A DNA stretch of 56,456 nt from a virus: IMG/VR virus record IMGVR_UViG_3300048839_001000, positions 1 through 56,456 of that record; one strand, 5' to 3'. Numbering within the stretch: position 1 is the first letter of the stretch; every line of letters starts with the position of its first letter. The notes below the pieces were generated by a model. That model saw nothing but the letters and a program-made list of their open reading frames with translations. It was not told where the DNA came from and ran no database searches. Position numbers and translations under genes: made by a program. Of this stretch, positions 1 to 56,456 are shown piece after piece.

Positions 1-447
1 CACAGCTTCATCTACGTGCGTACGGATATGATTGTTGTCGAAGAACTGCCGACTGTCTTGCGCGTAGGTGCATCCAGCCGTGACCGCGCACAAATTGCGT
101 AGCGAATAGTGCATGTACTGCGCACAACCAAAGCATGGCATGGTAGTCACGTAGGCGTAGAAAACATCGTCTGCGAGTCCACGCTGCATTGCCTGATTCA
201 CTGCATTTCGTTCTGCGTGAATGGCTTTACATCGACGCAAATCGCCGCTCTCGTCGAATGCGCCGGCACACGGATGCTCAATGCAATGCGGTTCACCTGA
301 TGGCACTCCATTATACCCAGTCGATACCACGAAGTGATTGCGATCAACCAACACACAGCCTACCGCTCGTCGAATGCAAGTGGAACGCGTAGCGACAAGC
401 CGAGCCATCACCATGAAGTACTGTTGTCTGTCAGGCCTGAGAATCAT
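1..447 (-). CDS. dCMP deaminase, 3' end cut by the window
   Basis: Deoxycytidylate deaminase converts dCMP to dUMP to feed dTTP synthesis. The frame is open from an ATG at 447 to the left edge (149 codons), so the C-terminus is missing. The zinc site is visible: HAE at residues 77-79 (His ligand plus the proton-shuttling Glu) and PCFGC at 104-108 (two Cys ligands). A GCVLV strand near residue 30 and an NGVPSG turn near 46-51 fit the family. Extra Cys residues at 55, 60 and 73 probably form the second zinc site seen in phage dCMP deaminases. The ATG overlaps the upstream stop codon as ATGA, so translation is probably coupled. It is one of four genes here with counterparts in the T4 hydroxymethylcytosine pathway. 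Confidence 0.9.
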   Translation of the reverse strand, partial: MILRPDRQQYFMVMARLVATRSTCIRRAVGCVLVDRNHFVVSTGYNGVPSGEPHCIEHPCAGAFDESGDLRRCKAIHAERNAVNQAMQRGLADDVFYAYVTTMPCFGCAQYMHYSLRNLCAVTAGCTYAQDSRQFFDNNHIRTHVDEAV

Positions 448-815
448 CGTGCGCTCCTATGCATCACGTCATGCAGTAGACTGCGCGAGTTCTCAAAGTC
501 AATTCGTCCAGCAAGAGTTGGTTGCACGTGTGGCATCGGGTCTTTGCATCCTGACCGTGGCTCACGTCGCTTGACACGCTCGATGTGCTTCGCGATGTTA
601 AGGAGTGCGAGCGTGCGAAGGAACTCGCCTGGCGTCACGTCACGGTCATAGCGATAGTCGTGCAGAATATCGCACACGCGCGCGTATACGACCGGCTCAT
701 AGATTGGATGCTGAACGCGATCGAACAGATCGACCACAGCCTCCATCGTCACCGCGGCAACAACTGTCTCGTGCGGTGTGACGTGAACTATTACTTGACT
801 CTTATGCTTCTGCAC
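444..815 (-). CDS. Hypothetical phage protein, 123 aa
   Basis: I do not recognise this protein. It starts at a GTG (815) with an AGAGGAG ribosome binding site seven bases upstream, and its TGA overlaps the ATG of the dCMP deaminase. It looks soluble: the first half is mixed and hydrophobic, and the second half is basic and helical (IERVKRREPR). No membrane segment or metal motif is visible. Its position between the helicase block and dCMP deaminase suggests an early or DNA-metabolism protein, but that is only context. Confidence 0.75.
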   Translation of the reverse strand: MQKHKSQVIVHVTPHETVVAAVTMEAVVDLFDRVQHPIYEPVVYARVCDILHDYRYDRDVTPGEFLRTLALLNIAKHIERVKRREPRSGCKDPMPHVQPTLAGRIDFENSRSLLHDVMHRSAR

Positions 816-833
816 GGCCGTCTCCTCTCTACT

Positions 834-1166
834 CTAATGATTGCTGATGAGTGCGCCCAAGTCGATGGTGCGTGGCGTGTAGTCTCGATGCTTTGCGCCA
901 TACACCAAAACATTGAGCCGACCAAACTCATGCGAAAGCACGGCGACGGCAATCGCGTTCAGCATCGCGTTGCCACCGAGGACAATGAAATCCTCTTCGG
1001 TGATCTGATGCTTCTTGAAAAGCTCGTGCACCACAAGCGATACCAGTTCATCAGTATCGAATGGATTCGCACGATGGTCGAGTACGTCTATGCGCGTGCC
1101 GAACTTCTCGGCATCGTCATAGACGTGTTGGCCCGGCCCGATGATGAAGACTCTACGCTGCGGCAT
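834..1166 (-). CDS. Hypothetical phage protein, 110 aa
   Basis: A small, probably globular protein with alternating strands and helices, such as RRVFIIGPG at the N-terminus, FIVLGGNAMLNAIAVAVL in the middle and RLNVLVYGAKHRDYTPR near the end. It resembles a family of short hypothetical phage proteins that I cannot name. No function can be assigned. The ATG at 1166 has AGGAGAT five bases upstream, and that site overlaps the stop codon of the SNF2 helicase gene, so the two are likely co-translated. Confidence 0.75.
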   Translation of the reverse strand: MPQRRVFIIGPGQHVYDDAEKFGTRIDVLDHRANPFDTDELVSLVVHELFKKHQITEEDFIVLGGNAMLNAIAVAVLSHEFGRLNVLVYGAKHRDYTPRTIDLGALISNH

Positions 1167-1168
1167 CG

Positions 1169-3073
1169 CTATCTCCTGATCGTGTTGGCGAGGAACTCCT
1201 TCAACGACGAAACCATCTCCTCGGGGTTAGTAAAGAACTCTGCCATCTCGCGCTTGTCATTCAAGCGCTTGAGCACGAGCTCGTCTATCGTGTCCTCGCA
1301 CGTTAGATCGATGTACGTCACTGAGTTGTGCTGGCCTACACGATGCGTTCGATCCTCAGACTGCAATCGATTCGCCAGCGAGAAGTCATTACTGATGTAG
1401 ACGACGAGCGAGGCGGAGGTGAGGTTGATTCCAATGCCACCGGCCTGCGCGTTGCCCACGAACACCTTCGTTTCCGGATCGTTCTGGAAGGAGTCAATGG
1501 CGATCTGTCGATCGTCCTGCTTCACTCCTCCATAGTATTTGACGTGCTTAACGCCGGCCTTCTCAAGGCGAGCGCAGACAGACTCGATCTCATGGATGAA
1601 GCGAGACCACACCACGATCTTCGCTCCATTCGTCTCCTCAATGATGTCCATCAGCTCGTCGATCTTCACCTCGCCGCCTTTGATCGGCACTTCACGACCA
1701 TCGGACGTCTTCAGATAGCCGGAGGTGACTTGAGCGAGGCGGAGGTACTGCACCAAAATGTTCTGGATGGTCACCTCGGCGCCGAGCGACTCCAACACGA
1801 GCAAAACCTCTGTGGCCACTTGCTCGTAGATGCTACGCTGCTCATCAGTCATCTCGATCACGCGCCGCTCATACACCTTGGGCGGTAGATCGAGGCAGTC
1901 TTTCTTCTTCACGCTGAAGGACCACTTGCTTGCGTGAGTCAAGAGCTTGCCGGTGTCCTTCCACTTGGAGGTCCGTCCCCACGAGCTCTTCTCGCTGTAG
2001 GCGTTTTGGTACGCGTAGTAACTCGTGTAGCCAAGCAAACCCATTCCCGGTCCAAGGAACTCAAACTGCGCGTAGAGGTCCATCGGATTCTGCGTAAGCG
2101 GTGTGCCAGTGAGAACGTATCGCCGGCCGCACGTCATCGCGAGGTCGAGTACCGCCTTAGTGCGCTTGGCACCCATCGCTTTGATCTTGTGCGATTCATC
2201 AAGAATGCAGAAGTCAAACTTCACTGACTTGAGCAAGTCGAGCCGCCCCTTGATGCTGTCGTAGTTGATGATGGCTACTTGAAGCTTCACGTCTTGACAC
2301 CGAATCAACTCAAGAAGCGACTCCATCGATCCAAACTCGCCACCTTTGGCAGACACCAGATTCAATTCGCGAAGCTCTTGGCTCATCGAGCGACCAACAC
2401 CGGAGAGCATTGCGACGCGATACGGTGCGCTGACATCAGATGCGAGTTCGCGGACCCAATTCACAAGCACTGACTTGGGACACACGATGAGCACCCGCAA
2501 CGGGCGCTCCTTCTCAAAGCGCTGAGCTGCGTAATCGAGCAGATCAGAAATCGTTTTCGTTTTGCCCGTCCCCATCTCCATGAACAAACCAAGGAATGGC
2601 GACGTGCGGCAGCATTCGAGCGCTACTACTTGGTGAGCCATCGGTTTGCGTTTGAAGACGTGACCGGCGATGGTCGGCACGCTGTTCGGCGGCAGTGGCT
2701 CACCCTTCGGCGTGTTCTGCGCCGCGTGAATGTACCGGCCGATGATGTCGGCGCGGCGTTCCACCGCCTTCTCAAGTGCGAGCACAAGGTCGAAGGCTCG
2801 CCGAGCGTCTTCACTCTCCCACACCGTGTCCGGCCAGGACTTCACGATGAACTCTGCGCTGGCGGCAGTGAGTGGGAACACGAACACGTCGCGTGTACCG
2901 TTGTAGGTGCACTGCGGCATGTCGCGCAGCTCGTAACTGCGACGACGCTCATGAGAGTTAGAGCCGTTGAGAGGTCGATTGAAACGCACCACGAGATTCA
3001 CGCCATCGAAGTCTTCAACTACGATGTTGAGCGGCGCTACTTCTGCGGTGGATGCGGCTTGCTCGTTGTCCAT
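1169..3073 (-). CDS. SNF2-family DEAD/DEAH-like helicase, 634 aa
   Basis: A superfamily 2 ATPase of the SNF2 type. The N-terminal ~140 residues are a small beta-rich region. Walker A is MEMGTGKTKT near residue 166, motif II is DESH (LDESHKIK) near 291, motif III is LTGTPL near 319, and the C-terminal RecA-like lobe ends with GGIGINLTSASLVV and RTHRVGQ near 576. Such enzymes translocate on duplex DNA and are frequent in phage replication or recombination modules. The start was placed at 3073, not at the longer in-frame ATG, because GAGGAG lies directly upstream and a promoter would otherwise fall inside the gene. It is the first gene of a unit running to dCMP deaminase. Confidence 0.93.
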   Translation of the reverse strand: MDNEQAASTAEVAPLNIVVEDFDGVNLVVRFNRPLNGSNSHERRRSYELRDMPQCTYNGTRDVFVFPLTAASAEFIVKSWPDTVWESEDARRAFDLVLALEKAVERRADIIGRYIHAAQNTPKGEPLPPNSVPTIAGHVFKRKPMAHQVVALECCRTSPFLGLFMEMGTGKTKTISDLLDYAAQRFEKERPLRVLIVCPKSVLVNWVRELASDVSAPYRVAMLSGVGRSMSQELRELNLVSAKGGEFGSMESLLELIRCQDVKLQVAIINYDSIKGRLDLLKSVKFDFCILDESHKIKAMGAKRTKAVLDLAMTCGRRYVLTGTPLTQNPMDLYAQFEFLGPGMGLLGYTSYYAYQNAYSEKSSWGRTSKWKDTGKLLTHASKWSFSVKKKDCLDLPPKVYERRVIEMTDEQRSIYEQVATEVLLVLESLGAEVTIQNILVQYLRLAQVTSGYLKTSDGREVPIKGGEVKIDELMDIIEETNGAKIVVWSRFIHEIESVCARLEKAGVKHVKYYGGVKQDDRQIAIDSFQNDPETKVFVGNAQAGGIGINLTSASLVVYISNDFSLANRLQSEDRTHRVGQHNSVTYIDLTCEDTIDELVLKRLNDKREMAEFFTNPEEMVSSLKEFLANTIRR

Positions 3074-3095
3074 GCGTATCTCCTCGCTACTCTGC

Positions 3096-3129
3096 GGTCC
3101 ATTATACCACAAAATGGACCGGTGAACAT
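3096..3129 (-). promoter_or_regulatory. Promoter P1 for the helicase unit, with overlapping inverted repeat
   Basis: On the minus strand a perfect TATAAT (3106 to 3101) in an extended TGGTATAAT context follows ATGTTC (3129 to 3124) with a 17-base spacer. The same hexamer, spacing and GG before TATAAT recur at P2 and P3. Eight-base inverted arms, GGTCCATT (3096-3103) and AATGGACC (3113-3120), cover the -10, which suggests an operator. The helicase start lies about 28 bases downstream of the -10. Confidence 0.72.
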
Positions 3130-3199
3130 CTTGAAACCTGAACTAAATTTCATTTCCGTCTCGCTCCACGTCGCCATCGTTGAATCGGCGGCGCAGAGC

Positions 3200-3231
3200 G
3201 AGACGGCGTGCGGTTGCCCGCACGTCGTCTC
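3200..3231 (-). repeat. Strong intergenic hairpin after the small-protein gene
   Basis: Fourteen-base arms (3200-3213 and 3218-3231) pair with one mismatch in the minus-strand RNA, where the loop is GCAA, a stable GNRA tetraloop. The hairpin lies 16 bases past the stop codon of the 131-residue gene. There is no U tract after it on the minus strand, so it looks more like a transcript-protecting or processing structure than a classical terminator. Confidence 0.6.
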
Positions 3232-3246
3232 TTTGGATTGACGGTG

Positions 3247-3642
3247 TTACTTGGCGTCGGCGCTGATGATGCCTTCGAGCTCGGCCTGGTACTTCGCCAG
3301 GCGCTCTTTGAGCTTCTGGAACGCGAGCTTCTTGCGCTCGATGCTCTTCTCGGAAGCCATCGGCTTGGTCGCGGCGGCTGTCCAGAACTCAGCGTCCCAC
3401 GCAGACTTCGCGGCGCAGAACTGTTTCCAGCTCTCGATCACCTTGCCCGCCTTGTCCTTGAGCTGGAGGACCTTCGCCTCCTTGAAGTTCACGCGGCGAT
3501 AGAACTTCAACGGCTCCTTCGCCTGGAGCTCCTTGATCTGGGCGAGGCGCTTCGCCTTCTGCGCTTCCCGCGCGGGGTCCTTCGCCTTCGGTGCCTTCGG
3601 TGCCTTCACTGCCTTCGATTCCTTCTCGTGTTCCTTCGCCAT
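3247..3642 (-). CDS. Small charged helical protein, 131 aa, paralogue of the 146-aa protein at 5970-6410
   Basis: A Lys/Ala/Glu-rich protein of unknown function. The N-terminus has a lysine-alanine-proline segment (AVKAPKAPKAKDP). The C-terminal ~50 residues (FWTAAATKP, SEKSIERKK, then a coiled coil ending EGIISADAK) match the end of the gene at 5970-6410 (YWTAKAKKP, SEKSIARKQ, EALVAADSK), so the two are clear paralogues. The start at 3642 is chosen because GAGAGGAG precedes it; the longer reading frame would begin inside a hairpin region. The gene is flanked by intergenic hairpins on both sides. A role in DNA binding or condensation is possible from the charge, but unproven. Confidence 0.8.
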   Translation of the reverse strand: MAKEHEKESKAVKAPKAPKAKDPAREAQKAKRLAQIKELQAKEPLKFYRRVNFKEAKVLQLKDKAGKVIESWKQFCAAKSAWDAEFWTAAATKPMASEKSIERKKLAFQKLKERLAKYQAELEGIISADAK

Positions 3643-3743
3643 GTGTCTGACTCCTCTCGTCGCTGGCCGCGCGGTCATGGCTGATGCCGGCGGTCGGCTA
3701 TGTAAAGAGTCGCGCGGCATCTACCACGCGCACTCGGTGCTGC

Positions 3744-3793
3744 GACCGGGCTTGGAACCGGTCTGCCGCATTGCACCCGCGCGTACGCGGGTG
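3744..3793 (-). repeat. Two-hairpin intergenic element, copy A
   Basis: Hairpin I (3744-3763) has GACCGG/CCGGTC arms and loop GCTTGGAA as read on the plus strand. A GCCGCATT linker follows, then hairpin II (3774-3793) with CACCCGCG/CGCGGGTG arms. CTGCG follows. It lies between two genes, upstream of the ribosome binding site of the 131-aa gene. Three further copies at 4566, 5063 and 5903 keep the structure but vary the arms. Confidence 0.8.
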
Positions 3794-3802
3794 TCCTCTG
3801 CG

Positions 3803-4522
3803 TTAGAGCTGAATGCCATCACGCTCGATCATCAAATCGCCGGCGCGGATCGCGTCTCCTGTTTCCTCGAGTGACCGCGCGCGGGCGTTTGCGCGGAGTG
3901 TCTCGCACGCCTTTTTCTCATCGTCGAAATTGAACTCCCACTCGTAATCGCTTATGCTGAGTTGCACCAAGTCGAGTACCGCGTACATGCGGTGTGGACG
4001 TCTGTTATCCTCATGATCCGATACCACCGCGTAGTCATCGCGAACCACGCCGATCAATTCACCACCACCCGCCATATCGAATACTGCGCGGCATGCATAG
4101 CCACAGACGTACGTCGGCATCAACGCAAAGCCGCACCCTGTCGTGACTCGCGACTCGATTGGATGCCGCACCATCGCTTCAGCAGCGTTGCGCACGAGCA
4201 GATCCTCGGCAGCAATCATTGGTCCGACCACGTCCATCGTCTCCTCCGCATAGAGCATCACGTCCTGTACTGCGCTAAGTTCCTGGCGGATCTGTTCGTA
4301 CGCGTGGAGCACTTTGCGTGCCTGCTCAATCTCATGCAGATGGATGGTGCCCTCACCCTTCACAAATGCCTCTGCGTGGCCGACGACAAGCACCACACTC
4401 GCCTTGCCATTCACCACCTCGACGGCAGTGACACCCTCGAACTCGTCGATGTCGTGAGCTGACGGTCCGTCTTCCGGACTCGAATGCTCCTCCATCCACG
4501 AGTGCTTCACCCAGTGAATCAT
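3803..4522 (-). CDS. Hypothetical protein, 239 aa
   Basis: I do not recognise this protein. It has an acidic N-terminus (EEHSSPEDG), a hydrophobic beta-rich stretch (TAVEVVNGKASVVLVVGHAE), a central helical part and a second beta-rich half containing CGYACRAVFDMAGGG. No signal peptide or membrane span is clear. The start at 4522 has AGAGGAG upstream and avoids 14 residues that would overlap the hairpin element. It sits in the block of small genes separated by two-hairpin elements (copy B upstream, copy A downstream), so it may share their expression mode. Confidence 0.75.
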   Translation of the reverse strand: MIHWVKHSWMEEHSSPEDGPSAHDIDEFEGVTAVEVVNGKASVVLVVGHAEAFVKGEGTIHLHEIEQARKVLHAYEQIRQELSAVQDVMLYAEETMDVVGPMIAAEDLLVRNAAEAMVRHPIESRVTTGCGFALMPTYVCGYACRAVFDMAGGGELIGVVRDDYAVVSDHEDNRRPHRMYAVLDLVQLSISDYEWEFNFDDEKKACETLRANARARSLEETGDAIRAGDLMIERDGIQL

Positions 4523-4565
4523 CTCGTTTCTCCTCTCTAATCTGGCGGCCTCACCTTGAGCCATC

Positions 4566-4615
4566 GACCGGGCTTGGAACCGGTCCGCCGCATTACTGGC
4601 GCGTGATGCGCCAGT
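4566..4615 (-). repeat. Two-hairpin intergenic element, copy B
   Basis: Hairpin I (4566-4585) has the same GACCGG/CCGGTC arms and GCTTGGAA loop as copy A. The GCCGCATT linker is conserved. Hairpin II (4595-4615) has ACTGGCGC/GCGCCAGT arms, quite different in sequence from copy A but equally perfect. It fills the gap between the zinc-ribbon gene and the 239-aa gene. Confidence 0.82.
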
Positions 4616-4625
4616 CCTCTGCGCT

Positions 4626-5024
4626 TCAGCCGGCGACTTTGACCAGCAAGCCGCTTTTCACTTCGTACATCTGGCCATGCCCGACACCGAGCAGACCACG
4701 CCCGTTAAGAATCCAGCATCCATCGCACATCTTGGCCCACGGACCGAACACCGTCGCTGCATCGTAGAGATGCGCTCCCTCTTCGGCGATCGTGGCGCCG
4801 CAGAAACTGCATTTCGGTTCGCCGAGAAAGCGTTTCGCCTTCTGTGGTTTGGGCTTCCCAGTCCCCATCTCCATGAACAGATTCGTGGAAGTGGTGGTCC
4901 CAACGAAGCCGCCGACTAACGCATCGTAGGCGCGCTCGGTGGCCTCACGCTCTGCACCGCATGTGCAGACTGGCGCGCCAGTCATTCGTCTGGCGCAGTC
5001 AAACTTGTGGGTGATTCTCGCCAT
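4626..5024 (-). CDS. Small zinc-finger protein with an embedded Walker A-like segment, 132 aa
   Basis: The N-terminus carries Cys residues (FDCARRM, CTCG). The C-terminal half has CSFCGATI and later CDGC, spaced like the four-cysteine zinc domain of ClpX (CSFCG ... CDEC). Between them lies NLFMEMGTGKPKPQKAK. Nine residues of this, LFMEMGTGK, are identical to the Walker A region of the SNF2 helicase 2.3 kb away, with 19 identical bases. The rest of an ATPase domain is absent, so ATP hydrolysis is not expected. GAGAGGAG supports the ATG at 5024. Function unknown; an adaptor or regulatory zinc protein is plausible. Confidence 0.78.
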   Translation of the reverse strand: MARITHKFDCARRMTGAPVCTCGAEREATERAYDALVGGFVGTTTSTNLFMEMGTGKPKPQKAKRFLGEPKCSFCGATIAEEGAHLYDAATVFGPWAKMCDGCWILNGRGLLGVGHGQMYEVKSGLLVKVAG

Positions 5025-5062
5025 CGTTTCGTCTCCTCTCTACTCTCCAGCGGTCTCCATCT

Positions 5063-5112
5063 GCTCGGGCTTCGGACCGAGCCGCCGCATTACTGGCGCC
5101 TCTCGGCGCCAG
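5063..5112 (-). repeat. Two-hairpin intergenic element, copy C
   Basis: Hairpin I (5063-5082) has GCTCGG/CCGAGC arms, differing from copies A and B at paired positions on both sides, with loop GCTTCGGA. The GCCGCATTA linker is conserved. Hairpin II (5093-5112) is CTGGCGCC/GGCGCCAG. The paired substitutions are direct evidence that the structure, not just the sequence, is conserved. Confidence 0.82.
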
Positions 5113-5125
5113 CCGTCTGCGTTCG

Positions 5126-5464
5126 CTACTTCGAATTGCGCTTGGCCTTCTTGCTGCGGTTAGCGAGCTCGCGGCGCGCGATGGCGTAGCACTTGGCGAC
5201 GACTTCGCGGCTGGTACCGACGCCGTGGTGCCGGATCGTCACCTTGATGGCGTGGATCAGGACGTTGGCGACGTGCAGATTCTTGCGGTCGATGGCGCGC
5301 ACCTGTCGCGCCAGCTTCTTCGCGTTGGCGGCGGCCAGCTTCTTCGCTTTACGCTCCGCCGTCACCTTCGCTCGCGCGGCGGACTTCGCCTCACGGATCC
5401 GCTCGCGCACCGCCTCGAGCTCCTTGGCCAACTCGACGATCTGCTTCTCATTCTCCGTAAACAT
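5126..5464 (-). CDS. Small basic coiled-coil protein, 112 aa
   Basis: The first ~60 residues form a highly charged helix (VELAKELEAVRERIREAKSA and a run of Lys/Ala). A more globular part follows (LHVANVLIHAIKVTIRHHG), then a very basic tail (RRELANRSKKAKRNSK). The net charge is strongly positive, so nucleic-acid binding is possible. AGAGAGGAG supports the ATG at 5464. The last codons and the following bases (TCGAAGTAGCGAACGCAG) match those of the gene at 5970-6410, which suggests that gene ends and flanking elements were duplicated together. Confidence 0.75.
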   Translation of the reverse strand: MFTENEKQIVELAKELEAVRERIREAKSAARAKVTAERKAKKLAAANAKKLARQVRAIDRKNLHVANVLIHAIKVTIRHHGVGTSREVVAKCYAIARRELANRSKKAKRNSK

Positions 5465-5487
5465 TGTACCGCTCCTCTCTTATCTTC

Positions 5488-5533
5488 AGCACGAAGGCCA
5501 GCGGGATGGAACACCCACCCCGTTGGCCGTGCT
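5488..5533 (-). repeat. Long interrupted intergenic hairpin
   Basis: Arms AGCAC, GGCCA and CGGG on one side pair with CCCG, TGGCC and GTGCT on the other, with small internal loops. It occupies the same place (between a stop codon and the next ribosome binding site) as the two-hairpin elements and is followed by the same TGCGTTC string, so it may be a diverged relative. Confidence 0.6.
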
Positions 5534-5546
5534 GTGGTGTGCGTTC

Positions 5547-5876
5547 TTAGAGCTCGCTCGCGGCGAGCTTCGCCATCTCCGCCTGGACCCGCTCCATCTC
5601 GGCGAGGAGCTCCGCCTTGCGGCTCTCCTTGTCGATCTTCGTCGCCATTGGAATCACCTGCTCGCGGAGCTCCGTCTCCTCGATCTTCGCCTTCGCGAGA
5701 TTCGCCTTCGTCCCCTCAAGGTGCGCCGCGATCTCCGCCGCCTTTCCCTCCCAGAACACCACCATGTGCTCGAGGTGCTTTCGCGTCTCGACCACCGCGC
5801 CGAGCCGCTCGCGAGCGGCGTTCTCGCGGCGGTTCGCCGCGTAACTCGGGAGTTCGCTGAGTTTCCGTCCGATCAT
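5547..5876 (-). CDS. Small coiled-coil protein, 109 aa
   Basis: A predominantly helical protein. After a short basic N-terminus (MIGRKLSELPSYAANRR) come long heptad-like stretches (VVETRKHLEHMVVFWEGKAA; KIDKESRKAELLAEMERVQA) ending in MAKLAASEL. I see no catalytic or metal motif. The start at 5876 is preferred over a longer in-frame ATG because GAGAGGAG precedes it and the longer version would run through hairpin element D. It belongs to the block of small charged genes separated by hairpins; function unknown. Confidence 0.75.
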   Translation of the reverse strand: MIGRKLSELPSYAANRRENAARERLGAVVETRKHLEHMVVFWEGKAAEIAAHLEGTKANLAKAKIEETELREQVIPMATKIDKESRKAELLAEMERVQAEMAKLAASEL

Positions 5877-5902
5877 GGTCCTCTCCTCTCTCTTCTTCGC
5901 GC

Positions 5903-5956
5903 GGCCGGGCTTTGGACCGGCCTGCCGCATTACTGGCAGCGATGCTCCGCCGCCAG
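5903..5956 (-). repeat. Two-hairpin intergenic element, copy D
   Basis: Hairpin I (5903-5922) has GGCCGG/CCGGCC arms, a third covarying version, with loop GCTTTGGA. The GCCGCATTA linker is conserved. Hairpin II (5933-5956) keeps CTGGC/GCCAG and an inner GCG/CGC with a mismatch and a larger loop. Like copy C it is followed by CTGCGTTCGCTACTTCG, which includes the end of the upstream gene. Confidence 0.8.
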
Positions 5957-5969
5957 CCATCTGCGTTCG

Positions 5970-6410
5970 CTACTTCGAGTCGGCGGCGACGAGAGCCTCC
6001 AGCTCCGCCTGCATCTTCGCCAGTTTCTCCTTAGCGGCGACGAATTTCGCCTGTTTGCGGGCGATCGACTTTTCGCTGATCGCCGGTTTCTTCGCCTTGG
6101 CGGTCCAGTACTCGGCGTAGGCGGCGGCCTTGAACAAGCAGAACGCTGCCCAGGTCGAAACGGCGGAGTCGCCGACGAGCGCGGTGTCGCGAAGGGCAAC
6201 CGCCGCCTTGTACTCGTTGAAGTTGAGGATGCAGGGGACGCGGAGCGGGTCGTTCTTCTTCACCTCGGCGAGCTTGGCGCTCCGCTTCTGGCGGTGAGCT
6301 ACGCGGCGAGCTGTACGTTCCGCCTGCTTCTTCGCCTCGAGCGCCTCGGCGCTGAGCGGCACCTTGTTGGCGCTCGTGGTGGTGGCGGTGTTGGCGATCT
6401 GCTTCGACAT
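5970..6410 (-). CDS. Small charged helical protein, 146 aa, paralogue of the 131-aa protein at 3247-3642
   Basis: The N-terminus is Thr/Asn rich, then Lys/Arg/Ala rich (KKQAERTARRVAHRQKRSAK). The middle (DPLRVPCILNFNEYKAAVAL, WAAFCLFKAAAYAEYWTAKA) and the coiled-coil C-terminus (PAISEKSIARKQAKFVAAKE) align with the gene at 3247-3642 over most of their length. GAGAGGAG precedes the ATG. Function unknown. The duplication with flanking hairpin elements suggests amplification of a whole gene cassette. Confidence 0.8.
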   Translation of the reverse strand: MSKQIANTATTTSANKVPLSAEALEAKKQAERTARRVAHRQKRSAKLAEVKKNDPLRVPCILNFNEYKAAVALRDTALVGDSAVSTWAAFCLFKAAAYAEYWTAKAKKPAISEKSIARKQAKFVAAKEKLAKMQAELEALVAADSK

Positions 6411-6767
6411 GGTAAGTCTCCTCTCTACTCTCTTCTCTTCGGTCTGGCGGAGTCGGGCAAGTTGCCCGCCGTTCCCGTCATTCCTGAAGGTATCTTAACC
6501 CGTTTTCGTGGGAGTACATTTCTTTTTGCCACTTTTCTGTCTCCGTAAGTCCTTATGTACCAAGGACTTATATCATTGTCCCAAACTATTTAATGTAACC
6601 TTGGCGGGTCCACATTCAACTTCCTCCGTATTCTGTTTTCATGTGGCGATACGCCGTTACATCTTGTTTCTACCTTCAAAAGGCTCCCACGTTCATGCAT
6701 CTTTGCCTACTATAGTCCACTATTTTACACCTTTGCGAGGCAATCCATCAACTTGATCAACCTTGTT
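6411..6767. other. 357-base intergenic region between the HNH gene and the small-gene block
   Basis: This AT-richer stretch has no convincing long gene. It holds a hairpin at 6454-6468 (CGGGCAA/TTGCCCG), the possible 35-codon gene described separately, and a minus-strand nine-codon ORF preceded by GGAGG at about 6600. A minus-strand TTGATG with a TAAAAT 18 bases later (about 6720-6760) could be a weak sigma70-type promoter. The shared P1-P3 promoter motif is absent. The plus-strand ORF here has no ribosome binding site. Confidence 0.5.
6425..6532 (-). CDS. Possible small basic protein, 35 aa
   Basis: A GTG at 6532 preceded by GGAGA opens a 35-codon frame that begins MAKRNVLPRKRVKIP and ends RPKRRE. 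Its TAG at 6425-6427 overlaps the ribosome binding region of the next gene, which favours a coupled small gene. The protein would be strongly basic. The evidence is only frame, start and composition, and the hairpin at 6454-6468 lies inside it, so this is tentative. Confidence 0.38.
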   Translation of the reverse strand: MAKRNVLPRKRVKIPSGMTGTAGNLPDSARPKRRE

Positions 6768-7211
6768 CTATGTGGTTTCATCCTCCATTCCAAGCTCACG
6801 TTGCATCTTCTCCAGCTCGCGTCGCATCTGCTCGACGGCGGAGAGTTTCTCCTTTAGTACACGTTTTTTCAACCTGCGTTCGCGTAGCTCTCTGCCGTGC
6901 TCATTTGGTTGACGACTTTCGCCGGCGCGATTCTCTCCTCGTCGTTCCCACCGTAGATTCTTTGCAGAGCAGTCACTCGGATCTCCGTTCATGTGGCGAG
7001 CTTCGTGACCAACTGGCTTTGGTCCGACGAAAGCCTCCAACACAAGTCGAGCCACGGTGGTCGCGTGCCACCTACCTTTGTCATTGCGCATGTTCACGAC
7101 GCGGTACCCAGTTTCCAGCGAGTTCACCTTCACCGATTTGCCGTGGTGAAACACTGCGCCGCTTTCATCCACCTCGTAACCATCGTGTTCTTTAATCGCT
7201 ACTCTTGTCAC
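6768..7211 (-). CDS. HNH homing endonuclease, NUMOD4/HNH_3 type, 147 aa
   Basis: The N-terminal part (GYEVDESGAVFHHG, then GYRVVNMRND and VARLVLEAFVGPKP) is a NUMOD4-like module. The HNH core follows as HEARHMNGDPSDCSAKNLRW around residues 70-90, with the expected His, Asn and N-L-x-W pattern. A basic coiled-coil tail follows. The start is a GTG at 7211 that overlaps the polymerase TGA (GTGA), with GAGGAGG just upstream; the longer frame from 7244 lacks such a site. It is a free-standing endonuclease directly after DNA polymerase, a classic location for homing genes. The polymerase itself is uninterrupted. Confidence 0.88.
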   Translation of the reverse strand: MTRVAIKEHDGYEVDESGAVFHHGKSVKVNSLETGYRVVNMRNDKGRWHATTVARLVLEAFVGPKPVGHEARHMNGDPSDCSAKNLRWERRGENRAGESRQPNEHGRELRERRLKKRVLKEKLSAVEQMRRELEKMQRELGMEDETT

Positions 7212-9055
7212 ACTGCCTCCTCGTACTTCTTCTTGGTTGACCATGGTTGACCTTCGTCACACGCACTCACTTCAACTCGGATCGGTACGCGAAGTTCCAC
7301 GTGTGGTGACTCCAAGACTGGACGCACTGCTCGAATGAAATCTGCCACACCATCGCTTGGAATCTCGAGCAGAAGTTCATCGTGCACATTGGCGAGAAGT
7401 CGCGCGTTGAACTCCTTGAGCACTGGAGGAATGCTGGCGAGCCAATCCTTCAGCACGTCAGCCGCTGCACCTTGGATGACGTAATTGCGTGCCTTGTGTG
7501 CTAACTCCATTGGTAGATAGTAGTATCTCCTGTATACATTGCGCACGAAACCCTTCGCCCTGATGGTCTCTTCCACGCGTCGCGCGAATTGTCGGATCTC
7601 AGGCAGCACTCGATGCATGTAGTTGTACACGCCGGAGGCTACCACCGAGGCGTTTCGCTCCGTGACATCTTGATCGAAGTTAAAGCGTCGAAGCGCGGTG
7701 AGAATCTTCTCGTCGCTTTCTCGTATCGCTTGTCGAATGAAACTCACTAATGCGCCTTCGAGTTTCATTCGACCCATTCCATAAATGAAACCGAAGTTGA
7801 GTGTCTTCGCGGGCTTCCTTGGTATTCCAAGCATGTCAGCCATCGACTGGTGGTAGTCAGTATTCGGATCTTCATTGTACCTCTTAATGATACCGGGCGA
7901 GTTGGTGTAATGTGCGAAGAGACGAAATTCGATCTGACTGGCGTCGATGGAGATCAATCGATGTCCTGATCTCGGGTAGACCTGCGCCTTCGCACGCATG
8001 TCGAGATTCTGAAAGTTCGGATCTTCACATGCAAGGCGACCTGTCTTGGTGCCGTACTGTTTGAAGTTGGGATGTAAGGTGTCATCTGGCGCGAGTCTCT
8101 TCAACCAACCTTCACCGAACGAAGCATAGGAGTAACTCAACTCCTTCACGTCAGCTGCTAAGTCGCCTACTGGCAATCCATATGAACGAAGTGTTTCTGC
8201 ATCCCACGATGGGTTACCGGTCTTCGTCCACTCCTTCGGTTGCATGGACAACTTGTCTCGAAGGATGCGAGTCATCTCTTTGTTTGACCCGGTGTCGAGA
8301 TGTTCACCCGCCAGTTCATCGAGTTGGTCTTGCTTCGTCAAAAACTCCTCGAGCGTTTTGGTAGCGAATTGAAGCAACTGTTTGCGCGGTACATTGACAC
8401 CGTGTAATTCCGAGTCGAGGAGAGTACGTGTCGCCTTGCGTTCGATCTCAAATAGTTGCATGCATTCCGGTGGAAGTCTCTGGAGAAGTTTCTCCTTCAA
8501 CTCCATGGTAGCATTCAAGTCATGGCAGCAGTAGGTGCCGAGGATGTCAATGGGCACCTTGCCGTAGTCCTTTGTCTTTGCTGCTTCGCAATACGCGTTA
8601 ACAGCATCGGAGTCTTTACGTGCGCTTATGTCACAGTAGTCTTTTGACAACGCCGCCAATGATGCTTGGAAGCGAAGTGAGTCCACCATGCGCGCGAGGA
8701 CCATCGTGTCAAGCAGATCACCGAGCAGATAGATGCCGTCCTGATAGGCGAATCTACAGTCAAACTTGATGTTGTGCCCCACCCACGTGCGTGGGCGCGA
8801 CGCAAGATCTTTCAACCATCGCATCGTCTGCTCGTAGTCGAGGTTCTTAGCGTCTGGCGAGCGGTGCCTAATTGGCAGGTACCACGCCTCTCTACTCTTC
8901 GCCATCAAACCGTAGCCGGCGACTCGGTGCCCATTGAATGGATGAAACGCCGGTTCTTCATCGTTGAACGACGTGGTCTCCACGTCGATCCCGAGTTCAT
9001 CCTCGGAGGACAGGTCGGGCAACTGCGCGGTTGAAGTCAGTACATTGATCTTCAT
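7208..9055 (-). CDS. DNA polymerase I family (family A) with 3'-5' exonuclease, 615 aa
   Basis: This is the replicative polymerase. The exonuclease motifs are intact: GIDVETTSF (Asp24, Glu26), GHNIKFDCRFA near residue 96 and YCCHD near 175. The polymerase motifs are also intact: motif A SIDASQIEFR near 367, motif B RKPAKTLNFGFIYG near 416 and motif C VHDE near 556. Motif B carries Phe at the position equivalent to Phe762 of E. coli Pol I, not Tyr. No 5'-3' exonuclease domain is present. The start overlaps the end of the kinase gene as ATGA, and the HNH gene follows with a GTGA overlap. Confidence 0.97.
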   Translation of the reverse strand: MKINVLTSTAQLPDLSSEDELGIDVETTSFNDEEPAFHPFNGHRVAGYGLMAKSREAWYLPIRHRSPDAKNLDYEQTMRWLKDLASRPRTWVGHNIKFDCRFAYQDGIYLLGDLLDTMVLARMVDSLRFQASLAALSKDYCDISARKDSDAVNAYCEAAKTKDYGKVPIDILGTYCCHDLNATMELKEKLLQRLPPECMQLFEIERKATRTLLDSELHGVNVPRKQLLQFATKTLEEFLTKQDQLDELAGEHLDTGSNKEMTRILRDKLSMQPKEWTKTGNPSWDAETLRSYGLPVGDLAADVKELSYSYASFGEGWLKRLAPDDTLHPNFKQYGTKTGRLACEDPNFQNLDMRAKAQVYPRSGHRLISIDASQIEFRLFAHYTNSPGIIKRYNEDPNTDYHQSMADMLGIPRKPAKTLNFGFIYGMGRMKLEGALVSFIRQAIRESDEKILTALRRFNFDQDVTERNASVVASGVYNYMHRVLPEIRQFARRVEETIRAKGFVRNVYRRYYYLPMELAHKARNYVIQGAAADVLKDWLASIPPVLKEFNARLLANVHDELLLEIPSDGVADFIRAVRPVLESPHVELRVPIRVEVSACDEGQPWSTKKKYEEAV

Positions 9056-9576
9056 TCTGCCACCCGTCTTTCATACATTGACATGATCGAATCAATTTCA
9101 AATACCCCGTCTTGCGCTGTCACCACCATCACCGGTGATCCTGTGATCACGCAGTTCTTTCGTAACAAATACTCGTCGTACATCTTGTAGACATCACGAA
9201 GATCTTTGTGGTCCAGCAATGGATCGCCACGCTGTTTCAATCTGTTCAAACACACGTCGTACTCTGGCCTAACGTAGACAGTCAAAGAGCGGGCCGCGTC
9301 CATTCTGTCGGCAACGTCGCCAACGTTCTTCTGCGTCAATTTGACGTTTGGTCCACCGCGCCACAGACGTCCATAGACAAACTCACTCACGATAAATCGA
9401 TCCAACACAGCAAAGCGTTGGCAGCTAACCATGTAGTGGTGACAATAGTCCCACCACGTTGGCAACAACCCGTAACACTCGAAGCGTTTGAGTCGCTCGG
9501 TGTCAAGCAATCTGCGAGCAACGATGCGCGCCAGGGTACTCTTACCAGCACCATCGGCTCCTTCAAAGATGATCAT
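9052..9576 (-). CDS. Deoxynucleoside monophosphate / thymidylate kinase-like protein, 174 aa
   Basis: A P-loop kinase beginning MIIFEGADGAGKST (Walker A at residues 6-14), with LDRFIVSEFVYG matching the DR(Y/F)xxS motif of thymidylate kinases and a downstream YVRPEYDVCLNRLKQRGDP lid-like region. Such phage enzymes phosphorylate dTMP and, in T4 gp1, hydroxymethyl-dCMP and dGMP. It overlaps both neighbours by ATGA and lies directly after the dCMP-hydroxymethylase-like gene. That order makes phosphorylation of a modified dCMP an attractive role, though substrate specificity cannot be read from the sequence. Confidence 0.85.
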   Translation of the reverse strand: MIIFEGADGAGKSTLARIVARRLLDTERLKRFECYGLLPTWWDYCHHYMVSCQRFAVLDRFIVSEFVYGRLWRGGPNVKLTQKNVGDVADRMDAARSLTVYVRPEYDVCLNRLKQRGDPLLDHKDLRDVYKMYDEYLLRKNCVITGSPVMVVTAQDGVFEIDSIMSMYERRVAE

Positions 9577-10670
9577 GTAGTCTCCTCTTTCGCTATCTTA
9601 TCTGATGCGCACATACACGTGAGCGACATGAAATCGTTCACGAACTCAAAGCCTAGTTCCTTTGCGCGTGTTGCCACACGGGGTTCAAAGGTCGACAGCA
9701 AGCATGACCTGAAACTGACACTGACATGCTCCATCGCTCTGATGAAACTCGACCACTGCTTTGCTTTCCACAAGTGGTACGCCATCATCACCATGAACGC
9801 ATCGCACCACCACGTCGTGCCATAGTCGGAGAGCAAACGGAGTTGCTCTTGTCTCATGCGTTGAAACATGTTCGGCGGTTCTTCTCGCATCTCCATGTCA
9901 AACTGCACGATGTCTGCGCAAAGTTGAATTGCACTGTTGCAGTCCACGTCCGGTCTGCCGTTGGTGCATGCCCACATTCTACCTCTCGTCGCAGCCATCA
10001 AGACAGCGTCGAGAATGTCATCATACAGGCCGGTGTAATAGTGGAGTGAATCTACAGTCTCCACCATCTCACCTGTGGCCATTCGCAGTGATCTCGCGAT
10101 GGTGTCGTGTATGACAGTGAACACAACGTGGTCATGCGGAACTCCCCAAACCAAATCGCTGGAGCGCCGAATCACATGTGCGTGAAGTACATTGTCGACT
10201 GCCTTCAACATCATCATGACATTGCACGGATAGTCGAGTCGTCCATCGGTAGCATCCAATGCTGGATTCCATATTGTCATTAGCGCGCGCCTGGAGCCAG
10301 GATCTCGCGTTAGCTCATTGACAACAAAAGCCAATTGATTGTTGGTGTGGAGTCTTTGACCATAATGACCTTCGAATGTCTTGCCGTCGTGGGAGAACTG
10401 CTTCACGTTGGCATTGTAGAATGCCAAGTACTCCGTGCTGTTATGCCCGGCCAGTATCGACACTGTCTCCGCGAGACTAAAACAGTGGTTAATGCCGCGA
10501 CCTGGCACCACTACGAATCGAGCAGAAGTATCCGGCGTAATCACCATCACCGGTCTCTGCTCTACCGATTTGGTGCCTCTGCACTCTCGAAGGCGCCCGA
10601 ACCTATTGACCGATCTCACTTGATTGCCGTAAGAAGCTGGCCAGTGCGGTCCAGTAATGAGAACACCCAT
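9573..10670 (-). CDS. Thymidylate synthase-family enzyme, probable dCMP hydroxymethylase, 365 aa
   Basis: The thymidylate synthase fold is clear: GHYGQRL, DPGSRRALMTIWNP, the nucleophile Cys in YPCNVMMMLK (near residue 147), IRRSSDLVWGVPHDH and DSLHYYTGLY. The position of E. coli ThyA Asn177, which reads the uracil ring, is Asp here (PHDH, near residue 178), as in T4 gp42 (FRNDY). That favours dCMP as substrate and hydroxymethylation, or methylation, of its C5. About 130 extra C-terminal residues are unlike ThyA and unassigned. The start at 10670 (AAGGAGG, TAATG overlap) is preferred to an ATG 22 codons upstream. The dCTPase-like gene precedes it and the kinase gene follows. Confidence 0.85.
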   Translation of the reverse strand: MGVLITGPHWPASYGNQVRSVNRFGRLRECRGTKSVEQRPVMVITPDTSARFVVVPGRGINHCFSLAETVSILAGHNSTEYLAFYNANVKQFSHDGKTFEGHYGQRLHTNNQLAFVVNELTRDPGSRRALMTIWNPALDATDGRLDYPCNVMMMLKAVDNVLHAHVIRRSSDLVWGVPHDHVVFTVIHDTIARSLRMATGEMVETVDSLHYYTGLYDDILDAVLMAATRGRMWACTNGRPDVDCNSAIQLCADIVQFDMEMREEPPNMFQRMRQEQLRLLSDYGTTWWCDAFMVMMAYHLWKAKQWSSFIRAMEHVSVSFRSCLLSTFEPRVATRAKELGFEFVNDFMSLTCMCASDKIAKEETT

Positions 10671-11191
10671 TAGTATCCCTCCTTCTGACGTCTGCTGTTC
10701 TCCGACATCTTGGCGAGGTACAGATGCGCAAAGCACTCGCCATCACCGCCAAGCAACAGCCAGCAGTTCATCAAGAAGCACATAGCGTCCATCACTTCGA
10801 GCCGTGCCTCCCATACCTCGTCGGCTAACATCACCTTACCGTCGTTCTGACGCCATGGTTTCCATGGTGTTGTTTCGAGGAGCTCTGTCATCTCGGCGAT
10901 GGTGGCCAGTACGTTGACACGCATCATCTCGCGCCACAGCGGGTCACCAGAACGTAGCAGCGCGTGCGCGTCGTCGTTTACTTCAACGTTAGGACTGAAA
11001 TTGGCGTTGCGTTCTTCACTGACGGGCTTGCACTCCTTTTGGAAGGCACGTTGCACCTTCACTAAGTTAGCCATCAGTAAATCCGACCTTGGCAGACTAG
11101 GAGAGACAATACGGTGGTGTTTAGTCTCTTCGACCTGTTTGAAGTACGCTTCCATCACCTTTGGCCAAACCTTCTTCCTGTCTTCTGCCAT
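10670..11191 (-). CDS. dUTPase/dCTPase-like all-alpha NTP pyrophosphatase, 173 aa
   Basis: This resembles the dimeric, all-helical dUTPase / T4 dCTPase (MazG-related) family. The metal-binding helices are IAEMTELLETTPWKPW (E-x-x-E type) and EARLEVMDAMCFLMNCWLLL (E-x-x-x-D type), and the C-terminus has the family signature K-x-x-EN-x-x-RQ-x-x-GY (KMSENSRRQKEGY). T4 gp56 is almost the same length (171 aa) and removes dCTP while making dCMP for hydroxymethylation. Adjacency to the dCMP-hydroxymethylase-like gene supports a dCTPase role, but dUTPase cannot be excluded. Confidence 0.85.
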   Translation of the reverse strand: MAEDRKKVWPKVMEAYFKQVEETKHHRIVSPSLPRSDLLMANLVKVQRAFQKECKPVSEERNANFSPNVEVNDDAHALLRSGDPLWREMMRVNVLATIAEMTELLETTPWKPWRQNDGKVMLADEVWEARLEVMDAMCFLMNCWLLLGGDGECFAHLYLAKMSENSRRQKEGY

Positions 11192-11192
11192 C

Positions 11193-14042
11193 TTAAAGCT
11201 CCTCCTCTGCGTGCTTGGGTGCCGCCGGTACCTTCAACTCGTTACCATCCCTCAGGTCCTTCAGCAATTTCAAGAATGCCGGCGTCTTCACATAGGCATT
11301 CCTGTATCGTCGCAGCGCTCGTTTTCGAACGAGCAACCCGAGCAAGGCACGAGCTTCATCGAATGACTGTCCAGCCCAGTCGACTAGATCAGTGTGCATG
11401 ATGAGTGATGCATTCAACATCGCATTGACTACGTCCACTGCGTACGGTAAACTCGTGATGGCCTTACTGATAATCGGTTCATCGTCCATGGTGGATTCAC
11501 CGAGAAGCAGCTTCGAGTACTCTAAATATCCGAAACTAGCGGAGTCATAAATCTGTTGAATCATCTCTGACACCACTCTAACGTGACACTCGCGTACTAC
11601 CAACGTGTTTCCATCATCGGTGGAGAACAGACGCGCAGCGAGCGAAGCAGAAAGTCGTGCGAGCTTCAAACGTTGGTCCGCTGATTCCACGATTGGTACC
11701 GACGATGAGTACTTGCGTCCCATTGCCGTCGCTATTTCTAAGATAGCATCGACAGCGTTCTCTTCAAATCGCACTTGATTCGGTTTGCGTGACCACGCCC
11801 AAAGCACTAACTCACGGCAGGCATCCGAGGTGTACTTATGAGCGACAGTTGGCAGTCTATCGATGCGTGCATTGATGACTTCTTCTGCCACTTCTTTGGA
11901 GCCGAGACAAATGGCGACATCGAATCTTCGCACATCTTCAAGAGAGCCGATCAGCTCCCTCACTGCCTCGATTCCATAGTTGTAGGTGTCCAGTTTTCTG
12001 CCTGAACGCGAATTGCTAATCCAGATGAGTCGACATCTGCACGTAGTCTTGGCCTTCTCGATCTTGCTGATCTCGATGATACCTGACGAGCGTGCATCCG
12101 TCATCTTGGCGATCATGTCGGTGCCGAGACCCTTCGCTTCTTCGAGCGCGACGAGTCTTCGATCGTTGAGCGTAATGACACCCCATGAAATGAACCATCG
12201 CCTGCTGGTCTCTTGTAGACCTCCGAGTAGGCCGGCGATCGACGATCCCTTGCAGTCCACCTTCTCACCCAATCTGTAGTGCTCCATCAAGGCGGTAAGT
12301 GCAGCGGACTTTCCTTGAGATGAATCGCCGACCACCAACGCCTCGACCCATCCTTTGTAGACCTTACCTTGGAATGGGACGTAGAGAACACTGTGGTACA
12401 CCAAGTCGTAGACGAGATGAAGATGCGGACGTTGCCGAATCAGCGTCACGTTGGACTCGAAGTCGGTGTAGATGTCCTTCAATTTGTCTCGCACCGCAGC
12501 CTCGGTGTTCTCCGACTGAAACATCCTCAATCGATCATGCATCTCCGGTGTCATGTCAAACAGTTCTAACGAATCGACTTGAGCCTGCGCCCTATTGATC
12601 AGTAATGTAGCGTACTGCGTGTTCGGCTCCGGCAGACACCGTGCTTCTACCTCGTATGAAGTATTGGTCTCGATGCCGTGCCCAACGTAGAAGGCTCTGC
12701 GAACAACATGCTCTCCACTGTTCTCCGCTATCTTTAACTGCGGGATCAAACGCACCTCTTCAACGTTGTACATCTCTATTGGAACGAAGACGCACGAACG
12801 ACAGATCTGTGGTATGCGAGCCGCCTTCTTCAACGCGATCGGTTGACGCTCCAATTTGATATTCACCAGCTCAAGAAGCGCTGGGTCGGTGTCCTGCAAA
12901 GTGACCTCAGGAAGTTCCTGCTCTGCTTTGAACACGGAACAGAAAGCACAGTACTCCTGATCGCGTAGACATCGCACTTGAAATTTCTGTGGAACGGTGT
13001 ACGGCGCAGTGTCCTTAGCGGATACCACGCAGGAAATCTTGACCATCTTCGAGTAGTACTTTGCATGCGAAGACTCGCCGAGAGACACGTCGTACACCTT
13101 CGCGTCACGAGTCACCTCGTCAGCGAGCGGGGCCGGCTTCCATTCAGGTGCATCGACAAGTACCTGCTGTAGTTCTTCCTTTGTTCGCTTCGCTTTCACG
13201 ATGAAGTCAGTCACGTCACCATGCGGGTACTCTTCGATAGCCAGTGGAAGCAGAATGCTCTTCACCATCTGTGCATGCGGTGCTACGCTATGGAGTACTG
13301 CGAACGACCCGTCTCTGCCCGGTTTATCGATGTCATACATCACCATCACGATCTTGCCGGCGAATTGTTCACCCCATTTGCGAAGCCATTTACGAGCTCC
13401 GCCAGTGGCAGACACCGCGTGAAACCCAAGTTGATTCAACAGCAGAGCCTTCATCTCACCTTCGACAATAATGATGACGTCGTTTGAGAGCTCGCTGACT
13501 GGGTAGAGGCGCAGTTTATTGTGGCCCGGTACTCCAATCACCTTCTTCTCTTGATCAGTGGATGACCACTGCCGGATGTTCAGCACCTTGCCATCGCCGG
13601 CATACACCGGCATGGACACTCTATTCCCAGTCCATCCAAGTCTGTACTTGACGATGGTATCGTGAGTGAGTCCTTTGCGCTCCAGCAAAGTCTGCTGCGC
13701 CTGTTTGTTCTGCAGAAGTGCCTGATGCCACTTCTCCACCAATGCTACATCTATCTCGCCCTCTTCAGTCTCATCATCCCTATCGTTGAGACCGTCGATG
13801 ATGGAGAGGACCGCTCCACGAGAACTCTTTGTCCAGCCAGCAATGTAGTCAGTAGCGTCGCCGCTCTTTCCGCATGCGTGGCAAAAGTACTTTCCACTCT
13901 CCAAATTGATCTCACAACTTGGATGCGCATCGTCATTCTGATGTTGATCTGGGTGCGGGCATCTCACCTTCGCCTTAGCACCATCAGCAAATTCAGAAAT
14001 CAGTTCGACGTCGAAATGTCGAAGTAGTTCTGACACTCTCAT
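11193..14042 (-). CDS. Primase-helicase: CHC2 zinc finger, TOPRIM and MCM-like AAA+ helicase, 949 aa
   Basis: The order is a DnaG-type zinc finger (RCPHPDQHQNDDAHPSC and FCHACGKSGDATDYI, residues ~28-70), a TOPRIM domain (IIVEGEMKALLL near 195; MVMYDIDKPGRDG downstream), a middle region with CAFC and CRSC pairs that looks like an MCM N-terminal zinc/OB region, and an MCM-type ATPase. The ATPase shows GDSSQGKSA (Walker A, near 574), CKGSSIAGL, VALEEAKGL (Walker B), RLIWISNSRSG (sensor 1) and EDVRRFD (arginine finger). T7-type primase-helicases carry a RecA-fold helicase instead. The ATG at 14042 overlaps the preceding stop (ATGA). The protein should unwind and prime at the phage fork. Confidence 0.9.
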   Translation of the reverse strand: MRVSELLRHFDVELISEFADGAKAKVRCPHPDQHQNDDAHPSCEINLESGKYFCHACGKSGDATDYIAGWTKSSRGAVLSIIDGLNDRDDETEEGEIDVALVEKWHQALLQNKQAQQTLLERKGLTHDTIVKYRLGWTGNRVSMPVYAGDGKVLNIRQWSSTDQEKKVIGVPGHNKLRLYPVSELSNDVIIIVEGEMKALLLNQLGFHAVSATGGARKWLRKWGEQFAGKIVMVMYDIDKPGRDGSFAVLHSVAPHAQMVKSILLPLAIEEYPHGDVTDFIVKAKRTKEELQQVLVDAPEWKPAPLADEVTRDAKVYDVSLGESSHAKYYSKMVKISCVVSAKDTAPYTVPQKFQVRCLRDQEYCAFCSVFKAEQELPEVTLQDTDPALLELVNIKLERQPIALKKAARIPQICRSCVFVPIEMYNVEEVRLIPQLKIAENSGEHVVRRAFYVGHGIETNTSYEVEARCLPEPNTQYATLLINRAQAQVDSLELFDMTPEMHDRLRMFQSENTEAAVRDKLKDIYTDFESNVTLIRQRPHLHLVYDLVYHSVLYVPFQGKVYKGWVEALVVGDSSQGKSAALTALMEHYRLGEKVDCKGSSIAGLLGGLQETSRRWFISWGVITLNDRRLVALEEAKGLGTDMIAKMTDARSSGIIEISKIEKAKTTCRCRLIWISNSRSGRKLDTYNYGIEAVRELIGSLEDVRRFDVAICLGSKEVAEEVINARIDRLPTVAHKYTSDACRELVLWAWSRKPNQVRFEENAVDAILEIATAMGRKYSSSVPIVESADQRLKLARLSASLAARLFSTDDGNTLVVRECHVRVVSEMIQQIYDSASFGYLEYSKLLLGESTMDDEPIISKAITSLPYAVDVVNAMLNASLIMHTDLVDWAGQSFDEARALLGLLVRKRALRRYRNAYVKTPAFLKLLKDLRDGNELKVPAAPKHAEEEL

Positions 14043-14323
14043 TGACGTCGCCTCTTTCCAGCGCGATAGTCGCGCATGTACGCAGCTCGGTGCGCTCTCA
14101 CAGCGTCTGGGTCGTCCCAATTAATGGTAGACTCAGCCTTGGGAAGTTCTTTGATGAACCACTCGCACGATGCGCAGCTACCATTAGGTAACTGGCACGT
14201 GGCTCTCGTTGAAATGAATCGGCCGCATCGGTAGTACTTCGAGCCTCGGCCCGGCTCCCAGTTCTTGCACATGCTTTTCTGTGCAGTTGAACATTCACAC
14301 GACGACCCTAATCGACATGGCAT
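14039..14323 (-). CDS. Small cysteine-rich protein, 94 aa
   Basis: The N-terminal two thirds contain eight or more Cys residues (SCECSTAQKSMCKNW, YYRCGRF, TCQLPNGSCASCEWF), likely binding two zinc ions. The C-terminus is very basic (RDYRAGKRRRQ). I do not recognise a named family; zinc finger plus basic tail suggests nucleic-acid binding. GAGGAGAG precedes the ATG, and the TGA overlaps the primase-helicase start, so it may act with the replisome. Confidence 0.75.
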   Translation of the reverse strand: MPCRLGSSCECSTAQKSMCKNWEPGRGSKYYRCGRFISTRATCQLPNGSCASCEWFIKELPKAESTINWDDPDAVRAHRAAYMRDYRAGKRRRQ

Positions 14324-14347
14324 CGCTACTCTCTCCTCGATCTCTTC

Positions 14348-14407
14348 GGTGTCCGCGTCCTCCTCGAAGACGCGGGCACCGGCGCTCGTGAATGACTAAC
14401 GAGCGCC
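14348..14407 (-). repeat. Tandem pair of strong intergenic hairpins
   Basis: The first hairpin (14348-14380) has 12-base arms with one wobble position (GGTGTCCGCGTC with GACGCGGGCACC). The second (14381-14407) has perfect nine-base arms (GGCGCTCGT/ACGAGCGCC). As in the two-hairpin elements at 3.7-6 kb, the pair sits between a stop codon and the next ribosome binding site, here after the SSB-like gene. The sequence is unrelated to copies A-D. Confidence 0.7.
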
Positions 14408-14413
14408 GATCGG

Positions 14414-15217
14414 CTAGAGATCCTTGCCGACTTCAGATTCAGCTTCTGAGGTGTCTTCCGACTGGTAGTTGCCGCCGAGCTTGCCCGTCTTGTGCGCTTC
14501 ACTCAACATCTCGTTGAGAGTCTTCGCAGCGTTGTACATCGTTTCGTTCGCCCAGTACGCTTCAGCCGTCTTCTCCGGATTCTTGAACTTGGTTGTCCAG
14601 TACGTCTGATTGCGTTTGTTGGTGTCCTGCTCAGTGTAGATGAAGAATCTGCCGGCGTAAATCGGCACGTTGCCCCGACCATTCGCCAGGTTGAGCAGAC
14701 CACTTCCGTACCTCGCGTTGCTGCGCATCAAACCAAGGAGCAACGGATCGTTCGGGAAACCATCGCGCAGTACTACGAAGTTGTGCACATCCTGCACTTT
14801 GCGTACTTCGCCTTTGCTCACGCGTTTCTTAACCCACTGGCGAGATTCCTCCGCCAGTTTGCTGCTCGGATCAGTGGTGCGAGCTACCACCATCGAAGAC
14901 GACGGATCGTCACGATCACCAAACTCTACCCACTCCTTGAAGTAGTAGGCGATGATGATTGGCATCGGCGCCGATCCCGGCATGAAGCACACCTCATTGG
15001 TGCTTCTCCGGTACAACATTCCAGCGCGGAGTTCGCTCCCCGCCTTCTGCACTTCCGGTGACATCGCCTGGAGCAGTGAGAGTCGTTCGAACGTCATGTC
15101 GACCACGTTCTCGAAGCCCGCACGCTTGTTCTCAACGTGAGAAGGCAGCGCCGGTAAAGCGAGATCGTTGTTCGCGCTCACTGTGGCCAGTTCGTTGTTC
15201 TCGTTCTTCTTTCCCAT
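14414..15217 (-). CDS. Probable single-stranded-DNA-binding or replication accessory protein, 267 aa
   Basis: No family is recognised with certainty. The beta-rich middle (AGMLYRRSTNEVCFMPGSAP, IIIAYYFKEWVEF, IYAGRFFIYTEQD) and the long acidic C-terminal tail (YQSEDTSEAESEVGKDL) are what is expected of a phage SSB such as T7 gp2.5, whose acidic tail contacts the replisome. It lies two genes before the primase-helicase. The start at 15217 has AAGGAGT nine bases upstream; a longer frame lacks a site. A recombination-mediator role is an alternative. Confidence 0.6.
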   Translation of the reverse strand: MGKKNENNELATVSANNDLALPALPSHVENKRAGFENVVDMTFERLSLLQAMSPEVQKAGSELRAGMLYRRSTNEVCFMPGSAPMPIIIAYYFKEWVEFGDRDDPSSSMVVARTTDPSSKLAEESRQWVKKRVSKGEVRKVQDVHNFVVLRDGFPNDPLLLGLMRSNARYGSGLLNLANGRGNVPIYAGRFFIYTEQDTNKRNQTYWTTKFKNPEKTAEAYWANETMYNAAKTLNEMLSEAHKTGKLGGNYQSEDTSEAESEVGKDL

Positions 15218-15297
15218 CTGAGTGTGACTCCTTCTGTGTGCATCATTGTCGTTGATGGTCGCGCGCGTCGACGTACGCGACACCTGGTGGATAGTCG

Positions 15298-16017
15298 TTA
15301 TGCTTTGCGCATCATCACCTCCTCACGCTTCATCACGCGGATGAAGTTAGGCGGAGTCTGACCACCTTCCGTCAAATCCTCGACGTGCTTCTGAAGTGAC
15401 TGCCAATTGTAACCTTCGTGAGTCAAACCGAGGTCGCGCATGTAGAGCATGAAGGTGGTGTACTTTGGCATCTTAACACCACGCTCCTGCGCGATCTGTT
15501 CTGCCATTTTGAGTGTTGTGGTATTCAGGTCGAGGTCGAGACCAGCCGACTTGCACAGCATGGCGAACTCGACGATGGCTCGCTCTTCTTCCTTCTTGCT
15601 TGGAGGAAGCGCGACGTCCTTCGTCTTGATGTAGAACGTCCCGACGTCATCGATCTTCACCGAGTTGAGACCGGCCTCACGCATGCGTTCCGCGAAGCGT
15701 TGCGTATGACCATCGTTACCAGCCCGCTCATCGGTACCACCGAGAGCTCTCTCGGCGTTCTGCTGCATCTCCTTCGCGGTATCCTTCAGCGTGCGCAAGA
15801 AGTAATGCAACTCGGCGTAGTCAATGAGCTCTTTGACTTGCACCTTCTTGTCATCACCTTGCGGCGTGTACAGCGTGCCATCGACCACGCATTGCGCAAT
15901 GGCACCAACCCTGGCGAGATGCTTCTCAAGTTCCATCGCCAGTTCCAACAAGGAGGTGATCCGCAACTTCCCCGCCTTGATGTGTTCCACACCCTCCATC
16001 AACAGTTCTCCGTCCAT
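15298..16017 (-). CDS. Hypothetical protein of the replication operon, 239 aa
   Basis: A mostly helical, soluble protein. The N-terminal half has long amphipathic helices (ITSLLELAMELEKHLARVGA, YFLRTLKDTAKEMQQNAERA). The C-terminal half has a GLNSVKIDDVGTFYIKTKDV beta segment followed by helices and HEGYNWQSLQKHVEDLTEGG. The second half resembles proteins found beside SSB and primase genes in other phages, but I cannot name a function. The start at 16017 follows GAGAGGAG, which overlaps the end of the 43-aa gene upstream. Confidence 0.75.
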   Translation of the reverse strand: MDGELLMEGVEHIKAGKLRITSLLELAMELEKHLARVGAIAQCVVDGTLYTPQGDDKKVQVKELIDYAELHYFLRTLKDTAKEMQQNAERALGGTDERAGNDGHTQRFAERMREAGLNSVKIDDVGTFYIKTKDVALPPSKKEEERAIVEFAMLCKSAGLDLDLNTTTLKMAEQIAQERGVKMPKYTTFMLYMRDLGLTHEGYNWQSLQKHVEDLTEGGQTPPNFIRVMKREEVMMRKA

Positions 16018-16018
16018 A

Positions 16019-16150
16019 CTACACTCCTCTCTGCGCTGACACGCGCGTTGACCGATCACACAAGGCAAGAAGGACACCCAACGTGCTCTTGTTGATCGTG
16101 ATGTACACTTGGTGGTGATGATGACCGTCGAATACGGATAACACAATCAT
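16019..16150 (-). CDS. Small protein, 43 aa, first gene of the replication operon
   Basis: A short gene found by reading the gap. AGAGAGGAG stands just before the ATG at 16150, about 34 bases downstream of the P2 -10 box, and the TAG at 16019-16021 lies next to the ATG of the following gene (TAGTATG). The peptide begins MIVLSVFDGHHHHQVYITIN: four consecutive His residues after a hydrophobic strand, then VLLALCDRSTR. Metal binding is possible. Its position as the first gene after a promoter and its good start site argue that it is real; an early regulatory role is only a guess. Confidence 0.62.
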   Translation of the reverse strand: MIVLSVFDGHHHHQVYITINKSTLGVLLALCDRSTRVSAQRGV

Positions 16151-16174
16151 GGCGGCTCCTCTCTAATCTCCAAC

Positions 16175-16212
16175 TGTAAGGGTATTATACCTTACAATTG
16201 CGCCTAGTACAT
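16175..16212 (-). promoter_or_regulatory. Promoter P2 for the replication operon, with -10 inside a palindrome
   Basis: On the minus strand ATGTAC (16212 to 16207) is followed after 17 bases by GG-TATAAT (16189 to 16184). The -10 lies exactly between the arms TGTAAGG (16175-16181) and CCTTACA (16190-16196), a likely operator or roadblock site. The first gene (43 aa) starts 34 bases downstream. Confidence 0.75.
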
Positions 16213-16361
16213 CTTTAAAACAATCTAAAAGCACCGACAGACCCAATTACTTTTCAAGTAACAATGGTATGCATATTGAAGTTAGGCCGTACACTTGGAA
16301 ACGGTGTATACTCGAGGTAAATGACCTTGAGTTATAATGAATGGTTAATTACACGCATTGT

Positions 16362-16442
16362 TTTGGGTATAATTAAACTCTCCACGTGTTTGGGTATATT
16401 CTATTATCTTCCAGATTTGGGTTTAATTATAACCATATAACT
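16362..16442. repeat. Three iterons at exact 27-base spacing
   Basis: TTTGGGTAT, TTTGGGTAT and TTTGGGTTT begin at 16362, 16389 and 16416, exactly 27 bases apart. Two of the three continue with AATTA. They lie in an AT-rich non-coding stretch upstream of the replication operon. Such phased repeats are typical of initiator-protein or regulator binding sites. Confidence 0.6.
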
Positions 16443-16494
16443 AGGCATACTGACCTAACTTGGACCGAGACTGGGAGAGAACTGCTAGAAACAG

Positions 16495-17118
16495 CTAAGT
16501 TAGCGTCAACATGTAGGCGTATGCCCACGGCGGCGGTATTCGCGTGTCCCACAGTGGAGTATGCTCGCGGCTGTCATGTTCGTGGTGAAGAATCACGTCG
16601 AGACACGGATCAAGCACCAGATATCCAGCTTTGCGAGCCATCGCAATCACGCGATTGTCAATCGCCTGCACACCGAGGAACTCATCTACATTACTTATTG
16701 GCAGTCTATCTCGATACAACCACGCATCAGCGCTACCGAGATTCGTCCACGTCTCCCTGCTCAATGAGATGAACAGGTTGTCCCACGAACCGTCCCACTT
16801 AAGAAGCTTCTCCACCGACTTGTCAAACCACACGTCAGCATTACACAGTCCAACAATACCAGTCGGTGCATGCGAGTTGACGAGAGCCGCCATCGCAGCC
16901 CACGTGGCCCTGACACCGCTACGTCTAAACAACACCTTTGGATTGTCGAGTAGTTCACGGCGCTTTCGTCCAATCCTATCGATGCCCGTCTCCTCGACCA
17001 CGACCATCACGCGTTCAATCTGTTCGCACTCGATGTTCTTCTGCAATGCGATGGCGTACTCCTCTTCACGCTTCTCCGTCTTGGCCGGTGGTAGTCCAAT
17101 CCCAAGCACCTTAATCAT
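16495..17118 (-). CDS. Glycosyltransferase-like protein (GT-A type), 207 aa
   Basis: The N-terminus (MIKVLGIGLPPAK) and IERVMVVVEETG give a Rossmann-like start. GIVGLCNADVWFD near residue 93 is the NAD-x-x-D nucleotide-sugar/metal motif of GT-A enzymes. SRETW and SADAWLYRDRLP follow, then the acceptor-side end with DVILHHEHD. The start at 17118 overlaps the previous stop (ATGA); a longer frame exists but lacks support. It forms a pair with the GT9-like gene directly upstream. Donor and acceptor are unknown. Confidence 0.72.
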   Translation of the reverse strand: MIKVLGIGLPPAKTEKREEEYAIALQKNIECEQIERVMVVVEETGIDRIGRKRRELLDNPKVLFRRSGVRATWAAMAALVNSHAPTGIVGLCNADVWFDKSVEKLLKWDGSWDNLFISLSRETWTNLGSADAWLYRDRLPISNVDEFLGVQAIDNRVIAMARKAGYLVLDPCLDVILHHEHDSREHTPLWDTRIPPPWAYAYMLTLT

Positions 17119-18482
17119 CGTCCCATTCTCCTCTCTGCTTCTTTCAATGCTCTCACTGCATGACCGAAGACCACCTCCGGTTTCATGTCCCACATAGCTT
17201 CACATTGATGATCACACGATGGCCGATACCCATGCTCTGCTTGCCAATTGCATGGACTGCACTCTCCTGGAGACTGTAGTATCTTCACCGTGTCATACCA
17301 ACCGAATACTACCTTGCCATCAGTAGCGGAACAGATTGCAATCGTTGGTACACGCATCACTCCGGCGAGATGAGACATACCACTATCATTGCCAATGACG
17401 AGATTCGTTTTGGTAAACAACGCAACAGTGTGGTCCGCTCCCCATCCCCAATAACGAAGGTATGGCATGTGCTTTGTTCTATCCGGTTCGTTTCCATCAA
17501 CCACATAGACAAAGCATCCGAGCTTCGTGAGCATTCCTGCGAGATCTATCCAGTGGTGCATAGACCACGTACGCTGCGGACTGTTGGAGAATGGAACGAT
17601 CGCAACAATCGGTTTGCCGTTAGTAACTCCTTCAGTCAATTGCCCACGGCTCCACTCTGCGACATCGTTACTTGGCCGCAGTCTAATGTCTCGCACTGGT
17701 TCATCGACGCCAGCCGCCATACACCATAGATGATGTCTGGAGATTGGCGGGTTGTGCTCTTTGGCACAGATGTCATCGATGAGTCCCATTCGTTCGGGAC
17801 AGAGTTTGATGAGCCACTCACCACGAGAGCTCCAATCATCGGTGGACATCACATTCGCCCAACCGAGTTTCGCCCATGGCACTCTGTTTGGCACCGCGCG
17901 TATCCTGACTTGCTTCGACGGATACTTCTGCTGAATCGCATGCACTACTGGTAGACACGCGACCGTGTCACCAATGCCAGTCATGTCGAGTTCTTCTTCA
18001 TTGGTGCGAGCGTAGTGGAGCTGCACGTCAATGACATCCTTCAGTACTTCGGAGTGCCGTATCTGCACTTTGAATTGACGTCCAATATTGTTGCCCGGTC
18101 CCCACCGCGCGCGCGGACACACGGACTGGTCGTAAAGCGCCTTCTCTCTGACATTGCATCCGCAACCAGTCTTCTTCTCATCACGATACACTTTGGTCAG
18201 ACTATTCAGCCGTGGTTCCCCACAATACTCCTTCTTGTTTATTCTTCTGAATAGACGTGTCTCTGTGCCTTGTTCCTTCTCATCACATGTGTGACAGAGA
18301 GCAAGGCGCATCTTCTGCACGGTTTCTGATACTGTCTTCCCCATGCGCGCACGAAGAAAACTGACGACACCGAGATCTTTCGTCCCCTCGATCTCTGCGA
18401 GTGTCTTGCACGGTTGACACTCTGATGTCACGTCACCTTTGAACGACGGGTACGGCGAACACTTCGGTGCTACCGGGTCCAT
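17115..18482 (-). CDS. Glycosyltransferase family 9 (heptosyltransferase-like) with Cys-rich N-terminal domain, 455 aa
   Basis: Residues ~1-140 form a cysteine-rich module (ECQPC, CHTCDEKEQG, EYCGEP, TGCGCNVREK, SVCPRARW), a probable zinc domain I have no firm name for. From ~165 the GT9 pattern appears: GIGDTVACLPVVHAIQQKYP, VAIVPFSNSPQRTW, WIDLAGMLTKLG and LVIGNDSGMSHLAGVMRVPT, the last being the donor-binding C-terminal Rossmann domain of heptosyltransferase-like enzymes. It follows the tail-tip gene and overlaps the next glycosyltransferase by ATGA. A zinc domain fused to GT9 is unusual and may bring the enzyme to its acceptor. Confidence 0.82.
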   Translation of the reverse strand: MDPVAPKCSPYPSFKGDVTSECQPCKTLAEIEGTKDLGVVSFLRARMGKTVSETVQKMRLALCHTCDEKEQGTETRLFRRINKKEYCGEPRLNSLTKVYRDEKKTGCGCNVREKALYDQSVCPRARWGPGNNIGRQFKVQIRHSEVLKDVIDVQLHYARTNEEELDMTGIGDTVACLPVVHAIQQKYPSKQVRIRAVPNRVPWAKLGWANVMSTDDWSSRGEWLIKLCPERMGLIDDICAKEHNPPISRHHLWCMAAGVDEPVRDIRLRPSNDVAEWSRGQLTEGVTNGKPIVAIVPFSNSPQRTWSMHHWIDLAGMLTKLGCFVYVVDGNEPDRTKHMPYLRYWGWGADHTVALFTKTNLVIGNDSGMSHLAGVMRVPTIAICSATDGKVVFGWYDTVKILQSPGECSPCNWQAEHGYRPSCDHQCEAMWDMKPEVVFGHAVRALKEAERRMGR

Positions 18483-18499
18483 GCTACTCTTCTCCTCTC

Positions 18500-20674
18500 T
18501 TAGTTGGTCGACTCTACTGGCGGATCTCCGAGGTACTTGATGGTCACGTATGTTTTGGTGAATGTAAGATCTTCATTTTGAACGAAGTCCTTAATCACCG
18601 TCACTTCTTGATTTGGCACCATGTTGCCGAAGCCGAAGCCGAGGACCTGTCCGTCCGGACCGAGGCTCAACCATTTCAACGCCATGCTGCATGGGCACGA
18701 ACTGCGGCGACCAACTCCGCTACCTGGAGGTGGCGCGCTACTTCCGCTACCAACACCGCCGCTGCTCGTGCCGTATCCGCTTCCAGTTTGTTTACACTCT
18801 GCGGCGCAGTCAGCGTAGAAGTTGTATTCACCAGTGCGACCACCAACGCATCCGATACCTGGGTCGCAATGCCACTTGCATCCAACGTAGAACCAAATAC
18901 TTCCAGGCGGATGTGCATCGAGGCACTCTTGCTGCGTTCGGTACTGACCATCGCCAACATCGCGCGCCGCTACACATCCTTGACAGTCAATAAACTTCCA
19001 TCCGAAGTCTGGAGTGATGCAGCGGTTTCTGCACGTGTCCCTAGTTTGAAACTCCCCACCAGGGCCGTCTCGCTCTACACATTGCCATGGCACCTGCATC
19101 TTGTCACAGTCATAGCTCTTCTTACCACCTTTTCCGCCATGGCCACCGACTGGATTGCCGCTCTCGTCGCGACCGACTGTACCACCTTCGCAGAAACAAT
19201 TGTCGATTTGAATGACTCTCGGTTGGTACCAATTGCCACCTTCGAGCGTACCATCCTTCAATCCTTGCTTGACAGTCTTCATCGCATTACGCAGCGGTAT
19301 AGTGCTGATGCTCACGTTCATCGTGCGTCGTACCAGATCGTATGATATGGTCTGCGCACGTGCATTACTGAAGTTCGTGATAGGGCTGCCAAGCTTCAGA
19401 TTTGCATTGATTCCCTTGATGTGTATGCCGACACTTCCGGTAGTGTCTGCGGCATCACAATAGCGAAGCGCGAGCGCATTGGCTAATGCGGTGAGCAGCG
19501 CACTTTGGTCGATGGTACCAAGAGAGCTCTCGTATTTGATGAACTCGTTATGCTGCTCGATGTACGCACCTTCGCCAGCTAATTTTGGATCTGACGAAGT
19601 GTACTCTGCCACCATCGGCCCTTCTTCCGCGGTGTACGTGAGCCACGCGCTCACCATCGGCGGTGTCCAATCCGGATCGATGCCGAAGTAATTGATGCAT
19701 TGCATCTGCATCGCAAAGAACGACCGCCCAAACTCATCGACCTGAATGACTGGATTCTCCCAATCAAACACCATCGGTCCAAGCGCGATATCGTCGGGAC
19801 CGATGCCGAACTTAAATCGCACGAGCATGTTGTCGACGCACTTACCATCAGCGTCAATGTATCTGCCGAGGATACGGCGGCGCGGTGTGTCAGGAATGTA
19901 CCATCGATAGAAATACATTCCAGTAAGTGGATCAGAAGCATAGAGCGTCGCTACCATGTACTGTAATTCATACCGCTTGAAGTATCCGCATCCCTGCACT
20001 AGCACCTTCTCATACTTGCGGTTCAAGCTCTTACCAATGTCTGCTCCTTCCATGAGGAGTTCACCGCTAATTGGATTGATGATGTTGTAGGAGCCGATGG
20101 TCAAAGTGACTGACGACGCGGCGGTGAAGTCGGTGATGTCAAGTCGTGGTGAACCGCCGTTCGGATTCACCCACGCGATTCCTCCTGGCGTATTCTCCAA
20201 CAGATCGTTGAGCCACGTATCGAAGCCTTGGCCGCCCTTGTCTACCGCAGGTGTGTCTGCGTCGGTGATGGCGAAGTTCAACCCACCTGGAAGCACCGAA
20301 GCCACTCCACTTCCATTGAAAATGGCTGTGATGATAGCTTGAATGCTCGTGCCGGCCGTGAATGCGAGCCGTGTCTCCTTCAATCCATTGGTGATAATTG
20401 CCGCTGGTGTCTTAGTCAATGTTCGGTACGCATCGCTGCAGGTGTATCTAACACCTTCACCTGAACGGTACGCTGCCTTTACATCGGTGATCTTTCCGAC
20501 AAAACACGCACCTAAATCCGGGTCAGTGTAGGTGACCTGCGTCCCCTCAGCGAGAGCACTTCCGCTGTCTGCCTTTACTGCGTGAAACGCCGTGAGCACG
20601 CGGGCTTGGTTCGGCGCCCACATGAACTGCTCCACGGTGACACCGGCCATCGTGTCCAATGCAATCGCAGGCAT
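18500..20674 (-). CDS. Tail-tip/baseplate protein with C-terminal Cys-rich repeats, 724 aa
   Basis: The first ~500 residues are beta-rich, typical of phage tail hub or distal tail proteins (ITDVKAAYRSGEGVRYTCSD, GFDTWLNDLLENTPGG, RLDITDFTAASSVTLTIG). Residues ~510-640 hold about three Cys repeats of the pattern C-x-x-C ... G-x-Y/F ... C-x-x-x-C (for example YDCDKMQVPWQC then TRDTCRNRC, and CVGGRTGEYNFYADCAAEC), separated by Gly-rich linkers. A Gly/Ser/Pro linker leads to a beta-rich tail end. Genes in this position, after the tape measure, build the tail tip. The Cys repeats are probably exposed and may bind receptors. Confidence 0.75.
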   Translation of the reverse strand: MPAIALDTMAGVTVEQFMWAPNQARVLTAFHAVKADSGSALAEGTQVTYTDPDLGACFVGKITDVKAAYRSGEGVRYTCSDAYRTLTKTPAAIITNGLKETRLAFTAGTSIQAIITAIFNGSGVASVLPGGLNFAITDADTPAVDKGGQGFDTWLNDLLENTPGGIAWVNPNGGSPRLDITDFTAASSVTLTIGSYNIINPISGELLMEGADIGKSLNRKYEKVLVQGCGYFKRYELQYMVATLYASDPLTGMYFYRWYIPDTPRRRILGRYIDADGKCVDNMLVRFKFGIGPDDIALGPMVFDWENPVIQVDEFGRSFFAMQMQCINYFGIDPDWTPPMVSAWLTYTAEEGPMVAEYTSSDPKLAGEGAYIEQHNEFIKYESSLGTIDQSALLTALANALALRYCDAADTTGSVGIHIKGINANLKLGSPITNFSNARAQTISYDLVRRTMNVSISTIPLRNAMKTVKQGLKDGTLEGGNWYQPRVIQIDNCFCEGGTVGRDESGNPVGGHGGKGGKKSYDCDKMQVPWQCVERDGPGGEFQTRDTCRNRCITPDFGWKFIDCQGCVAARDVGDGQYRTQQECLDAHPPGSIWFYVGCKWHCDPGIGCVGGRTGEYNFYADCAAECKQTGSGYGTSSGGVGSGSSAPPPGSGVGRRSSCPCSMALKWLSLGPDGQVLGFGFGNMVPNQEVTVIKDFVQNEDLTFTKTYVTIKYLGDPPVESTN

Positions 20675-20677
20675 CTC

Positions 20678-21934
20678 TTAGCTCCCGTATCCATACGCAA
20701 AGACTAGTTTGAACGAAGGCGTCTCGAGCCCCGTGATGTCATTAATCTGTACATCACGGAGATGCGCCAACACTTGCCCACCGCCAAGCAGGGCGTCATT
20801 GTTAATTCGCAACTGTCGCTCTCGTCCCTTGTGAAGCCAATTCAACATCCGCACTCGGTCTTCCACAAGGAATCGTTTCCCCTGATTGCTGCCATGGAAG
20901 TCATCGAGCACCGTCGTACTGTACGGGTAGAGATTGAACTGCTTGATCGCCAACTGAGTGCCAGAACCGACAGCAGTCACGTTGAGTTTCAAGTATGGGT
21001 AACTGAGCCCGGCCGTCAGATCGAAGGTCTTCTCCACCCCTGCTGCCCACAGACCGACTCCGGTCCACGATTGAATGCTTGTGTAAGTAACGCCAGCATC
21101 GCTTCCAAGCAATTCGAAGTTCACCGGCGCCGTTGCCACCGACACCGGGATGATCCCAATGCGCGCCGGTTTGAAGAGTGGGAATGGACCTCGGTAGAAG
21201 ATCAATGAGTGAGGCAGCGCTCCTGATCCTGACATGAAGTATTTGGAGCCAGACGGATCAAGGAGTTTGTTGGCTCTGTAATCCGACCCGGCGTCGGTGT
21301 CACCAACCACAGACCAGAACGCTGGCGTGTTCTTCTCCACAATGTTGATGCAGTTAATGAGTCTAAGTGGTACTGCACCTGGTACGCGGATCGGGGCGGC
21401 TCTGAAGATCTCCTTGAACTGGGTCTTGTCGCCCTCGTCTCCAAGCTCTATCACCATATCTTTCGAGTTGATGAAGAGCAGATCGGAATCGTTCTCAGAA
21501 CCGAACTCTAGTCGGTGCGGTATCTGCACACCGCTCGTCCCACCTCCGCCGGCAGACTTGTAACTGAACTCCAGTACGTAAATGAGCAGATCGTTGGTGT
21601 CCTGCGTCGGACTGAACGACTGCAGTGTGATGCCGGCGTACACCTCTTCCTCGGCGGTACCTTCGTCGACGGTGAGCGTACCCTGCTTGCCTAGCATGTC
21701 GCGGAGTTCAGCGACACGATCCTCGATGTATTTGCGACGAGGCCGACCCTGTGTCACTGTCGTGTCAGCATGCTCCCAAACTTCATTGAGCACCACTGTC
21801 TGCACAATGTCAGAACCAGCACCGCTCAATTCGCCACGATGGTCTACCCAGAAGTCAGTGGCTAGCATCGACTTCGTGATGCCATCGTAGACAAACTTCC
21901 AACTGCGCTGCCCGTTCATCCCAGTAGCTGGCAT
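20678..21934 (-). CDS. Distal tail-like structural protein, 418 aa
   Basis: Position immediately after the tape measure, with a beta-rich sequence (RSWKFVYDGITKSM, NDLLIYVLEFSYKSAGGGG, FDLTAGLSYPYLKLNVTAVG), fits a distal tail or tail-tip attachment protein. A discoidin-like middle (LLDPSGSKYFMSGSGALPHS; VNFELLGSDAGVTYTSIQSW) may bind carbohydrate. No catalytic motif is seen. It ends just before the tail-tip gene, whose ribosome binding site overlaps its stop. The assignment rests mainly on gene order. Confidence 0.65.
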   Translation of the reverse strand: MPATGMNGQRSWKFVYDGITKSMLATDFWVDHRGELSGAGSDIVQTVVLNEVWEHADTTVTQGRPRRKYIEDRVAELRDMLGKQGTLTVDEGTAEEEVYAGITLQSFSPTQDTNDLLIYVLEFSYKSAGGGGTSGVQIPHRLEFGSENDSDLLFINSKDMVIELGDEGDKTQFKEIFRAAPIRVPGAVPLRLINCINIVEKNTPAFWSVVGDTDAGSDYRANKLLDPSGSKYFMSGSGALPHSLIFYRGPFPLFKPARIGIIPVSVATAPVNFELLGSDAGVTYTSIQSWTGVGLWAAGVEKTFDLTAGLSYPYLKLNVTAVGSGTQLAIKQFNLYPYSTTVLDDFHGSNQGKRFLVEDRVRMLNWLHKGRERQLRINNDALLGGGQVLAHLRDVQINDITGLETPSFKLVFAYGYGS

Positions 21935-21943
21935 GTCTGTCTC

Positions 21944-24900
21944 CTAGTATCCGGCGGCAGCGGCTTCGCTACCACCTTCATTCTTTAGGCTATTGAGATT
22001 TGACTCGATCTTCTCAAGTCTCTTTGTCACGTCGTTCCACCGCGCCTTCATGCCGGCGGCGAACTCGACGGTGGTGTTACCCAGTTTCTCCATGCTGGTA
22101 GCCATTGAACTTTGTGCATCCAACGCGGAGTTCATTGCTTCGGGGACAGGTGCAACGGCGTCTTGCACCTGTTGCGCCTTGTCGACTAAGGCCTGAGTCG
22201 CTGGCTGCAGATTGGCAACTGCAGCAGAAACATTCGCCCACGCTTGCTCGGTGGTAAGTCGCACTCCTTCAACAGCAATAGTGCTGGCTTCAACGGCGGC
22301 CTGCGCCTCGGTGACTTTGGTCTCAGCCTCCTTCACCTTCGTAGCGGATTCCTCAACACCGACTTTGGCCTCCATGAACGACTGCTTCAAACCTTCGACA
22401 GCGGCCGTGACAGCGGCTGTGAACGATTGTTCCGGCACTCCAAGGTTTTGCTGCTCAGTCTGCAAGCTCGTAAGTGTCACCTGCTGCGCCGCAAGTGTCC
22501 CAGACTTTTGGTATCGCTCGGCAGCCGCCTCGGCGCCAGGTGTAGCAGCGAGTTGGGTGACTTCCTTTTGGAGACCGATGATGCTAGTCATCAAGGTCTC
22601 CATGCGCTCGAGCCGTTTGACGGCATTCTCAAACTCGGCGACTGACTTCGCCACCTCCTTGGTATACTCGACCTGTGCATCCTTGATGGCGAGTTCACGC
22701 TGCAGTCTTTCATTCTGCAGATCAGCGATGCGTTGGTCGCGTTCATTAGCCGCCTCCTGTTGGGCAGCCGATTCTTCCTCGAGTTTGAGCTTCTCAGCGG
22801 CAGCCAGTTTGGCGCGATCGTCGAGAAGCTGCTTTTCCTTTGCGGCGTTCTTCTCTAACTCAGCCACCTTTGCGGCATCGGTGGCGAGCCTTTCTTTGGC
22901 GTCGGCCTCGCCACGCGCGGCATCTTTGCGCGCTTCTGCTGCAGTCTTTTCAGCTTGCGGATCGCCGCGGGCTTCACCTTCTTTAGTCGCGGCCTCGTTG
23001 AGACGCTCACGTGCCTTCGCCAACTCTTCCTCATCGCGAGTCAGTTGCTTGCGGGCAGCCGCAAGATCTTCTGCGATACGTTTGGCGTCTGTCTCATCCT
23101 TCGCCAATCGTTCCAACTCGGCAGCGACCTTCGCGAGTACACGCGCGCGGGTCTCCTGGTCGGTGGAATCCTTCAACGCGGCCGCAGCACTCTCAACGAG
23201 ACTCTTAATCTCAGCCTGCGTGGCGTCTGTTCGTCTCAGCGCATCCTGATCGAGTTTCTTCTCAAAATCTCGAGCGCGCTCATTGGCAGACTTTCTGATC
23301 TCCTCCTCACGTTTGATCTCTTGTTCAATTTCATCGACACGTTTACGTTCGATAGCGACGAGTTTGTTCTTCTCATCCTCTGCTTTCTTAATTCGATCCT
23401 TAGAGTAGTTCTCCTGCGCTGAGAGCTGCTTTCTGAATGCCTCTTCAGTAATTCGCAGCTGCTCCTGCGCAGCAATTTCGGTGTATCGGCGAATCTCTTT
23501 GAGAGCATCGAGTTGCTTGCTAATGTCCGCCTGAATGGTTTCGCCTGAAACCGCGCTTGACGTTTTGGTTTTGAACAAATCAGCAAGAACGGTTTGATGC
23601 GCTTGCGCACGCGCGCGGAAGGTCTCCATCGCCTTCCCAAGCTCTTCGATGCCGACAACCGCCTTGCCGACGTCTTCGCCGAAGTTGAGTTTGATCTGCG
23701 TCTCGTCCAACTTCTTCTTGTATTCGTCGAAAGCTTTCTGCGTGTCAGCCAGAACTGCTTTCGCGCCACCGAAAGTCTTTGCAATGTCCTCGGTCGACTT
23801 CTTTACGAGCCCCATCTGCTCCGCGTACCGCTCGGCAAAACCTTGCACCGAGTCGCCCAGCTTACGGTACAGCGTATCGAGCTCCTGTTGGCCGCCGAGG
23901 GACTCGAACATTCCCTTGTTTGCAGTCTTCAAGCCGAGGAGATACTGGAAGCGAGTAATCTCACCTGCAGTGTCGCCAATCGCCGCCTTCAATGCCATCC
24001 AATCAACCATTCCCTCCTTCAAGTATTGATTGTAGCGAAGGAGTTGTTCTGGATTGAGCGCATCAACCTGCTTCTTGATCTCTGCAGCGTTGGTCGTACG
24101 AATGCCCTCTGCCTGAGCCTCGTAGTATTTCTTCCATGCTAACGCGAACCATCCAACAACTGGAATGGCTGCGAGCACCACGTCTACGATTCCGCTCTTT
24201 ATCTTGTCGCTGGTATCCGCGGTGCCTTTGATCACGCGTTCTTCAGCGTCCGCCAATCCAAAGAACTGTTCGATCATTCCACCGATCTTGAAACCAGCAA
24301 TCGCAGTGCCTGCCGCGAGCGCCGCAGTACCAAGCGCAGAGAACTGCGACACGTTGGTGAGTAGGGCAGGACTGAGTTCGCTGCCGAGCATGTTGACGAA
24401 GGTACGCAAACCAATCTCGCCTCGGAGCAGATGTCCACCGAGTGTCAATACGCCGTCAGCCATCTTTGTCAACCCAGTCCAAGCGTTGAACATCCAGTCA
24501 CCGACCTTCGTTGCCACCATGCCGGCCCACGCTTTGGCATTCGTGAGGACTTGGCCGGTGGTTGCGCCGAGGATTCCTTTTACAACGTCGACTGCCTTAC
24601 CAACGTTGCTATTGGCGATGGCCGATGCTGAAGTGGCGGCTGTGTTTGCTTCTTTTGCAGCCGTGTTCGCCACAGTCGCGGCAGTGTCTGCGGTGGTAGC
24701 CGCTGCGGATTCAACCATGCTGCCAGCAAACGCAATCTGTATTCCAGTCAAAACAATCTGAGCTGCTGCGAATTGTTTAAAGGCGAAGGTTACTGCGGCG
24801 ATTGTCCCTGCCAACAGACCGACAGCAGTGACGATACCGACGAGCGCGAGTCCTAACGACACGGCGGTCTTGGTCAAAGCTGGATTCGCTTCAATCCACT

Positions 24901-25906
24901 CTTTGATCTTCACCACCACCTTCGTAATGTCCTCGATGAATGGTTTTATGATCTCATTGACTGACGCGCCGAGCGCACCAAACGCCTCAGACACAGCAGC
25001 GGACATGTCCTTCATCCGCTCGGTGAACGTTTGATTCTCGCTTGACGCGGCTCCCAAATACTTCGTCGTGTCCTTCAAAATGATCGCGAGCTTTGCCTGT
25101 GCCTCTTGCGCTTGAGTGGCAGTCTTTGGATTAATGCCCTTTGCGAAGAGCTCCGCTTTGACGCGCGCCTCGTCGAGATTGATGCCGTATTGACGAAGAG
25201 CGCGGCCAGACAGCAGTAGACCGGTTCTGAATTGATCGACGATAGTGGCAGCATTCGTTCCAGTCACGGCGCTCATGTCGATAGCAATTCGAACAAGTTG
25301 CTCTGACATTCTGGCAGCTTCATCGCCAACAACGCCGAACGATGCAGCCGCCAAATTGGCCGTCGCTAACAGACGTTGAACATCGGCCGTCTGTCTGCCT
25401 GTCGCCTTGGCGATTTCTTCAGAGGTCCGAATGGCTTCGTCCGCGAGTGCGCCGTAAGCCACTCGAAGCTCCGCCACCGCGGCTTCGTCGTCCATCGCCT
25501 CGTTGGAAGCTTGATTGAAGATGGCGCTTACACCCGCGGCGGCAATGCCGACGGCAATGAGACCTCCTTGTAACTCTCGCATTGCTTCATCAGCATTCCG
25601 CATAGCCGTCGCAGTCGCTTCAGCGGCGGCCTTCATTTGATCGGCCATCTGCTGAGCAGCCGCAGCCGCTTCACCTTCGATAGTTGCGAGATCTTGTGCT
25701 GCAGCCGCTGCAGCTTCCTCCTGCTCACGCAGTTGGCGCATTTCATCCACAATCGGACCGATGTTCTGGTCCATCTGGACAGCCATTTGAATTGCTACAG
25801 GATCCGCAGCGGCCTTACGTTTAGCGGCATCAATATCACTGACGAGTTTGTTGATGGACGATTGATCAATGCCGATGCTGACTAGAAATTCTTCAGTGCT
25901 GGCCAT
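21944..25906 (-). CDS. Tail tape measure protein, 1320 aa
   Basis: This is the longest gene, in the expected place after the tail chaperones. The N-terminal ~330 residues match TP901-type tape measures (TGTNAATIVDQFRTGLLLSG, ALRQYGINLDEARV, QAKLAIILKDTTKYLG). A hydrophobic block at ~340-375 (TAVSLGLALVGIVTAVGLLA) and an Ala-rich region with more hydrophobic segments follow. Residues ~800-1150 are a long charged coiled coil. The length sets tail length; by the usual ~1.5 angstrom per residue it implies a long tail, an inference. Three ATGs lie in a row; the third (25906) is best spaced from GGAG, and the first overlaps the preceding TGA. Confidence 0.93.
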   Translation of the reverse strand: MASTEEFLVSIGIDQSSINKLVSDIDAAKRKAAADPVAIQMAVQMDQNIGPIVDEMRQLREQEEAAAAAAQDLATIEGEAAAAAQQMADQMKAAAEATATAMRNADEAMRELQGGLIAVGIAAAGVSAIFNQASNEAMDDEAAVAELRVAYGALADEAIRTSEEIAKATGRQTADVQRLLATANLAAASFGVVGDEAARMSEQLVRIAIDMSAVTGTNAATIVDQFRTGLLLSGRALRQYGINLDEARVKAELFAKGINPKTATQAQEAQAKLAIILKDTTKYLGAASSENQTFTERMKDMSAAVSEAFGALGASVNEIIKPFIEDITKVVVKIKEWIEANPALTKTAVSLGLALVGIVTAVGLLAGTIAAVTFAFKQFAAAQIVLTGIQIAFAGSMVESAAATTADTAATVANTAAKEANTAATSASAIANSNVGKAVDVVKGILGATTGQVLTNAKAWAGMVATKVGDWMFNAWTGLTKMADGVLTLGGHLLRGEIGLRTFVNMLGSELSPALLTNVSQFSALGTAALAAGTAIAGFKIGGMIEQFFGLADAEERVIKGTADTSDKIKSGIVDVVLAAIPVVGWFALAWKKYYEAQAEGIRTTNAAEIKKQVDALNPEQLLRYNQYLKEGMVDWMALKAAIGDTAGEITRFQYLLGLKTANKGMFESLGGQQELDTLYRKLGDSVQGFAERYAEQMGLVKKSTEDIAKTFGGAKAVLADTQKAFDEYKKKLDETQIKLNFGEDVGKAVVGIEELGKAMETFRARAQAHQTVLADLFKTKTSSAVSGETIQADISKQLDALKEIRRYTEIAAQEQLRITEEAFRKQLSAQENYSKDRIKKAEDEKNKLVAIERKRVDEIEQEIKREEEIRKSANERARDFEKKLDQDALRRTDATQAEIKSLVESAAAALKDSTDQETRARVLAKVAAELERLAKDETDAKRIAEDLAAARKQLTRDEEELAKARERLNEAATKEGEARGDPQAEKTAAEARKDAARGEADAKERLATDAAKVAELEKNAAKEKQLLDDRAKLAAAEKLKLEEESAAQQEAANERDQRIADLQNERLQRELAIKDAQVEYTKEVAKSVAEFENAVKRLERMETLMTSIIGLQKEVTQLAATPGAEAAAERYQKSGTLAAQQVTLTSLQTEQQNLGVPEQSFTAAVTAAVEGLKQSFMEAKVGVEESATKVKEAETKVTEAQAAVEASTIAVEGVRLTTEQAWANVSAAVANLQPATQALVDKAQQVQDAVAPVPEAMNSALDAQSSMATSMEKLGNTTVEFAAGMKARWNDVTKRLEKIESNLNSLKNEGGSEAAAAGY

Positions 25907-25908
25907 CA

Positions 25909-26226
25909 TCATTCTCCATCGTCGGCAGGTAGATCTCTCTTCAACCGGACCTTGCTCAGTCCATCGAAGAGACGAACTATCTGCGGCTTCTTCAATTCTT
26001 CACGCATCTTCCAGATGCGTTCCGGCGTCCCAATCAAGTACTTCACGTGGCGGCTTCTATCAGATTTACTGGTAGTGTGCGCCACTGTCGTGTCTACTAT
26101 GAACTCAAGTCTCCTCTGAGCTCGGAGGCGCTGAATCGCGTGGTAGTGCGCCTCAACTTCGTCCATCGAGTATCTGTCTAACACCGCGGTACTGTCGTGT
26201 CCAGCGTCGAGTAGTTCGGCAACCAT
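25909..26226 (-). CDS. Tail assembly chaperone, downstream frame (T part of a G-T fusion), 105 codons from the ATG
   Basis: Its place between the first chaperone and the tape measure is that of lambda gpT. The protein is charged and helical (AHYHAIQRLRAQRRLEFIVD; EELKKPQIVRLFDGLSKVRL). The ATG at 26226 has no ribosome binding site, but the frame is open upstream for some 50 codons in the -1 frame of the preceding gene, back past a CCCTTTA slippery heptamer. It is therefore probably made mainly as a ~256-residue fusion with the preceding gene. The TGA overlaps the start of the tape measure gene. Confidence 0.72.
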   Translation of the reverse strand: MVAELLDAGHDSTAVLDRYSMDEVEAHYHAIQRLRAQRRLEFIVDTTVAHTTSKSDRSRHVKYLIGTPERIWKMREELKKPQIVRLFDGLSKVRLKRDLPADDGE

Positions 26227-26231
26227 GTCGG

Positions 26232-26678
26232 CTACGACGTCGCCGTAGTCTCTTTGCTGCCGCCGCTTTCCAACACCACTCGTTTTAGGTCGCTGAACGC
26301 GTCTCGTAAAGGGACGTAGTTCTGCCTCATCACATGACCGAGAAGATTGACCACCTCGTCGAGTGACAGTGTGTCAAACCATTCAGTCGCCATCTCTCGC
26401 GACTCGAAATTGTCTTCGGTCCAAATCGTGTCGATCAGGATGTGGGCCATCACTTCCGCTTGATTGCGGAGGACGAGCAGAACATCGTTCTTTAAGAGAT
26501 CAGAAATCGATTTCCCGCGAACGACTTCGCCGATGGCGTTGATGAACTTGTCACCATGGGTCAGCCCTTGTCTCCAGGTCCACTTATGGAGATGCAGGAT
26601 CTTTCCAGCCACCTTCACGTCGACCACGGCGTTTCGTACCGCCTCAGTCAACTCGCTTACAATCTTCTGTTGTTCCAC
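26232..26678 (-). CDS. Tail assembly chaperone, upstream frame (G part), 148 aa
   Basis: A helical protein directly after the major tail protein and before the tape measure, matching the position and size of lambda gpG-type chaperones. Features include KILHLHKWTWRQGLTHGDKF and a helical C-terminal half (DEVVNLLGHVMRQNYVPLRD). Codons 122-124 (GTC CCT TTA) contain the candidate -1 slippery site, so most ribosomes would give this 148-residue product and a few the longer fusion. It is preceded by a perfect 14-bp hairpin and an AGAGAGGAG site. Confidence 0.78.
   Translation of the reverse strand: MEQQKIVSELTEAVRNAVVDVKVAGKILHLHKWTWRQGLTHGDKFINAIGEVVRGKSISDLLKNDVLLVLRNQAEVMAHILIDTIWTEDNFESREMATEWFDTLSLDEVVNLLGHVMRQNYVPLRDAFSDLKRVVLESGGSKETTATS
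26307..26313 (-). promoter_or_regulatory. Candidate programmed -1 ribosomal frameshift site, CCCTTTA
   Basis: On the minus strand the bases read C CCT TTA in the frame of the upstream chaperone (codons 123-124), a perfect X-XXY-YYZ heptamer. A -1 slip enters a frame that stays open through the ATG at 26226 to the end of the downstream chaperone. The fusion would have 124 + 27 + 105 residues. Frameshifting at exactly this place is a conserved feature of long-tailed phages. Confidence 0.75.
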
Positions 26679-26702
26679 GTATCGCTCCTCTCTATGTTGC
26701 CA

Positions 26703-26735
26703 CCATGGTGAGCGGAAACACTCCGCTCACCATGG
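26703..26735 (-). repeat. Perfect 14-bp hairpin after the major tail protein gene
   Basis: Arms CCATGGTGAGCGGA and TCCGCTCACCATGG flank a five-base loop. It lies nine bases past the tail-tube stop codon and just before the chaperone ribosome binding site, where it could stabilise or partially terminate the abundant tail-tube transcript. There is no U tract after it. Confidence 0.7.
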
Positions 26736-26744
26736 CGCGCAGTC

Positions 26745-27566
26745 CTACAGGTTCGTGCCGACGCCGAAGTGCTTGAAGACGCCGAATGGTGCGGTCGGAA
26801 CCGCATCGGAGTCATCCAAGATGTCGACGCGCAGCTGGAACTTCGACCAGTCGTCAGCGGACAGGGCGAAGTTGCCTTCGGGGTCGAGCGTGACATTGTT
26901 GAACGAGCGCATGAACTCGTTGCCGATGTCACTGACACCGAAGAACAACGCCTGCCCTTCGCGAAGGGCCTTCGTCTGCGGGTAGAACGTCTTGTTGGCG
27001 CGGACATCGTGCGTGTAGTTAACGCGCACGTACGCTCCGTCGGTGATCGCGCCACCGGACACTCGGCGGATGCCTTTGTAGCCGGTGATTGCGTCGGTCT
27101 CGACAATGTAGTCCGTCGTCAGGACGTACGTCGTGACGCCCGTGATGTCCTTCACCACGATGGCCGTCGGGTTGTACTCGAGCAGGAAGACGAACTCAGT
27201 GCCGTTGAGTTGCATGACCTCATCGACAACCGAGCCCGTACCGCTTCCAGCAGCAACCGTCGTGATAGCGTCGCCGCGGAAGAAGTTCTTCATGTTCAAG
27301 GTGCTCACTTCGTCGAGGGTGACAACCAACGACTCAGTGATCTGCCGATTGACGGAACGATCCTTGCGCTTCGACCCCGTCTTGGTCGAGAAATGGTCGA
27401 GGACTTCCTTCGCTGTTTCGAAGCTGTGATCGACCACGTTGCCCAGGTCACGCCACCCTTTTCTACGAGGAGGCGTCAGCGTGAGGTCAACAGATTCGTT
27501 GAACCACAGCCGAGCACCACCGATGGTGTAGTTGGATGGCGAGCCGTTCTCAAAGTAAGAACCCAC
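26745..27566 (-). CDS. Major tail (tube) protein, 273 aa
   Basis: A beta-rich protein with the pattern of phage tube proteins: GTEFVFLLEYNPTAIVVKDI, TYVLTTDYIVETDAITGYKG, GAYVRVNYTHDV, and near the end NNVTLDPEGNFALSADDWSK followed by FQLRVDILDDS. It lies between the head-tail completion genes and the tail chaperones, the canonical position. The start is a GTG at 27566 with GGAGG eight bases before it. The strong downstream hairpin is consistent with high expression. Confidence 0.87.
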   Translation of the reverse strand: MGSYFENGSPSNYTIGGARLWFNESVDLTLTPPRRKGWRDLGNVVDHSFETAKEVLDHFSTKTGSKRKDRSVNRQITESLVVTLDEVSTLNMKNFFRGDAITTVAAGSGTGSVVDEVMQLNGTEFVFLLEYNPTAIVVKDITGVTTYVLTTDYIVETDAITGYKGIRRVSGGAITDGAYVRVNYTHDVRANKTFYPQTKALREGQALFFGVSDIGNEFMRSFNNVTLDPEGNFALSADDWSKFQLRVDILDDSDAVPTAPFGVFKHFGVGTNL

Positions 27567-27592
27567 TCGTGTATTCCTCCGAAGAGTCTCGC

Positions 27593-28030
27593 CTACAGTA
27601 CTCGCGGCCGCTTCACAACGAAGCGGAGCACGCTGGCCTTACGTGGGACGATAGGATGTGCCTTGGTGCCAAATTCTACGTGCAACGCATAGTTGATATT
27701 TGTCCCGACGGTGTAGCTCAGTTCATCACGTTGCTTAGCAGTCAGCGAGCGACGCAGATGACCAGTGTCGACGGGACAAAGTCTCTGTGCTGTGCGTAGT
27801 CCGTAGAATGCAGCTCGAGTCACAGCCTTCCCCAGTTCCTGCACCATCAACGGCTTGCTCGACAATCCGCCGCCTCTCGTCAGCACCTTGAACGCGGCAG
27901 GCAGGAAAACTTTCTTCAGCTGCACTCTCGCGTCCTCGATCGCCGGCAATAAGAACGGCTGTGCGCGCGTCCCAGGGTGGTCGACGTGCTGTGTGAAGAC
28001 TACTTCTTTCTTCATTCGTGGTCGAGGCAT
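27593..28030 (-). CDS. HK97 gp10-like tail completion protein, 145 aa
   Basis: The diagnostic segment is CPVDTGHLRRSL, followed by YTVGTNINYALHVEFGTKAH and IVPRKA, the pattern of HK97 gp10 / minor tail completion proteins that join the tail to the head connector. The N-terminus is basic (MPRPRMKKEV). The ATG at 28030 overlaps the preceding TAA (TAATG), so the longer frame is not used. It sits between the terminator-like gene and the tube protein. Confidence 0.85.
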   Translation of the reverse strand: MPRPRMKKEVVFTQHVDHPGTRAQPFLLPAIEDARVQLKKVFLPAAFKVLTRGGGLSSKPLMVQELGKAVTRAAFYGLRTAQRLCPVDTGHLRRSLTAKQRDELSYTVGTNINYALHVEFGTKAHPIVPRKASVLRFVVKRPRVL

Positions 28031-28452
28031 TAGAGACTGCCCTCCACCATTTTGAATGAGAAGGCCGTGGTCACCCGCCACGACTCTTCAGCTTTGCCTG
28101 CATCTGTCGCCTGTGACTGTTCCTTGAACAGCATGACGAGGATGCCATCGCCAGTGAGTGGAATCGGCACGAGTGCTCTGCGCACCTTCGCCATTGTCAA
28201 ATGCGCTGCCATCTTTGACTTTGGGTTACCGACCGTGACCTGCATCACTCCCTCAAATCGACGGAACTTCAAATCCTCGGAGGATGCCGTCATCGAGTAA
28301 ATGATCGATGAGCCAGCAACGACTTCGAGCGGATCGTCACTTGGGTGAACGTTGGCGACCGGCACATCACCGCCGCTGCCAACATCCACGAGCCCAGGAT
28401 ACGCCTTGAGCGCGGAGAACATTCTGTCATACAGCTTTTCAAAAGCGCTCAT
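28030..28452 (-). CDS. Tail terminator-like protein, 140 aa
   Basis: Assigned from order and size: one gene before gp10-like and two before the tube protein. The sequence has a helical start (AFEKLYDRMFSALKAYPGLV) and beta strands with a DPLEVVAGSSIIYSMTASSE segment, compatible with a tail terminator fold, but no motif proves it. The ATG at 28452 overlaps the previous TGA, so the upstream in-frame ATG is ignored. Confidence 0.6.
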   Translation of the reverse strand: MSAFEKLYDRMFSALKAYPGLVDVGSGGDVPVANVHPSDDPLEVVAGSSIIYSMTASSEDLKFRRFEGVMQVTVGNPKSKMAAHLTMAKVRRALVPIPLTGDGILVMLFKEQSQATDAGKAEESWRVTTAFSFKMVEGSL

Positions 28453-28814
28453 AGCTTCTGTGTCCTCGTGAGCTGACACTGCACGTGACGAAGAGCTCCA
28501 TCCACGTCGTACTTGTACATCACATTCACAATGACAAATCTGAAGAGATTCATGCCTTGTGGAGTCAGCGGCGACACCAAATCGTCCACGTTCACCCGCG
28601 TATCGGAAGTGTACATGATCGCGTCAACTGGATACGCAGCACCTTCTCCCTGCACGAGACGAGATCCGCCGCGCATCTGCAGCATGCAGCGCACAGTGAA
28701 TGTCGTCGCCGGCGGCACGGTGTAACTCAGCTCACCGGCGTTGTTGCCGGCGTCGCGCGTGCGCGCGGGTGTGACAATTGCCGCTTGATGCGGCTGCTCG
28801 AAGATCTCGTTCAT
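28449..28814 (-). CDS. Head-tail connector/stopper-like protein, 121 aa
   Basis: A beta-rich small protein (ELSYTVPPATTFTVRCMLQM, LFRFVIVNVMYKYDVDGALR) within the run of head-tail joining genes. The start overlaps the preceding stop (ATGA), and the end overlaps the next gene in the same way. Its role as head-closure protein is inferred from the position only. Confidence 0.58.
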   Translation of the reverse strand: MNEIFEQPHQAAIVTPARTRDAGNNAGELSYTVPPATTFTVRCMLQMRGGSRLVQGEGAAYPVDAIMYTSDTRVNVDDLVSPLTPQGMNLFRFVIVNVMYKYDVDGALRHVQCQLTRTQKL

Positions 28815-29110
28815 CGAGTCCTCTTCCTGCGTGGCCTCTCTTCTTCGATGACTTCCTGCGCAGGCGTCGCCGGGGCGGAGAAATCGGCGACCGGTACTTC
28901 AGGGTTTGCCTCTTGGGTGGGCACCTGCGCCGGAGTCATCTCCTCTGCGTTCTCGACCTTCGTGCCGGCGAACAGTGCCTGCAGCCTTGTGAGAAGTCGA
29001 TGTACACGCAGAGATCCATCGTCGTCAACAATACACACTGAACTCTCGAAATGGAAACCGCACATGTCGCCGGTGTAGTTGTCGAGTCCGATCGTCACTT
29101 TGATCTTCAC
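28811..29110 (-). CDS. Hypothetical structural protein with Pro/Glu-rich tail, 99 aa
   Basis: The N-terminal ~50 residues are beta-rich (KIKVTIGLDNYTGDMCGFHF). The C-terminal half is a low-complexity Pro/Glu/Ala linker ending with a basic RRKRTR. The start is placed at a GTG (29110) that overlaps the TGA of the phospholipase-like gene, with GGAGG seven bases upstream. A longer ATG-started frame would overlap that gene by 120 bases without a good site. The flexible tail suggests a virion linker or adaptor; function unknown. Confidence 0.65.
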   Translation of the reverse strand: MKIKVTIGLDNYTGDMCGFHFESSVCIVDDDGSLRVHRLLTRLQALFAGTKVENAEEMTPAQVPTQEANPEVPVADFSAPATPAQEVIEEERPRRKRTR

Positions 29111-29463
29111 AGGATGGCCTCCAAATCTTCTTTTGTTCGCGGCTTTGCCCATCTGAAACTTCGTCTTCCACCCAGCACCACCGCTGAGAAGAAGATGAAG
29201 GACCAGATTGCGTACGTCGGCCACCATCGCTTCTGCTGCTTCAACGTAGAAGACAAGCAGTCGATCAAGAACTGCAAGTCAGCGCCGAACTTGTCCAACA
29301 GTCCGCCACCCTCCCAATACGCCAAGTCGTGAGCGTCGCCGGCCTCCTTGAAGCAGAACTGGGGGATGAGTCTTGACACCCACCCCCAGTTCGCCGGTCC
29401 GCAGCCATTGCAGATAATGTTTCTCTGCGACGGCGTTAAGTCTTCAAGCTTGAGCAGGCCCAT
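29107..29463 (-). CDS. Phospholipase A2-like membrane protein, 118 aa
   Basis: NGCGPANWGW resembles the calcium-binding loop and FKEAGDAHDLAYWEGGG the catalytic His-Asp helix of phospholipase A2-like proteins, as in parvovirus VP1 and some phage proteins. Leu/Asp-rich helix residues follow (DKFGADLQFLIDCL). A hydrophobic segment (YAIWSFIFFSAVVLGG) and a basic end suggest membrane anchoring. The enzyme could attack host membranes during entry or lysis. Only one short region supports the family call, so activity is unproven. A 29-residue lipoprotein gene lies just upstream. Confidence 0.7.
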   Translation of the reverse strand: MGLLKLEDLTPSQRNIICNGCGPANWGWVSRLIPQFCFKEAGDAHDLAYWEGGGLLDKFGADLQFLIDCLSSTLKQQKRWWPTYAIWSFIFFSAVVLGGRRSFRWAKPRTKEDLEAIL

Positions 29464-29471
29464 CGCTCACC

Positions 29472-29561
29472 TCAGAACGGTCCAAGCTTCTTCAGGTCGT
29501 GGTGACAACCGGATGCCATGACCATCGCCAGAACTGCCATCACAATGTAGAACAGACGCAT
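29472..29561 (-). CDS. Very small lipoprotein, 29 aa
   Basis: A short gene found by reading the gap. AAGGAG precedes the ATG at 29561. The peptide is an almost complete lipoprotein signal: Arg at position 2, a hydrophobic core (LFYIVMAVLAMVM), the lipobox ASGC, then only ten mature residues (CHHDLKKLGPF region). It would be lipidated at the Cys and held in a membrane. Its neighbours are the phospholipase-like gene and another lipobox-containing protein. It could be an outer-membrane spanin-type or toxin-antidote-like peptide, but ten mature residues are very few for a spanin. Confidence 0.65.
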   Translation of the reverse strand: MRLFYIVMAVLAMVMASGCHHDLKKLGPF

Positions 29562-29573
29562 CGCTCCTTCTTT

Positions 29574-30428
29574 CTACGGTGCTTCTGCCTGCGCCGTTTT
29601 CTTTGACTTCAGGAACGTGTCAAGGAGACTGTTCGCAGCCTCCAGGCCTTGTGATGCTGACATCTGTACTTTCGCCTGCTCACCCAGATAGGTGCTCAGG
29701 TCGTTGATGCTACGAGACGCATTCGCTGCGTTGATGTTCATCTTGGCTACGCGCGCGTACTCGCCCGAAGCAATGCCGGCTGCCTCTGCGTACTTCCTAC
29801 CCTTCTCCTGCTGTAGGGCGGCCATCACGCGCGGATCGATCTGAGGCATCTGTGCCTCGCGCATTTCGGTCTTGACCTCCTCCTTCACCGAGCCATCAGC
29901 GGCGACGGTCTTCACAATCACCTGCGTCGGTACCTTCACGGTGGCCAGAGTAGTGTGCGAGTCGACCGACTGTTGATGCAGTTCATCCGCGACGGCGATG
30001 TTCTTGGCGAGCTTTTCATCGATCAGTTTTGCGTCGAAATCATCGCGCTGCGTGACGTAGGTCGTCAAGCTGAGCTGTGCATCGGTGGCCAACTGTTTGC
30101 CGGCAGTGGAAGCACATCCACCGAGAAGCAGAACCATCATCAGTACCACGCCGACGCCCATCACCTTCTTGGCTGCGCCGAGTAGGAAGCTGATCGCGTT
30201 GGTGATGATCTGATTCCCTTGCGCCTCTGCCATCGCGGCCGCAGCGTGGTCATTGAGCTGCTGCTGTGAGAGCACCACTGTGGTGTCGCAATTCGCCGTC
30301 GGGTCAGTGTACGTCCAACCGAAGTTCTTGATGTCCTGCGGTGTCACCAACGCTGCTGCCTGATCCGCCGGGATTCCTTGCGCCACGAATGCCGCAACTG
30401 CTTTTGCCTTTGCTTCTTCGTAAGTCAT
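29574..30428 (-). CDS. Protein with internal lipobox, possible spanin or envelope protein, 284 aa
   Basis: The first ~85 residues are soluble (an Ala-rich helix, then GWTYTDPTANCDTTVVLSQQ). Residues ~88-106 are a signal-like stretch (VMGVGVVLMMVLLLGGCAST) with an LLGGC lipobox. The rest is Ala/Gln-rich helix with IVKTVAADGSVKEEV and a C-terminal coiled coil. This may be one membrane protein, or two nested products: an internal ATG near codon 90, preceded by AAGAAGG, would start a normal lipoprotein. GAGGAGG supports the full-length ATG. It lies in the envelope-gene group with the 29-aa lipoprotein and the coiled-coil membrane protein. Confidence 0.65.
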   Translation of the reverse strand: MTYEEAKAKAVAAFVAQGIPADQAAALVTPQDIKNFGWTYTDPTANCDTTVVLSQQQLNDHAAAAMAEAQGNQIITNAISFLLGAAKKVMGVGVVLMMVLLLGGCASTAGKQLATDAQLSLTTYVTQRDDFDAKLIDEKLAKNIAVADELHQQSVDSHTTLATVKVPTQVIVKTVAADGSVKEEVKTEMREAQMPQIDPRVMAALQQEKGRKYAEAAGIASGEYARVAKMNINAANASRSINDLSTYLGEQAKVQMSASQGLEAANSLLDTFLKSKKTAQAEAP

Positions 30429-30456
30429 TGCTCCATCCTCCTCTTCTTATCTGTTG

Positions 30457-30477
30457 CCGTAGGCCGCATACCTACGG
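30457..30477 (-). repeat. Hairpin spanning the stop codon of the membrane/coiled-coil gene
   Basis: Perfect seven-base arms CCGTAGG and CCTACGG surround a seven-base loop. The right arm includes the stop codon of the gene at 30472. No U tract follows on the minus strand. It could slow translation or protect the 3' end. Confidence 0.5.
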
Positions 30478-30858
30478 GCGATACTCTTTGCTGAATGGAC
30501 ACATCTTCTGTGAAAAGATGATTTTGATTTCCTTCAGCACATCGATCTGTGCGTTCGTTTGAGAGGCAAGACCTTTGAGAACCTCATTTTGAAGTTGAAT
30601 CGTGGCTTGAAGATCTTTCTGCATCTTCGTGACAGTCACGAGATCATTCTCCAGTTCATCGATTCTCTTCGCCATGCGCTTCTCCCTTAACCATGTCGTG
30701 ACAACGATCACGAGCATCAAGAGAGTCGCTACTGCCGCCCAGACGCCGAACCTGTCTGCAATCTCAGCAAATGCCTTGGTGTACCCGTCTTGGACATCCA
30801 TCGCAACAGGCACTCCGAGCATCGCGAAGCACGTTGAACCGAGGTAGAGAAGCTTCAT
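30472..30858 (-). CDS. Membrane protein with C-terminal coiled coil, possible holin or inner-membrane spanin, 128 aa
   Basis: A hydrophobic, signal-like N-terminus (MKLLYLGSTCFAMLGVPVAM) and a second transmembrane helix (WAAVATLLMLVIVVTTWL, residues ~40-57) precede a basic stop-transfer segment (REKRMAKR) and a coiled coil of ~60 residues. This architecture fits an inner-membrane spanin or a class-II-like holin. GGAGA supports the ATG at 30858. No endolysin was recognised nearby, so a lysis role is an inference. Confidence 0.65.
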   Translation of the reverse strand: MKLLYLGSTCFAMLGVPVAMDVQDGYTKAFAEIADRFGVWAAVATLLMLVIVVTTWLREKRMAKRIDELENDLVTVTKMQKDLQATIQLQNEVLKGLASQTNAQIDVLKEIKIIFSQKMCPFSKEYRP

Positions 30859-30902
30859 GAAGTAAATGTCTCCGCTATCAGCCTTTGATTGCTCGACTCT
30901 CC

Positions 30903-31241
30903 TTACTCGTCGCCGAGTCTGTCCAGTAACTCGGCGTAACCCTCACTCAACATTCCAGGTACACCGTGGGAAGTACGCGCGTGGAGCATCTCAGTCAAGT
31001 AAGTGATCGTCGAGTCATCGCACTCAACGATGCCGGGCACCCATGTAAACTGGGTACGCGCCTCATCGTTGAATCGACGGCATCTGCTGTTGAGCACTGA
31101 GAACAGCTTCGCGTGCTTGCGAATTTCAACGCGCCCTTGCGGCTCGGTGCGTGACAACATATCGGCCAACGCCATCACACCGACTTGCGTGAGCTCCAAT
31201 TTCTTAGAGCCATCCTCGCCAGCTAGTTCGTTCTTCGCCAC
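30903..31241 (-). CDS. Hypothetical protein, 112 aa
   Basis: I do not recognise it. A soluble, mixed-charge protein with a helical first half (TQVGVMALADMLSRTEPQGR) and a second half containing TITYLTEMLHART. The start is a GTG at 31241 with GAGGAG upstream. It is the first gene after promoter P3, so it may be expressed separately from the capsid genes. Confidence 0.72.
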   Translation of the reverse strand: MAKNELAGEDGSKKLELTQVGVMALADMLSRTEPQGRVEIRKHAKLFSVLNSRCRRFNDEARTQFTWVPGIVECDDSTITYLTEMLHARTSHGVPGMLSEGYAELLDRLGDE

Positions 31242-31301
31242 GTGTTTCTCCTCTTCTTCTCTCTACTCACTGATTGACGGCACGCGCCGCCTCTATAAGA
31301 T

Positions 31302-31349
31302 ATTATACCATGTTTCGCTAATTTGTACATTAGAGAAACATGGCATAAT
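31302..31349 (-). promoter_or_regulatory. Promoter P3 inside a 15-bp inverted repeat
   Basis: On the minus strand ATGTAC (31330 to 31325), a 17-base spacer and GG-TATAAT (31307 to 31302) repeat the P1/P2 pattern. Arms ATTATACCATGTTTC (31302-31316) and GAAACATGGCATAAT (31335-31349) pair with one mismatch, so the -10 is in one arm and the -35 in the loop. The structure could terminate or regulate the incoming capsid transcript, or serve as operator for the promoter. Confidence 0.72.
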
Positions 31350-31352
31350 GCT

Positions 31353-31673
31353 TCACGCTACTACAGTGGCAAACTTGTCTGTCAGCATCTCAAGCGCGAG
31401 TGCCACCTGCCCCGCCGTCAAGGTGATGCCGCCAGCCTCGGCAGGAAGCGTGACGGTCTCCGCCAGCACTTCGGAAAGGTTCTTTTCAACGGTGTAGTTC
31501 TGTCCTTCACCGTTTTCACCGCCATTGCGGTATTCCTTGCCATCCTTCATCAGCACTACCTGGCGGTAGCACGTGATCTTCACATCTTCGCCCACAGGCG
31601 CCGCAATCTGCACGAGATAGTTGCGGTCGCGTTTCTCAACGGTGGTGTTCAAGGCAACGTCTTCAATCTTCAT
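31353..31673 (-). CDS. Hypothetical protein, 106 aa
   Basis: A small, soluble, beta-rich protein (VALNTTVEKRDRNYLVQIAA, VKITCYRQVVLMKDGKEY) with a helical C-terminus (LTAGQVALALEMLTDKF). It follows the repeat protein with a 14-base gap, and AAGGAGAAGG precedes its ATG. A structural or chaperone role for the repeat protein is possible from position; nothing in the sequence shows it. Confidence 0.7.
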   Translation of the reverse strand: MKIEDVALNTTVEKRDRNYLVQIAAPVGEDVKITCYRQVVLMKDGKEYRNGGENGEGQNYTVEKNLSEVLAETVTLPAEAGGITLTAGQVALALEMLTDKFATVVA

Positions 31674-31687
31674 GGTCCTTCTCCTTG

Positions 31688-34600
31688 TTAGGAAACAACC
31701 ACTTCAAGGTCGTTTCCGGTTTGTTGAAGCGTCAACGTCTTTCCGGTGCCGTTGGTTCCAACGATGGGCAACGTCCCCGACATTGTTCCTGTCGCCGTAA
31801 TCAGCTTGTACGTGCCATTGGTAGTGATTCCTGCGGGGAAGTCAATCGTGCATCCACCAAGCGCCACATCTCCAGTTACGGCAATTTGACTGAACGTAGT
31901 GGTCGTACTGTTTGCGATCATCTTAGCGCTAGACCCACTGAAAGTAAGCGCGCCTGTGTTCAGGGTGTTGTCACCAAAAGATCCGGGTTGGATGATTGAC
32001 GACGCCGAATTTGTGAGCGTCACAGTCCCTATGATCGTTGCACTGTCGCCGGTTGTGTTTCGCCCGAGCAGCGTTCCGCCACTAACAGAGACAGCGGTAT
32101 TTGCGAGCGATCCGGTGATCTGAAGTGTTCCTCCGATTATGGACGTTGATCCCGTGTACGTGTTAATCCCAGATAGGGTAAGCGTACCGGCGCTCATCTT
32201 GACAACAATTCCGGCTCCGCTAATTACTCCGGTGTAGGTGTACGCATCTGAACGGCTGAATCCAAGAGTTGCTCCGATGCTTATCGAGATGTCAGAGGTA
32301 ATGCTCCCCGATGTTCCTCCGACGCCTATTTGAAGGATGCCTTCGCTTACCGTGGTCGGGCCACTGTAAGTACACGCGCCTGTGAGAACGAGCGAACCAC
32401 TAGCACCTAGCTTTGTTAAAGTGTACGCACCAACAATCGCCCCGCCAACCTGAAGTGACTGTGCGGAGACGGTAACTTGTCTGTTGCCGGTGAGCGTGAC
32501 GGTTCCCGTCCCAACATTCAATGCCGCAGTGGTTCCGTTGTATGTAAAATCTCCGGCCCACGTTTGCGGATTATTATTTGTCAGCGTAATCAATCCGCCC
32601 GTGGTGTTGTCAATCGTTCCGCCGTTTATTGTGAACGTGCCGGTTCCGATTGCCGTAGCATGATTGATGTTGAATGTTCCAGCGGTCAGCGTAGTCTCGC
32701 CGCTGTAGGTGTTTGAACTACTGAAGGTGACTACACCTGAACTGTTGATGACAACGCTTACTGTGCGGGTTCCACTGCCAAGCACATTTTGAATCAAGCC
32801 CGCCCAAGAGCAAGTTCCCGTGAGCGTCAGCGTGGAATTGGATGTGGTAGAACTGTTGCCGACATTCGCCGCATTGGTGCTCTTGGTTATTCCGGCAAGC
32901 GATTGGTCGAATCCATTCAAATCCAAGTTGGCAGTTGCGAGTTGCCCAAGGGTTATGGGTGCATTGGTAGCCAATCCATTAGTTGCACCAACTCTTGCCG
33001 TGCCAGCTTGAACAAGCAAGCCGGGTGTGTAGCTACCGCCACCACTGTAGATGACAATGCCTAGGCGTTGAACAAGCGCGTAGCTATTACTGGTGATCGC
33101 ACCCGAAAGCGTGAGCGTTCCAGTGCTGACGCTGGCGAAAAGTCCACCATTAGCGACTTGTCCGTTGTTTGTAATCGTGCCGCTGATGGTTGCGTTCCCT
33201 GTCCCGCTGTTTTCAATGACGCCGCGCCCGTTCGCACCAGAACCAGAGCCGGTATTCACAATGATGTTATTGGCAATCGTCAATCCGTCCGTGACAGTCA
33301 TGCGAAGTGTTGCGGTGCCAAGCGTGACGGTTCCCGTCCCCAACGCGCTGTTTGAACCACTGACAACAAGCGCGGCCCTGACAATGTTCACGCCACCTGA
33401 AAACGTGTTGACGCCGTTAAGCGTCAGTACATAGGTGGTGCCTGTGTTCGGATTGTGCTGAACAATGCCGCTTCCAGAAATCACGCTTCCGAAGTCTGTC
33501 CCTTGCGCGACGTTGTTTGAACGCCTGATACTGAAGGTTCCGTTGTTGACGATTGCGCTACTGAGAGAGAGTGCCCCGCCGGAACTGTTGTTTCCAAGTT
33601 GCAGCGTTGTTCCTACATCAATGGTTGTGGGACCGCTGTACGTCTGCGTTCCCGCAAATACCAGCAATCCGCTTCCTGATTGTCTCACTCCACCAGAACC
33701 GGAAATCACGTTGTTGAAGTTCGTGCCGCCAATGATTGTACTCGAACGGTTGAACACCAGCGTTCCATTATTGACGATTGCGCTGCTGGTGGAAAGTGCG
33801 CCGGTTGATCCGCCGTTTCCAATCTGAAGCGTTCCGCCGCTGATTGTCGTATTCCCGGTATAAGTGTTCGCGCCGGAAAGAATGGTAGTTCCTGCGCCAC
33901 TCTTTGTTAGCGACAATGTTCCAGACGTGGGATTGGCAAGAGCGCCAGTGATTAGAATGGTATTTGTGCCGTCAACTTCAAGCGTCTTGCTTCCATCCGC
34001 AATCGGGAATGGGGTAGCGTGCGTCAGCGTCAATGTTCCAGTGCCGTTGTTTGAAAGTTTGAGCGTTCCGCCAGAACCAACCAACGAGAAAGTTCTGTTG
34101 GTCGAATCTCCCGATCCGATGTACTCCAAGGTCGCGTTGCGGGACACGGACGCTTGACCGATTTCAACAACAGAGCCAGCGCCGAATGCAGAATTAGCGC
34201 CGCCATTGGCAATCGAGTTAAAACGAACTGTGGGTGTTCCCATGCCAGAGGCAGGACCAGCAGCGCCAATGATTGTTTTCCCGGTGTACGTGTTGACACC
34301 GTTAACGACTACAGTGCTTGTGCTCCAACCAAAACGTAATTCGCCAGCGCCGGAAATAACGCCATTCAGTGTGAGTGTGTCGCTGCTTTCTGCGGTAACG
34401 AGTCCGTGATTCGTTCCATCAAGTGTGATGTTGTTAGAAAGAGCAATGGTGTTCTCTGCCCGTATTGATCCGCCATTCAGCGCGATTGTTCCTGTGCCGC
34501 AAGAATCGCTATGGTAAACGTCAGCGTACACATTGTTCTGAATGGTAAGCTGTCCGCTGAATGTGGAGTTGCCTACGAAGCGAACGCTCCACGGAGAATT

Positions 34601-35026
34601 ACCGCTGAGGGTAATGGAGCCGGTGCCAAGGATGTTTTTTATTTCAAACACCCCGGTGTTCACGATGAAGTTTACTGAGTTGTTGACGATCATATCGGGC
34701 AGGACTTCTTGGACAGTGTTATCGTTCTGAATGATCGAGCCAAGCAGTTCAAAACGATTTCCAGTCAAATAGAATCCAGCCGAACCGGTATCAAACACGA
34801 GAGACTGGAACTTCGTGTCGACTGGATAGTTGTTGATGGGATTCGGACGAACAGTTCCAGCGAAGTGCAGAGTGTCACCGGACTCAGGAGATTGAGCGGT
34901 CGCCCAGTTATCAGCCGTCGCCAAATAATCGTCGGCGCCACCGCCATCCCACACGTTGGAGCGGAGAATAGATTGCTCAACGCAAACAATCTGCCGTCTA
35001 TCACGAACATTGTGGAAATGGCGCAT
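31688..35026 (-). CDS. Autotransporter-associated beta-strand repeat protein, 1112 aa
   Basis: The N-terminus has NVWDGGGADDYLATADNWAT, the start typical of autotransporter-associated repeat (PATR) proteins. A long series of repeats follows, of the form TLSGANTYTGNTTISGGTLQ plus IGNGG, spaced every 25-60 residues (for example near residue 392), predicting a long parallel beta-helix. There is no signal peptide and no C-terminal translocator barrel; it ends LTLQQTGNDLEVVVS. Lying between the capsid genes and the lysis/connector genes, it is probably a virion surface fibre or decoration. Low-complexity Thr/Gly/Ser/Asn composition sets it apart from its neighbours and suggests acquisition from a bacterial surface protein. 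Confidence 0.85.
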   Translation of the reverse strand: MRHFHNVRDRRQIVCVEQSILRSNVWDGGGADDYLATADNWATAQSPESGDTLHFAGTVRPNPINNYPVDTKFQSLVFDTGSAGFYLTGNRFELLGSIIQNDNTVQEVLPDMIVNNSVNFIVNTGVFEIKNILGTGSITLSGNSPWSVRFVGNSTFSGQLTIQNNVYADVYHSDSCGTGTIALNGGSIRAENTIALSNNITLDGTNHGLVTAESSDTLTLNGVISGAGELRFGWSTSTVVVNGVNTYTGKTIIGAAGPASGMGTPTVRFNSIANGGANSAFGAGSVVEIGQASVSRNATLEYIGSGDSTNRTFSLVGSGGTLKLSNNGTGTLTLTHATPFPIADGSKTLEVDGTNTILITGALANPTSGTLSLTKSGAGTTILSGANTYTGNTTISGGTLQIGNGGSTGALSTSSAIVNNGTLVFNRSSTIIGGTNFNNVISGSGGVRQSGSGLLVFAGTQTYSGPTTIDVGTTLQLGNNSSGGALSLSSAIVNNGTFSIRRSNNVAQGTDFGSVISGSGIVQHNPNTGTTYVLTLNGVNTFSGGVNIVRAALVVSGSNSALGTGTVTLGTATLRMTVTDGLTIANNIIVNTGSGSGANGRGVIENSGTGNATISGTITNNGQVANGGLFASVSTGTLTLSGAITSNSYALVQRLGIVIYSGGGSYTPGLLVQAGTARVGATNGLATNAPITLGQLATANLDLNGFDQSLAGITKSTNAANVGNSSTTSNSTLTLTGTCSWAGLIQNVLGSGTRTVSVVINSSGVVTFSSSNTYSGETTLTAGTFNINHATAIGTGTFTINGGTIDNTTGGLITLTNNNPQTWAGDFTYNGTTAALNVGTGTVTLTGNRQVTVSAQSLQVGGAIVGAYTLTKLGASGSLVLTGACTYSGPTTVSEGILQIGVGGTSGSITSDISISIGATLGFSRSDAYTYTGVISGAGIVVKMSAGTLTLSGINTYTGSTSIIGGTLQITGSLANTAVSVSGGTLLGRNTTGDSATIIGTVTLTNSASSIIQPGSFGDNTLNTGALTFSGSSAKMIANSTTTTFSQIAVTGDVALGGCTIDFPAGITTNGTYKLITATGTMSGTLPIVGTNGTGKTLTLQQTGNDLEVVVS

Positions 35027-35069
35027 GGCGCATCCTCGCTTACTTTTGAACTACACCGCCGCGACGTGG

Positions 35070-35354
35070 TTAGCTGACGTCAGTCACAACCAGAAGTACG
35101 GCGGTAGCGGCAGCCGTCTTGTGGTAGAACTTTCGCATCGCGCGTGGAAGCGGGACAGGCACGTTGACGGGGAGGAACATCTCACCGTCGTGCTGCGCCT
35201 GATCGGCGGCGATCACGTTGCTCTCGGAGATGTAAATGATCTCCGGACCAACGTTCAGCAGAGATGCCATTCCCGGCAGCTCCACCAAACGAGCGGTGCC
35301 ATCACTCTGCACCGTCCCGATGTGTCTTTGGAATGCAATGTTTCCAGCCGGCAT
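35070..35354 (-). CDS. Small structural protein after the capsid gene (decoration-like), 94 aa
   Basis: A small, mostly beta protein (NIAFQRHIGTVQSDGTARLV, EIIYISESNVIAAD) with a basic RAMRKFYHK and a hydrophobic end (AVLLVVTDVS). Position directly after the major capsid protein is that of head decoration or stabilisation proteins. AAAGGAG supports the ATG at 35354. No family could be named. Confidence 0.6.
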   Translation of the reverse strand: MPAGNIAFQRHIGTVQSDGTARLVELPGMASLLNVGPEIIYISESNVIAADQAQHDGEMFLPVNVPVPLPRAMRKFYHKTAAATAVLLVVTDVS

Positions 35355-35382
35355 GGTGATCTCCTTTTATCGTCCCTTCGTC

Positions 35383-35441
35383 GCGTCCGTCGGATCTCGC
35401 GTGCACGAGAGCCGGCGGACGCGGGCGGGCCGAAGCCCGCC
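35383..35441 (-). repeat. Tandem pair of strong hairpins after the major capsid gene
   Basis: The first hairpin as transcribed (35424-35441) has GGCGGGC/GCCCGCC arms closing a UUCG tetraloop in the RNA. The second (35383-35422) is long: GCGTCCG, CGG and TCTCG pair with CGAGA, CCG and CGGACGC. No U tract is seen, so a role in RNA stability, processing or attenuation of the abundant capsid message is likelier than full termination. Confidence 0.75.
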
Positions 35442-35461
35442 GCGCGTCATCCAGTCCTTCC

Positions 35462-36571
35462 TTAGTTGTTGATCCCATGCGCGATGGAGAGCGCCAATTC
35501 GCTCTTCAGCGCCAGGCCGGTGTACCAGCGAACGCGCCAACGCGTCGCATCCTTGTTCTGCACCGGGCCGACGAGCTTGACCTCGATGCCTGCCTGCATC
35601 GCCGCAATCAGGCCGTGGACACCTTCCTCTTCATCCAACGACATGTGGATGATCGGGCAGTACGACGCCTTGTAGCAGGTCCAGACGACCGTGCCGCCAC
35701 CTTCCGAGGTGGTGCCACCCGGCGTGGTACCCCACGTCGGTTCGACGGTGTGCGTGGTGCCGGCGGTCGTGCACAGATACACGTGGCCGTTCGCCACGGT
35801 GGGTTTGCGCCACGTACCGAGCGCCGTGACCGTGGAGGCGGTCCACGCGGTGGTGAGCGCCTCACTGACGGCGCCGGTGCGGTCCATGTCCACCGGGATG
35901 TAGTCATTCTTCAGGATCGGAATGCCGCGGTACGAAGGCAGCCCCGGAGCGGTGACGCCCGGGATCGCGATGTGCAGCGGATCCGTGCCGCCGAGAGCGC
36001 GGCAAAGAGCGAAGTACGAGCGGATGGTGCGCGAGTTCATGACGAGCACGCGCGACATCCCGACCTTGACCTTGTCGATGAGCTGATCGAGGTGATCGAA
36101 GGCCAACGCCACCGCGGCGGTGTCGCCGAGGCCGATGCGCTGACCGGAGGGGAGGAGCTTCAGCAACCCGTCGAACTCTTTCGGGTTCGTCGTGTTGTCG
36201 CCGTTGATGAGCTTGTCGGCGAACGTGATGCCGACCTTCTTGCTCTTCTTGGCGATCTGAACGGCTGTCTGATCCTGCTGGTCACTCATCGTGCCCTGCA
36301 GGAAGTCATCGACGTCCACGTCGCTGACGATGCGGCGCAGTTTCTCGGTGACCGGGGTGAACGTCGCTGCGCTTTCGGAAATCGCGTCATCGGTGTCGAC
36401 GAACGCGGCACTGCCGAGCGTCAGCTCGCGGTTGTACAGAACCGCTTTGCCTTCCACCGGAGTGAAGGGCAGAAGCGAGTAGAGCTGGTCCGACGTGACG
36501 ATGTTCTCGATCACGCCCTGCACCAACAGGTTCTGCGAAAGCTTCTCGGCTTCCGCGGTTAAGAGTGGCAT
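35462..36571 (-). CDS. Major capsid protein, HK97-like, with an inserted module, 369 aa
   Basis: Gene order (after scaffold), size and sequence fit an HK97-fold capsid protein of the non-cleaved kind: LLVQGVIENIVTSDQLYSLL, ISESAATFTPVTEKLRRIVS, KKVGITFADKLINGD, MSRVLVMNSRTIRSYFALCR, SYRGIPILKND and, at the end, GLALKSELALSIAHGI. Residues ~250-300 are an extra module (NGHVYLCTTAGTTHTVEPTW, then TTSEGGGTVVWTCY) of a type found in other phage structural proteins. It is inserted in the capsid domain and likely exposed on the shell. GGAGG supports the start at 36571. Confidence 0.92.
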   Translation of the reverse strand: MPLLTAEAEKLSQNLLVQGVIENIVTSDQLYSLLPFTPVEGKAVLYNRELTLGSAAFVDTDDAISESAATFTPVTEKLRRIVSDVDVDDFLQGTMSDQQDQTAVQIAKKSKKVGITFADKLINGDNTTNPKEFDGLLKLLPSGQRIGLGDTAAVALAFDHLDQLIDKVKVGMSRVLVMNSRTIRSYFALCRALGGTDPLHIAIPGVTAPGLPSYRGIPILKNDYIPVDMDRTGAVSEALTTAWTASTVTALGTWRKPTVANGHVYLCTTAGTTHTVEPTWGTTPGGTTSEGGGTVVWTCYKASYCPIIHMSLDEEEGVHGLIAAMQAGIEVKLVGPVQNKDATRWRVRWYTGLALKSELALSIAHGINN

Positions 36572-36615
36572 GTACGGCCTCCGTTGTCGTTGTTGTCTGC
36601 CCTATGAACAGTGCC

Positions 36616-37494
36616 TCACGACGATCGCGAGGTGCGCAGTCCATGGGCAATCTTCTGCGTCGGCGACAGATTACGTCCATCATCTCCGCCACCGCCGCCC
36701 TTCGAGCCAGGTCGGTATCCCATTCCGCCTGCGCGTTCGGACAAGAACAGATTTGCGAAGTCATCCGAAGAGCGCATCTGAGCGACGAATTTGTCCACGG
36801 TGAGCTTCTGCTCCTCGAGGACTCCCTTGTCGTTCTTCACGCGCACCTTGACGAGCACCACGTGCTTGCCCGTCGGGATCAACTTCTCGTCCTTCTCATC
36901 CTCGACGACTGTCATGGGCCGCACAATTGCTTCGATCTGCTGCGGGTTGAAAGCCTTGTGCAGCGCGGCTGCGCGACTGATCTCGGTGGAGACCATTGCC
37001 CCGGTGTACAACGCCCAGTTCTGCTCGGCGCGAGCCTTCTCGGCATTCGCCTTCGCTTCGTAGTCGTTGCGCACCCTCTCGATCTCCTTCTTGGCGCGAT
37101 CCTTCTCGCTGAGCAGCGCGTCCTCGAGCTCGTTGCTTCTCTTCTCGAGTGCTTGCCTCTCAGCATCCGTCAGGCCTTGCGCCTTCTTCAGCCGATTGAT
37201 CTCATCGAGATGCTTCTCGGTGATCTCTCTCCGCTGCTTGGCCACGACGCGATCCATCTCAGCTTGGGTGAACGTCTTCGTTGACGGTGACGTAGCGGGT
37301 GTCCCCGTCGAGCCATCGCCAGTTCCGCCGTCTCCCGTGCCTCCGGATGCGTCGCCAGTCCCACCGCCGCCGCCACCGTCGCCGTCGGGGATGAGACAGA
37401 GCCCGAGTCCAAACGGCGTGAAGTGGTACACGCGCCGCCGAGACCACGAGCACGACCAATTGCCCAGACCATTCACTTCCGTTCCATGCAACAT
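36616..37494 (-). CDS. Capsid scaffolding protein, 292 aa
   Basis: The first ~35 residues (with WSCSWSRRRVYHFTPFG) precede a long Gly/Thr/Ser/Asp linker. A coiled coil follows, with KTFTQAEMDRVVAKQRREIT and long Lys/Glu/Arg/Ala helices, the pattern of phage scaffold proteins. The C-terminal part has beta strands (HVVLVKVRVKNDKG) and a basic end (SPTQKIAHGLRTSRSS) that may contact the capsid protein. It directly precedes the major capsid gene. AGAGGAGG supports the ATG. A scaffold without a recognisable protease fits a non-cleaved capsid. Confidence 0.8.
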   Translation of the reverse strand: MLHGTEVNGLGNWSCSWSRRRVYHFTPFGLGLCLIPDGDGGGGGGTGDASGGTGDGGTGDGSTGTPATSPSTKTFTQAEMDRVVAKQRREITEKHLDEINRLKKAQGLTDAERQALEKRSNELEDALLSEKDRAKKEIERVRNDYEAKANAEKARAEQNWALYTGAMVSTEISRAAALHKAFNPQQIEAIVRPMTVVEDEKDEKLIPTGKHVVLVKVRVKNDKGVLEEQKLTVDKFVAQMRSSDDFANLFLSERAGGMGYRPGSKGGGGGDDGRNLSPTQKIAHGLRTSRSS

Positions 37495-37517
37495 CGTCGG
37501 ACCTCCTCTTTACTCGC

Positions 37518-37537
37518 GCGTCGAAATCGCCCGACGC
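37518..37537 (-). repeat. Short intergenic hairpin before the scaffold gene
   Basis: Perfect six-base arms GCGTCG and CGACGC flank an eight-base loop in the 80-base gap between the connector and scaffold genes. It is one of many hairpins between structural genes in this genome. Confidence 0.45.
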
Positions 37538-37574
37538 TAGGCTGTGACGAGCTACTCGCTCGCTGACTGTGCTT

Positions 37575-38045
37575 TTAGTTCACCCTCAACAAATCGATCT
37601 CTGTCTCATCGACGAGCCACTTGCGAAGCAGTTGCGCCGCGCGAATGCTTGGAAGACCAGCCGCCATCCCGAGCGGAGCCAACGCGCCATTCGCGTCGTA
37701 ACTGCGCGACGTATCGCCGATCGACTCCGACGTGACACCTGCTTTGCTGATTGACATCTCCTCAGGAAGTCTGCCCTTGAGCAGCTCCAACGCCACCTCG
37801 CAGCAGGCCTGCAGCACCTCTTCGGGTACGTACAGATCGCCATCACGAGGAAACTCGTGATCCTGCGTCTCGTCGGTCTTCTCAAGGACAAACTCACAAC
37901 TGTCGATGAGCCGCGTTGCGTGCTTCAACGCCTTGTTACGATCAGCGACGCTCGCGCTGTCCCATGCAGTCGTCCCCATCCGCTCAGCGAAATACTCCGC
38001 GGCGTAGATGGAGTCTGCGTACGGTACCGTCGGGATCGTGCTCAT
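37575..38045 (-). CDS. Head-tail adaptor protein (gp6/DnaT-like connector family), 156 aa
   Basis: The N-terminus (YADSIYAAEYFAERMGTTAW, then DRNKALKHATRLIDSCEF) is the well-known start of phage connector proteins annotated as gp6-like or DnaT-like: residues acting in a helical bundle under the portal. VPEEVLQACCEVALELLKG fits the next helix. It overlaps the previous gene (ATGA). Its position before the scaffold, not after the capsid gene, is less usual but occurs. Confidence 0.78.
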   Translation of the reverse strand: MSTIPTVPYADSIYAAEYFAERMGTTAWDSASVADRNKALKHATRLIDSCEFVLEKTDETQDHEFPRDGDLYVPEEVLQACCEVALELLKGRLPEEMSISKAGVTSESIGDTSRSYDANGALAPLGMAAGLPSIRAAQLLRKWLVDETEIDLLRVN

Positions 38046-38203
38046 CGTTTCCCGTCCTTCAATTTCTCAAGCGCCTTGTCGAGCAGGCGCTGCATGTCGG
38101 CGCCAGTTGGACGGCCAGTCACCCGCACCCGCCCTGTGGAGGGGTCCCCAGGTGGGTGCGGAGTGAACTGACCGTTTTCTCTTCGCACGTGGAACTTACC
38201 CAC
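38042..38203 (-). CDS. Small basic protein, 53 aa
   Basis: The start is a GTG at 38203 preceded by AGGAGG; a longer frame overlaps the upstream gene and has no site. The peptide is basic and proline-rich at first (KFHVRRENGQFTPHPPGD), then forms a short helix (ADMQRLLDKALEKLKDGKR). The TGA overlaps the next ATG. Function unknown, probably structural from context. Confidence 0.65.
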   Translation of the reverse strand: MGKFHVRRENGQFTPHPPGDPSTGRVRVTGRPTGADMQRLLDKALEKLKDGKR

Positions 38204-38213
38204 GTGATTCCTC

Positions 38214-38585
38214 CTAGGCCTGGCGGGCGCGGCCGGCAGCCGTCTGCCACGCATCCATAGTCTGATCGTGGGGAACCGTCATCTGCTGCGCGGTGCCGTC
38301 GGCGAACGGACTCGCACCCATGATCGGCGTCACCGTGACACGCAGACTCACCGAGCCGTCGGCGCCGACGACAGGAAGCGCTTCCAGCTTGAAGAGCGTC
38401 TGAACGTCTGCGCCGCCGGATTCGTCAGCGTCGGCTTTGAACAGCGCGTGAAGCTCGCCGGTTGTGCCAGTACCACTGATGTCAACCGGTGCATCGGGCT
38501 TTTCAGACGCGAACAGCGTTACGTCGATGCCCGTGCTGTTGACCACCACCGACTTCGGTCGATCGTAACTGAACGTCTTTGGCAT
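38214..38585 (-). CDS. Hypothetical structural protein, 123 aa
   Basis: A beta-rich protein (KSVVVNSTGIDVTLFASEK, SVSLRVTVTPIMGASPF) rich in Thr, Ala, Gly and Asp. GAGGAGGAG precedes the ATG. Located among capsid genes, it may be a head fibre or decoration protein, but I recognise no family. Confidence 0.65.
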   Translation of the reverse strand: MPKTFSYDRPKSVVVNSTGIDVTLFASEKPDAPVDISGTGTTGELHALFKADADESGGADVQTLFKLEALPVVGADGSVSLRVTVTPIMGASPFADGTAQQMTVPHDQTMDAWQTAAGRARQA

Positions 38586-38616
38586 GTTCGTCTCCTCCTC
38601 ATTGTTCTACGTGCCT

Positions 38617-38632
38617 CGCGCCACGCGGCGCG
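38617..38632 (-). repeat. Short GC-rich hairpin between structural genes
   Basis: Perfect six-base arms CGCGCC and GGCGCG close an ACGC loop (GCGU in the minus-strand RNA) in the gap after the 108-residue repeat protein gene. It belongs to the general set of intergenic hairpins. Confidence 0.5.
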
Positions 38633-38635
38633 TAG

Positions 38636-38962
38636 TTAGTATCCTCGGGCGTTTTTCGCTGCTGCTCTCTGTAACCAGCTCACCTCGCGTGACGTACTGT
38701 ATTTAGACGTGTGCACTGCTGCGCGCGCCCTCTTAACCGCGCCGGCCCGCGCCAACTTGACCGCCTTCGCATGCTGCCCTGGTTTGTATGCACCCGAACC
38801 TTTGGCAGCTGAAGCAGCTGCCCAATCCTTTGCGCGTTGAACCGCGCCAGCCTGCGCCAGCTTGACCGCTTTCGCATGCTGCCCGGGTTTGTACGCACCG
38901 CCGTTGCCACCGCCTCCCTTACTCCCAAAGCGGCCCTTTGCATCGTGGTAAGGATTAGGCAT
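38636..38962 (-). CDS. Basic protein with an internal duplication, 108 aa
   Basis: After a Gly-rich start (KGRFGSKGGGGNGG), the unit GAYKPGQHAKAVKLAQAGAV occurs, then again as GAYKPGQHAKAVKLARAGAV, separated by ~14 residues. The repeat is also visible in the DNA (59 bases, few differences), so the duplication is recent. The protein is strongly basic and helical. Placed directly after the MuF-like gene, it could bind DNA inside the capsid or join the head; that is inference. Confidence 0.75.
   Translation of the reverse strand: MPNPYHDAKGRFGSKGGGGNGGAYKPGQHAKAVKLAQAGAVQRAKDWAAASAAKGSGAYKPGQHAKAVKLARAGAVKRARAAVHTSKYSTSREVSWLQRAAAKNARGY
38736..38899 (-). repeat. Two 59-base direct repeats inside the basic protein gene
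   Basis: Copies at 38736-38794 and 38841-38899 differ at only a handful of positions, several of them silent. They encode the duplicated YKPGQHAKAVKLA unit. Confidence 0.8.
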
Positions 38963-38965
38963 TGT

Positions 38966-40219
38966 TCACCTCGCTCCTGCTGGTTGCCTGACGCCACGCT
39001 TCTCATCGCGCTTCGCACGACGATTAGTGACGTCTGAAGGAACACCCGGCCTTTCGCCGAATGTGAATCGTACCTTCTTCTCCGCAGCGACGTCCTCGCG
39101 GCGAAGCGTCTCTTTGCTCACCTTACGCACCCCGAGCTTCTCGGCGAGCGACTGCAGTCGAGCGTCGCCGGGGTGCAGTGAGAGCGCGCGGCGCACCACC
39201 TCAGGGTCAGTGCGCGTAGTCAAGTCTGGCGCAACGAGATCGGTGAACGGCACTTTGCCGCTGCGCCACAGACTGTTCTTGATCTCTGAGCCAGTGACGT
39301 TGATCGTGGCGTCCGACGGTTGTTTGCGGAGCCACGATTCAAAGCGCGTGTTCGACGGAATCAATTCCGTCCTACGACTCCGCTCACCACTCTCCAGCAG
39401 AGGACGTGCTCGTACGTACTCCTCTTTGTCCGGCTCACCATCTTCCTTAAGGTGCGGTGTCAGCACGCACCGACAGTTCGGATGGAGCGGCGGTCCGGGC
39501 GGCTTTGAACCAAGCGGGAAGAACGTGCCGTGGAGCACGCCACACCGCACGCAGACGCGTTCATCGAGGGTGGCGTCCCACGTGTATCCGTCGAGCACAT
39601 CCTCGTTGGCTTCGTATGCCATGCGCAACGCGTCATTGCTCGCGGCGGCAAGGTTCGTGCGCACCATGCGCGCGGCCGCTGTCTCAGTGAGCGTCGCAAT
39701 CTCTTCCACCTCTGTCGCGATCTCGCCTATCGACGATCCTTCCGCGAGACCGCCAACGAGCGCCGTGCGGAGGTCTTCCTCCATGCCTGACGCAATGCGC
39801 CGCGCCGACTGAAGAGGCGTGACTCCAAACAACGGGCGCGCAGCCATTTCACGAACAGCACCCTCCGGCACTTGTGAGAACGTAGCAGCGAGCGACACTC
39901 GCTGACCCGCTTCCTCGGCGAGGCGCGTGGCGTCTGCGAGCGTATTCAGTATGACTCGCTCTCGCATCGCGTTGACCACTGTTCCCGCGTCCTCTGCCGC
40001 CATCCTTGCGAGCCCACTCACCTCGGCGAGCACCGCCTCCGCCTGTCCTTTGATGTAGACGACTGACTGGCCAGCCTCCTCCATTTTGCGCAGCATGTCG
40101 ATGCGCTCTTGCAGGCGCTCTGAAGCGTACTCGTACCCACGCTGCACGCGGCGCACGGCCTCCCGTTCACCGCGCATTGCGGCTGACCGAGCATCGATGA
40201 TGTCGTCGATGAAGCTCAT
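38966..40219 (-). CDS. Phage Mu F-like minor head protein, 417 aa
   Basis: The MuF signature is at ~190-250: RMVRTNLAAASNDALRMAYE, YTWDATLDERVCVRCGVLHG and HPNCRCVLTP, with Cys and His residues in the usual positions. The N-terminal ~150 residues are helical and may sit near the portal, and the C-terminal ~170 residues are of unknown role (possibly an effector or packaging tail). It starts at the portal stop codon, a normal portal-MuF pairing. Minor head proteins of this kind are internal and may be injected with the DNA. Confidence 0.88.
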   Translation of the reverse strand: MSFIDDIIDARSAAMRGEREAVRRVQRGYEYASERLQERIDMLRKMEEAGQSVVYIKGQAEAVLAEVSGLARMAAEDAGTVVNAMRERVILNTLADATRLAEEAGQRVSLAATFSQVPEGAVREMAARPLFGVTPLQSARRIASGMEEDLRTALVGGLAEGSSIGEIATEVEEIATLTETAAARMVRTNLAAASNDALRMAYEANEDVLDGYTWDATLDERVCVRCGVLHGTFFPLGSKPPGPPLHPNCRCVLTPHLKEDGEPDKEEYVRARPLLESGERSRRTELIPSNTRFESWLRKQPSDATINVTGSEIKNSLWRSGKVPFTDLVAPDLTTRTDPEVVRRALSLHPGDARLQSLAEKLGVRKVSKETLRREDVAAEKKVRFTFGERPGVPSDVTNRRAKRDEKRGVRQPAGAR

Positions 40220-42036
40220 CAGTTAGCCGCGGCTCCCTCACCCGTTTCCTCGTCGTCCGTCTCGTCTTCATCTTCTACTTTGGCGGGCTCCTCTAACTTC
40301 CCGGCGGCGCGCTTCCTCATGAGTTCGCGCTCTTCAGGCAACATCATACCGATCATCCCCGTGGAGCCAGTGCCAAAGCCAGCACGCTGATCCGCCGCCT
40401 TCGCCGCTTCGCTGGAGACGGCGTCCGTCTCCCCTGGCGGATAGCCGCGTATCGTTGATGCAGTGGACTTCGACACGAGGAGCGCCTCGACATCTGCCTT
40501 GACCATGGCGGCACGTTCGACGGACTCATCCATCGGGATCGCTGCGTCCACCTCTGCCTTAGCGGCAATCAGCACCTGCTCGTCCACTTCGCCTTCGAGT
40601 TGTGACTCGATGATCTGCTTAGACATCTCCTTCTGGTACGTCGCGCTGCGCACCGCTCCACGCGCCTTAACGAGGCGGTCGAGCTCGGCGGCGCGTTCTT
40701 CATCGCTCGTGTCCTTGTACTCGTCAGGATAATCGACGCCGCCGATCTCTGGATTGGCGCCGAGATAGAGATGCACGAGCTCACAGACCGTTCTCTCACC
40801 TGACTCGAGCTGTGTCGCGATGTACCGTAGGCCAGCGGACAAACCAACGCGATCCTGTTTCTTCGATTCTCCCGACTGCTGCACCGCGGCGACGCTGAGC
40901 GATGTGAGCGCGAGGTCGCACGCTGCACGAATACGTTTGGAGATGTCCGCCTGCTTATCCATCGACGCCGTGAGGTTCGCTGTGGGAGGAGCGACGTAAC
41001 CCGGCCGCTCAACTCCCTTCGTGTATCGCCGACCTTTCTGCGAGCCAACACCCTGACCGTTGTCAACGTCGTCGAGCGGATCGAGTGTATCGACGCGATC
41101 GCGATTCTGATCTGTGCCCGTCGTGAATCGCTTCTCACCGCGCGGTTTGATGATCGCTGTTGCCGGATCAAACTGCTCGGTGTACAGTGGGAAGTTTCCT
41201 CTGAACAGAAACGCCATGTCCGTGGAGCAGAGATTCATCAGCGCAATCTGCATGTCCGCCATGTCGGTCATGAGCGACTGTGAGATGCGGAACTCCGCCA
41301 CGGGCAGGCGCGGAATCTCGAGCTTCATCGCCGATTTGAAATCGCCTTTGTGATCGTAGATCTCCACCAGCGTGCCAGGCCCGACGATCGTCGTACCAGG
41401 CACCGACTCACCAGGCGCGAGGCGCCGCATGTAACGGAATTGGCGCTCCGTCCCCGTGGTCAATCCAGTAATCGGATCTACCACGTCGACGAGCAGCTCA
41501 ATGAGCACCGCAAAGAGTTCGCCGTCATCGTCATACGTCCACGACTTGCACTGCTCGGCGGTGAATGTCCACAGATACGGCATACCTGGGAGTTCATCGG
41601 CGCGCGTCGGCGGCCTTCCTTCAACAGGCATCGTCACTTGCTTGGGTGCATCCACGCAGACGTACACTTTGCTCTGCGTAAGAAGGCGCGGCAACACCTC
41701 TTCGCCGATGAACGTCGTCATCGAGGAATCGAACGTGTCGACATCCTCTTTCATCATCTCGAGGTAACGCGGGTCGCCGGCGCGTTCCACCTCGTGCAGA
41801 TGGCAGAGGAGAGCGTCACGCACATCCTCGATCGCTGACTTAGAGTCGCCGGGGTTGTACGTGACATCGAGGCGATTGTCAAAGTCTCTCTTTGTCTCGC
41901 GCTTCGAGTACCGCTTCAGGTACATCATGATGAAGTCACGGCCGCCCGCGTAGGCGTGCCAGTACTTCAGCCATTGCCCGATGTTCGCGGTGTATTCGGG
42001 GTGTGTCAGTTTGTCGAGCTTCGTCTGCTCTGCCAT
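40219..42036 (-). CDS. Portal protein, 605 aa
   Basis: The position between the large terminase and the MuF-like protein, the length and the sequence style identify the portal: NIGQWLKYWHAYAGGRDFIM, KRETKRDFDNRLDVTYNPGD, TEQCKSW-type central segments, ISQSLMTDMADMQIALMNLC, AACDLALTSLSVAAVQQSGE with GLSAGLRYIATQLESGERT near 410, and a charged C-terminal tail (KVEDEDETDDEETGEG). The portal forms the dodecameric DNA channel at one capsid vertex. The ATG overlaps the terminase stop (TGATG). Confidence 0.9.
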   Translation of the reverse strand: MAEQTKLDKLTHPEYTANIGQWLKYWHAYAGGRDFIMMYLKRYSKRETKRDFDNRLDVTYNPGDSKSAIEDVRDALLCHLHEVERAGDPRYLEMMKEDVDTFDSSMTTFIGEEVLPRLLTQSKVYVCVDAPKQVTMPVEGRPPTRADELPGMPYLWTFTAEQCKSWTYDDDGELFAVLIELLVDVVDPITGLTTGTERQFRYMRRLAPGESVPGTTIVGPGTLVEIYDHKGDFKSAMKLEIPRLPVAEFRISQSLMTDMADMQIALMNLCSTDMAFLFRGNFPLYTEQFDPATAIIKPRGEKRFTTGTDQNRDRVDTLDPLDDVDNGQGVGSQKGRRYTKGVERPGYVAPPTANLTASMDKQADISKRIRAACDLALTSLSVAAVQQSGESKKQDRVGLSAGLRYIATQLESGERTVCELVHLYLGANPEIGGVDYPDEYKDTSDEERAAELDRLVKARGAVRSATYQKEMSKQIIESQLEGEVDEQVLIAAKAEVDAAIPMDESVERAAMVKADVEALLVSKSTASTIRGYPPGETDAVSSEAAKAADQRAGFGTGSTGMIGMMLPEERELMRKRAAGKLEEPAKVEDEDETDDEETGEGAAAN

Positions 42037-43610
42037 CAGCTCGGATCCTCCACTGACTCGCCCGCGTTAACTGAGTTGAGCATCATTCCCGCCTTGCGCA
42101 TTGCCATCTCTAGCGCGTCAGGACCGTCATCGTGATCGCCGGTCGGCACCACCGAGGCCTGCTCAACGAGCATCCTCGCGCCCGGTGAGCGGCGTTTGAA
42201 TCTGAATCGCCGGCGCGTCACGTACGGATCGAGGCGCCTGATGCGGACGATCTTGTTGACGCCGCCACATTCAAGTGGAACAATAGGCGTCATCAAGTTA
42301 CGACGAACCGCTTCATCCTCGCACTCGTTGACGATGCACTCTTGGAATTGATTGCTCTCGACGACGCAGACATCAGGGCGCATGTCGGCGCAGTACGACA
42401 CCATGTCGGTGACGAGCTGCCGCACGGGGCGCCGGCGCATGTCGCAGTCAACGTAGAACAATCCATCCTTGCCAACCACCAGAAAGACGATCGCCTGATA
42501 GTCACCGCGCTTCGCGTCCTTACCCTTTGAAGGGTCAAGAGCGATCACCGAGTATGCCCAGTCTTTGCGAGGAGGGAAGTCATCGAACCAAAGATCGTCG
42601 CCGTCGAACATCCCGCCCCATTCGCAGAGCGCGTAGTCAATCGGGTTGCACTGCATTTCCTGTTCAAACGATGCGTGGCCCATGGCGCGCATCTTCATGA
42701 GCGCGAGCACGCTGTACAACTCCGGCCACGCAACCGAGGCGCCGTCGATCATCTCCGCCTCATGCTCCCGGTAGAACTCGTCGGCCCTCGCCTCCGAGTC
42801 AGCCTCCACCGAGGAGTAGATCGCCTCCCACTGCTCCCACAAATCCATGCGCACTGGCCACTTGAAGAAGGCGCGGAAGATCTTCTTGTCCCAACCAGGT
42901 GTCTTGAGGAGCGTGGAGACGAGACACTCCTTGTGGAGCGGTGTGCCTATCACGACGACGTTCGTGTCAGCGTCGCCGGCCTTCATGACGCCGTTGAAGA
43001 ACCAATCGCGTTTGTGCTCGCGCGTGGTGGTAGAGAACTTCGAGCGATCGTTCTCAGGATCGTCGATGACAATGAGCGACGGCCGACGTGAGCCGTGGCG
43101 GCGACCACGAATGCTGTTGCCCGCGCCAAGTGCCTCGATGCAAATGCCGTTGCGCGTGACGATCATGTTCTTCGTCCACTCAACGCCTTTACCACACGCG
43201 TGCGGATAGTCTTCAATCAGGCGTTCATTCGTCTCGAGCTCGTCTTTCACCGAGGCGAGATATTTGCGTGCTTGTGGCATCGTGTCGGCGCACAACATTA
43301 TGTACGGCTCCGTGCCGAGACAAGCGTTGTAAATCGGCAAGGCAAGGGTGAAGAAGGAACTCTTGCTCGAACCACGATGCGCAAGACGACAGACATGCGA
43401 GCCGCGATGCGTCTGCAGTTGATGCGTCACGTTGATCGCAAAGTCGCGGTGCATGTAAGAGAAGGGGCGCGTGATGTAATGACCGAGGTACGTCTTGAAC
43501 CACCCGAGGAAGCCGCCGTGTTCACGCCGACGCTTAATGACAGTGCAGCGCCTCGTCTGATCGGCGAGGTGAGTGCGCATCAAGTGAAGCGCCTCGGCGG
43601 CTGCCATCAT
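42036..43610 (-). CDS. Terminase large subunit, 524 aa
   Basis: The packaging ATPase/nuclease. Walker A-like LAHRGSSKSSF is near residue 80 and Walker B LIVIDDPEND near 183, in the form used by several phage terminases. The RNase H-like nuclease domain starts with VIALDPSKGK near 358 (first catalytic Asp), followed by VVESNQF and the C-terminal acidic cluster in GDHDDGPDALEMAM. Two adjacent ATGs occur; the ribosome binding site (AGAGGGA) is weak, and a GTACGCG-rich inverted repeat lies between it and the small subunit gene. Confidence 0.93.
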   Translation of the reverse strand: MMAAAEALHLMRTHLADQTRRCTVIKRRREHGGFLGWFKTYLGHYITRPFSYMHRDFAINVTHQLQTHRGSHVCRLAHRGSSKSSFFTLALPIYNACLGTEPYIMLCADTMPQARKYLASVKDELETNERLIEDYPHACGKGVEWTKNMIVTRNGICIEALGAGNSIRGRRHGSRRPSLIVIDDPENDRSKFSTTTREHKRDWFFNGVMKAGDADTNVVVIGTPLHKECLVSTLLKTPGWDKKIFRAFFKWPVRMDLWEQWEAIYSSVEADSEARADEFYREHEAEMIDGASVAWPELYSVLALMKMRAMGHASFEQEMQCNPIDYALCEWGGMFDGDDLWFDDFPPRKDWAYSVIALDPSKGKDAKRGDYQAIVFLVVGKDGLFYVDCDMRRRPVRQLVTDMVSYCADMRPDVCVVESNQFQECIVNECEDEAVRRNLMTPIVPLECGGVNKIVRIRRLDPYVTRRRFRFKRRSPGARMLVEQASVVPTGDHDDGPDALEMAMRKAGMMLNSVNAGESVEDPS

Positions 43611-43660
43611 GTCCCAGGTCCCTCTATATACAAGGAATCACGCGTACGTACGCGCGTACC

Positions 43661-44431
43661 TTATTCAGTATCCTCTGTCGGTTCGGCCGGCGCGAGGTCT
43701 TCGTCACGTTCAAAACCAGGATCGCTCTTCGCTATCTCATCGCGTAACGCTTTCGCCTGCGCACGAAGTTCAGCGATCTTCTCACGAGCATCAGATGTTA
43801 ATGACTCACGAGCAGCGGCACTGCTATTGCCGATGCCGACGCCGCTGTTATCGTTCTGCATCGGCTCGATGGGCTGTCTACCGAGCGATACGTGATCACG
43901 CCTGAAGCCAGACATATCTTGTGGGAGCGGCATCTCGAGGATCGCCGATACCACAGACTCCGCGAGATCTGGCTCCACCTTCTTCGAGAGTTCATCGGCG
44001 ATCAACTGGATGAAGAAGAGGAGCACCTCCGTCGGAATCATGCCCTTCGTGCGTTGTTCGAGGCGCGCCACCACGTCGCACATCTTACCGATCTCTGAGG
44101 ACAATGATGTGATAGCGGCAATCGCGTGCGCAGACAACTCCTTTGACTCAGTCGCCTGGCACGATGAAATCACCCCGTCGAGACACACGCGCATGAGCGC
44201 CAGCTCGTTGTCCAACGTGTAACGATCATCCGCCTTGAGCATCATCTCGAACGTCTGTTGAAGCTGAGGCGATTTGAATTGGTACATACCACTCTTGAAA
44301 CGACGAGCGTGATGCGGCAGATGATCAGGGCAACGAGTCGTACCGAGCATTGCACGATGCGTGCAGCCTTCATACTCACACTTGCGTGCGCCATTTTCAG
44401 CTAGACAAGGCTCAGTATGTCGCTTGTGCAT
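43661..44431 (-). CDS. Probable terminase small subunit with zinc finger, 256 aa
   Basis: The gene immediately before the large terminase. The N-terminus has a Cys/His cluster (CLAENGARKCEYEGC, then TTRCPDHLPHH), probably one zinc finger. The central part is helical (LQQTFEMMLKADDRYTLDNE; HAIAAITSLSSEIGKMCDVV) and the C-terminus is charged and possibly disordered. DNA recognition for packaging is inferred from position; the sequence does not prove it. GAGGTAG supports the ATG at 44431. Confidence 0.68.
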   Translation of the reverse strand: MHKRHTEPCLAENGARKCEYEGCTHRAMLGTTRCPDHLPHHARRFKSGMYQFKSPQLQQTFEMMLKADDRYTLDNELALMRVCLDGVISSCQATESKELSAHAIAAITSLSSEIGKMCDVVARLEQRTKGMIPTEVLLFFIQLIADELSKKVEPDLAESVVSAILEMPLPQDMSGFRRDHVSLGRQPIEPMQNDNSGVGIGNSSAAARESLTSDAREKIAELRAQAKALRDEIAKSDPGFERDEDLAPAEPTEDTE

Positions 44432-44847
44432 CTGCTACCTCGTGACAATATGTTCCCAAATCTGAGGTTATTATATCCTACACCACTGCAATTGTACACG
44501 CCTGGAACATTGCAAATAGCACGTTGCGCCAAGTTTCTTTACACCACAGACAACTCACAAACTCCTCCGCCTCATCACCACAGGAGTAGACTCACCGACA
44601 GATCCTCCGAATAAGTCGCCGTCGAAGCGTAACAACCATGTGCATGTGGGTAACCACTACGTGCGTACGGGAACCGCCATTACTGAAAGAACCAACCTAG
44701 AAAAGGTATAATATATAAGATCCAAATTAATCAAGTATTATATGTATTTACAACTTGGCTTCGTGAGATATACTACCCGGAGGGTACCCTTACCTTTACC
44801 CCATATACATACCGTTGTTACGCGGAATGGGCATACGTCTGAAGACT
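44432..44847. other. 416-base AT-rich intergenic region before the packaging genes
   Basis: No convincing gene is seen. The region contains promoter P4 near its left end, further minus-strand TATAAT (44742 to 44737) and TATATT strings without a good -35, and a plus-strand TATAAT at 44707 with no gene to drive. A 26-codon minus-strand frame with GGAGGAG is noted under rejected items. As the upstream flank of terminase, it may also hold the packaging (cos or pac) site, for which no direct signal is visible. Confidence 0.45.
44470..44499 (-). promoter_or_regulatory. Candidate promoter P4 for the packaging/capsid operon
   Basis: On the minus strand TATAAT (44475 to 44470) is preceded by GTGTAC (44499 to 44494) with an 18-base spacer. 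This is one mismatch and one base away from the ATGTWC-N17-TATAAT pattern of P1-P3, and GA replaces GG before the -10. The terminase small-subunit ATG is about 39 bases downstream. Confidence 0.55.
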
Positions 44848-45204
44848 TTACTGGAGGTACGCAGAAGAACGTCGAACTACGCGTTCCGCTCTTCTCAATA
44901 TCTTGTGTTGCTCCACAGCCATCTTCACAGCAATATCAAACTCTATTCCATTTGGAGCGGTACCAACCTCTTCAGAGAGTGTCTCATATCTCTCAAGTAC
45001 TCTCACATATTCGTCGCACGCCGCTTTGAAGAATGCCACCCGTTGTGCTCTCTTCAATGCTTTCTTTCGTGATCTTATATCGTCATTTACAGTGGTCTTG
45101 ACGCGTGTTCTTTTCATCTCACGTTCTTTACGCAGAAACTCTTCACATTCTGCTTTGCGTAATGCGCAAAGTTTATTGTACTCTTCATCCACTATCTTCT
45201 TCAT
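44848..45204 (-). CDS. Hypothetical basic helical protein, 118 aa
   Basis: A charged helical protein with many Lys, Arg and Glu residues (KAECEEFLRKEREMKRTRVK, DDIRSRKKALKRAQRVAFFK) and a C-terminus NGIEFDIAVKMAVEQHKILR. The start at 45204 is preceded by AAAGGAG; a start six codons upstream is less well spaced. It is the last gene of the accessory region before the packaging operon. Function unknown; nucleic-acid binding is possible. Confidence 0.72.
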   Translation of the reverse strand: MKKIVDEEYNKLCALRKAECEEFLRKEREMKRTRVKTTVNDDIRSRKKALKRAQRVAFFKAACDEYVRVLERYETLSEEVGTAPNGIEFDIAVKMAVEQHKILRRAERVVRRSSAYLQ

Positions 45205-45305
45205 TCTCTTCTCCTTTATCAACTGTTGATCCTAATCCACAAATTTGAAAGCCCTGCTAGCCAAACAATGCACCCCCGTCGATCGCTCCTCTTCAACAGT
45301 GGCAC

Positions 45306-45944
45306 TTAGACAATCCAATTTCCATCTTCTTGCATACGTTTGATTTTAGCTTCAACTCCCACAGTATGATTGTAATGATAACAAACAGCTTCGTTCAACT
45401 TAAGTGGGTAGGCTCCAACTGGAAATTGATCTGACGGAAACATTCTCAATCTATCTTTGGTATGATTCCATCGCCACCTTTTTTCTATATACTCATCGTC
45501 CGATCTCAATGGTCCATTGGGGGTGAGAAATCTAATAGCGAAGTTTGTCGGTCGAGCGGCGACAATCCCCATACATACTGTCTTATCGACGTTCTGCTGC
45601 GCGCATATGTCCCACGCACCATCCGGTAAATACCTCCTGATGTCGTCAAATACAACGACGTCAGGATCAATGTAGAATACGTCTGAGATTTTCAATCTGT
45701 CGACGATGGTTTCTAATTTCCAACGCACTACTTCGCCCCAGCTACCCTGCGTGTACAGCTGCTCTCCTTTTGGGAGATAACAAGGTCGGACTACAACTCC
45801 ACATTTGAGATCGTATTCTCTGCGTGTTTCCTCATCCGGGACAACGACGACAATGTCCGTCGATGGTACATACCTTAATAGATGTGCGACGGCATTCGCC
45901 ACCATCTGCCTGTAAGCCATCGTTCCCGTCAGTAAAAACTTCAT
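45306..45944 (-). CDS. Glycosyltransferase-like protein with DPD motif, 212 aa
   Basis: Nucleotide-diphospho-sugar transferase pattern: FLLTGTMAYRQMVANAVAHL at the start, DIVVVVPDEETRREY, GEVVRWKLETIVDRL, then VFYIDPDVVVFDDIRRYL near residue 95, the D-x-D motif that binds metal and the donor phosphate. AICAQQ-like and SDQFPVGAYPLKLNEAVCYH segments fit the acceptor side. The start at 45944 follows AGGAGGAAGG; a longer frame is spurious. Donor and acceptor are unknown. Confidence 0.75.
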   Translation of the reverse strand: MKFLLTGTMAYRQMVANAVAHLLRYVPSTDIVVVVPDEETRREYDLKCGVVVRPCYLPKGEQLYTQGSWGEVVRWKLETIVDRLKISDVFYIDPDVVVFDDIRRYLPDGAWDICAQQNVDKTVCMGIVAARPTNFAIRFLTPNGPLRSDDEYIEKRWRWNHTKDRLRMFPSDQFPVGAYPLKLNEAVCYHYNHTVGVEAKIKRMQEDGNWIV

Positions 45945-45957
45945 TCCTTCCTCCTCG

Positions 45958-46584
45958 TTAAGGTTTAATCCGAAGCAATTCGTTGTGCGTGAGTCTTCGT
46001 CCATCGTGCATCCCGCTGTGTCTCTCAATCCACGTCGCCCTACTATTGCAGATGTTTGATCCATGCGACGTCTGAAAGCACGCGTACGGTGTTGGAACGA
46101 CGCCTTCGAGGACACCATCGCAAATGCACTGGCACGTCATTCTATCAACAACGTCTTGCGGTGTGTCGAGTAAAATTCGCGCGACTGACGGTGTTACAAC
46201 GTAAGCGTGCACTCCTTTTGCGAACTGCAACGTAGACAGTCCGCCTGGGGTGTAGTTCGAGAATGTCGCATGTATAACACCGAAGAAGAATATTGTCGTC
46301 GGTGATAGCGGCATTACTTCGTGCCTTCTAATGAAGAAGGCATCGTCCTCGTATATAGCCGTGGTTTCATTGCGCTTTGCGATCTCTCGCCACACATTCA
46401 AGTGTGCATCTGTAACGATAGTCTCTCGTTCATGCTCCGTTTCAGTAGTGAAATCGGCACCGAGAATAACCTCAGGCATCGGCATTCCAACGTTGCACAT
46501 GGTGCCAAGTGAAACTCGGAGTATCTTTGCACGCGCAGGCGCCGACAATATCACATGACGCTTAATGTATGTCGTCTGGTCCAC
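45958..46584 (-). CDS. Glycosyltransferase family 25-like protein, 208 aa
   Basis: KRHVILSAPARAKILRVSLG and AEITKR-type helices lead to TTAIYEDDAFFIRRHEVMPL near residue 78, the EDDA motif of GT25 (LPS biosynthesis) enzymes. GVHAYVVTPSVARILL matches the family's conserved AY...A..LL segment. It starts with a GTG at 46584 after GAGGA. It lies beside the DPD-type glycosyltransferase, so the two may act one after another on the same acceptor. Confidence 0.76.
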   Translation of the reverse strand: MDQTTYIKRHVILSAPARAKILRVSLGTMCNVGMPMPEVILGADFTTETEHERETIVTDAHLNVWREIAKRNETTAIYEDDAFFIRRHEVMPLSPTTIFFFGVIHATFSNYTPGGLSTLQFAKGVHAYVVTPSVARILLDTPQDVVDRMTCQCICDGVLEGVVPTPYACFQTSHGSNICNSRATWIERHSGMHDGRRLTHNELLRIKP

Positions 46585-46607
46585 GGTGTCCTCAATTCAT
46601 CAAGTAA

Positions 46608-46667
46608 GCTGCGCCGGCGGCTAATCGGGTGGAGAAGGCATGGCGTCCCTCTCCCCGCCGGCGCAGC
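46608..46667 (-). repeat. Perfect 13-bp inverted repeat between glycosyltransferase and membrane-protein genes
   Basis: GCTGCGCCGGCGG (46608-46620) and CCGCCGGCGCAGC (46655-46667) enclose 34 bases that can form an inner GGAGA/TCTCC stem. The structure fills the space between two genes and starts a few bases past the stop codon of the membrane protein. Confidence 0.7.
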
Positions 46668-46674
46668 AATCATT

Positions 46675-47079
46675 CTACTTCGGCGGAGGCAGCAACCGTC
46701 CCTCGGGATCTTGCTCTTTGTACACCGGCAACTTCACCTCGGTCACGCGCTTCACTTCTGCTGTCTTGCCATCCACGGCGATGTTCACTGTGCTCGGTGG
46801 CACTTTGTTCTCCACAGTGATCGTCGGTGGTGGTACGTTAACTGCAGCTGGCTGCACGTTCACCGTTGCCGGCGGCACGGTCACTTCCACCCGCGGCGCT
46901 TCCGCCTGCTTCACGTTCACCACGGGCGGTGCCACATTGACCACCGACGGCTGCACGTCGACTCGCAGCTGCATGGTTAAACGTCCAGCGTAGAATGCAA
47001 GCGCAGCGGTGACCATTACTATCACCCACAGCCCAAACACCGCGCCCATCATTTGTTTGTACTCATTGTCCATCTTCAT
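46675..47079 (-). CDS. Membrane-anchored protein with Val-Asn-Val/Pro repeats, 134 aa
   Basis: After a short start, one transmembrane helix (AVFGLWVIVMVTAALAFYAG, residues ~11-30) is followed by a periplasmic or external region made of short repeats (VDVQPSVVNVAPPVVNV, VEVTVPPATVNVQPAAVNV, PPTITVENKVPPSTVNIAVD) and a charged end. The VNV-PP pattern predicts an extended beta/proline-rich rod able to span the periplasm, as some unimolecular spanins do. AAGGAG supports the ATG at 47079. A 42-residue membrane gene lies just upstream. Confidence 0.72.
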   Translation of the reverse strand: MKMDNEYKQMMGAVFGLWVIVMVTAALAFYAGRLTMQLRVDVQPSVVNVAPPVVNVKQAEAPRVEVTVPPATVNVQPAAVNVPPPTITVENKVPPSTVNIAVDGKTAEVKRVTEVKLPVYKEQDPEGRLLPPPK

Positions 47080-47095
47080 CTCCGCTCCTTGTTCC

Positions 47096-47224
47096 TTAAA
47101 CCCGTGTGGATACGCACACAACCACGCACACCAACGCAACGACAATGCCTAACGCAATCACCAACCACGGCATTGCCCACACGAAAACGGCCTTGAAGTT
47201 GTTCCACGTCCAATCACCCCGCAT
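47096..47224 (-). CDS. Small single-pass membrane protein, 42 aa
   Basis: A short gene found by reading the gap. AAAGGAG lies nine bases before the ATG at 47224. After MRGDWTWNNFKAVFVW comes a long hydrophobic helix (LVIALGIVVALVCVVVC) and a short end (STRV). The TAA lies next to the ribosome binding site of the next membrane protein. Size and topology allow a holin or holin-like role beside the spanin-like gene, but this is speculative. Confidence 0.62.
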   Translation of the reverse strand: MRGDWTWNNFKAVFVWAMPWLVIALGIVVALVCVVVCVSTRV

Positions 47225-47251
47225 CGTGCCATTCTCCTTTCTTATCTGCTA

Positions 47252-47554
47252 TCACCTATTTACATCGGTAATAGCTTCACGTGCTATTACCACAGCCTTA
47301 GTTGCCGCGAAATTCGTCGCGCCGTACTTAGGATCGAGGGCAGCGATTTTCTCAAGAGCTTCGAGCAGTTTCGGCGCAGCAGCCAACAAGTTCGCATTAA
47401 CCGCCGCCACTCTGCAATCCTCGTCTGTCATTCCTATTGCGAAGCTGATGTGTACGACGCTAATCCCCTTGCAAATTTCAAGTCGACGAATGCTTGGGAA
47501 TGACTGTACCCAAGTCCAACGACTTTGCTTAGCGCTCTCGATGTCACTCTCCAT
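47252..47554 (-). CDS. Hypothetical protein with APKLLEAL motif, 100 aa
   Basis: The C-terminal half carries AAVNANLLAAAPKLLEALEK, a motif common to many short phage proteins of unknown function; the N-terminal half is beta-like (RRLEICKGISVVHISFAIG). AAAGGAG supports the ATG. Soluble; no catalytic residues are evident. Confidence 0.7.
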   Translation of the reverse strand: MESDIESAKQSRWTWVQSFPSIRRLEICKGISVVHISFAIGMTDEDCRVAAVNANLLAAAPKLLEALEKIAALDPKYGATNFAATKAVVIAREAITDVNR

Positions 47555-47588
47555 CTCCTGTCTCCTTTCTTATCTACGCGCACACCTT

Positions 47589-48599
47589 CTATCGCATCAC
47601 GACAGCCCACTCTCGCGTTGGGTATCCTTTGTCGCTCGCGATTTCTCTGTATCCTGTCTTGAGAAGATGTGTCAACACAACGCTCTCCACGTTGCGTTCA
47701 ACATCGTCGAACATGACCGGCACATCTGACTTGAACATGTCAAGATACTTGATGAGATTCAATCTGCTTTCAGATGCCGGTGGACCATCGACGATAAGGA
47801 GGTCATAGTCCTTCGGTAGTCGCGCCTTTAATGCTTCTGGGAAGTACCACCCATCAGGACCGAGAGGCACGTGAATGTACTTCGACGGATATTTGTTCGT
47901 CCAACGCATATCGTGCTCCACCGAGTAGAGCTGATAGTCTTTGCAAAGAGCGGCTGTGGTACCATTCCCACTGCCAAGCTCAAGGATCGTTTTACCTGCT
48001 GGAATATTCGCACGAATCCACTCAATCGCCGATGGTCGCATTTGCATTCCAGGTGGCGTCTTTCTAACTGCATCAGTTGATTTATTAAGTTGCGGGATTG
48101 AGAGTTTAACGGTATCCTTCCCAAGGAATGTGCAGAGGCTTTTCCACTTCTCTTCGTCACTCACGTTCTTGTCGCAAATGTCGATGAGTAGCATTCGATC
48201 ATAGGCGAACGTCTTTCCGAACCACTTGATAAAGCTTTGGTGCGCATCGTACATTACTCGTAGTTTCTTCTCGTCATACAATAAGCACCCATAACTCGCC
48301 ATAATGGCGAGTCTATCCCTATCGGGAAGTCCGGCGTGGTTCACCACGTCCATGTGTATCCGCATCGATTCGAGCCAACTCTCAACCTCACGCGTGGTAC
48401 AAATATAAAGCGCATTTGGCCAGCGTGCGTTAATCGACAGCGTGTAGAGATAAGTCGGCACGTCAACTATCGCGTCATATCTACTGTATGTCGTCGGGTC
48501 AACGATGTAGTGGCCCGTGTTGATCCCGAGGTTCTTCAGCATCCACGCTAATGTGCTGATGCCCGTTCTTCCAAGACCAACTCCAAAGACTTTTGCCAT
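47589..48599 (-). CDS. Sulfotransferase-like domain fused to a SAM-dependent methyltransferase, 336 aa
   Basis: Residues 1-~175 resemble sulfotransferases: FGVGLGRTGISTLAWMLKNL (PAPS 5'-phosphosulfate loop), a DVPTYLYTL segment and the 3'-phosphate-like NALYICTTREVESWLESM. Residues ~195-336 are a class I methyltransferase: AGKTILELGSGNGTTAALCK (motif I, near 205), YSVEHD (acidic residue binding SAM ribose) and DLLIVDGPPASESR. The fusion is seamless in one frame. In context with four glycosyltransferases it could sulfate and methylate a glycan, a plausible but untested route. AAGGA lies ten bases before the ATG. Confidence 0.78.
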   Translation of the reverse strand: MAKVFGVGLGRTGISTLAWMLKNLGINTGHYIVDPTTYSRYDAIVDVPTYLYTLSINARWPNALYICTTREVESWLESMRIHMDVVNHAGLPDRDRLAIMASYGCLLYDEKKLRVMYDAHQSFIKWFGKTFAYDRMLLIDICDKNVSDEEKWKSLCTFLGKDTVKLSIPQLNKSTDAVRKTPPGMQMRPSAIEWIRANIPAGKTILELGSGNGTTAALCKDYQLYSVEHDMRWTNKYPSKYIHVPLGPDGWYFPEALKARLPKDYDLLIVDGPPASESRLNLIKYLDMFKSDVPVMFDDVERNVESVVLTHLLKTGYREIASDKGYPTREWAVVMR

Positions 48600-48633
48600 G
48601 ATGTGTCATCCTTTCAGGTAGCCTTTTACTGTC

Positions 48634-48651
48634 GCAACTCTTCAGAGTTGC
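48634..48651 (-). repeat. Small hairpin spanning a stop codon
   Basis: GCAACTCT and AGAGTTGC are perfect arms around TC. The stop codon of the zinc protein at 48642 lies inside. It may stabilise the message end. Confidence 0.45.
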
Positions 48652-48911
48652 ATCGATTGTTCCGCTCCAGTCAACCGATGATTGGAATTACTTCTTGGAT
48701 AGTTAGGTGTATCCACCCACTTACCATCCTTGAAGTCAAGGTTGCCCTTACGGTAGATGCGGTCTTCCTCGTTTGGAGTTAGCTTTCTCCCACAACAATC
48801 AGTGGTCAGTGTGCCTTCAAATCCACCGCAGACAGCGCAGTAACCAAGCCCACCGTCGCAGAACATGCAGCCTGTTTTCCCGCAAGAGCATTCAAACCAA
48901 ACGTGTTTCAT
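48642..48911 (-). CDS. Small zinc-finger phage protein, 89 aa
   Basis: The N-terminus has CSCGKTGCMFCDG, then YCAVCGGFEGTLTTDCCGRK, a CxxCGGxEGxLxxDCxGR pattern common in short phage proteins of unknown function. IYRKGNLDFKDGKWVDTPNY follows and fits the same family. Two zinc sites are likely. The start is the third of three tandem 14-base SD-ATG units (see the repeat at 48909). Confidence 0.78.
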   Translation of the reverse strand: MKHVWFECSCGKTGCMFCDGGLGYCAVCGGFEGTLTTDCCGRKLTPNEEDRIYRKGNLDFKDGKWVDTPNYPRSNSNHRLTGAEQSMQL

Positions 48912-48950
48912 GTTTGCTCCTTCATGTTTGCTCCTTCATGTTTGCTCCTT
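48909..48950 (-). repeat. Triplicated 14-base start module (SD plus ATG)
   Basis: On the minus strand AAGGAGCAAACATG occurs three times in tandem (48950-48937, 48936-48923, 48922-48909). Each copy has a Shine-Dalgarno site and an ATG. The last ATG begins the zinc protein. The first two ATGs each open a five-codon frame MKEQT that stops with a TGA overlapping the next ATG. The upstream glycosyltransferase also ends in KEQT, so the first copy is its own 3' end. Confidence 0.88.
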
Positions 48951-49526
48951 CAGGTAGTTGTAGTAGCACAGAGGTTCGTTCACGAATGTGAAGTCATCCA
49001 TGTGCCTGTTGTGAATCTGCTGTATGAAGTATCCATCGCCACCGCGCATTGTGTTGTGGTGCTTCACGTAATCTATCCATCGTACGCTTCCGATGGCTTC
49101 TCTCTTCACCGCGAACTGCGCGGTGTCAACAATCAAAGGTTTTAAATTCTCCGGTGATGCTCTCAATCGAAGGTCACCGTTCTTCCACACTTGGTCGACA
49201 ACAAGAGCGCAGCCACTCACGTTGCTCAACCTAGCGAGGAAGTCACGGTGTATGATGTTGTCGTCATCAACTCTATACACCCACCCATCTTTGATGCGCT
49301 CTAACGCAACATCGGTTTGTTTATCCCCCCATGGCTTTCCACGGACAGATCCTGTTTCAACGCGCAGTTTATTGAAGCGCGCCTGCACGTCGAAGAGCAC
49401 TCTGTCAGCATCAAAGATGATCCACCACGTGATGTTATCCGTGGGCATCCGTTGCGCGAGAATGCTACCGTACACCGCATCGAGGTGATACGGCCGTGAG
49501 CATGGGGTTATCAGGTGGTAGTTCAT
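48936..49526 (-). CDS. Glycosyltransferase family 2-like protein, 196 aa
   Basis: HLITPCSRPYHLDAVYGSIL at the start, WWIIFDADRVLFDVQARFNK, then GWVYRVDDDNIIHRDFLARL near residue 84, where DDD is the metal/donor motif of GT2-type enzymes. TAQFAVKREAIGSVRW and HHNTMRGGDGYFIQQI complete a short GT-A domain. It starts at 49526 just after the previous stop; the ribosome binding site is weak (GGGAC). Acceptor unknown. Confidence 0.78.
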   Translation of the reverse strand: MNYHLITPCSRPYHLDAVYGSILAQRMPTDNITWWIIFDADRVLFDVQARFNKLRVETGSVRGKPWGDKQTDVALERIKDGWVYRVDDDNIIHRDFLARLSNVSGCALVVDQVWKNGDLRLRASPENLKPLIVDTAQFAVKREAIGSVRWIDYVKHHNTMRGGDGYFIQQIHNRHMDDFTFVNEPLCYYNYLKEQT

Positions 49527-49527
49527 C

Positions 49528-49827
49528 TCAGCGCTTTGTCCCTACGACTCGCGTGATCCGCTCACCATTTACGACGAGGAACAGTCCACGCCGGTTCGAC
49601 CTCATGAGAGTGAGATTGACCGGATGGTCTTTACGAAGTGCGAGATGATGCGTGCCTCGCATCTCATACACTAACGTCTTGCGACGCCTGATGCTCTCGG
49701 CGCACGCCGCGCGCGTCTGACTCTGGAGCGTCTCCACTCGCGCCTGCTCTACCTCGAGCTGTATCTCTCGGCATCCGGTGCGCGTGCTGATTCTCCTGCC
49801 CCACACATCCTCGTTCGTGTTCATCAT
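49528..49827 (-). CDS. Hypothetical basic protein, 99 aa
   Basis: A small charged protein with a helical middle (REIQLEVEQARVETLQSQTR) and a basic beta-like C-terminus (VNLTLMRSNRRGLFLVVNGE). The ATG overlaps the preceding TGA (AATGATG); the second ATG, at 49824, is better spaced from GAGGAGG. Function unknown. Confidence 0.68.
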   Translation of the reverse strand: MMNTNEDVWGRRISTRTGCREIQLEVEQARVETLQSQTRAACAESIRRRKTLVYEMRGTHHLALRKDHPVNLTLMRSNRRGLFLVVNGERITRVVGTKR

Positions 49828-50018
49828 TCCTCCTCTTTCGTTATCTTTGGATTGATGACAATGCGTAGTGTTACTTTTCCATTGTCATCTCCGTCAAGAG
49901 TTAGCTCGGCATCTTCGAATGCCCGCTTTAAGTCGCTCCACTCGTACAACATTGAATCCGCATCACCGTCTTTAGATGTCGGAGTCACTTCGACGTAGAC
50001 TCTATGTTCGTCGCTCAT
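49824..50018 (-). CDS. Small acidic protein, 64 aa
   Basis: Mostly beta with an acidic middle (YVEVTPTSKDGDADSMLYEW, AFEDAELTLDGDDNGKV). The start at 50018 overlaps the stop of the glycosyltransferase (ATGA); a longer frame would overlap that gene further and is not needed. No family recognised. Confidence 0.65.
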   Translation of the reverse strand: MSDEHRVYVEVTPTSKDGDADSMLYEWSDLKRAFEDAELTLDGDDNGKVTLRIVINPKITKEEE

Positions 50019-50725
50019 GACTTGGCATCTCCCAAGAACCAGCACTTACTGGCGATCATCCTCTGAAGCTTCTGCGATGACGACGTCACCGCGTTGAAGT
50101 GCGTGATGTATCTGTCCTCTGACCTGCAGCACCAATCTTCTTTGACCGGAGCGAACTTTCCATCGGGGAAAAGGTTCGTCGGCAGTCCAAACCACTTCAC
50201 CTTCTCGGTAACGAGCCGCGCGTTGATCAGCTCCTCTTGATTGTGCCATCGATCAAACTCGTCACGCGACGGTTTGAAGAGTCGCCGGCACGCGTCAGTT
50301 GGGAACGCATAGTAGAAGCCATCGCACATGATGGTGAATCCAGGAAACACCGCTTGCTGTGCGATCAGGTCAACCCCGGCGACGTTGAACCACGGCGTCG
50401 GGTCGCGATGGAAGATCACGTCAACATCGCTAAAGAGCACCGGCTCGTCGTGCTGTAGCAGGTGCGTCATCAGCTCCATCTTCGTCCACACGAATGTCTT
50501 CCACTGTCTTGACCCGTACGGTAAAGCTGCTTCGTCCATGGATGCCACACCAGGCACTCTTTTCGCACGACTGTAAGGAGCGTACGGTACCATCGCCGCC
50601 ACTGCGGTGTCATCAGTACAGTACACCGTCAAGTCTTCGGTGTCAATACCCGCCTTCTTCAGACTAAGAAGCCAGTTACGCGCGTACCCGACGTACGCCG
50701 CGTTGATCAAGGTTGCGATGCGCAT
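50015..50725 (-). CDS. Glycosyltransferase (GT77-like nucleotide-diphospho-sugar transferase), 236 aa
   Basis: IATLINAAYVGYARNWLLSL at the start, AGIDTEDLTVYCTDDTAVAA, then FVWTKMELMTHLLQHDEPVL followed by FSDVDVIFHRDPTPW near residue 100. The DVD motif, followed by a short loop and RDP, is the pattern of GT77-like nucleotide-diphospho-sugar transferases. TIMCDGFYYAFPTDACRRLF and the C-terminal WCCRSEDRYITHFNAV fit the rest of the fold. AAGGAGG supports the start. Confidence 0.78.
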   Translation of the reverse strand: MRIATLINAAYVGYARNWLLSLKKAGIDTEDLTVYCTDDTAVAAMVPYAPYSRAKRVPGVASMDEAALPYGSRQWKTFVWTKMELMTHLLQHDEPVLFSDVDVIFHRDPTPWFNVAGVDLIAQQAVFPGFTIMCDGFYYAFPTDACRRLFKPSRDEFDRWHNQEELINARLVTEKVKWFGLPTNLFPDGKFAPVKEDWCCRSEDRYITHFNAVTSSSQKLQRMIASKCWFLGDAKS

Positions 50726-51090
50726 GGTGCCTCCTTACGTTCCTCACCAGTCATCGGGTCGTAGCGCATCAGGCCGCCACGCTCCATCCACTTCTCCGCG
50801 CGTCCCTTATCTCTTCCATCCCAGCAATGGATTGGACACTCGTTGTAGATGTATGTCACGATCTCGCGGAGGTGTGCGGAATTGTTCTCATCTGCGCGCT
50901 CCATTGCTTCGAGAAGATCGTTCCGCAAGACTGCGGACAAGAAGCCACCGACGTCAGTGCCAGTGAGCACCCACCGATCGATGCCCTCCAGGATCTCATC
51001 CCTGATGGTATGCTTCACGTAGTCAGGCCACTTCGCCCTACGTTCAGCCATCCTCGCCTGAAACTCTGCTGCAAATCTCTCGCTCGCCAT
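50707..51090 (-). CDS. Conserved hypothetical phage protein, 127 aa
   Basis: GIDRWVLTGTDVGGFLSAVL, RNDLLEAMERADENN and IVTYIYNECPIHCWDGRDK match a widespread phage family of unknown function, often found beside DNA-metabolism or accessory genes. It overlaps the next gene by 19 bases. The ribosome binding site (AGAGGAG) is good. Confidence 0.78.
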   Translation of the reverse strand: MASERFAAEFQARMAERRAKWPDYVKHTIRDEILEGIDRWVLTGTDVGGFLSAVLRNDLLEAMERADENNSAHLREIVTYIYNECPIHCWDGRDKGRAEKWMERGGLMRYDPMTGEERKEAPCASQP

Positions 51091-51115
51091 CTCCTATCTC
51101 CTCTCTTATGCTTAC

Positions 51116-51385
51116 CTATTCGACGTCGATGTCATCATCGTCGTCTTCATCGTCAGTGTCATCGCCCACTTCTTCGTCGTCCTCTTCCTCGAGGCAATCG
51201 TCATCGTCACCTTCGCCTTCGTCATCTTCCTCGAAGTCCTCGTCATCACCAAGGTCGGGGTTTGGCTCGTTTTCGTCGTCCGCTGGCGTCGGTTCTTCTG
51301 GCGGATTCTCTTCGCCGAGCAGAAACCTTTCCATCTTTGTGTTTACGCACACGTGCGTTAGTACCGCAGTCTCCTCCACGCTCAT
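51116..51385 (-). CDS. Extremely acidic protein, 89 aa
   Basis: After a short N-terminal part (SVEETAVLTHVCVNTKMERF), nearly all of the remaining residues are Asp, Glu or Pro, ending DDDDDIDVE. The charge is strongly negative, as in DNA-mimic or histone-like inhibitor proteins of phages, a speculative parallel. AAGGAGGAG supports the ATG. Its 5' 140 bases overlap the 3' end of the next gene to the right in a different frame. Confidence 0.68.
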   Translation of the reverse strand: MSVEETAVLTHVCVNTKMERFLLGEENPPEEPTPADDENEPNPDLGDDEDFEEDDEGEGDDDDCLEEEDDEEVGDDTDDEDDDDDIDVE

Positions 51386-51899
51386 CTCTCTCCTCCTTTT
51401 CCAGGTATCCTTTGCCCTCGATCACATCGAGGATCTTTTTACCGTATGAATCTCTGAACACGTCTTCCTTGGTGACTACGATGGTGTAACGTGACAAATC
51501 GCGCCCAGCATCGTGCAGTGTGTCGCCGTTCTTCATGGCGTCTTCATTCTCCGCAACGAAGATGCACACGTCCACCATCGGCGACGATCCCCACACGCCG
51601 GTAAGCGACACCAAGCGTGGATCCATTGTCTCTGCTGCGTCCGCGAGCGCGTACGCCGGCAGCAAGTCGACAAAGAATACATGATCACTTGCACTTGCAT
51701 TCTGTGCAATCGCCGCGTCACGCACCAACACGTCTCGGAGCGCGTTAACTGCACGGTCAGTTGTGTTCATGGTCGACACGCCAGCGTATCGGCTGACCAG
51801 ATCGGAACTCTTGACGCCACGCGTGTGCATTTCATCGCGAAGCTTTCGCTCCGCTACATTACGCCACCCATCATTCCATCCAATCACTGCTAGAAGCAC
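51246..51899 (-). CDS. Hypothetical protein with a basic tail overlapping the acidic gene, 217 aa
   Basis: The first ~165 residues look like a real, globular domain: VIGWNDGWRNVAERKLRDEM, HVFFVDLLPAYALADAAETM, MVDVCIFVAENEDAMKNG and YTIVVTKEDVFRDSYGKK. This may be a nucleotide-binding or P-loop-derived fold, but no Walker motif is seen. The last ~46 codons are very basic (VRKHKDGKVSARRRESARRT) because they read the acidic gene in another frame. The start is a GTG at 51899 with AGGAGA. Confidence 0.65.
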   Translation of the reverse strand: MLLAVIGWNDGWRNVAERKLRDEMHTRGVKSSDLVSRYAGVSTMNTTDRAVNALRDVLVRDAAIAQNASASDHVFFVDLLPAYALADAAETMDPRLVSLTGVWGSSPMVDVCIFVAENEDAMKNGDTLHDAGRDLSRYTIVVTKEDVFRDSYGKKILDVIEGKGYLEKEERDERGGDCGTNARVRKHKDGKVSARRRESARRTDASGRRKRAKPRPW

Positions 51900-52141
51900 G
51901 TGCGTCTCCTACTCATTGCCTTGAGTACGTTCGCGGAGAGCGTCTCGACGCGCAGCGCACTCTGTCTCATTTGCTCCACGTGATCCTTGATCGCGCGCGA
52001 GTCGAAGCCATCCATCGCTTCTACCAGCATGTTTAGTTCCGCCATGACGCCGGCAATTTCGTCGTGCGTTGCCTTCTTGGCCTCGACGAGTTCCTTGTCC
52101 GCGGCCTCTTTGCGAAGCTTAAGTTCTTCGACGACTGTCAT
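51890..52141 (-). CDS. Small coiled-coil protein, 83 aa
   Basis: Almost fully helical (VVEELKLRKEAADKELVEAK, NMLVEAMDGFDSRAIKDHVE). The start at 52141 follows AAGGAG; a longer frame has no site. Overlaps the next gene by ten bases. Function unknown. Confidence 0.68.
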   Translation of the reverse strand: MTVVEELKLRKEAADKELVEAKKATHDEIAGVMAELNMLVEAMDGFDSRAIKDHVEQMRQSALRVETLSANVLKAMSRRRTCF

Positions 52142-52158
52142 CTCTCGCTCCTTTTCAT

Positions 52159-52368
52159 TCATCGACGGTTTCCCCCCATCATCTCTTTCCAACACACAGA
52201 ACACCCACCGCTTATCAGCAGCTCACGTTCCTCTGGTTTGAGTTCTGGGAGTGCCTCATGTGCCGCCATTCCTCCTTTGAAATTCATGAAGCCAGTCAAC
52301 GACACAGTCATCTTGAATGACTTCCCACAAAACCTACAGCCAACTGTTATGTCAACGGCCTTGTCCAT
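52159..52368 (-). CDS. Small zinc-binding protein, 69 aa
   Basis: CRFCGKSF near the N-terminus and CSVCWKEM near the C-terminus are a four-Cys zinc ribbon; the middle is a helical region with PEERELL. AGAGAGGAG supports the ATG. Short phage proteins of this kind are often host-takeover factors, but no role can be stated. Confidence 0.75.
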   Translation of the reverse strand: MDKAVDITVGCRFCGKSFKMTVSLTGFMNFKGGMAAHEALPELKPEERELLISGGCSVCWKEMMGGNRR

Positions 52369-52382
52369 CGTTCTTCTCCTCT

Positions 52383-52475
52383 CTAATCTCTATCTCGTCG
52401 CTTTAGTCCGATGATCAATCCAATCGCCAATCCTCCTATGAACGACAAGATGACGGCGACATCCACGATGGTCAC
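52383..52475 (-). CDS. Very small membrane protein, 30 aa
   Basis: The start is a GTG at 52475 with GAGAGGAGG just upstream; a longer frame has no site. The peptide is a single transmembrane helix (VDVAVILSFIGGLAIGLIIG) with a short basic tail (LKRRDRD), the N-terminus probably outside the cytoplasm. Small size and topology permit a holin-like or regulatory role. Confidence 0.62.
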   Translation of the reverse strand: MTIVDVAVILSFIGGLAIGLIIGLKRRDRD

Positions 52476-52506
52476 TGTGGTCCTCCTCTCTTCTCTGTGG
52501 CAGGCA

Positions 52507-52594
52507 CGCGGCGATGATTCGTCGGTATTGCCCCACTGGGCTTCGCTCTCGCCTCGTGACGTTATCACGTCAGCACCAAACCCTCATCGCCGCG
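52507..52594 (-). ncRNA. Candidate structured RNA element, 88 bases
   Basis: An 11-base closing helix (CGCGGCGATGA with TCATCGCCGCG) encloses, in the RNA, a perfect hairpin TGACGT-GATA-ACGTCA and a second, GCCC-AGTG-GGGC, giving a three-way-junction-like shape. It spans the stop codon of the deoxyribosyltransferase-like gene and lies before the 30-aa membrane protein. Its role (leader, processing site or small RNA) is unknown. Confidence 0.45.
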
Positions 52595-53042
52595 GCCTGC
52601 CGAATGGAGGTCCACCTTTGCCCTTGCTCATCTCATGGCGCACACGCGCTGCCATGAGTCCAAACATGAACTCATCGAATGTTTTGCAGTACTTCACGCA
52701 CGGTAAGTATTGGAATGGCATCACCGGTTTGCCAATGAGAATGATCAGTTTGCGCAGTCCAACTGCGAAGCCCATTTCGTAGTGCATGCCACCGAGCGTC
52801 GACGGTGACTCAGAGAACTGCACGAACCAGTCAGCTTCGAGGATCTCCGTGAGACACTTCTTCGCGACGCTACGCGCACTCTCCGCGTCACCTGGCTTCC
52901 AATCGTGTGCACCATCGTCGTGCCACGTCGATGTCACCCTGATTTGGTGCAGACTCAACTTATCAGCGAACTGTTTCACAGCCGCCTTGTCGGTCATCGA
53001 CGATGAGATGTACACCGAGATGTCGGACAGTCTGTTGTTCAT
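52584..53042 (-). CDS. Nucleoside 2-deoxyribosyltransferase-like protein, 152 aa
   Basis: The N-terminus (SVYISSSMTDKAAVKQFADK) and the pattern of a hydrophobic strand, HQIRVTSTWHDDG, CLTEILEADWFVQFSESPST and GGMHYEMGFAVGLRKLIILI match the nucleoside deoxyribosyltransferase family; HYEMG holds the conserved E-x-G. Such proteins salvage or exchange nucleobases, or act in sugar-nucleotide signalling. The TGA lies inside the structured element at 52507, and the ATG overlaps the ligase stop (ATGA). Confidence 0.76.
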   Translation of the reverse strand: MNNRLSDISVYISSSMTDKAAVKQFADKLSLHQIRVTSTWHDDGAHDWKPGDAESARSVAKKCLTEILEADWFVQFSESPSTLGGMHYEMGFAVGLRKLIILIGKPVMPFQYLPCVKYCKTFDEFMFGLMAARVRHEMSKGKGGPPFGRPRR

Positions 53043-53944
53043 CGCTTACTCTCCAATTGATCAACGGTGCATTCCGTTGGATTCTTGTCTTCGCGCCATC
53101 TGATGAAGCGAGGGTGGTGTAGCCGACCTTTCGAGCAGACACCGTTAGCCTCCACTTCACAAACACGACCGATGAGTTCGTCTCGGTGCTCCGTCATCCA
53201 TTTGCGTTCCACCTCGGTCATGCCACTCACCGAGGCGACCTCGACTACGTGATGACTAGGATCTTCTTGGTAAGGTGCTATCATCCCAACTCGTAGCGCA
53301 CCGACGTCGCCGTAGAACATGCCGGTGCCATCCTTGGTGCCCATCACAATGCAGTCGTACGTGTGGGACACTTTGAGCTTCCACCATCGCAGTTCTTTGG
53401 TGTCGAGTTCCTTCAGTACGAAGCCTTCGAGTCGAGCGAACTTTGCAGCTTCAAGTAACGCTGCGAAAGTAGTATCGGGTGGGAGAGACTTACCATGCAC
53501 GTGTTCTTCCAATTTCAAATCGCGAGTCAACGTGCGAGGCACCAAGATGTTCCTATGCATTAACTCATCTCGGTGACCATGTACAGTGAGTTCGCGTCCC
53601 ACCATTCGATACGCAGTGAAGCGCAGCCGCCGACACAGTTCACCAGTCCAATCTGTTTCGCGCCCATTGACTAACGCACTCTTAACGTCGCTCGATGTAC
53701 CATTCTCGACGTGCAGTTCTCCGTGGATTGCGTCAACGCAGGCGACATCCTTAACCCACGGTGGCATGTCATCCCACTTGTTCTCACGATGGCCTGTCAC
53801 GTCACTGATGCGCCGACCGTACGCATTGTCACGCCAAATGATCATCGATTCGCCATCGAGTTTTTCTTCGGCGACGTAATGCTGCTTCGGCATCTTGTCG
53901 TCGGCCTTCTTCAATTTCGGAAAGAGCAGTTCATCAGGATGCAT
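53039..53944 (-). CDS. ATP-dependent DNA ligase, 301 aa
   Basis: The nucleotidyltransferase core is intact: catalytic Lys28 in EEKLDGES (motif I), HGELHVENG (motif III region), LEGFVLKELD (motif IV) and RWWKLKVSHTYD (motif V). An OB-like C-terminal domain follows (CIVMGTKDGTGMFYGDVGAL to the end). The length is that of a small phage ligase. The start at 53944 has GGAGG six bases upstream and lies inside the end of the previous gene. It seals nicks in replication, repair or recombination. Confidence 0.92.
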   Translation of the reverse strand: MHPDELLFPKLKKADDKMPKQHYVAEEKLDGESMIIWRDNAYGRRISDVTGHRENKWDDMPPWVKDVACVDAIHGELHVENGTSSDVKSALVNGRETDWTGELCRRLRFTAYRMVGRELTVHGHRDELMHRNILVPRTLTRDLKLEEHVHGKSLPPDTTFAALLEAAKFARLEGFVLKELDTKELRWWKLKVSHTYDCIVMGTKDGTGMFYGDVGALRVGMIAPYQEDPSHHVVEVASVSGMTEVERKWMTEHRDELIGRVCEVEANGVCSKGRLHHPRFIRWREDKNPTECTVDQLESKR

Positions 53945-54278
53945 ACGCCACCTCCACATTCATGCAGTCGTAATGCTCCTGCATCGCTGTTCGGAACGCC
54001 TCCTTGGTTCTACCCGATGCATCCTGCATCACGTAAAGCTCTGCCACCTTCTCGTAAAGCTTCGTGGACTCCTCGCGTCGTCCATGTTGGTCTGGCGTCA
54101 GGTTGCCGGCGACCACTTGCGCCGCGTGCCAGATGCATCCATCCTGAAAGAAGAAATGCGCGATGTCCCAGCGCATGCTCTCCAAGTCATCCTTCACCAA
54201 GGAAGGTGGACAATCCAGAAGGCGCGCCAACCAGGCGCACACGTCTTTTGGATTGTTCAAATCAAGTCCCGCTGCCAT
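53934..54278 (-). CDS. Hypothetical protein, 114 aa
   Basis: A soluble, mostly helical protein (NPKDVCAWLARLLDCPPSLV, FFFQDGCIWHAAQVVAGNL) with a charged centre (RREESTKLYEKVAEL). AGAGGAG supports the ATG. Its last codons overlap the ligase start by 11 bases. Unknown function. Confidence 0.7.
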   Translation of the reverse strand: MAAGLDLNNPKDVCAWLARLLDCPPSLVKDDLESMRWDIAHFFFQDGCIWHAAQVVAGNLTPDQHGRREESTKLYEKVAELYVMQDASGRTKEAFRTAMQEHYDCMNVEVAYAS

Positions 54279-54290
54279 TGTGTCTCCTCT

Positions 54291-54749
54291 CTACTCTCTT
54301 GTGTACGCCAAGTGCTTCACGGGACCTTCGCCCATGAGCATCGCGGCGATCAATCTCGATGTCTCTGCCTTACTGTTGGAAGGCACGAACCACTCCGCTG
54401 GAAAGTCACACGCCACCATGCTGTCGCTGAGTGAGCGAATGAACTTCGGCCATGGTCCACACACCGTGAACACGCCGGCGGCACGCTCTGTGCCGAAAGC
54501 GACCGTGGCGCCCGTACGTGAGAGAGCCATCGACCGTAGCACGCTCTCCTGTCCCGGTGTCAAAGCACTGACGCATGAGAGGAGCGATGCAGCGACCTTC
54601 AACTCAAACGTCATGATCGGTCTGTTCGCTGCCCAGTAGATGTAGTCGGGTAGCCCGCGCTGCATGGCGTCATTGTGGAGCTTGAACACCGTGGCTCCAC
54701 GCATGCGGAGATCCTTCGCCACCATCGACCCTAATTCATTCTCTTTCAT
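54291..54749 (-). CDS. VRR-NUC-type nuclease, 152 aa
   Basis: FKLHNDAMQRGLPDYIYWAA near residue 25-40 and MTFELKVAASLLSCVSALTP near 46 give the PD-(D/E)xK core of the VRR-NUC family (Asp in PDY, Glu and Lys in ELK). The family includes phage Holliday-junction-resolvase-like and recombination nucleases. ALTPGQESVLRSMALSRTGA continues the fold. The ATG overlaps the 3' end of the methyltransferase gene; a ribosome binding site is poor. Confidence 0.82.
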   Translation of the reverse strand: MKENELGSMVAKDLRMRGATVFKLHNDAMQRGLPDYIYWAANRPIMTFELKVAASLLSCVSALTPGQESVLRSMALSRTGATVAFGTERAAGVFTVCGPWPKFIRSLSDSMVACDFPAEWFVPSNSKAETSRLIAAMLMGEGPVKHLAYTRE

Positions 54750-55920
54750 CGTCGCGGTCCCAATTGTTTTGTGGTTTGATGAAGCGATTGCTCACGTTCA
54801 CCTTGAACTCTCTGTCACCAATCTCCTCACCAATCATGTCGCCAGGCTGCCCGTTCAACGCTCGAGCCACCCACTTAGCGCACCATTTGCCGCAGTGCGT
54901 GGTGACTCCTTTGCCGAGCCATGCCGGCCCAGTCTTGTGGTCCGGCGCCATCTTCAGGCTCCACTCTTTTGGGTAGCCCATCAATGTCGCAAGCTCCCTG
55001 TACGTCATGCAGCGCGGTTTGGTGGGATGAATCTGCTGACCGAGTGATCCACCAGAGATGACTGGCCACAAACCGTTGCGCCGAACTCGCTCCACCGAAT
55101 GGAAGCCATCGTGCGCCGCGTCCACAGAGCAGGCAATGCATGCATGTGCCGGCCATCCAATCGCTTCGAAATCCTTCAGCGTGTAGCCGGCATCCTGTGC
55201 TCGGTCGATGGCTACGCCGATCTTCTCACCTTCTTCAAGGCGAGCGATCTCGAGAAGCTTGCGCACGCGGACGTGGTGGTCATCCTCAACATCGTGATGG
55301 CTATCACCATGACCGACGTCGTCCCAGGTCTCCTTGGCGTTCTCCAAGTGCTCGATGTGACTCCATCCAGTCTTGCACCGAGTCCACTCAAGCTGTTCCA
55401 CGCCGAACGGCACCCGTGACATCACTAAGAAGTAGCGGCGACGGAGTTGGGTGCCGCCCAGCGCGGCACAACTATGAAGCAGGTGGGTGATGGTGTACTT
55501 CTCACCGGTAATTGCCTCGAGTGATTCGCGCAGACTCACCATGAGCGGACGGCCCTTCGAGAACGCTTGCTGGACTGACTCCATCACGGTGATTATCGGT
55601 TTGCACTTAGCCGCGAACATCGTGAAGTCACGCATGCACTGATTGATCGGCGCGTCGATGCCCCTATTCTTGCCCGTGTTCAATGAAGAGAAGCCACTGC
55701 ACGGTGGATTGCCAGCGACAACGTCCACGCGTTTCGGTGTCCACAATGTTGGGTCAGTCATCTCTGTTTCCCAACCATCGCCTAACACGTGACGATTGCC
55801 TTCGCACGCTGGTACCCCGAAGCCGCCGGTATGCTCTCGCTTACCGACGAGTTCAAAGCCTTCTGAGACAAAGGAGTACGTTAATCCTCCGGCGAAACAT
55901 TGGCAATCCACAAACTTCAT
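54736..55920 (-). CDS. DNA cytosine-C5 methyltransferase, 394 aa
   Basis: C5-methyltransferase motifs are in order: FVDCQCFAGGLTYSFVSEGF (motif I), GNPPCSGFSSLN (motif IV with the catalytic Cys, near residue 80), IITVMESVQQAFSKG (motif VI, ESV rather than ENV), GGTQLRRRYFLVMSR (motif VIII), and HPTKPRCMTYRELATLMGYP (motif IX-X) with GKGVTTHCGKWCAKW. Modification of its own DNA is likely, against restriction. It is odd that this enzyme shares a genome with an enzyme set for modified dCMP, since modified cytosines would not be its substrate. Start at 55920 has GGGAG and overlaps the previous TGA. Confidence 0.88.
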   Translation of the reverse strand: MKFVDCQCFAGGLTYSFVSEGFELVGKREHTGGFGVPACEGNRHVLGDGWETEMTDPTLWTPKRVDVVAGNPPCSGFSSLNTGKNRGIDAPINQCMRDFTMFAAKCKPIITVMESVQQAFSKGRPLMVSLRESLEAITGEKYTITHLLHSCAALGGTQLRRRYFLVMSRVPFGVEQLEWTRCKTGWSHIEHLENAKETWDDVGHGDSHHDVEDDHHVRVRKLLEIARLEEGEKIGVAIDRAQDAGYTLKDFEAIGWPAHACIACSVDAAHDGFHSVERVRRNGLWPVISGGSLGQQIHPTKPRCMTYRELATLMGYPKEWSLKMAPDHKTGPAWLGKGVTTHCGKWCAKWVARALNGQPGDMIGEEIGDREFKVNVSNRFIKPQNNWDRDDERE

Positions 55921-56456
55921 TCTGATTCTCCCATGCACAAAGCGATGAGTGACTTGGCGACCTTCCGAGGATCGTTATGAGTGCGAAGCGACATTCGATT
56001 CGCTTCAATCTTCTCGTCAAGCTCTCCATCGAGGTGCTGCTCGATGACTTCGTTAACCAGCTTAGCGAAGGCTGGCAACGCCTCTTGGAGCTCTGGTCTG
56101 TTGAACAGATTCTCAGTCAGATCGCTAGTCGGCACCATCGCGTCGAACCACGCGACGTTGAACTGTTCCGTAACCTCGGATCGCTGGCATCCGGCATGCA
56201 CCCCATAGGCACCAGAGTCCATTAGTTCGAGAGCCGTGTACTCGAACATCTCCTTCTGGAAGTGTGGCGAGGTTAACGCGGTATACACGGAAACGTCAAG
56301 GTCGTCGATCGAGCCGAACCCGCCGTGGTACCTGGCCGTATGCCCGTCGAGCGTGGCCTCCCATGGATGTGGCTTCAGGATTGGGTTTGACCCGCTTGCC
56401 TCGATGCTCTTACGCGTCTTCTCGTCAAGGTGCATCGTCCCATTGAATCCACGAAC
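55917..56456 (-). CDS. Hypothetical protein, 5' end beyond the window
   Basis: The frame is open to the right edge (180 codons, of which 7 precede the first ATG at 56435, which has no ribosome binding site), so the gene probably starts outside. The visible part has a beta-like first third (GFNGTMHLDEKTRK, DGHTARYHGGFGSIDDLDVS) and a helical C-terminal part (EALPAFAKLVNEVIEQHLDG). I do not recognise it. It precedes the methyltransferase with an ATGA overlap. Confidence 0.7.
   Translation of the reverse strand, partial: VRGFNGTMHLDEKTRKSIEASGSNPILKPHPWEATLDGHTARYHGGFGSIDDLDVSVYTALTSPHFQKEMFEYTALELMDSGAYGVHAGCQRSEVTEQFNVAWFDAMVPTSDLTENLFNRPELQEALPAFAKLVNEVIEQHLDGELDEKIEANRMSLRTHNDPRKVAKSLIALCMGESE

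Follow-up and report, generated by a model that had tools for sequence, protein, structure and literature searches.

A predicted dCMP hydroxymethylase of an undescribed branch within a probable cytosine-modification gene set of a phage

The stretch of DNA analysed here, hereafter the window, is the record of an uncultured virus, 56,456 bases in length (IMGVR_UViG_3300048839_001000, positions 1 to 56,456), nearly all of whose likely genes lie on the minus strand. Among them are the following, where Asp177 denotes Asp at the position of Asn177 in Escherichia coli ThyA:

1..447, minus strand: dCMP deaminase (PF00383), cut by the window end
7208..9055, minus strand: family A DNA polymerase with 3′-5′ exonuclease, the presumed enzyme for incorporation of the modified nucleotide
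9052..9576, minus strand: thymidylate-kinase/YorR-like deoxynucleoside monophosphate kinase, of a family linked to Asp177 enzymes
9573..10670, minus strand: predicted dCMP 5-hydroxymethylase of the thymidylate-synthase family, 365 aa (PF00303, phrog_5131, residues)
10670..11191, minus strand: T4 gp56-like all-alpha dCTP/dUTP pyrophosphatase, by homology to gp56
45958..46584, minus strand: glycosyltransferase family 25, a weak match below the Pfam cut-off and a candidate only
50015..50725, minus strand: nucleotide-sugar transferase family protein (PF03407), a candidate for glycosylation of the modified base
54736..55938, minus strand: atypical C5-methylase-like protein, with PPCS as motif IV and ESV as motif VI

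The structural genes of the window comprise a terminase, portal, capsid, scaffold, head-tail adaptor, major tail protein and a weak tape-measure match, and no match to a tail sheath or baseplate was seen among the window proteins scanned; this gene content appears compatible with a siphovirus, short of proof. Neither dihydrofolate reductase nor ThyX was found in the window, nor were any tRNAs, and a near-identity search of positions 6000-16000 against phage records returned no match. A 975-aa protein (11193-14120, minus strand) unites a primase part, comprising a DnaG-type zinc ribbon and Toprim, with a helicase part of the MCM-like P-loop kind, an unusual primase-helicase combination. Between small genes at 3743-5940, a 39-base repeat occurs in four copies, approximately 0.5-0.8 kb apart, each containing the short palindrome-like CGACCGGGCTTGGAACCGGTC and perhaps acting as a terminator, and GTCTCCTCTCTACTCTC boxes (GAGAGTAGAGAGGAGAC on the reverse strand), which resemble a common ribosome-binding or regulatory leader, recur at several gene starts between 820 and 54307. 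In one protein (47589-48599, minus strand), a weak methyltransferase match comes after a sulfotransferase-like domain (PF17784), which is unusual for a phage, and another (52584-53042, minus strand) weakly matches nucleoside 2-deoxyribosyltransferases (PF05014, below the cut-off) and is possibly involved in nucleotide metabolism.

In coding-strand order, the gene at 10670-11191 (173 aa) is followed by those at 9573-10670 (365 aa) and 9052-9576 (174 aa) and then by the polymerase gene (7208-9055). A preliminary description of this DNA had proposed three consecutive, overlapping genes resembling those for T4 gp56, gp42 and gp1, with a dCMP deaminase in the same genome. The arrangement was borne out, the three minus-strand genes overlapping across 9052-11191, as was the deaminase, which matches PF00383 with E=4e-19 and runs off the window end. 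The resemblance to gp56 also held, at 29% identity over 89 aa (BLAST E=1e-7) and 16.9 bits by phmmer, with 9.6 bits as the best of 1000 shuffles; this homology spans the catalytic helices, and the protein only just reaches the dUTPase_2 cut-off. The product of 9052-9576 is indeed a P-loop dNMP kinase (Thymidylate_kin 7e-7, phrog_761 6e-21, YorR structure 1.5e-7), but it showed no sequence match to T4 gp1, and a likeness to gp1 is possible for function only.

The product of the central gene, 9573-10670, belongs to the thymidylate-synthase family (PF00303 E=6e-18; phrog_5131 E=1.8e-49). Its top solved-structure match is the CMP hydroxymethylase MilA (E=6e-17), its nearest phage relatives by BLAST are SPO1 gp29-like dUMP hydroxymethylases and P26218 (30-34% identity), and L021, a predicted dUMP-type enzyme with Asn177, is also among the nearest enzymes by overall identity (38% by tblastn). 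The ATG at 10670, giving 365 aa, is the likely start and is preferred to an alternative GTG at 10736 (387 aa) because it overlaps the stop of the previous gene and has AGGAGG just upstream. As the preliminary description had stated, the enzyme has Asp at the position of ThyA Asn177: the alignment places Asp180 there (query RSSDLVWGVPHDH, ThyA RSCDVFLGLPFNI, T4 RSNDVVFGFRNDY), and the specificity loop (E. coli ThyA RSCDVFLGLPFNIASY, T4 gp42 RSNDVVFGFRNDYAWQ, query RSSDLVWGVPHDHVVF) is free of the SPO1-type insertion, a single residue that comes without Asp at 177. Mutation of Asp179 to Asn in the T4 enzyme nearly abolishes dCMP activity (PMC6400193), showing this residue to be a reader of cytosine; in the thymidylate-synthase family, Asp177 marks modified-cytosine contigs (PMC8670742).

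The catalytic Cys149 and the phosphate-binding Arg127 and Arg169 are conserved in the central enzyme, and three residues before the cysteine, within LDYPC, lies Asp146; Asp or Glu at this Cys-3 position is a proposed signature of hydroxymethylation (PMC6400193). By alignment, the enzyme has none of the tryptophans of the ThyA cofactor region, and Ser170 and Arg127 match deoxyribose-preferring enzymes, unlike ribose-preferring MilA, Ser and Arg at these sites favouring deoxyribose over ribose according to the MilA study (PMC5175136). ThyA position 147 is occupied by Asn150; elsewhere, it is Asn in dUMP hydroxymethylases and Thr in T4 gp42, MilA and most Asp177 enzymes. The counterpart of T4 Ser94-x-Tyr96 is Gly101-His-Tyr103, whereas Ser/Thr would be expected two positions ahead of the active-site Tyr in a dCMP hydroxymethylase, and Gly or Ala at the Ser94 position also occurs in SPO1-type enzymes and in most aligned Asp177 phage enzymes.

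A scan of virus contigs with the single protein as query returned no relatives, and the 100 non-identical relatives considered here came from alignment-based scans of such contigs. Classified by residues 177 and 147, 65 have the loop insertion with Asn147, 15 are Asn177/Asn147, 13 are Asp177/Thr147, six are Asp177/Asn147, the class of the query, and one is ThyA-like. A first tree, in which gp42 formed a very long branch, suggested that the query is a mere Asn177-to-Asp version of L021-type enzymes. This was abandoned with a second tree, built with more relatives, with the specificity-loop columns removed and gp42 left out, which moved the query, on a long branch, into a clade with the six Asp177/Asn147 environmental phage enzymes (support 96/94), nested in a larger Asn147 hydroxymethylase group (97/89) and apart from the Thr147 class. 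The AU test did not reject placement of the query with the whole L021-like Asn177 group (p=0.395) and gave p=0.097 for placement with L021/L023 alone; a single Asp177 clade among hydroxymethylases was not rejected either (p=0.455), and an independent origin of the cytosine choice is therefore not claimed. Relatives of the window terminase, 40-41% identical, are present in four of the six Asp177/Asn147 phage contigs, the other two being short, and in none of four Asp177/Thr147 contigs, which supports a probable phage ancestry common to the window and the Asp177/Asn147 clade. Judged by its sequence, the central enzyme is thus placed in a different, so far undescribed branch of predicted hydroxymethylases, combining Asp177 and Asn147 on an SPO1-type body. 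The gp42-like enzyme of the preliminary description accordingly keeps its Asp177 and hydroxymethylase features, but a close kinship with gp42 is unsupported, as the query groups with SPO1-like Asn147 hydroxymethylases in the tree without gp42.

The approximately 130 C-terminal residues reported earlier as unexplained are present, with 153 residues after the conserved HxY motif versus 55 in ThyA, but they do not appear to be unique to this protein. The extension weakly matches the L021-type C-terminal domain (12.4 bits; maximum of 500 shuffles 5.3) and the SPO1-type domain (11.4 bits; maximum of 500 shuffles 7.6), with no match to the short Asp177 enzyme forms, and is most probably characteristic of the long hydroxymethylases as a family.

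Two associations in genome context accompany Asp177. Of 19 Asp177 loci, 17 have a relative of the kinase and 15 a dCMP deaminase gene; among 81 other loci, the respective numbers are one (L056) and five. Many of the contigs are related, so that these counts are not independent and the Fisher values are inflated, but the pattern is seen in both Asp177 classes, and in L029 and L108, as in the window, the kinase gene lies directly 3′ of the hydroxymethylase gene. Among Asn177 hydroxymethylase loci, L056 (5228-7080) alone combines a relative of the kinase with a dCMP deaminase. The second association concerns the C5-methylase-like protein, whose family yielded 268 relatives in the scan; the family has PPC[SA] as motif IV and, in 73 of 79 cases, ECV or ESV as motif VI, and motif I is altered. 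A synthase-family gene is present in 23 of 31 long contigs carrying such relatives, and all 23 of its products have Asp177 and Asp at Cys-3, while none of the 31 control contigs with ordinary C5-methylases (GPPCQ motif) has a synthase-family gene. Among named phages, Forza, Phendrix and DSL-LC01 pair a C5-methylase-like relative with an Asp177 synthase-family gene, GMA2 pairs one with a synthase-family gene, and Kurnik pairs one with a true gp42-type enzyme with the Asp. No description of a link between this family and Asp177 hydroxymethylases was found in the literature searched.

These data support the C5-modified cytosine predicted earlier, of which 5-hydroxymethylcytosine or one of its derivatives is the most likely form; the gene set very probably produces it ahead of replication, as in phage T4. 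From the homology, residues and conserved gene context observed we infer a substrate, a product, its incorporation and its later decoration as follows. The gp56-like enzyme would hydrolyse dCTP (and dUTP) to dCMP (dUMP), which would keep normal cytosine out of DNA and supply the dCMP substrate. The Asp177 enzyme would then hydroxymethylate C5 of dCMP with methylene-tetrahydrofolate, Cys149 attacking C6, Asp180 reading and protonating the cytosine and Asp146 activating the water from which the hydroxyl derives. The kinase would begin the conversion of hm-dCMP to hm-dCTP, the family A polymerase would incorporate the latter, and the dCMP deaminase would balance cytosine and thymine precursors. 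We consider it probable that 5-hydroxymethylcytosine, possibly decorated further, replaces cytosine in the phage DNA, and highly probable that cytosine is modified once 5-methylcytosine is admitted as an option. Cytosine is favoured because of Asp177, Asp at Cys-3 and the two context associations (kinase/deaminase and C5-methylase-like), and the missing ThyA tryptophans, Ser170 and Arg127, the gp56 homology, the failure to find dihydrofolate reductase or ThyX in the window and the restriction-resistant DNA of AXL3 also speak for it; against it stand Asn147, the Gly at the T4 Ser94 site and the fact that the enzymes closest in identity, predicted to act on dUMP, have Asn177.

The last of these points raises the prospect of an SPO1-type dUMP hydroxymethylase, with 5-hydroxymethyluracil replacing thymine, a gp56-like enzyme that is mainly a dUTPase and a kinase acting on hm-dUMP. 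SPO1 gp29-like and L021-like enzymes are nearest by BLAST and have Asn147 and a long C-terminal domain in common with the query, but Asp177 is found in all six relatives of its supported clade, the T4 Asp179Asn mutation speaks against dUMP as the substrate by nearly removing dCMP activity (PMC6400193), and it is with Asp177 enzymes, not dUMP enzymes, that the associated families of the kinase and the C5-methylase-like protein go together; the chance of this alternative is accordingly rated as slim. An Xp12-type dCMP methylase, forming 5-methyl-dCMP with dihydrofolate as by-product and leading to 5-methylcytosine in DNA, is only slightly less doubtful: Asp177 selects cytosine without deciding between methyl and hydroxymethyl, and a true thymidylate synthase mutated from Asn177 to Asp yields 5-methyl-dCMP (PMC8670742), yet Asp at Cys-3 and the absent ThyA tryptophans fit hydroxymethylases, and the Asp177 enzymes with Asn at Cys-3 (PaMx28, Elanor) adjoin dihydrofolate reductase genes, none of which was found in the window. 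The least credible reading, which the AXL3 paper (PMC7504290) gives for the AXL3 genes, is that an ordinary thymidylate synthase does no more than boost dTTP together with a thymidylate kinase, a dUTPase and a dCMP deaminase. Each of the four families does have members serving dTTP synthesis, but the central enzyme has Asp177 and Asp146 and lacks the ThyA tryptophans, and AXL3 itself has a separate ThyX and restriction-resistant DNA; ordinary thymidylate synthesis was ruled out on residues and context.

A further point against replacement of cytosine by 5-hydroxymethylcytosine is that the C5-methylase-like protein of the window, unless its action is a different one, would seem to have nothing to do on DNA fully substituted at C5. 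C5-methylases can react with 5-hydroxymethylcytosine in vitro, and a role on modified cytosine is therefore worth testing. As a tentative and rather speculative proposal, the protein might act on hydroxymethylated instead of ordinary cytosine, employing the chemistry of methylases, with cysteine attack on C6 and flipping of the base, so as to attach or swap a group at the 5-hydroxymethyl position. Genes for glycosyltransferases and MazG are situated near the C5-methylase-like gene, on the same strand, in Kurnik, Phendrix and DSL-LC01; no similarity was seen between the glycosyltransferase-bearing stretches of these phages and the glycosyltransferase-like genes of the window (50015-50725 and 45958-46584). 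The latter, both on the minus strand, could decorate modified cytosine or the host surface.

The tight link between the C5-methylase-like family and dCMP hydroxymethylases hints at a putative step in the modification of phage DNA, and should the proposal be correct, the family would form a novel class among DNA hypermodification enzymes, common to many phages with dCMP hydroxymethylases. The Asp177/Asn147 branch is useful for learning how the choice between uracil and cytosine evolves in pyrimidine hydroxymethylases. The genome-context rule predicts which uncultured phages have modified cytosine, and the sequenced isolates AXL3, Forza, Phendrix, GMA2 and Kurnik are therefore directly testable.

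Compared with the T4 gp42/gp56/gp1 system, the window has the equivalent of Asp179, Asp at Cys-3, an adjoining gp56 homologue, a dNMP kinase and a dCMP deaminase, but the central enzyme is only 22% identical to gp42, with Asn147 for Thr, Gly for Ser94 and a far longer C-terminus, the kinase is not a gp1 homologue, and the genes are contiguous whereas those of T4 are scattered. The label 'T4-type' given earlier is apt only in part and needs amending for the placement of the enzyme, the kinship of the kinase and the C-terminal extension. With the SPO1 gp29-type dUMP hydroxymethylases (also YuA-like, ViI-like and P26218), the enzyme has in common the QFSxDG..F.G.YG motif, DxPCN, RSxDLxWG and, by a weak match, the long C-terminal domain; these enzymes differ in their one-residue loop insertion and in having no Asp at 177, and neither the linked kinase gene nor the C5-methylase-like gene was found at their loci, unlike in the window. 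MilA, the best solved-structure match, has Asp186 at position 177 and differs in its preference for CMP, conferred by Ala176 and Lys133, where the query has Ser and Arg. The Stenotrophomonas siphophage AXL3 carries pyrophosphohydrolase, kinase, Asp177 enzyme and dCMP deaminase genes in one run, and differs in having a short enzyme with Thr147, a methylase from another family and, in addition, ThyX. Such a gene set in a long-tailed phage is therefore not unprecedented, AXL3 having one. Its authors read the genes as thymidylate synthesis; of 37 enzymes, only TasI and Tru1I, with sites made up of A and T alone, cut AXL3 DNA, which resisted all tested enzymes with G or C in the site (PMC7504290).

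Follow-up and report, generated by a model that had tools for sequence, protein, structure and literature searches.

Predicted glycan-modifying enzymes and a probable dCMP hydroxymethylase encoded by an uncultured tailed phage

Introduction

What does a 56-kb tailed phage modify with a set of predicted sugar-transferring enzymes: its DNA, its virion or the surface of its host? The question is raised by an IMG/VR contig from an uncultured bacterial virus (56,456 nucleotides, all of which were analyzed and are referred to here as the window), in which a glycan cluster occupies 45.3–50.7 kb on the minus strand. The original prediction held that this was the likeliest place in the window for a previously undescribed system. 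That description is too strong because the literature already contains phage clusters placing diverse glycans on 5-hydroxymethylcytosine (5hmC) (Pyle et al. 2024, cited in PMC13216743 and PMC12619734) and phage nucleotide modification by glycosyltransferases (GTs) and sulfotransferases, which PMC10829341 credits to Iyer et al. 2013. Glycan hypermodification of DNA is thus already known in phages, while the sulfotransferase-methyltransferase fusion described below was found nowhere else in the searches made.

A predicted hydroxymethylase cassette of the cytosine type

The gene at 9573..10736 (minus strand) encodes a predicted dCMP hydroxymethylase of the thymidylate-synthase superfamily (PF00303, 6e-18), whose best PDB match is the CMP 5-hydroxymethylase MilA (5b6d/5jnh, 6e-17). 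The catalytic cysteine is present, in YPCN, and the protein's Asn147 also occurs in phage dUMP hydroxymethylases. At E. coli position 177 the protein has aspartate, its GVPHD aligning with GFRND of T4 and GLPFN of ThyA; T4 gp42 likewise has Asp177, whereas the SPO1-, ViI- and M6-like dUMP enzymes and ThyA have Asn177. We rejected a dUMP hydroxymethylase on the basis of this residue, which in MetaGPA marks contigs with modified cytosine (PMC8670742).

The neighboring genes, all on the minus strand, form a cassette. An all-alpha dUTPase/dCTPase-like protein of the MazG superfamily (10670..11191; phrog_18650 dUTPase, 1.6e-14), to which a PF08761 dUTPase_2 match (1.1e-4) most likely belongs and which dimeric dUTPase structures match at 0.004, overlaps the hydroxymethylase gene on one side. 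On the other side, a TMP-kinase-like deoxynucleotide kinase, a candidate hmdCMP kinase (9052..9576; phrog_761, 5.6e-21; TIGR00041, 1.1e-6), overlaps it and lies beside the family A DNA polymerase of the same gene run (7208..9055; phrog_17, 9e-85). Both the dUTPase_2-like and the TMP-kinase-like family recur in four other phage contigs of the Asp177 type, with two members each among the 92 proteins encoded there. The dCMP hydroxymethylase originally proposed is borne out at the level of sequence, and the accompanying suggestion of hydroxymethylcytosine gains weight from Asp177, the MilA match and the position of the cassette beside the polymerase. The virus genes probably make hydroxymethylcytosine. 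A dCMP hydroxymethylase alone does not imply glycosylation, however, since a PF00535 GT occurs in none of 13 other Asp177-type contigs.

An orphan C5-cytosine DNA methyltransferase (54736..55938, minus strand; PF00145, 1.5e-17; PADLOC MTase_II, 3.8e-22) is possibly a contra-indication to 5hmC modification or a partner in it. Because Pfam scans of the window proteins gave no Tet_JBP match, we rejected a route to 5hmC based on a TET/JBP dioxygenase.

Palindrome counts offer weak support for DNA modification. Six-base palindromes are little avoided in the window (observed/expected 0.92, vs 0.89 in T4 and 0.66 in lambda), and this ratio is above that of 22 of 24 contigs with a related PolA that lack thymidylate synthase (TS). 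The evidence is weak because two TS-less contigs exceed the window, the Asp177 contigs taken together show no significant increase (P = 0.096), and strong avoidance (0.47) is seen in the M6-like phage Clover, whose homologue is of the Asn177 type.

Glycosyltransferases and a sulfotransferase-methyltransferase fusion

Six probable GTs were identified in the genome, four at 45.3–50.7 kb and two at 16.5–18.5 kb, all on the minus strand. Of the four GTs and the fusion first proposed for the cluster, the fusion and one GT were confirmed by profile search. This GT, a 236-aa GT77-like protein (50015..50725) with the DVD motif LFSDVDVIF, exceeds the cut-off for PF03407 Nucleotid_trans (E 9.2e-18). INPHARED phages, plasmids and 246 Planctomycetota genomes contained no homologue of it, nor did an 8-mer scan of IMG/VR reveal one. 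A GT25-like protein of 208 aa (45958..46584), with an EDD motif, matches PF01755 at 8.7e-4, below the gathering score, and no phage homologue of it was found. The remaining two are recognized by motif only: a 196-aa GT-A-like (GT2-like) protein (48936..49526; Fringe 0.19) with the DDD motif VYRVDDDNI and a C-terminal GDG..YYN pattern, and a GT-A-like protein with the DPD motif YIDPDVVVF (45306..45944; PF03407 0.12). For both, homologue searches gave no convincing match and single-sequence AlphaFold models were unusable (pLDDT 34 for the DPD and 32 for the GT2-like protein). For the DPD gene, the likeliest start is ATG 45944 (212 aa) rather than 46118 (ORF 45306–46118); a GAGGAGGAAGGA ribosome-binding site precedes ATG 45944, and the GT25 stop lies 13 bases before this start.

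Two additional GTs had been suggested after the tail-tip gene. One was confirmed by profile search, a 455-aa GT-B protein of the GT9/heptosyltransferase type (17115..18482) that exceeds the cut-off for PF01075 (1.9e-13) and has an N-terminal extension with Cys; it also matches TIGR02195 at 1.4e-10, below that model's cut-off, and the LPS heptosyltransferase structures 2gt1 and 2h1f at 0.003. The second, a 207-aa GT-A-like protein (16495..17118, its start corrected to 17118 from the earlier ORF 16495–17193) with the NAD motif CNADVWF, has no Pfam match. In its Planctomycetota relatives (1.6e-8, 4.5e-7) a GT-A-like domain is joined to other GTs, and a homologue is present in cyanophage S-SKS1 (2e-7). 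Membership in the T4-type DNA GTs was rejected, as Pfam scans of the window proteins gave no match to alpha-GT (PF11440), beta-GT (PF09198) or TAGT (PF20691).

The fused sulfotransferase/methyltransferase proved to be a single uninterrupted ORF of 336 aa (47589..48599, minus strand). Residues ~1–180 match PF17784 Sulfotransfer_4 (8.3e-19; 68.7 bits against a curated cut-off of 22.8), and residues ~185–336 match the SAM methyltransferase family Methyltransf_24 (4.6e-4), below cut-off, with the SAM motif LELGSGNGT present. Similar to bacterial PF17784 sulfotransferases, to which it is 27–29% identical, the phage domain keeps both PAPS-binding motifs in alignment (5'-PSB GLGRTGIST and 3'-PB TTREVESWLES); in contrast to them, it is compact and fused to a methyltransferase. 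The C-terminal FPHxN usual in PF17784 reads IPQLN, with the Asn kept and His replaced by Gln. FPHxN is common in PF17784 sulfotransferases and is not known as a defining feature.

Neither the GTs nor the fusion has predicted membrane segments. In 49 further IMG/VR records that encode a related PolA, PF17784 was absent and PF00535 (GT2) occurred in a single record; judged by this rarity, the predicted sugar-enzyme set exceeds chance. Scans by exact peptide patterns, which miss distant kin, found no relatives of the hydroxymethylase, the GT77-like protein or the GT9 protein in IMG/VR, nor of the fusion in IMG/VR and genome contigs. Terminase scans of IMG/VR yielded as close relatives only two short contigs (4.7 and 6.9 kb, 71–72% identity), both with terminase and head genes only, and the best terminase match in genome contigs was 45%, in a Pirellulales MAG.

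Candidate targets of the glycan

Several GTs together with the fusion support the decorated-glycan assembly of the original prediction, as a prediction only: these enzymes probably build a complex decorated glycan. Where it would be attached is approached below from the kinship and the position of the genes and from the hydroxymethylase cassette.

Kinship points to the host surface. The nearest cellular kin are surface-glycan enzymes, the GT9 protein matching LPS heptosyltransferases and GT25 being an LPS family; bacterial PF17784 relatives adjoin GTs on a Roseobacter plasmid or are fused to GT2 on a planctomycete contig; and O-sulfation and O-methylation fit such a role. The enzymes would then alter or extend LPS or capsule, blocking superinfection or changing receptors, with the hydroxymethylase a separate system. 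Cyanophage 'LPS/capsule' GT clusters, in which one phage likewise has multiple GTs of different families, are interpreted in this way (PMC7824862), but they include NDP-sugar epimerases/dehydratases. Pfam scans of the window proteins found no epimerase/dehydratase, other NDP-sugar enzyme, flippase or polysaccharide polymerase; no membrane-export enzyme was found in the window; and the GT cluster has no ligase or membrane anchor by Pfam scans and membrane-segment prediction. Long-term superinfection exclusion is weakened because no integrase or lysogeny gene was recognized among the proteins scanned. We consider a surface target somewhat unlikely.

Position suggests the virion. The 45–50 kb cluster adjoins terminase and packaging genes, the 16.5–18.5 kb pair follows the tail-tip gene, and a 1112-aa beta-repeat protein is Ser/Thr-rich; this protein, the capsid or the tail would be O-glycosylated and further sulfated or methylated. 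Virion glycosylation typically uses one or two GTs, and the F1 phage Maravista has two, whereas the window has six of different families; moreover, the hydroxymethylase cassette would be left unused. Mycobacteriophages provide a precedent in glycosylated capsid and tail-tube proteins (Freeman 2023, cited in PMC12619734). On balance a virion target is unlikely. A mixed system, with some GTs acting on DNA and others (the 16.5–18.5 kb pair) on virion or surface, would also fit the division of the GTs into two groups with different genomic surroundings, but no single GT is assigned to a substrate by the evidence, and we regard this as very unlikely.

The hydroxymethylase cassette suggests phage DNA, and a decorated oligosaccharide on its 5hmC is our best explanation, at a little under an even chance. 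The dCTP/dUTP-hydrolysing enzyme, dCMP hydroxymethylase and nucleotide kinase beside the polymerase would yield hydroxymethyl-dCTP, and the DNA would take up 5hmC at replication. During or after replication, cytosolic GTs using host NDP-sugars would extend the hydroxymethyl group with an oligosaccharide, which the fusion would cap with sulfate (donor PAPS) and methyl (donor SAM). Such a bulky, charged glycan would protect the DNA from nucleases of restriction, Type IV and CRISPR systems. The predicted enzyme families, the cytosine-type residue, the cassette and the lack of membrane and NDP-sugar genes are supported by sequence, and we infer the placement of the glycan on DNA, the succession of steps and what sulfation and methylation contribute. 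The most specific version, branched oligosaccharides on 5hmC capped with both sulfate and methyl by the previously unseen fusion, is rather unlikely. Against DNA as the target, and keeping the host surface and the virion as serious alternatives, stand the 35 kb that separate the GTs from the hydroxymethylase gene on the linear contig and the apparent lack of any known DNA GT family among them. Additionally, a C5-cytosine methyltransferase is odd if all cytosines are already 5-substituted, and the GT9/GT-A pair behind the tail-tip gene suits virion or surface glycosylation.

Discussion

The arrangement resembles hmC glucosylation in T4 (gp42, gp56, gp1 and alpha/beta-GT), with which it shares an Asp177 residue in the predicted dCMP hydroxymethylase; candidate counterparts of the dCTPase and hmdCMP kinase are the dUTPase/dCTPase-like and TMP-kinase-like proteins encoded by the polymerase. 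Unlike T4, T2 and T6, the window lacks alpha-GT, beta-GT and TAGT and has many GTs of other families plus the fusion. In the TET-associated viral clusters of Pyle and colleagues, 5hmC is said to come from a C5-methyltransferase and a TET-type dioxygenase, and the GTs acting on it reportedly give mono- to trisaccharides. Those clusters (Cell Rep 43:114631) and the window share several GTs and a probable phage route to 5hmC. The window also combines a C5-cytosine methyltransferase and GTs in one genome, but it lacks TET/JBP, and 5hmC would come from the dCMP hydroxymethylase instead. Lastly, the MetaGPA phage contigs join an Asp177 thymidylate-synthase homologue to a 5hmC-capping transferase, which there is a carbamoyltransferase rather than GTs and a sulfotransferase (PMC8670742).

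If the target is the virion or the host surface, the set of carbohydrate enzymes is unusually large for a 56-kb phage. If the glycan is on DNA, phage hypermodification would extend to sulfated and methylated oligosaccharides in a dCMP-hydroxymethylase rather than a TET background, the enzymes would offer new means of labelling 5hmC, and the phage DNA would carry a negatively charged coat that may protect it from restriction, Type IV and CRISPR defences.

Enzymes of the predicted glycan-modification cluster

The original prediction placed a phage glycan-modification cluster at 45306-50725, and its open reading frames in the 45.3–50.7 kb region are present, with corrected starts. The carbohydrate-enzyme cluster of this phage is real and unusual. 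Two glycosyltransferases (GTs) received strong Pfam assignments, a PF03407 protein (50015-50725; 9.2e-18) and a GT9 protein (17115-18482; 1.9e-13). The assignment is moderate for the GT25-like protein (45958-46584; Pfam 8.7e-4) and for a GT-A-like protein at 16495-17118, whose planctomycete relatives carry the domain fused to other GTs. The DPD protein (45306-45944) and the GT2-like DDD protein (48936-49526) are weakly assigned by their textbook GT-A motifs, and homologue searches with these two gave nothing convincing. In all seven genes the annotated frame outperformed the other five by codon statistics, with a small margin in the DPD protein and GT9.

The protein encoded at 47589-48599 joins a sulfotransferase half, which is strongly assigned (PF17784, 8.3e-19), to a methyltransferase half that is moderately assigned (4.6e-4, with a SAM motif). 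Aligned with bacterial PF17784 proteins, to which it is 27–29% identical, the sulfotransferase domain conserves the two PAPS-binding motifs (5'-PSB loop and 3'-phosphate motif), and has IPQLN at the position where FPHxN is common. One cellular PF17784 relative, on the Roseobacter plasmid L089, adjoins GTs. Additionally, a planctomycete genome contig (L121) encodes a PF17784 domain and a GT2-like domain in a single 373-aa frame, giving the phage fusion a parallel among cellular proteins. On a Methylomagnum plasmid (L093:2989-4122), two tandem PF17784 domains occur in one protein with transposases on either side. Limited searches found no second sulfotransferase-methyltransferase fusion, and PF17784 was detected in none of 49 further IMG/VR records that encode a related family A DNA polymerase (PolA). 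A passage of PMC10829341 credits Iyer 2013 with phage nucleotide modification via glycosyltransferases and sulfotransferases; viral sulfotransferases have also been described as putative auxiliary genes (PMC8290583).

A predicted dCMP hydroxymethylase

The best PDB match of the PF00303 protein at 9573-10736 is the CMP 5-hydroxymethylase MilA, and BLAST against phage proteins returned dUMP hydroxymethylases of SPO1-/ViI-like phages at ~30%. At position 177 (E. coli ThyA numbering), the protein has Asp, as does T4 gp42, while the SPO1-/ViI-like dUMP hydroxymethylases have Asn. MetaGPA showed that modified and unmodified contigs can be told apart by positions 177 (Asp) and 147 (PMC8670742). Among the other PolA-related contigs that bear a thymidylate synthase homologue (TS; L132–L147), 13 of 17 also have Asp177, and in those 13 position 147 is mostly Ser or Thr. 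From these residues, predicted cytosine hydroxymethylation (or methylation) looks common across this PolA group. For the 9573-10736 enzyme itself, we infer hydroxymethylation over methylation from its family, and the phage probably makes 5-hydroxymethylcytosine (5hmC). The hydroxymethylase gene overlaps both a dUTPase_2-like and a TMP-kinase-like gene, and these two families recur, with two members each, in four Asp-type contigs that were scanned.

This phage, predicted to hydroxymethylate cytosine, also carries an orphan C5-cytosine methyltransferase (54736-55938; PF00145, 1.5e-17), whose motif VI reads ESV where the usual form is ENV. The enzyme could target host DNA or act alongside partial modification.

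Phage type and genome layout

The window, an IMG/VR virus record, has a replication block alongside genes for terminase, portal, tape measure and an HK97-type head, with almost every gene on the minus strand. Because some proteins of the structural-gene region, not resolved to individual genes, match Pfam families named for the cyanophage Pam3 (PF23977, PF23992 and PF23984), we use the label tailed phage rather than siphovirus. The best terminase matches in cellular genomes were to a Pirellulales MAG contig (L094, 45%) and a Gemmataceae MAG (L095, 37%), and these planctomycete bins give a weak hint of a planctomycete host.

Three further proteins were recorded. A 975-aa primase-like protein (11193-14120) matches phrog_18685, of unknown function, in its C-terminal region (1.3e-85). 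A nucleoside 2-deoxyribosyltransferase-like protein (52584-53042; 6.3e-6) also matches the ThsB TIR-like defence profile (1.2e-4), and could act in nucleotide salvage or as a signal-nucleotide enzyme. Lastly, a 1112-aa protein rich in Ser, Thr and Gly (31688-35026) contains autotransporter-associated-like beta-strand repeats and had no PHROG match; it is a candidate fibre and a possible glycosylation acceptor. Glycosylation of the virion is a live rival to a DNA target for the cluster.

Relationship between the glycosyltransferases and the hydroxymethylase

Known hmC systems include the glucosyl and gentiobiosyl modifications of T-even phages and the arabinosyl modification of the RB69 type (PMC13216743), a source that also treats phage DNA GTs as cellular in origin and cites Pyle 2024 for diverse glycans on 5hmC. 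In this phage, the link between the GT cluster and the hydroxymethylase is one of co-presence. Counting for it, no membrane segments, NDP-sugar genes or export genes were found. Glycosylation of the host surface, as an alternative to a DNA target, is likewise a live rival, and GT clusters for surface polysaccharide are described in cyanophages (PMC7824862). Avoidance of 6-bp palindromes is slight: observed/expected is 0.92 in the window and 0.89 in T4, and the median for 24 TS-less contigs is 0.73. This favours the link, but the signal is not specific because the group difference gave P = 0.096 and two TS-less contigs exceed the window.

Three observations count against the link: the GTs lie far from the hydroxymethylase on the contig, PF00535 GTs were not found on the other Asp-type contigs, and the C5-methyltransferase gene is present. 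A circular or permuted map would place the GT cluster after the ligase, nuclease and C5-methyltransferase genes and before the terminase; no terminal repeat supporting such a map was found in the window. Weighed against both rivals, glycan hypermodification of the phage DNA is, tentatively, the likeliest single explanation of the cluster.
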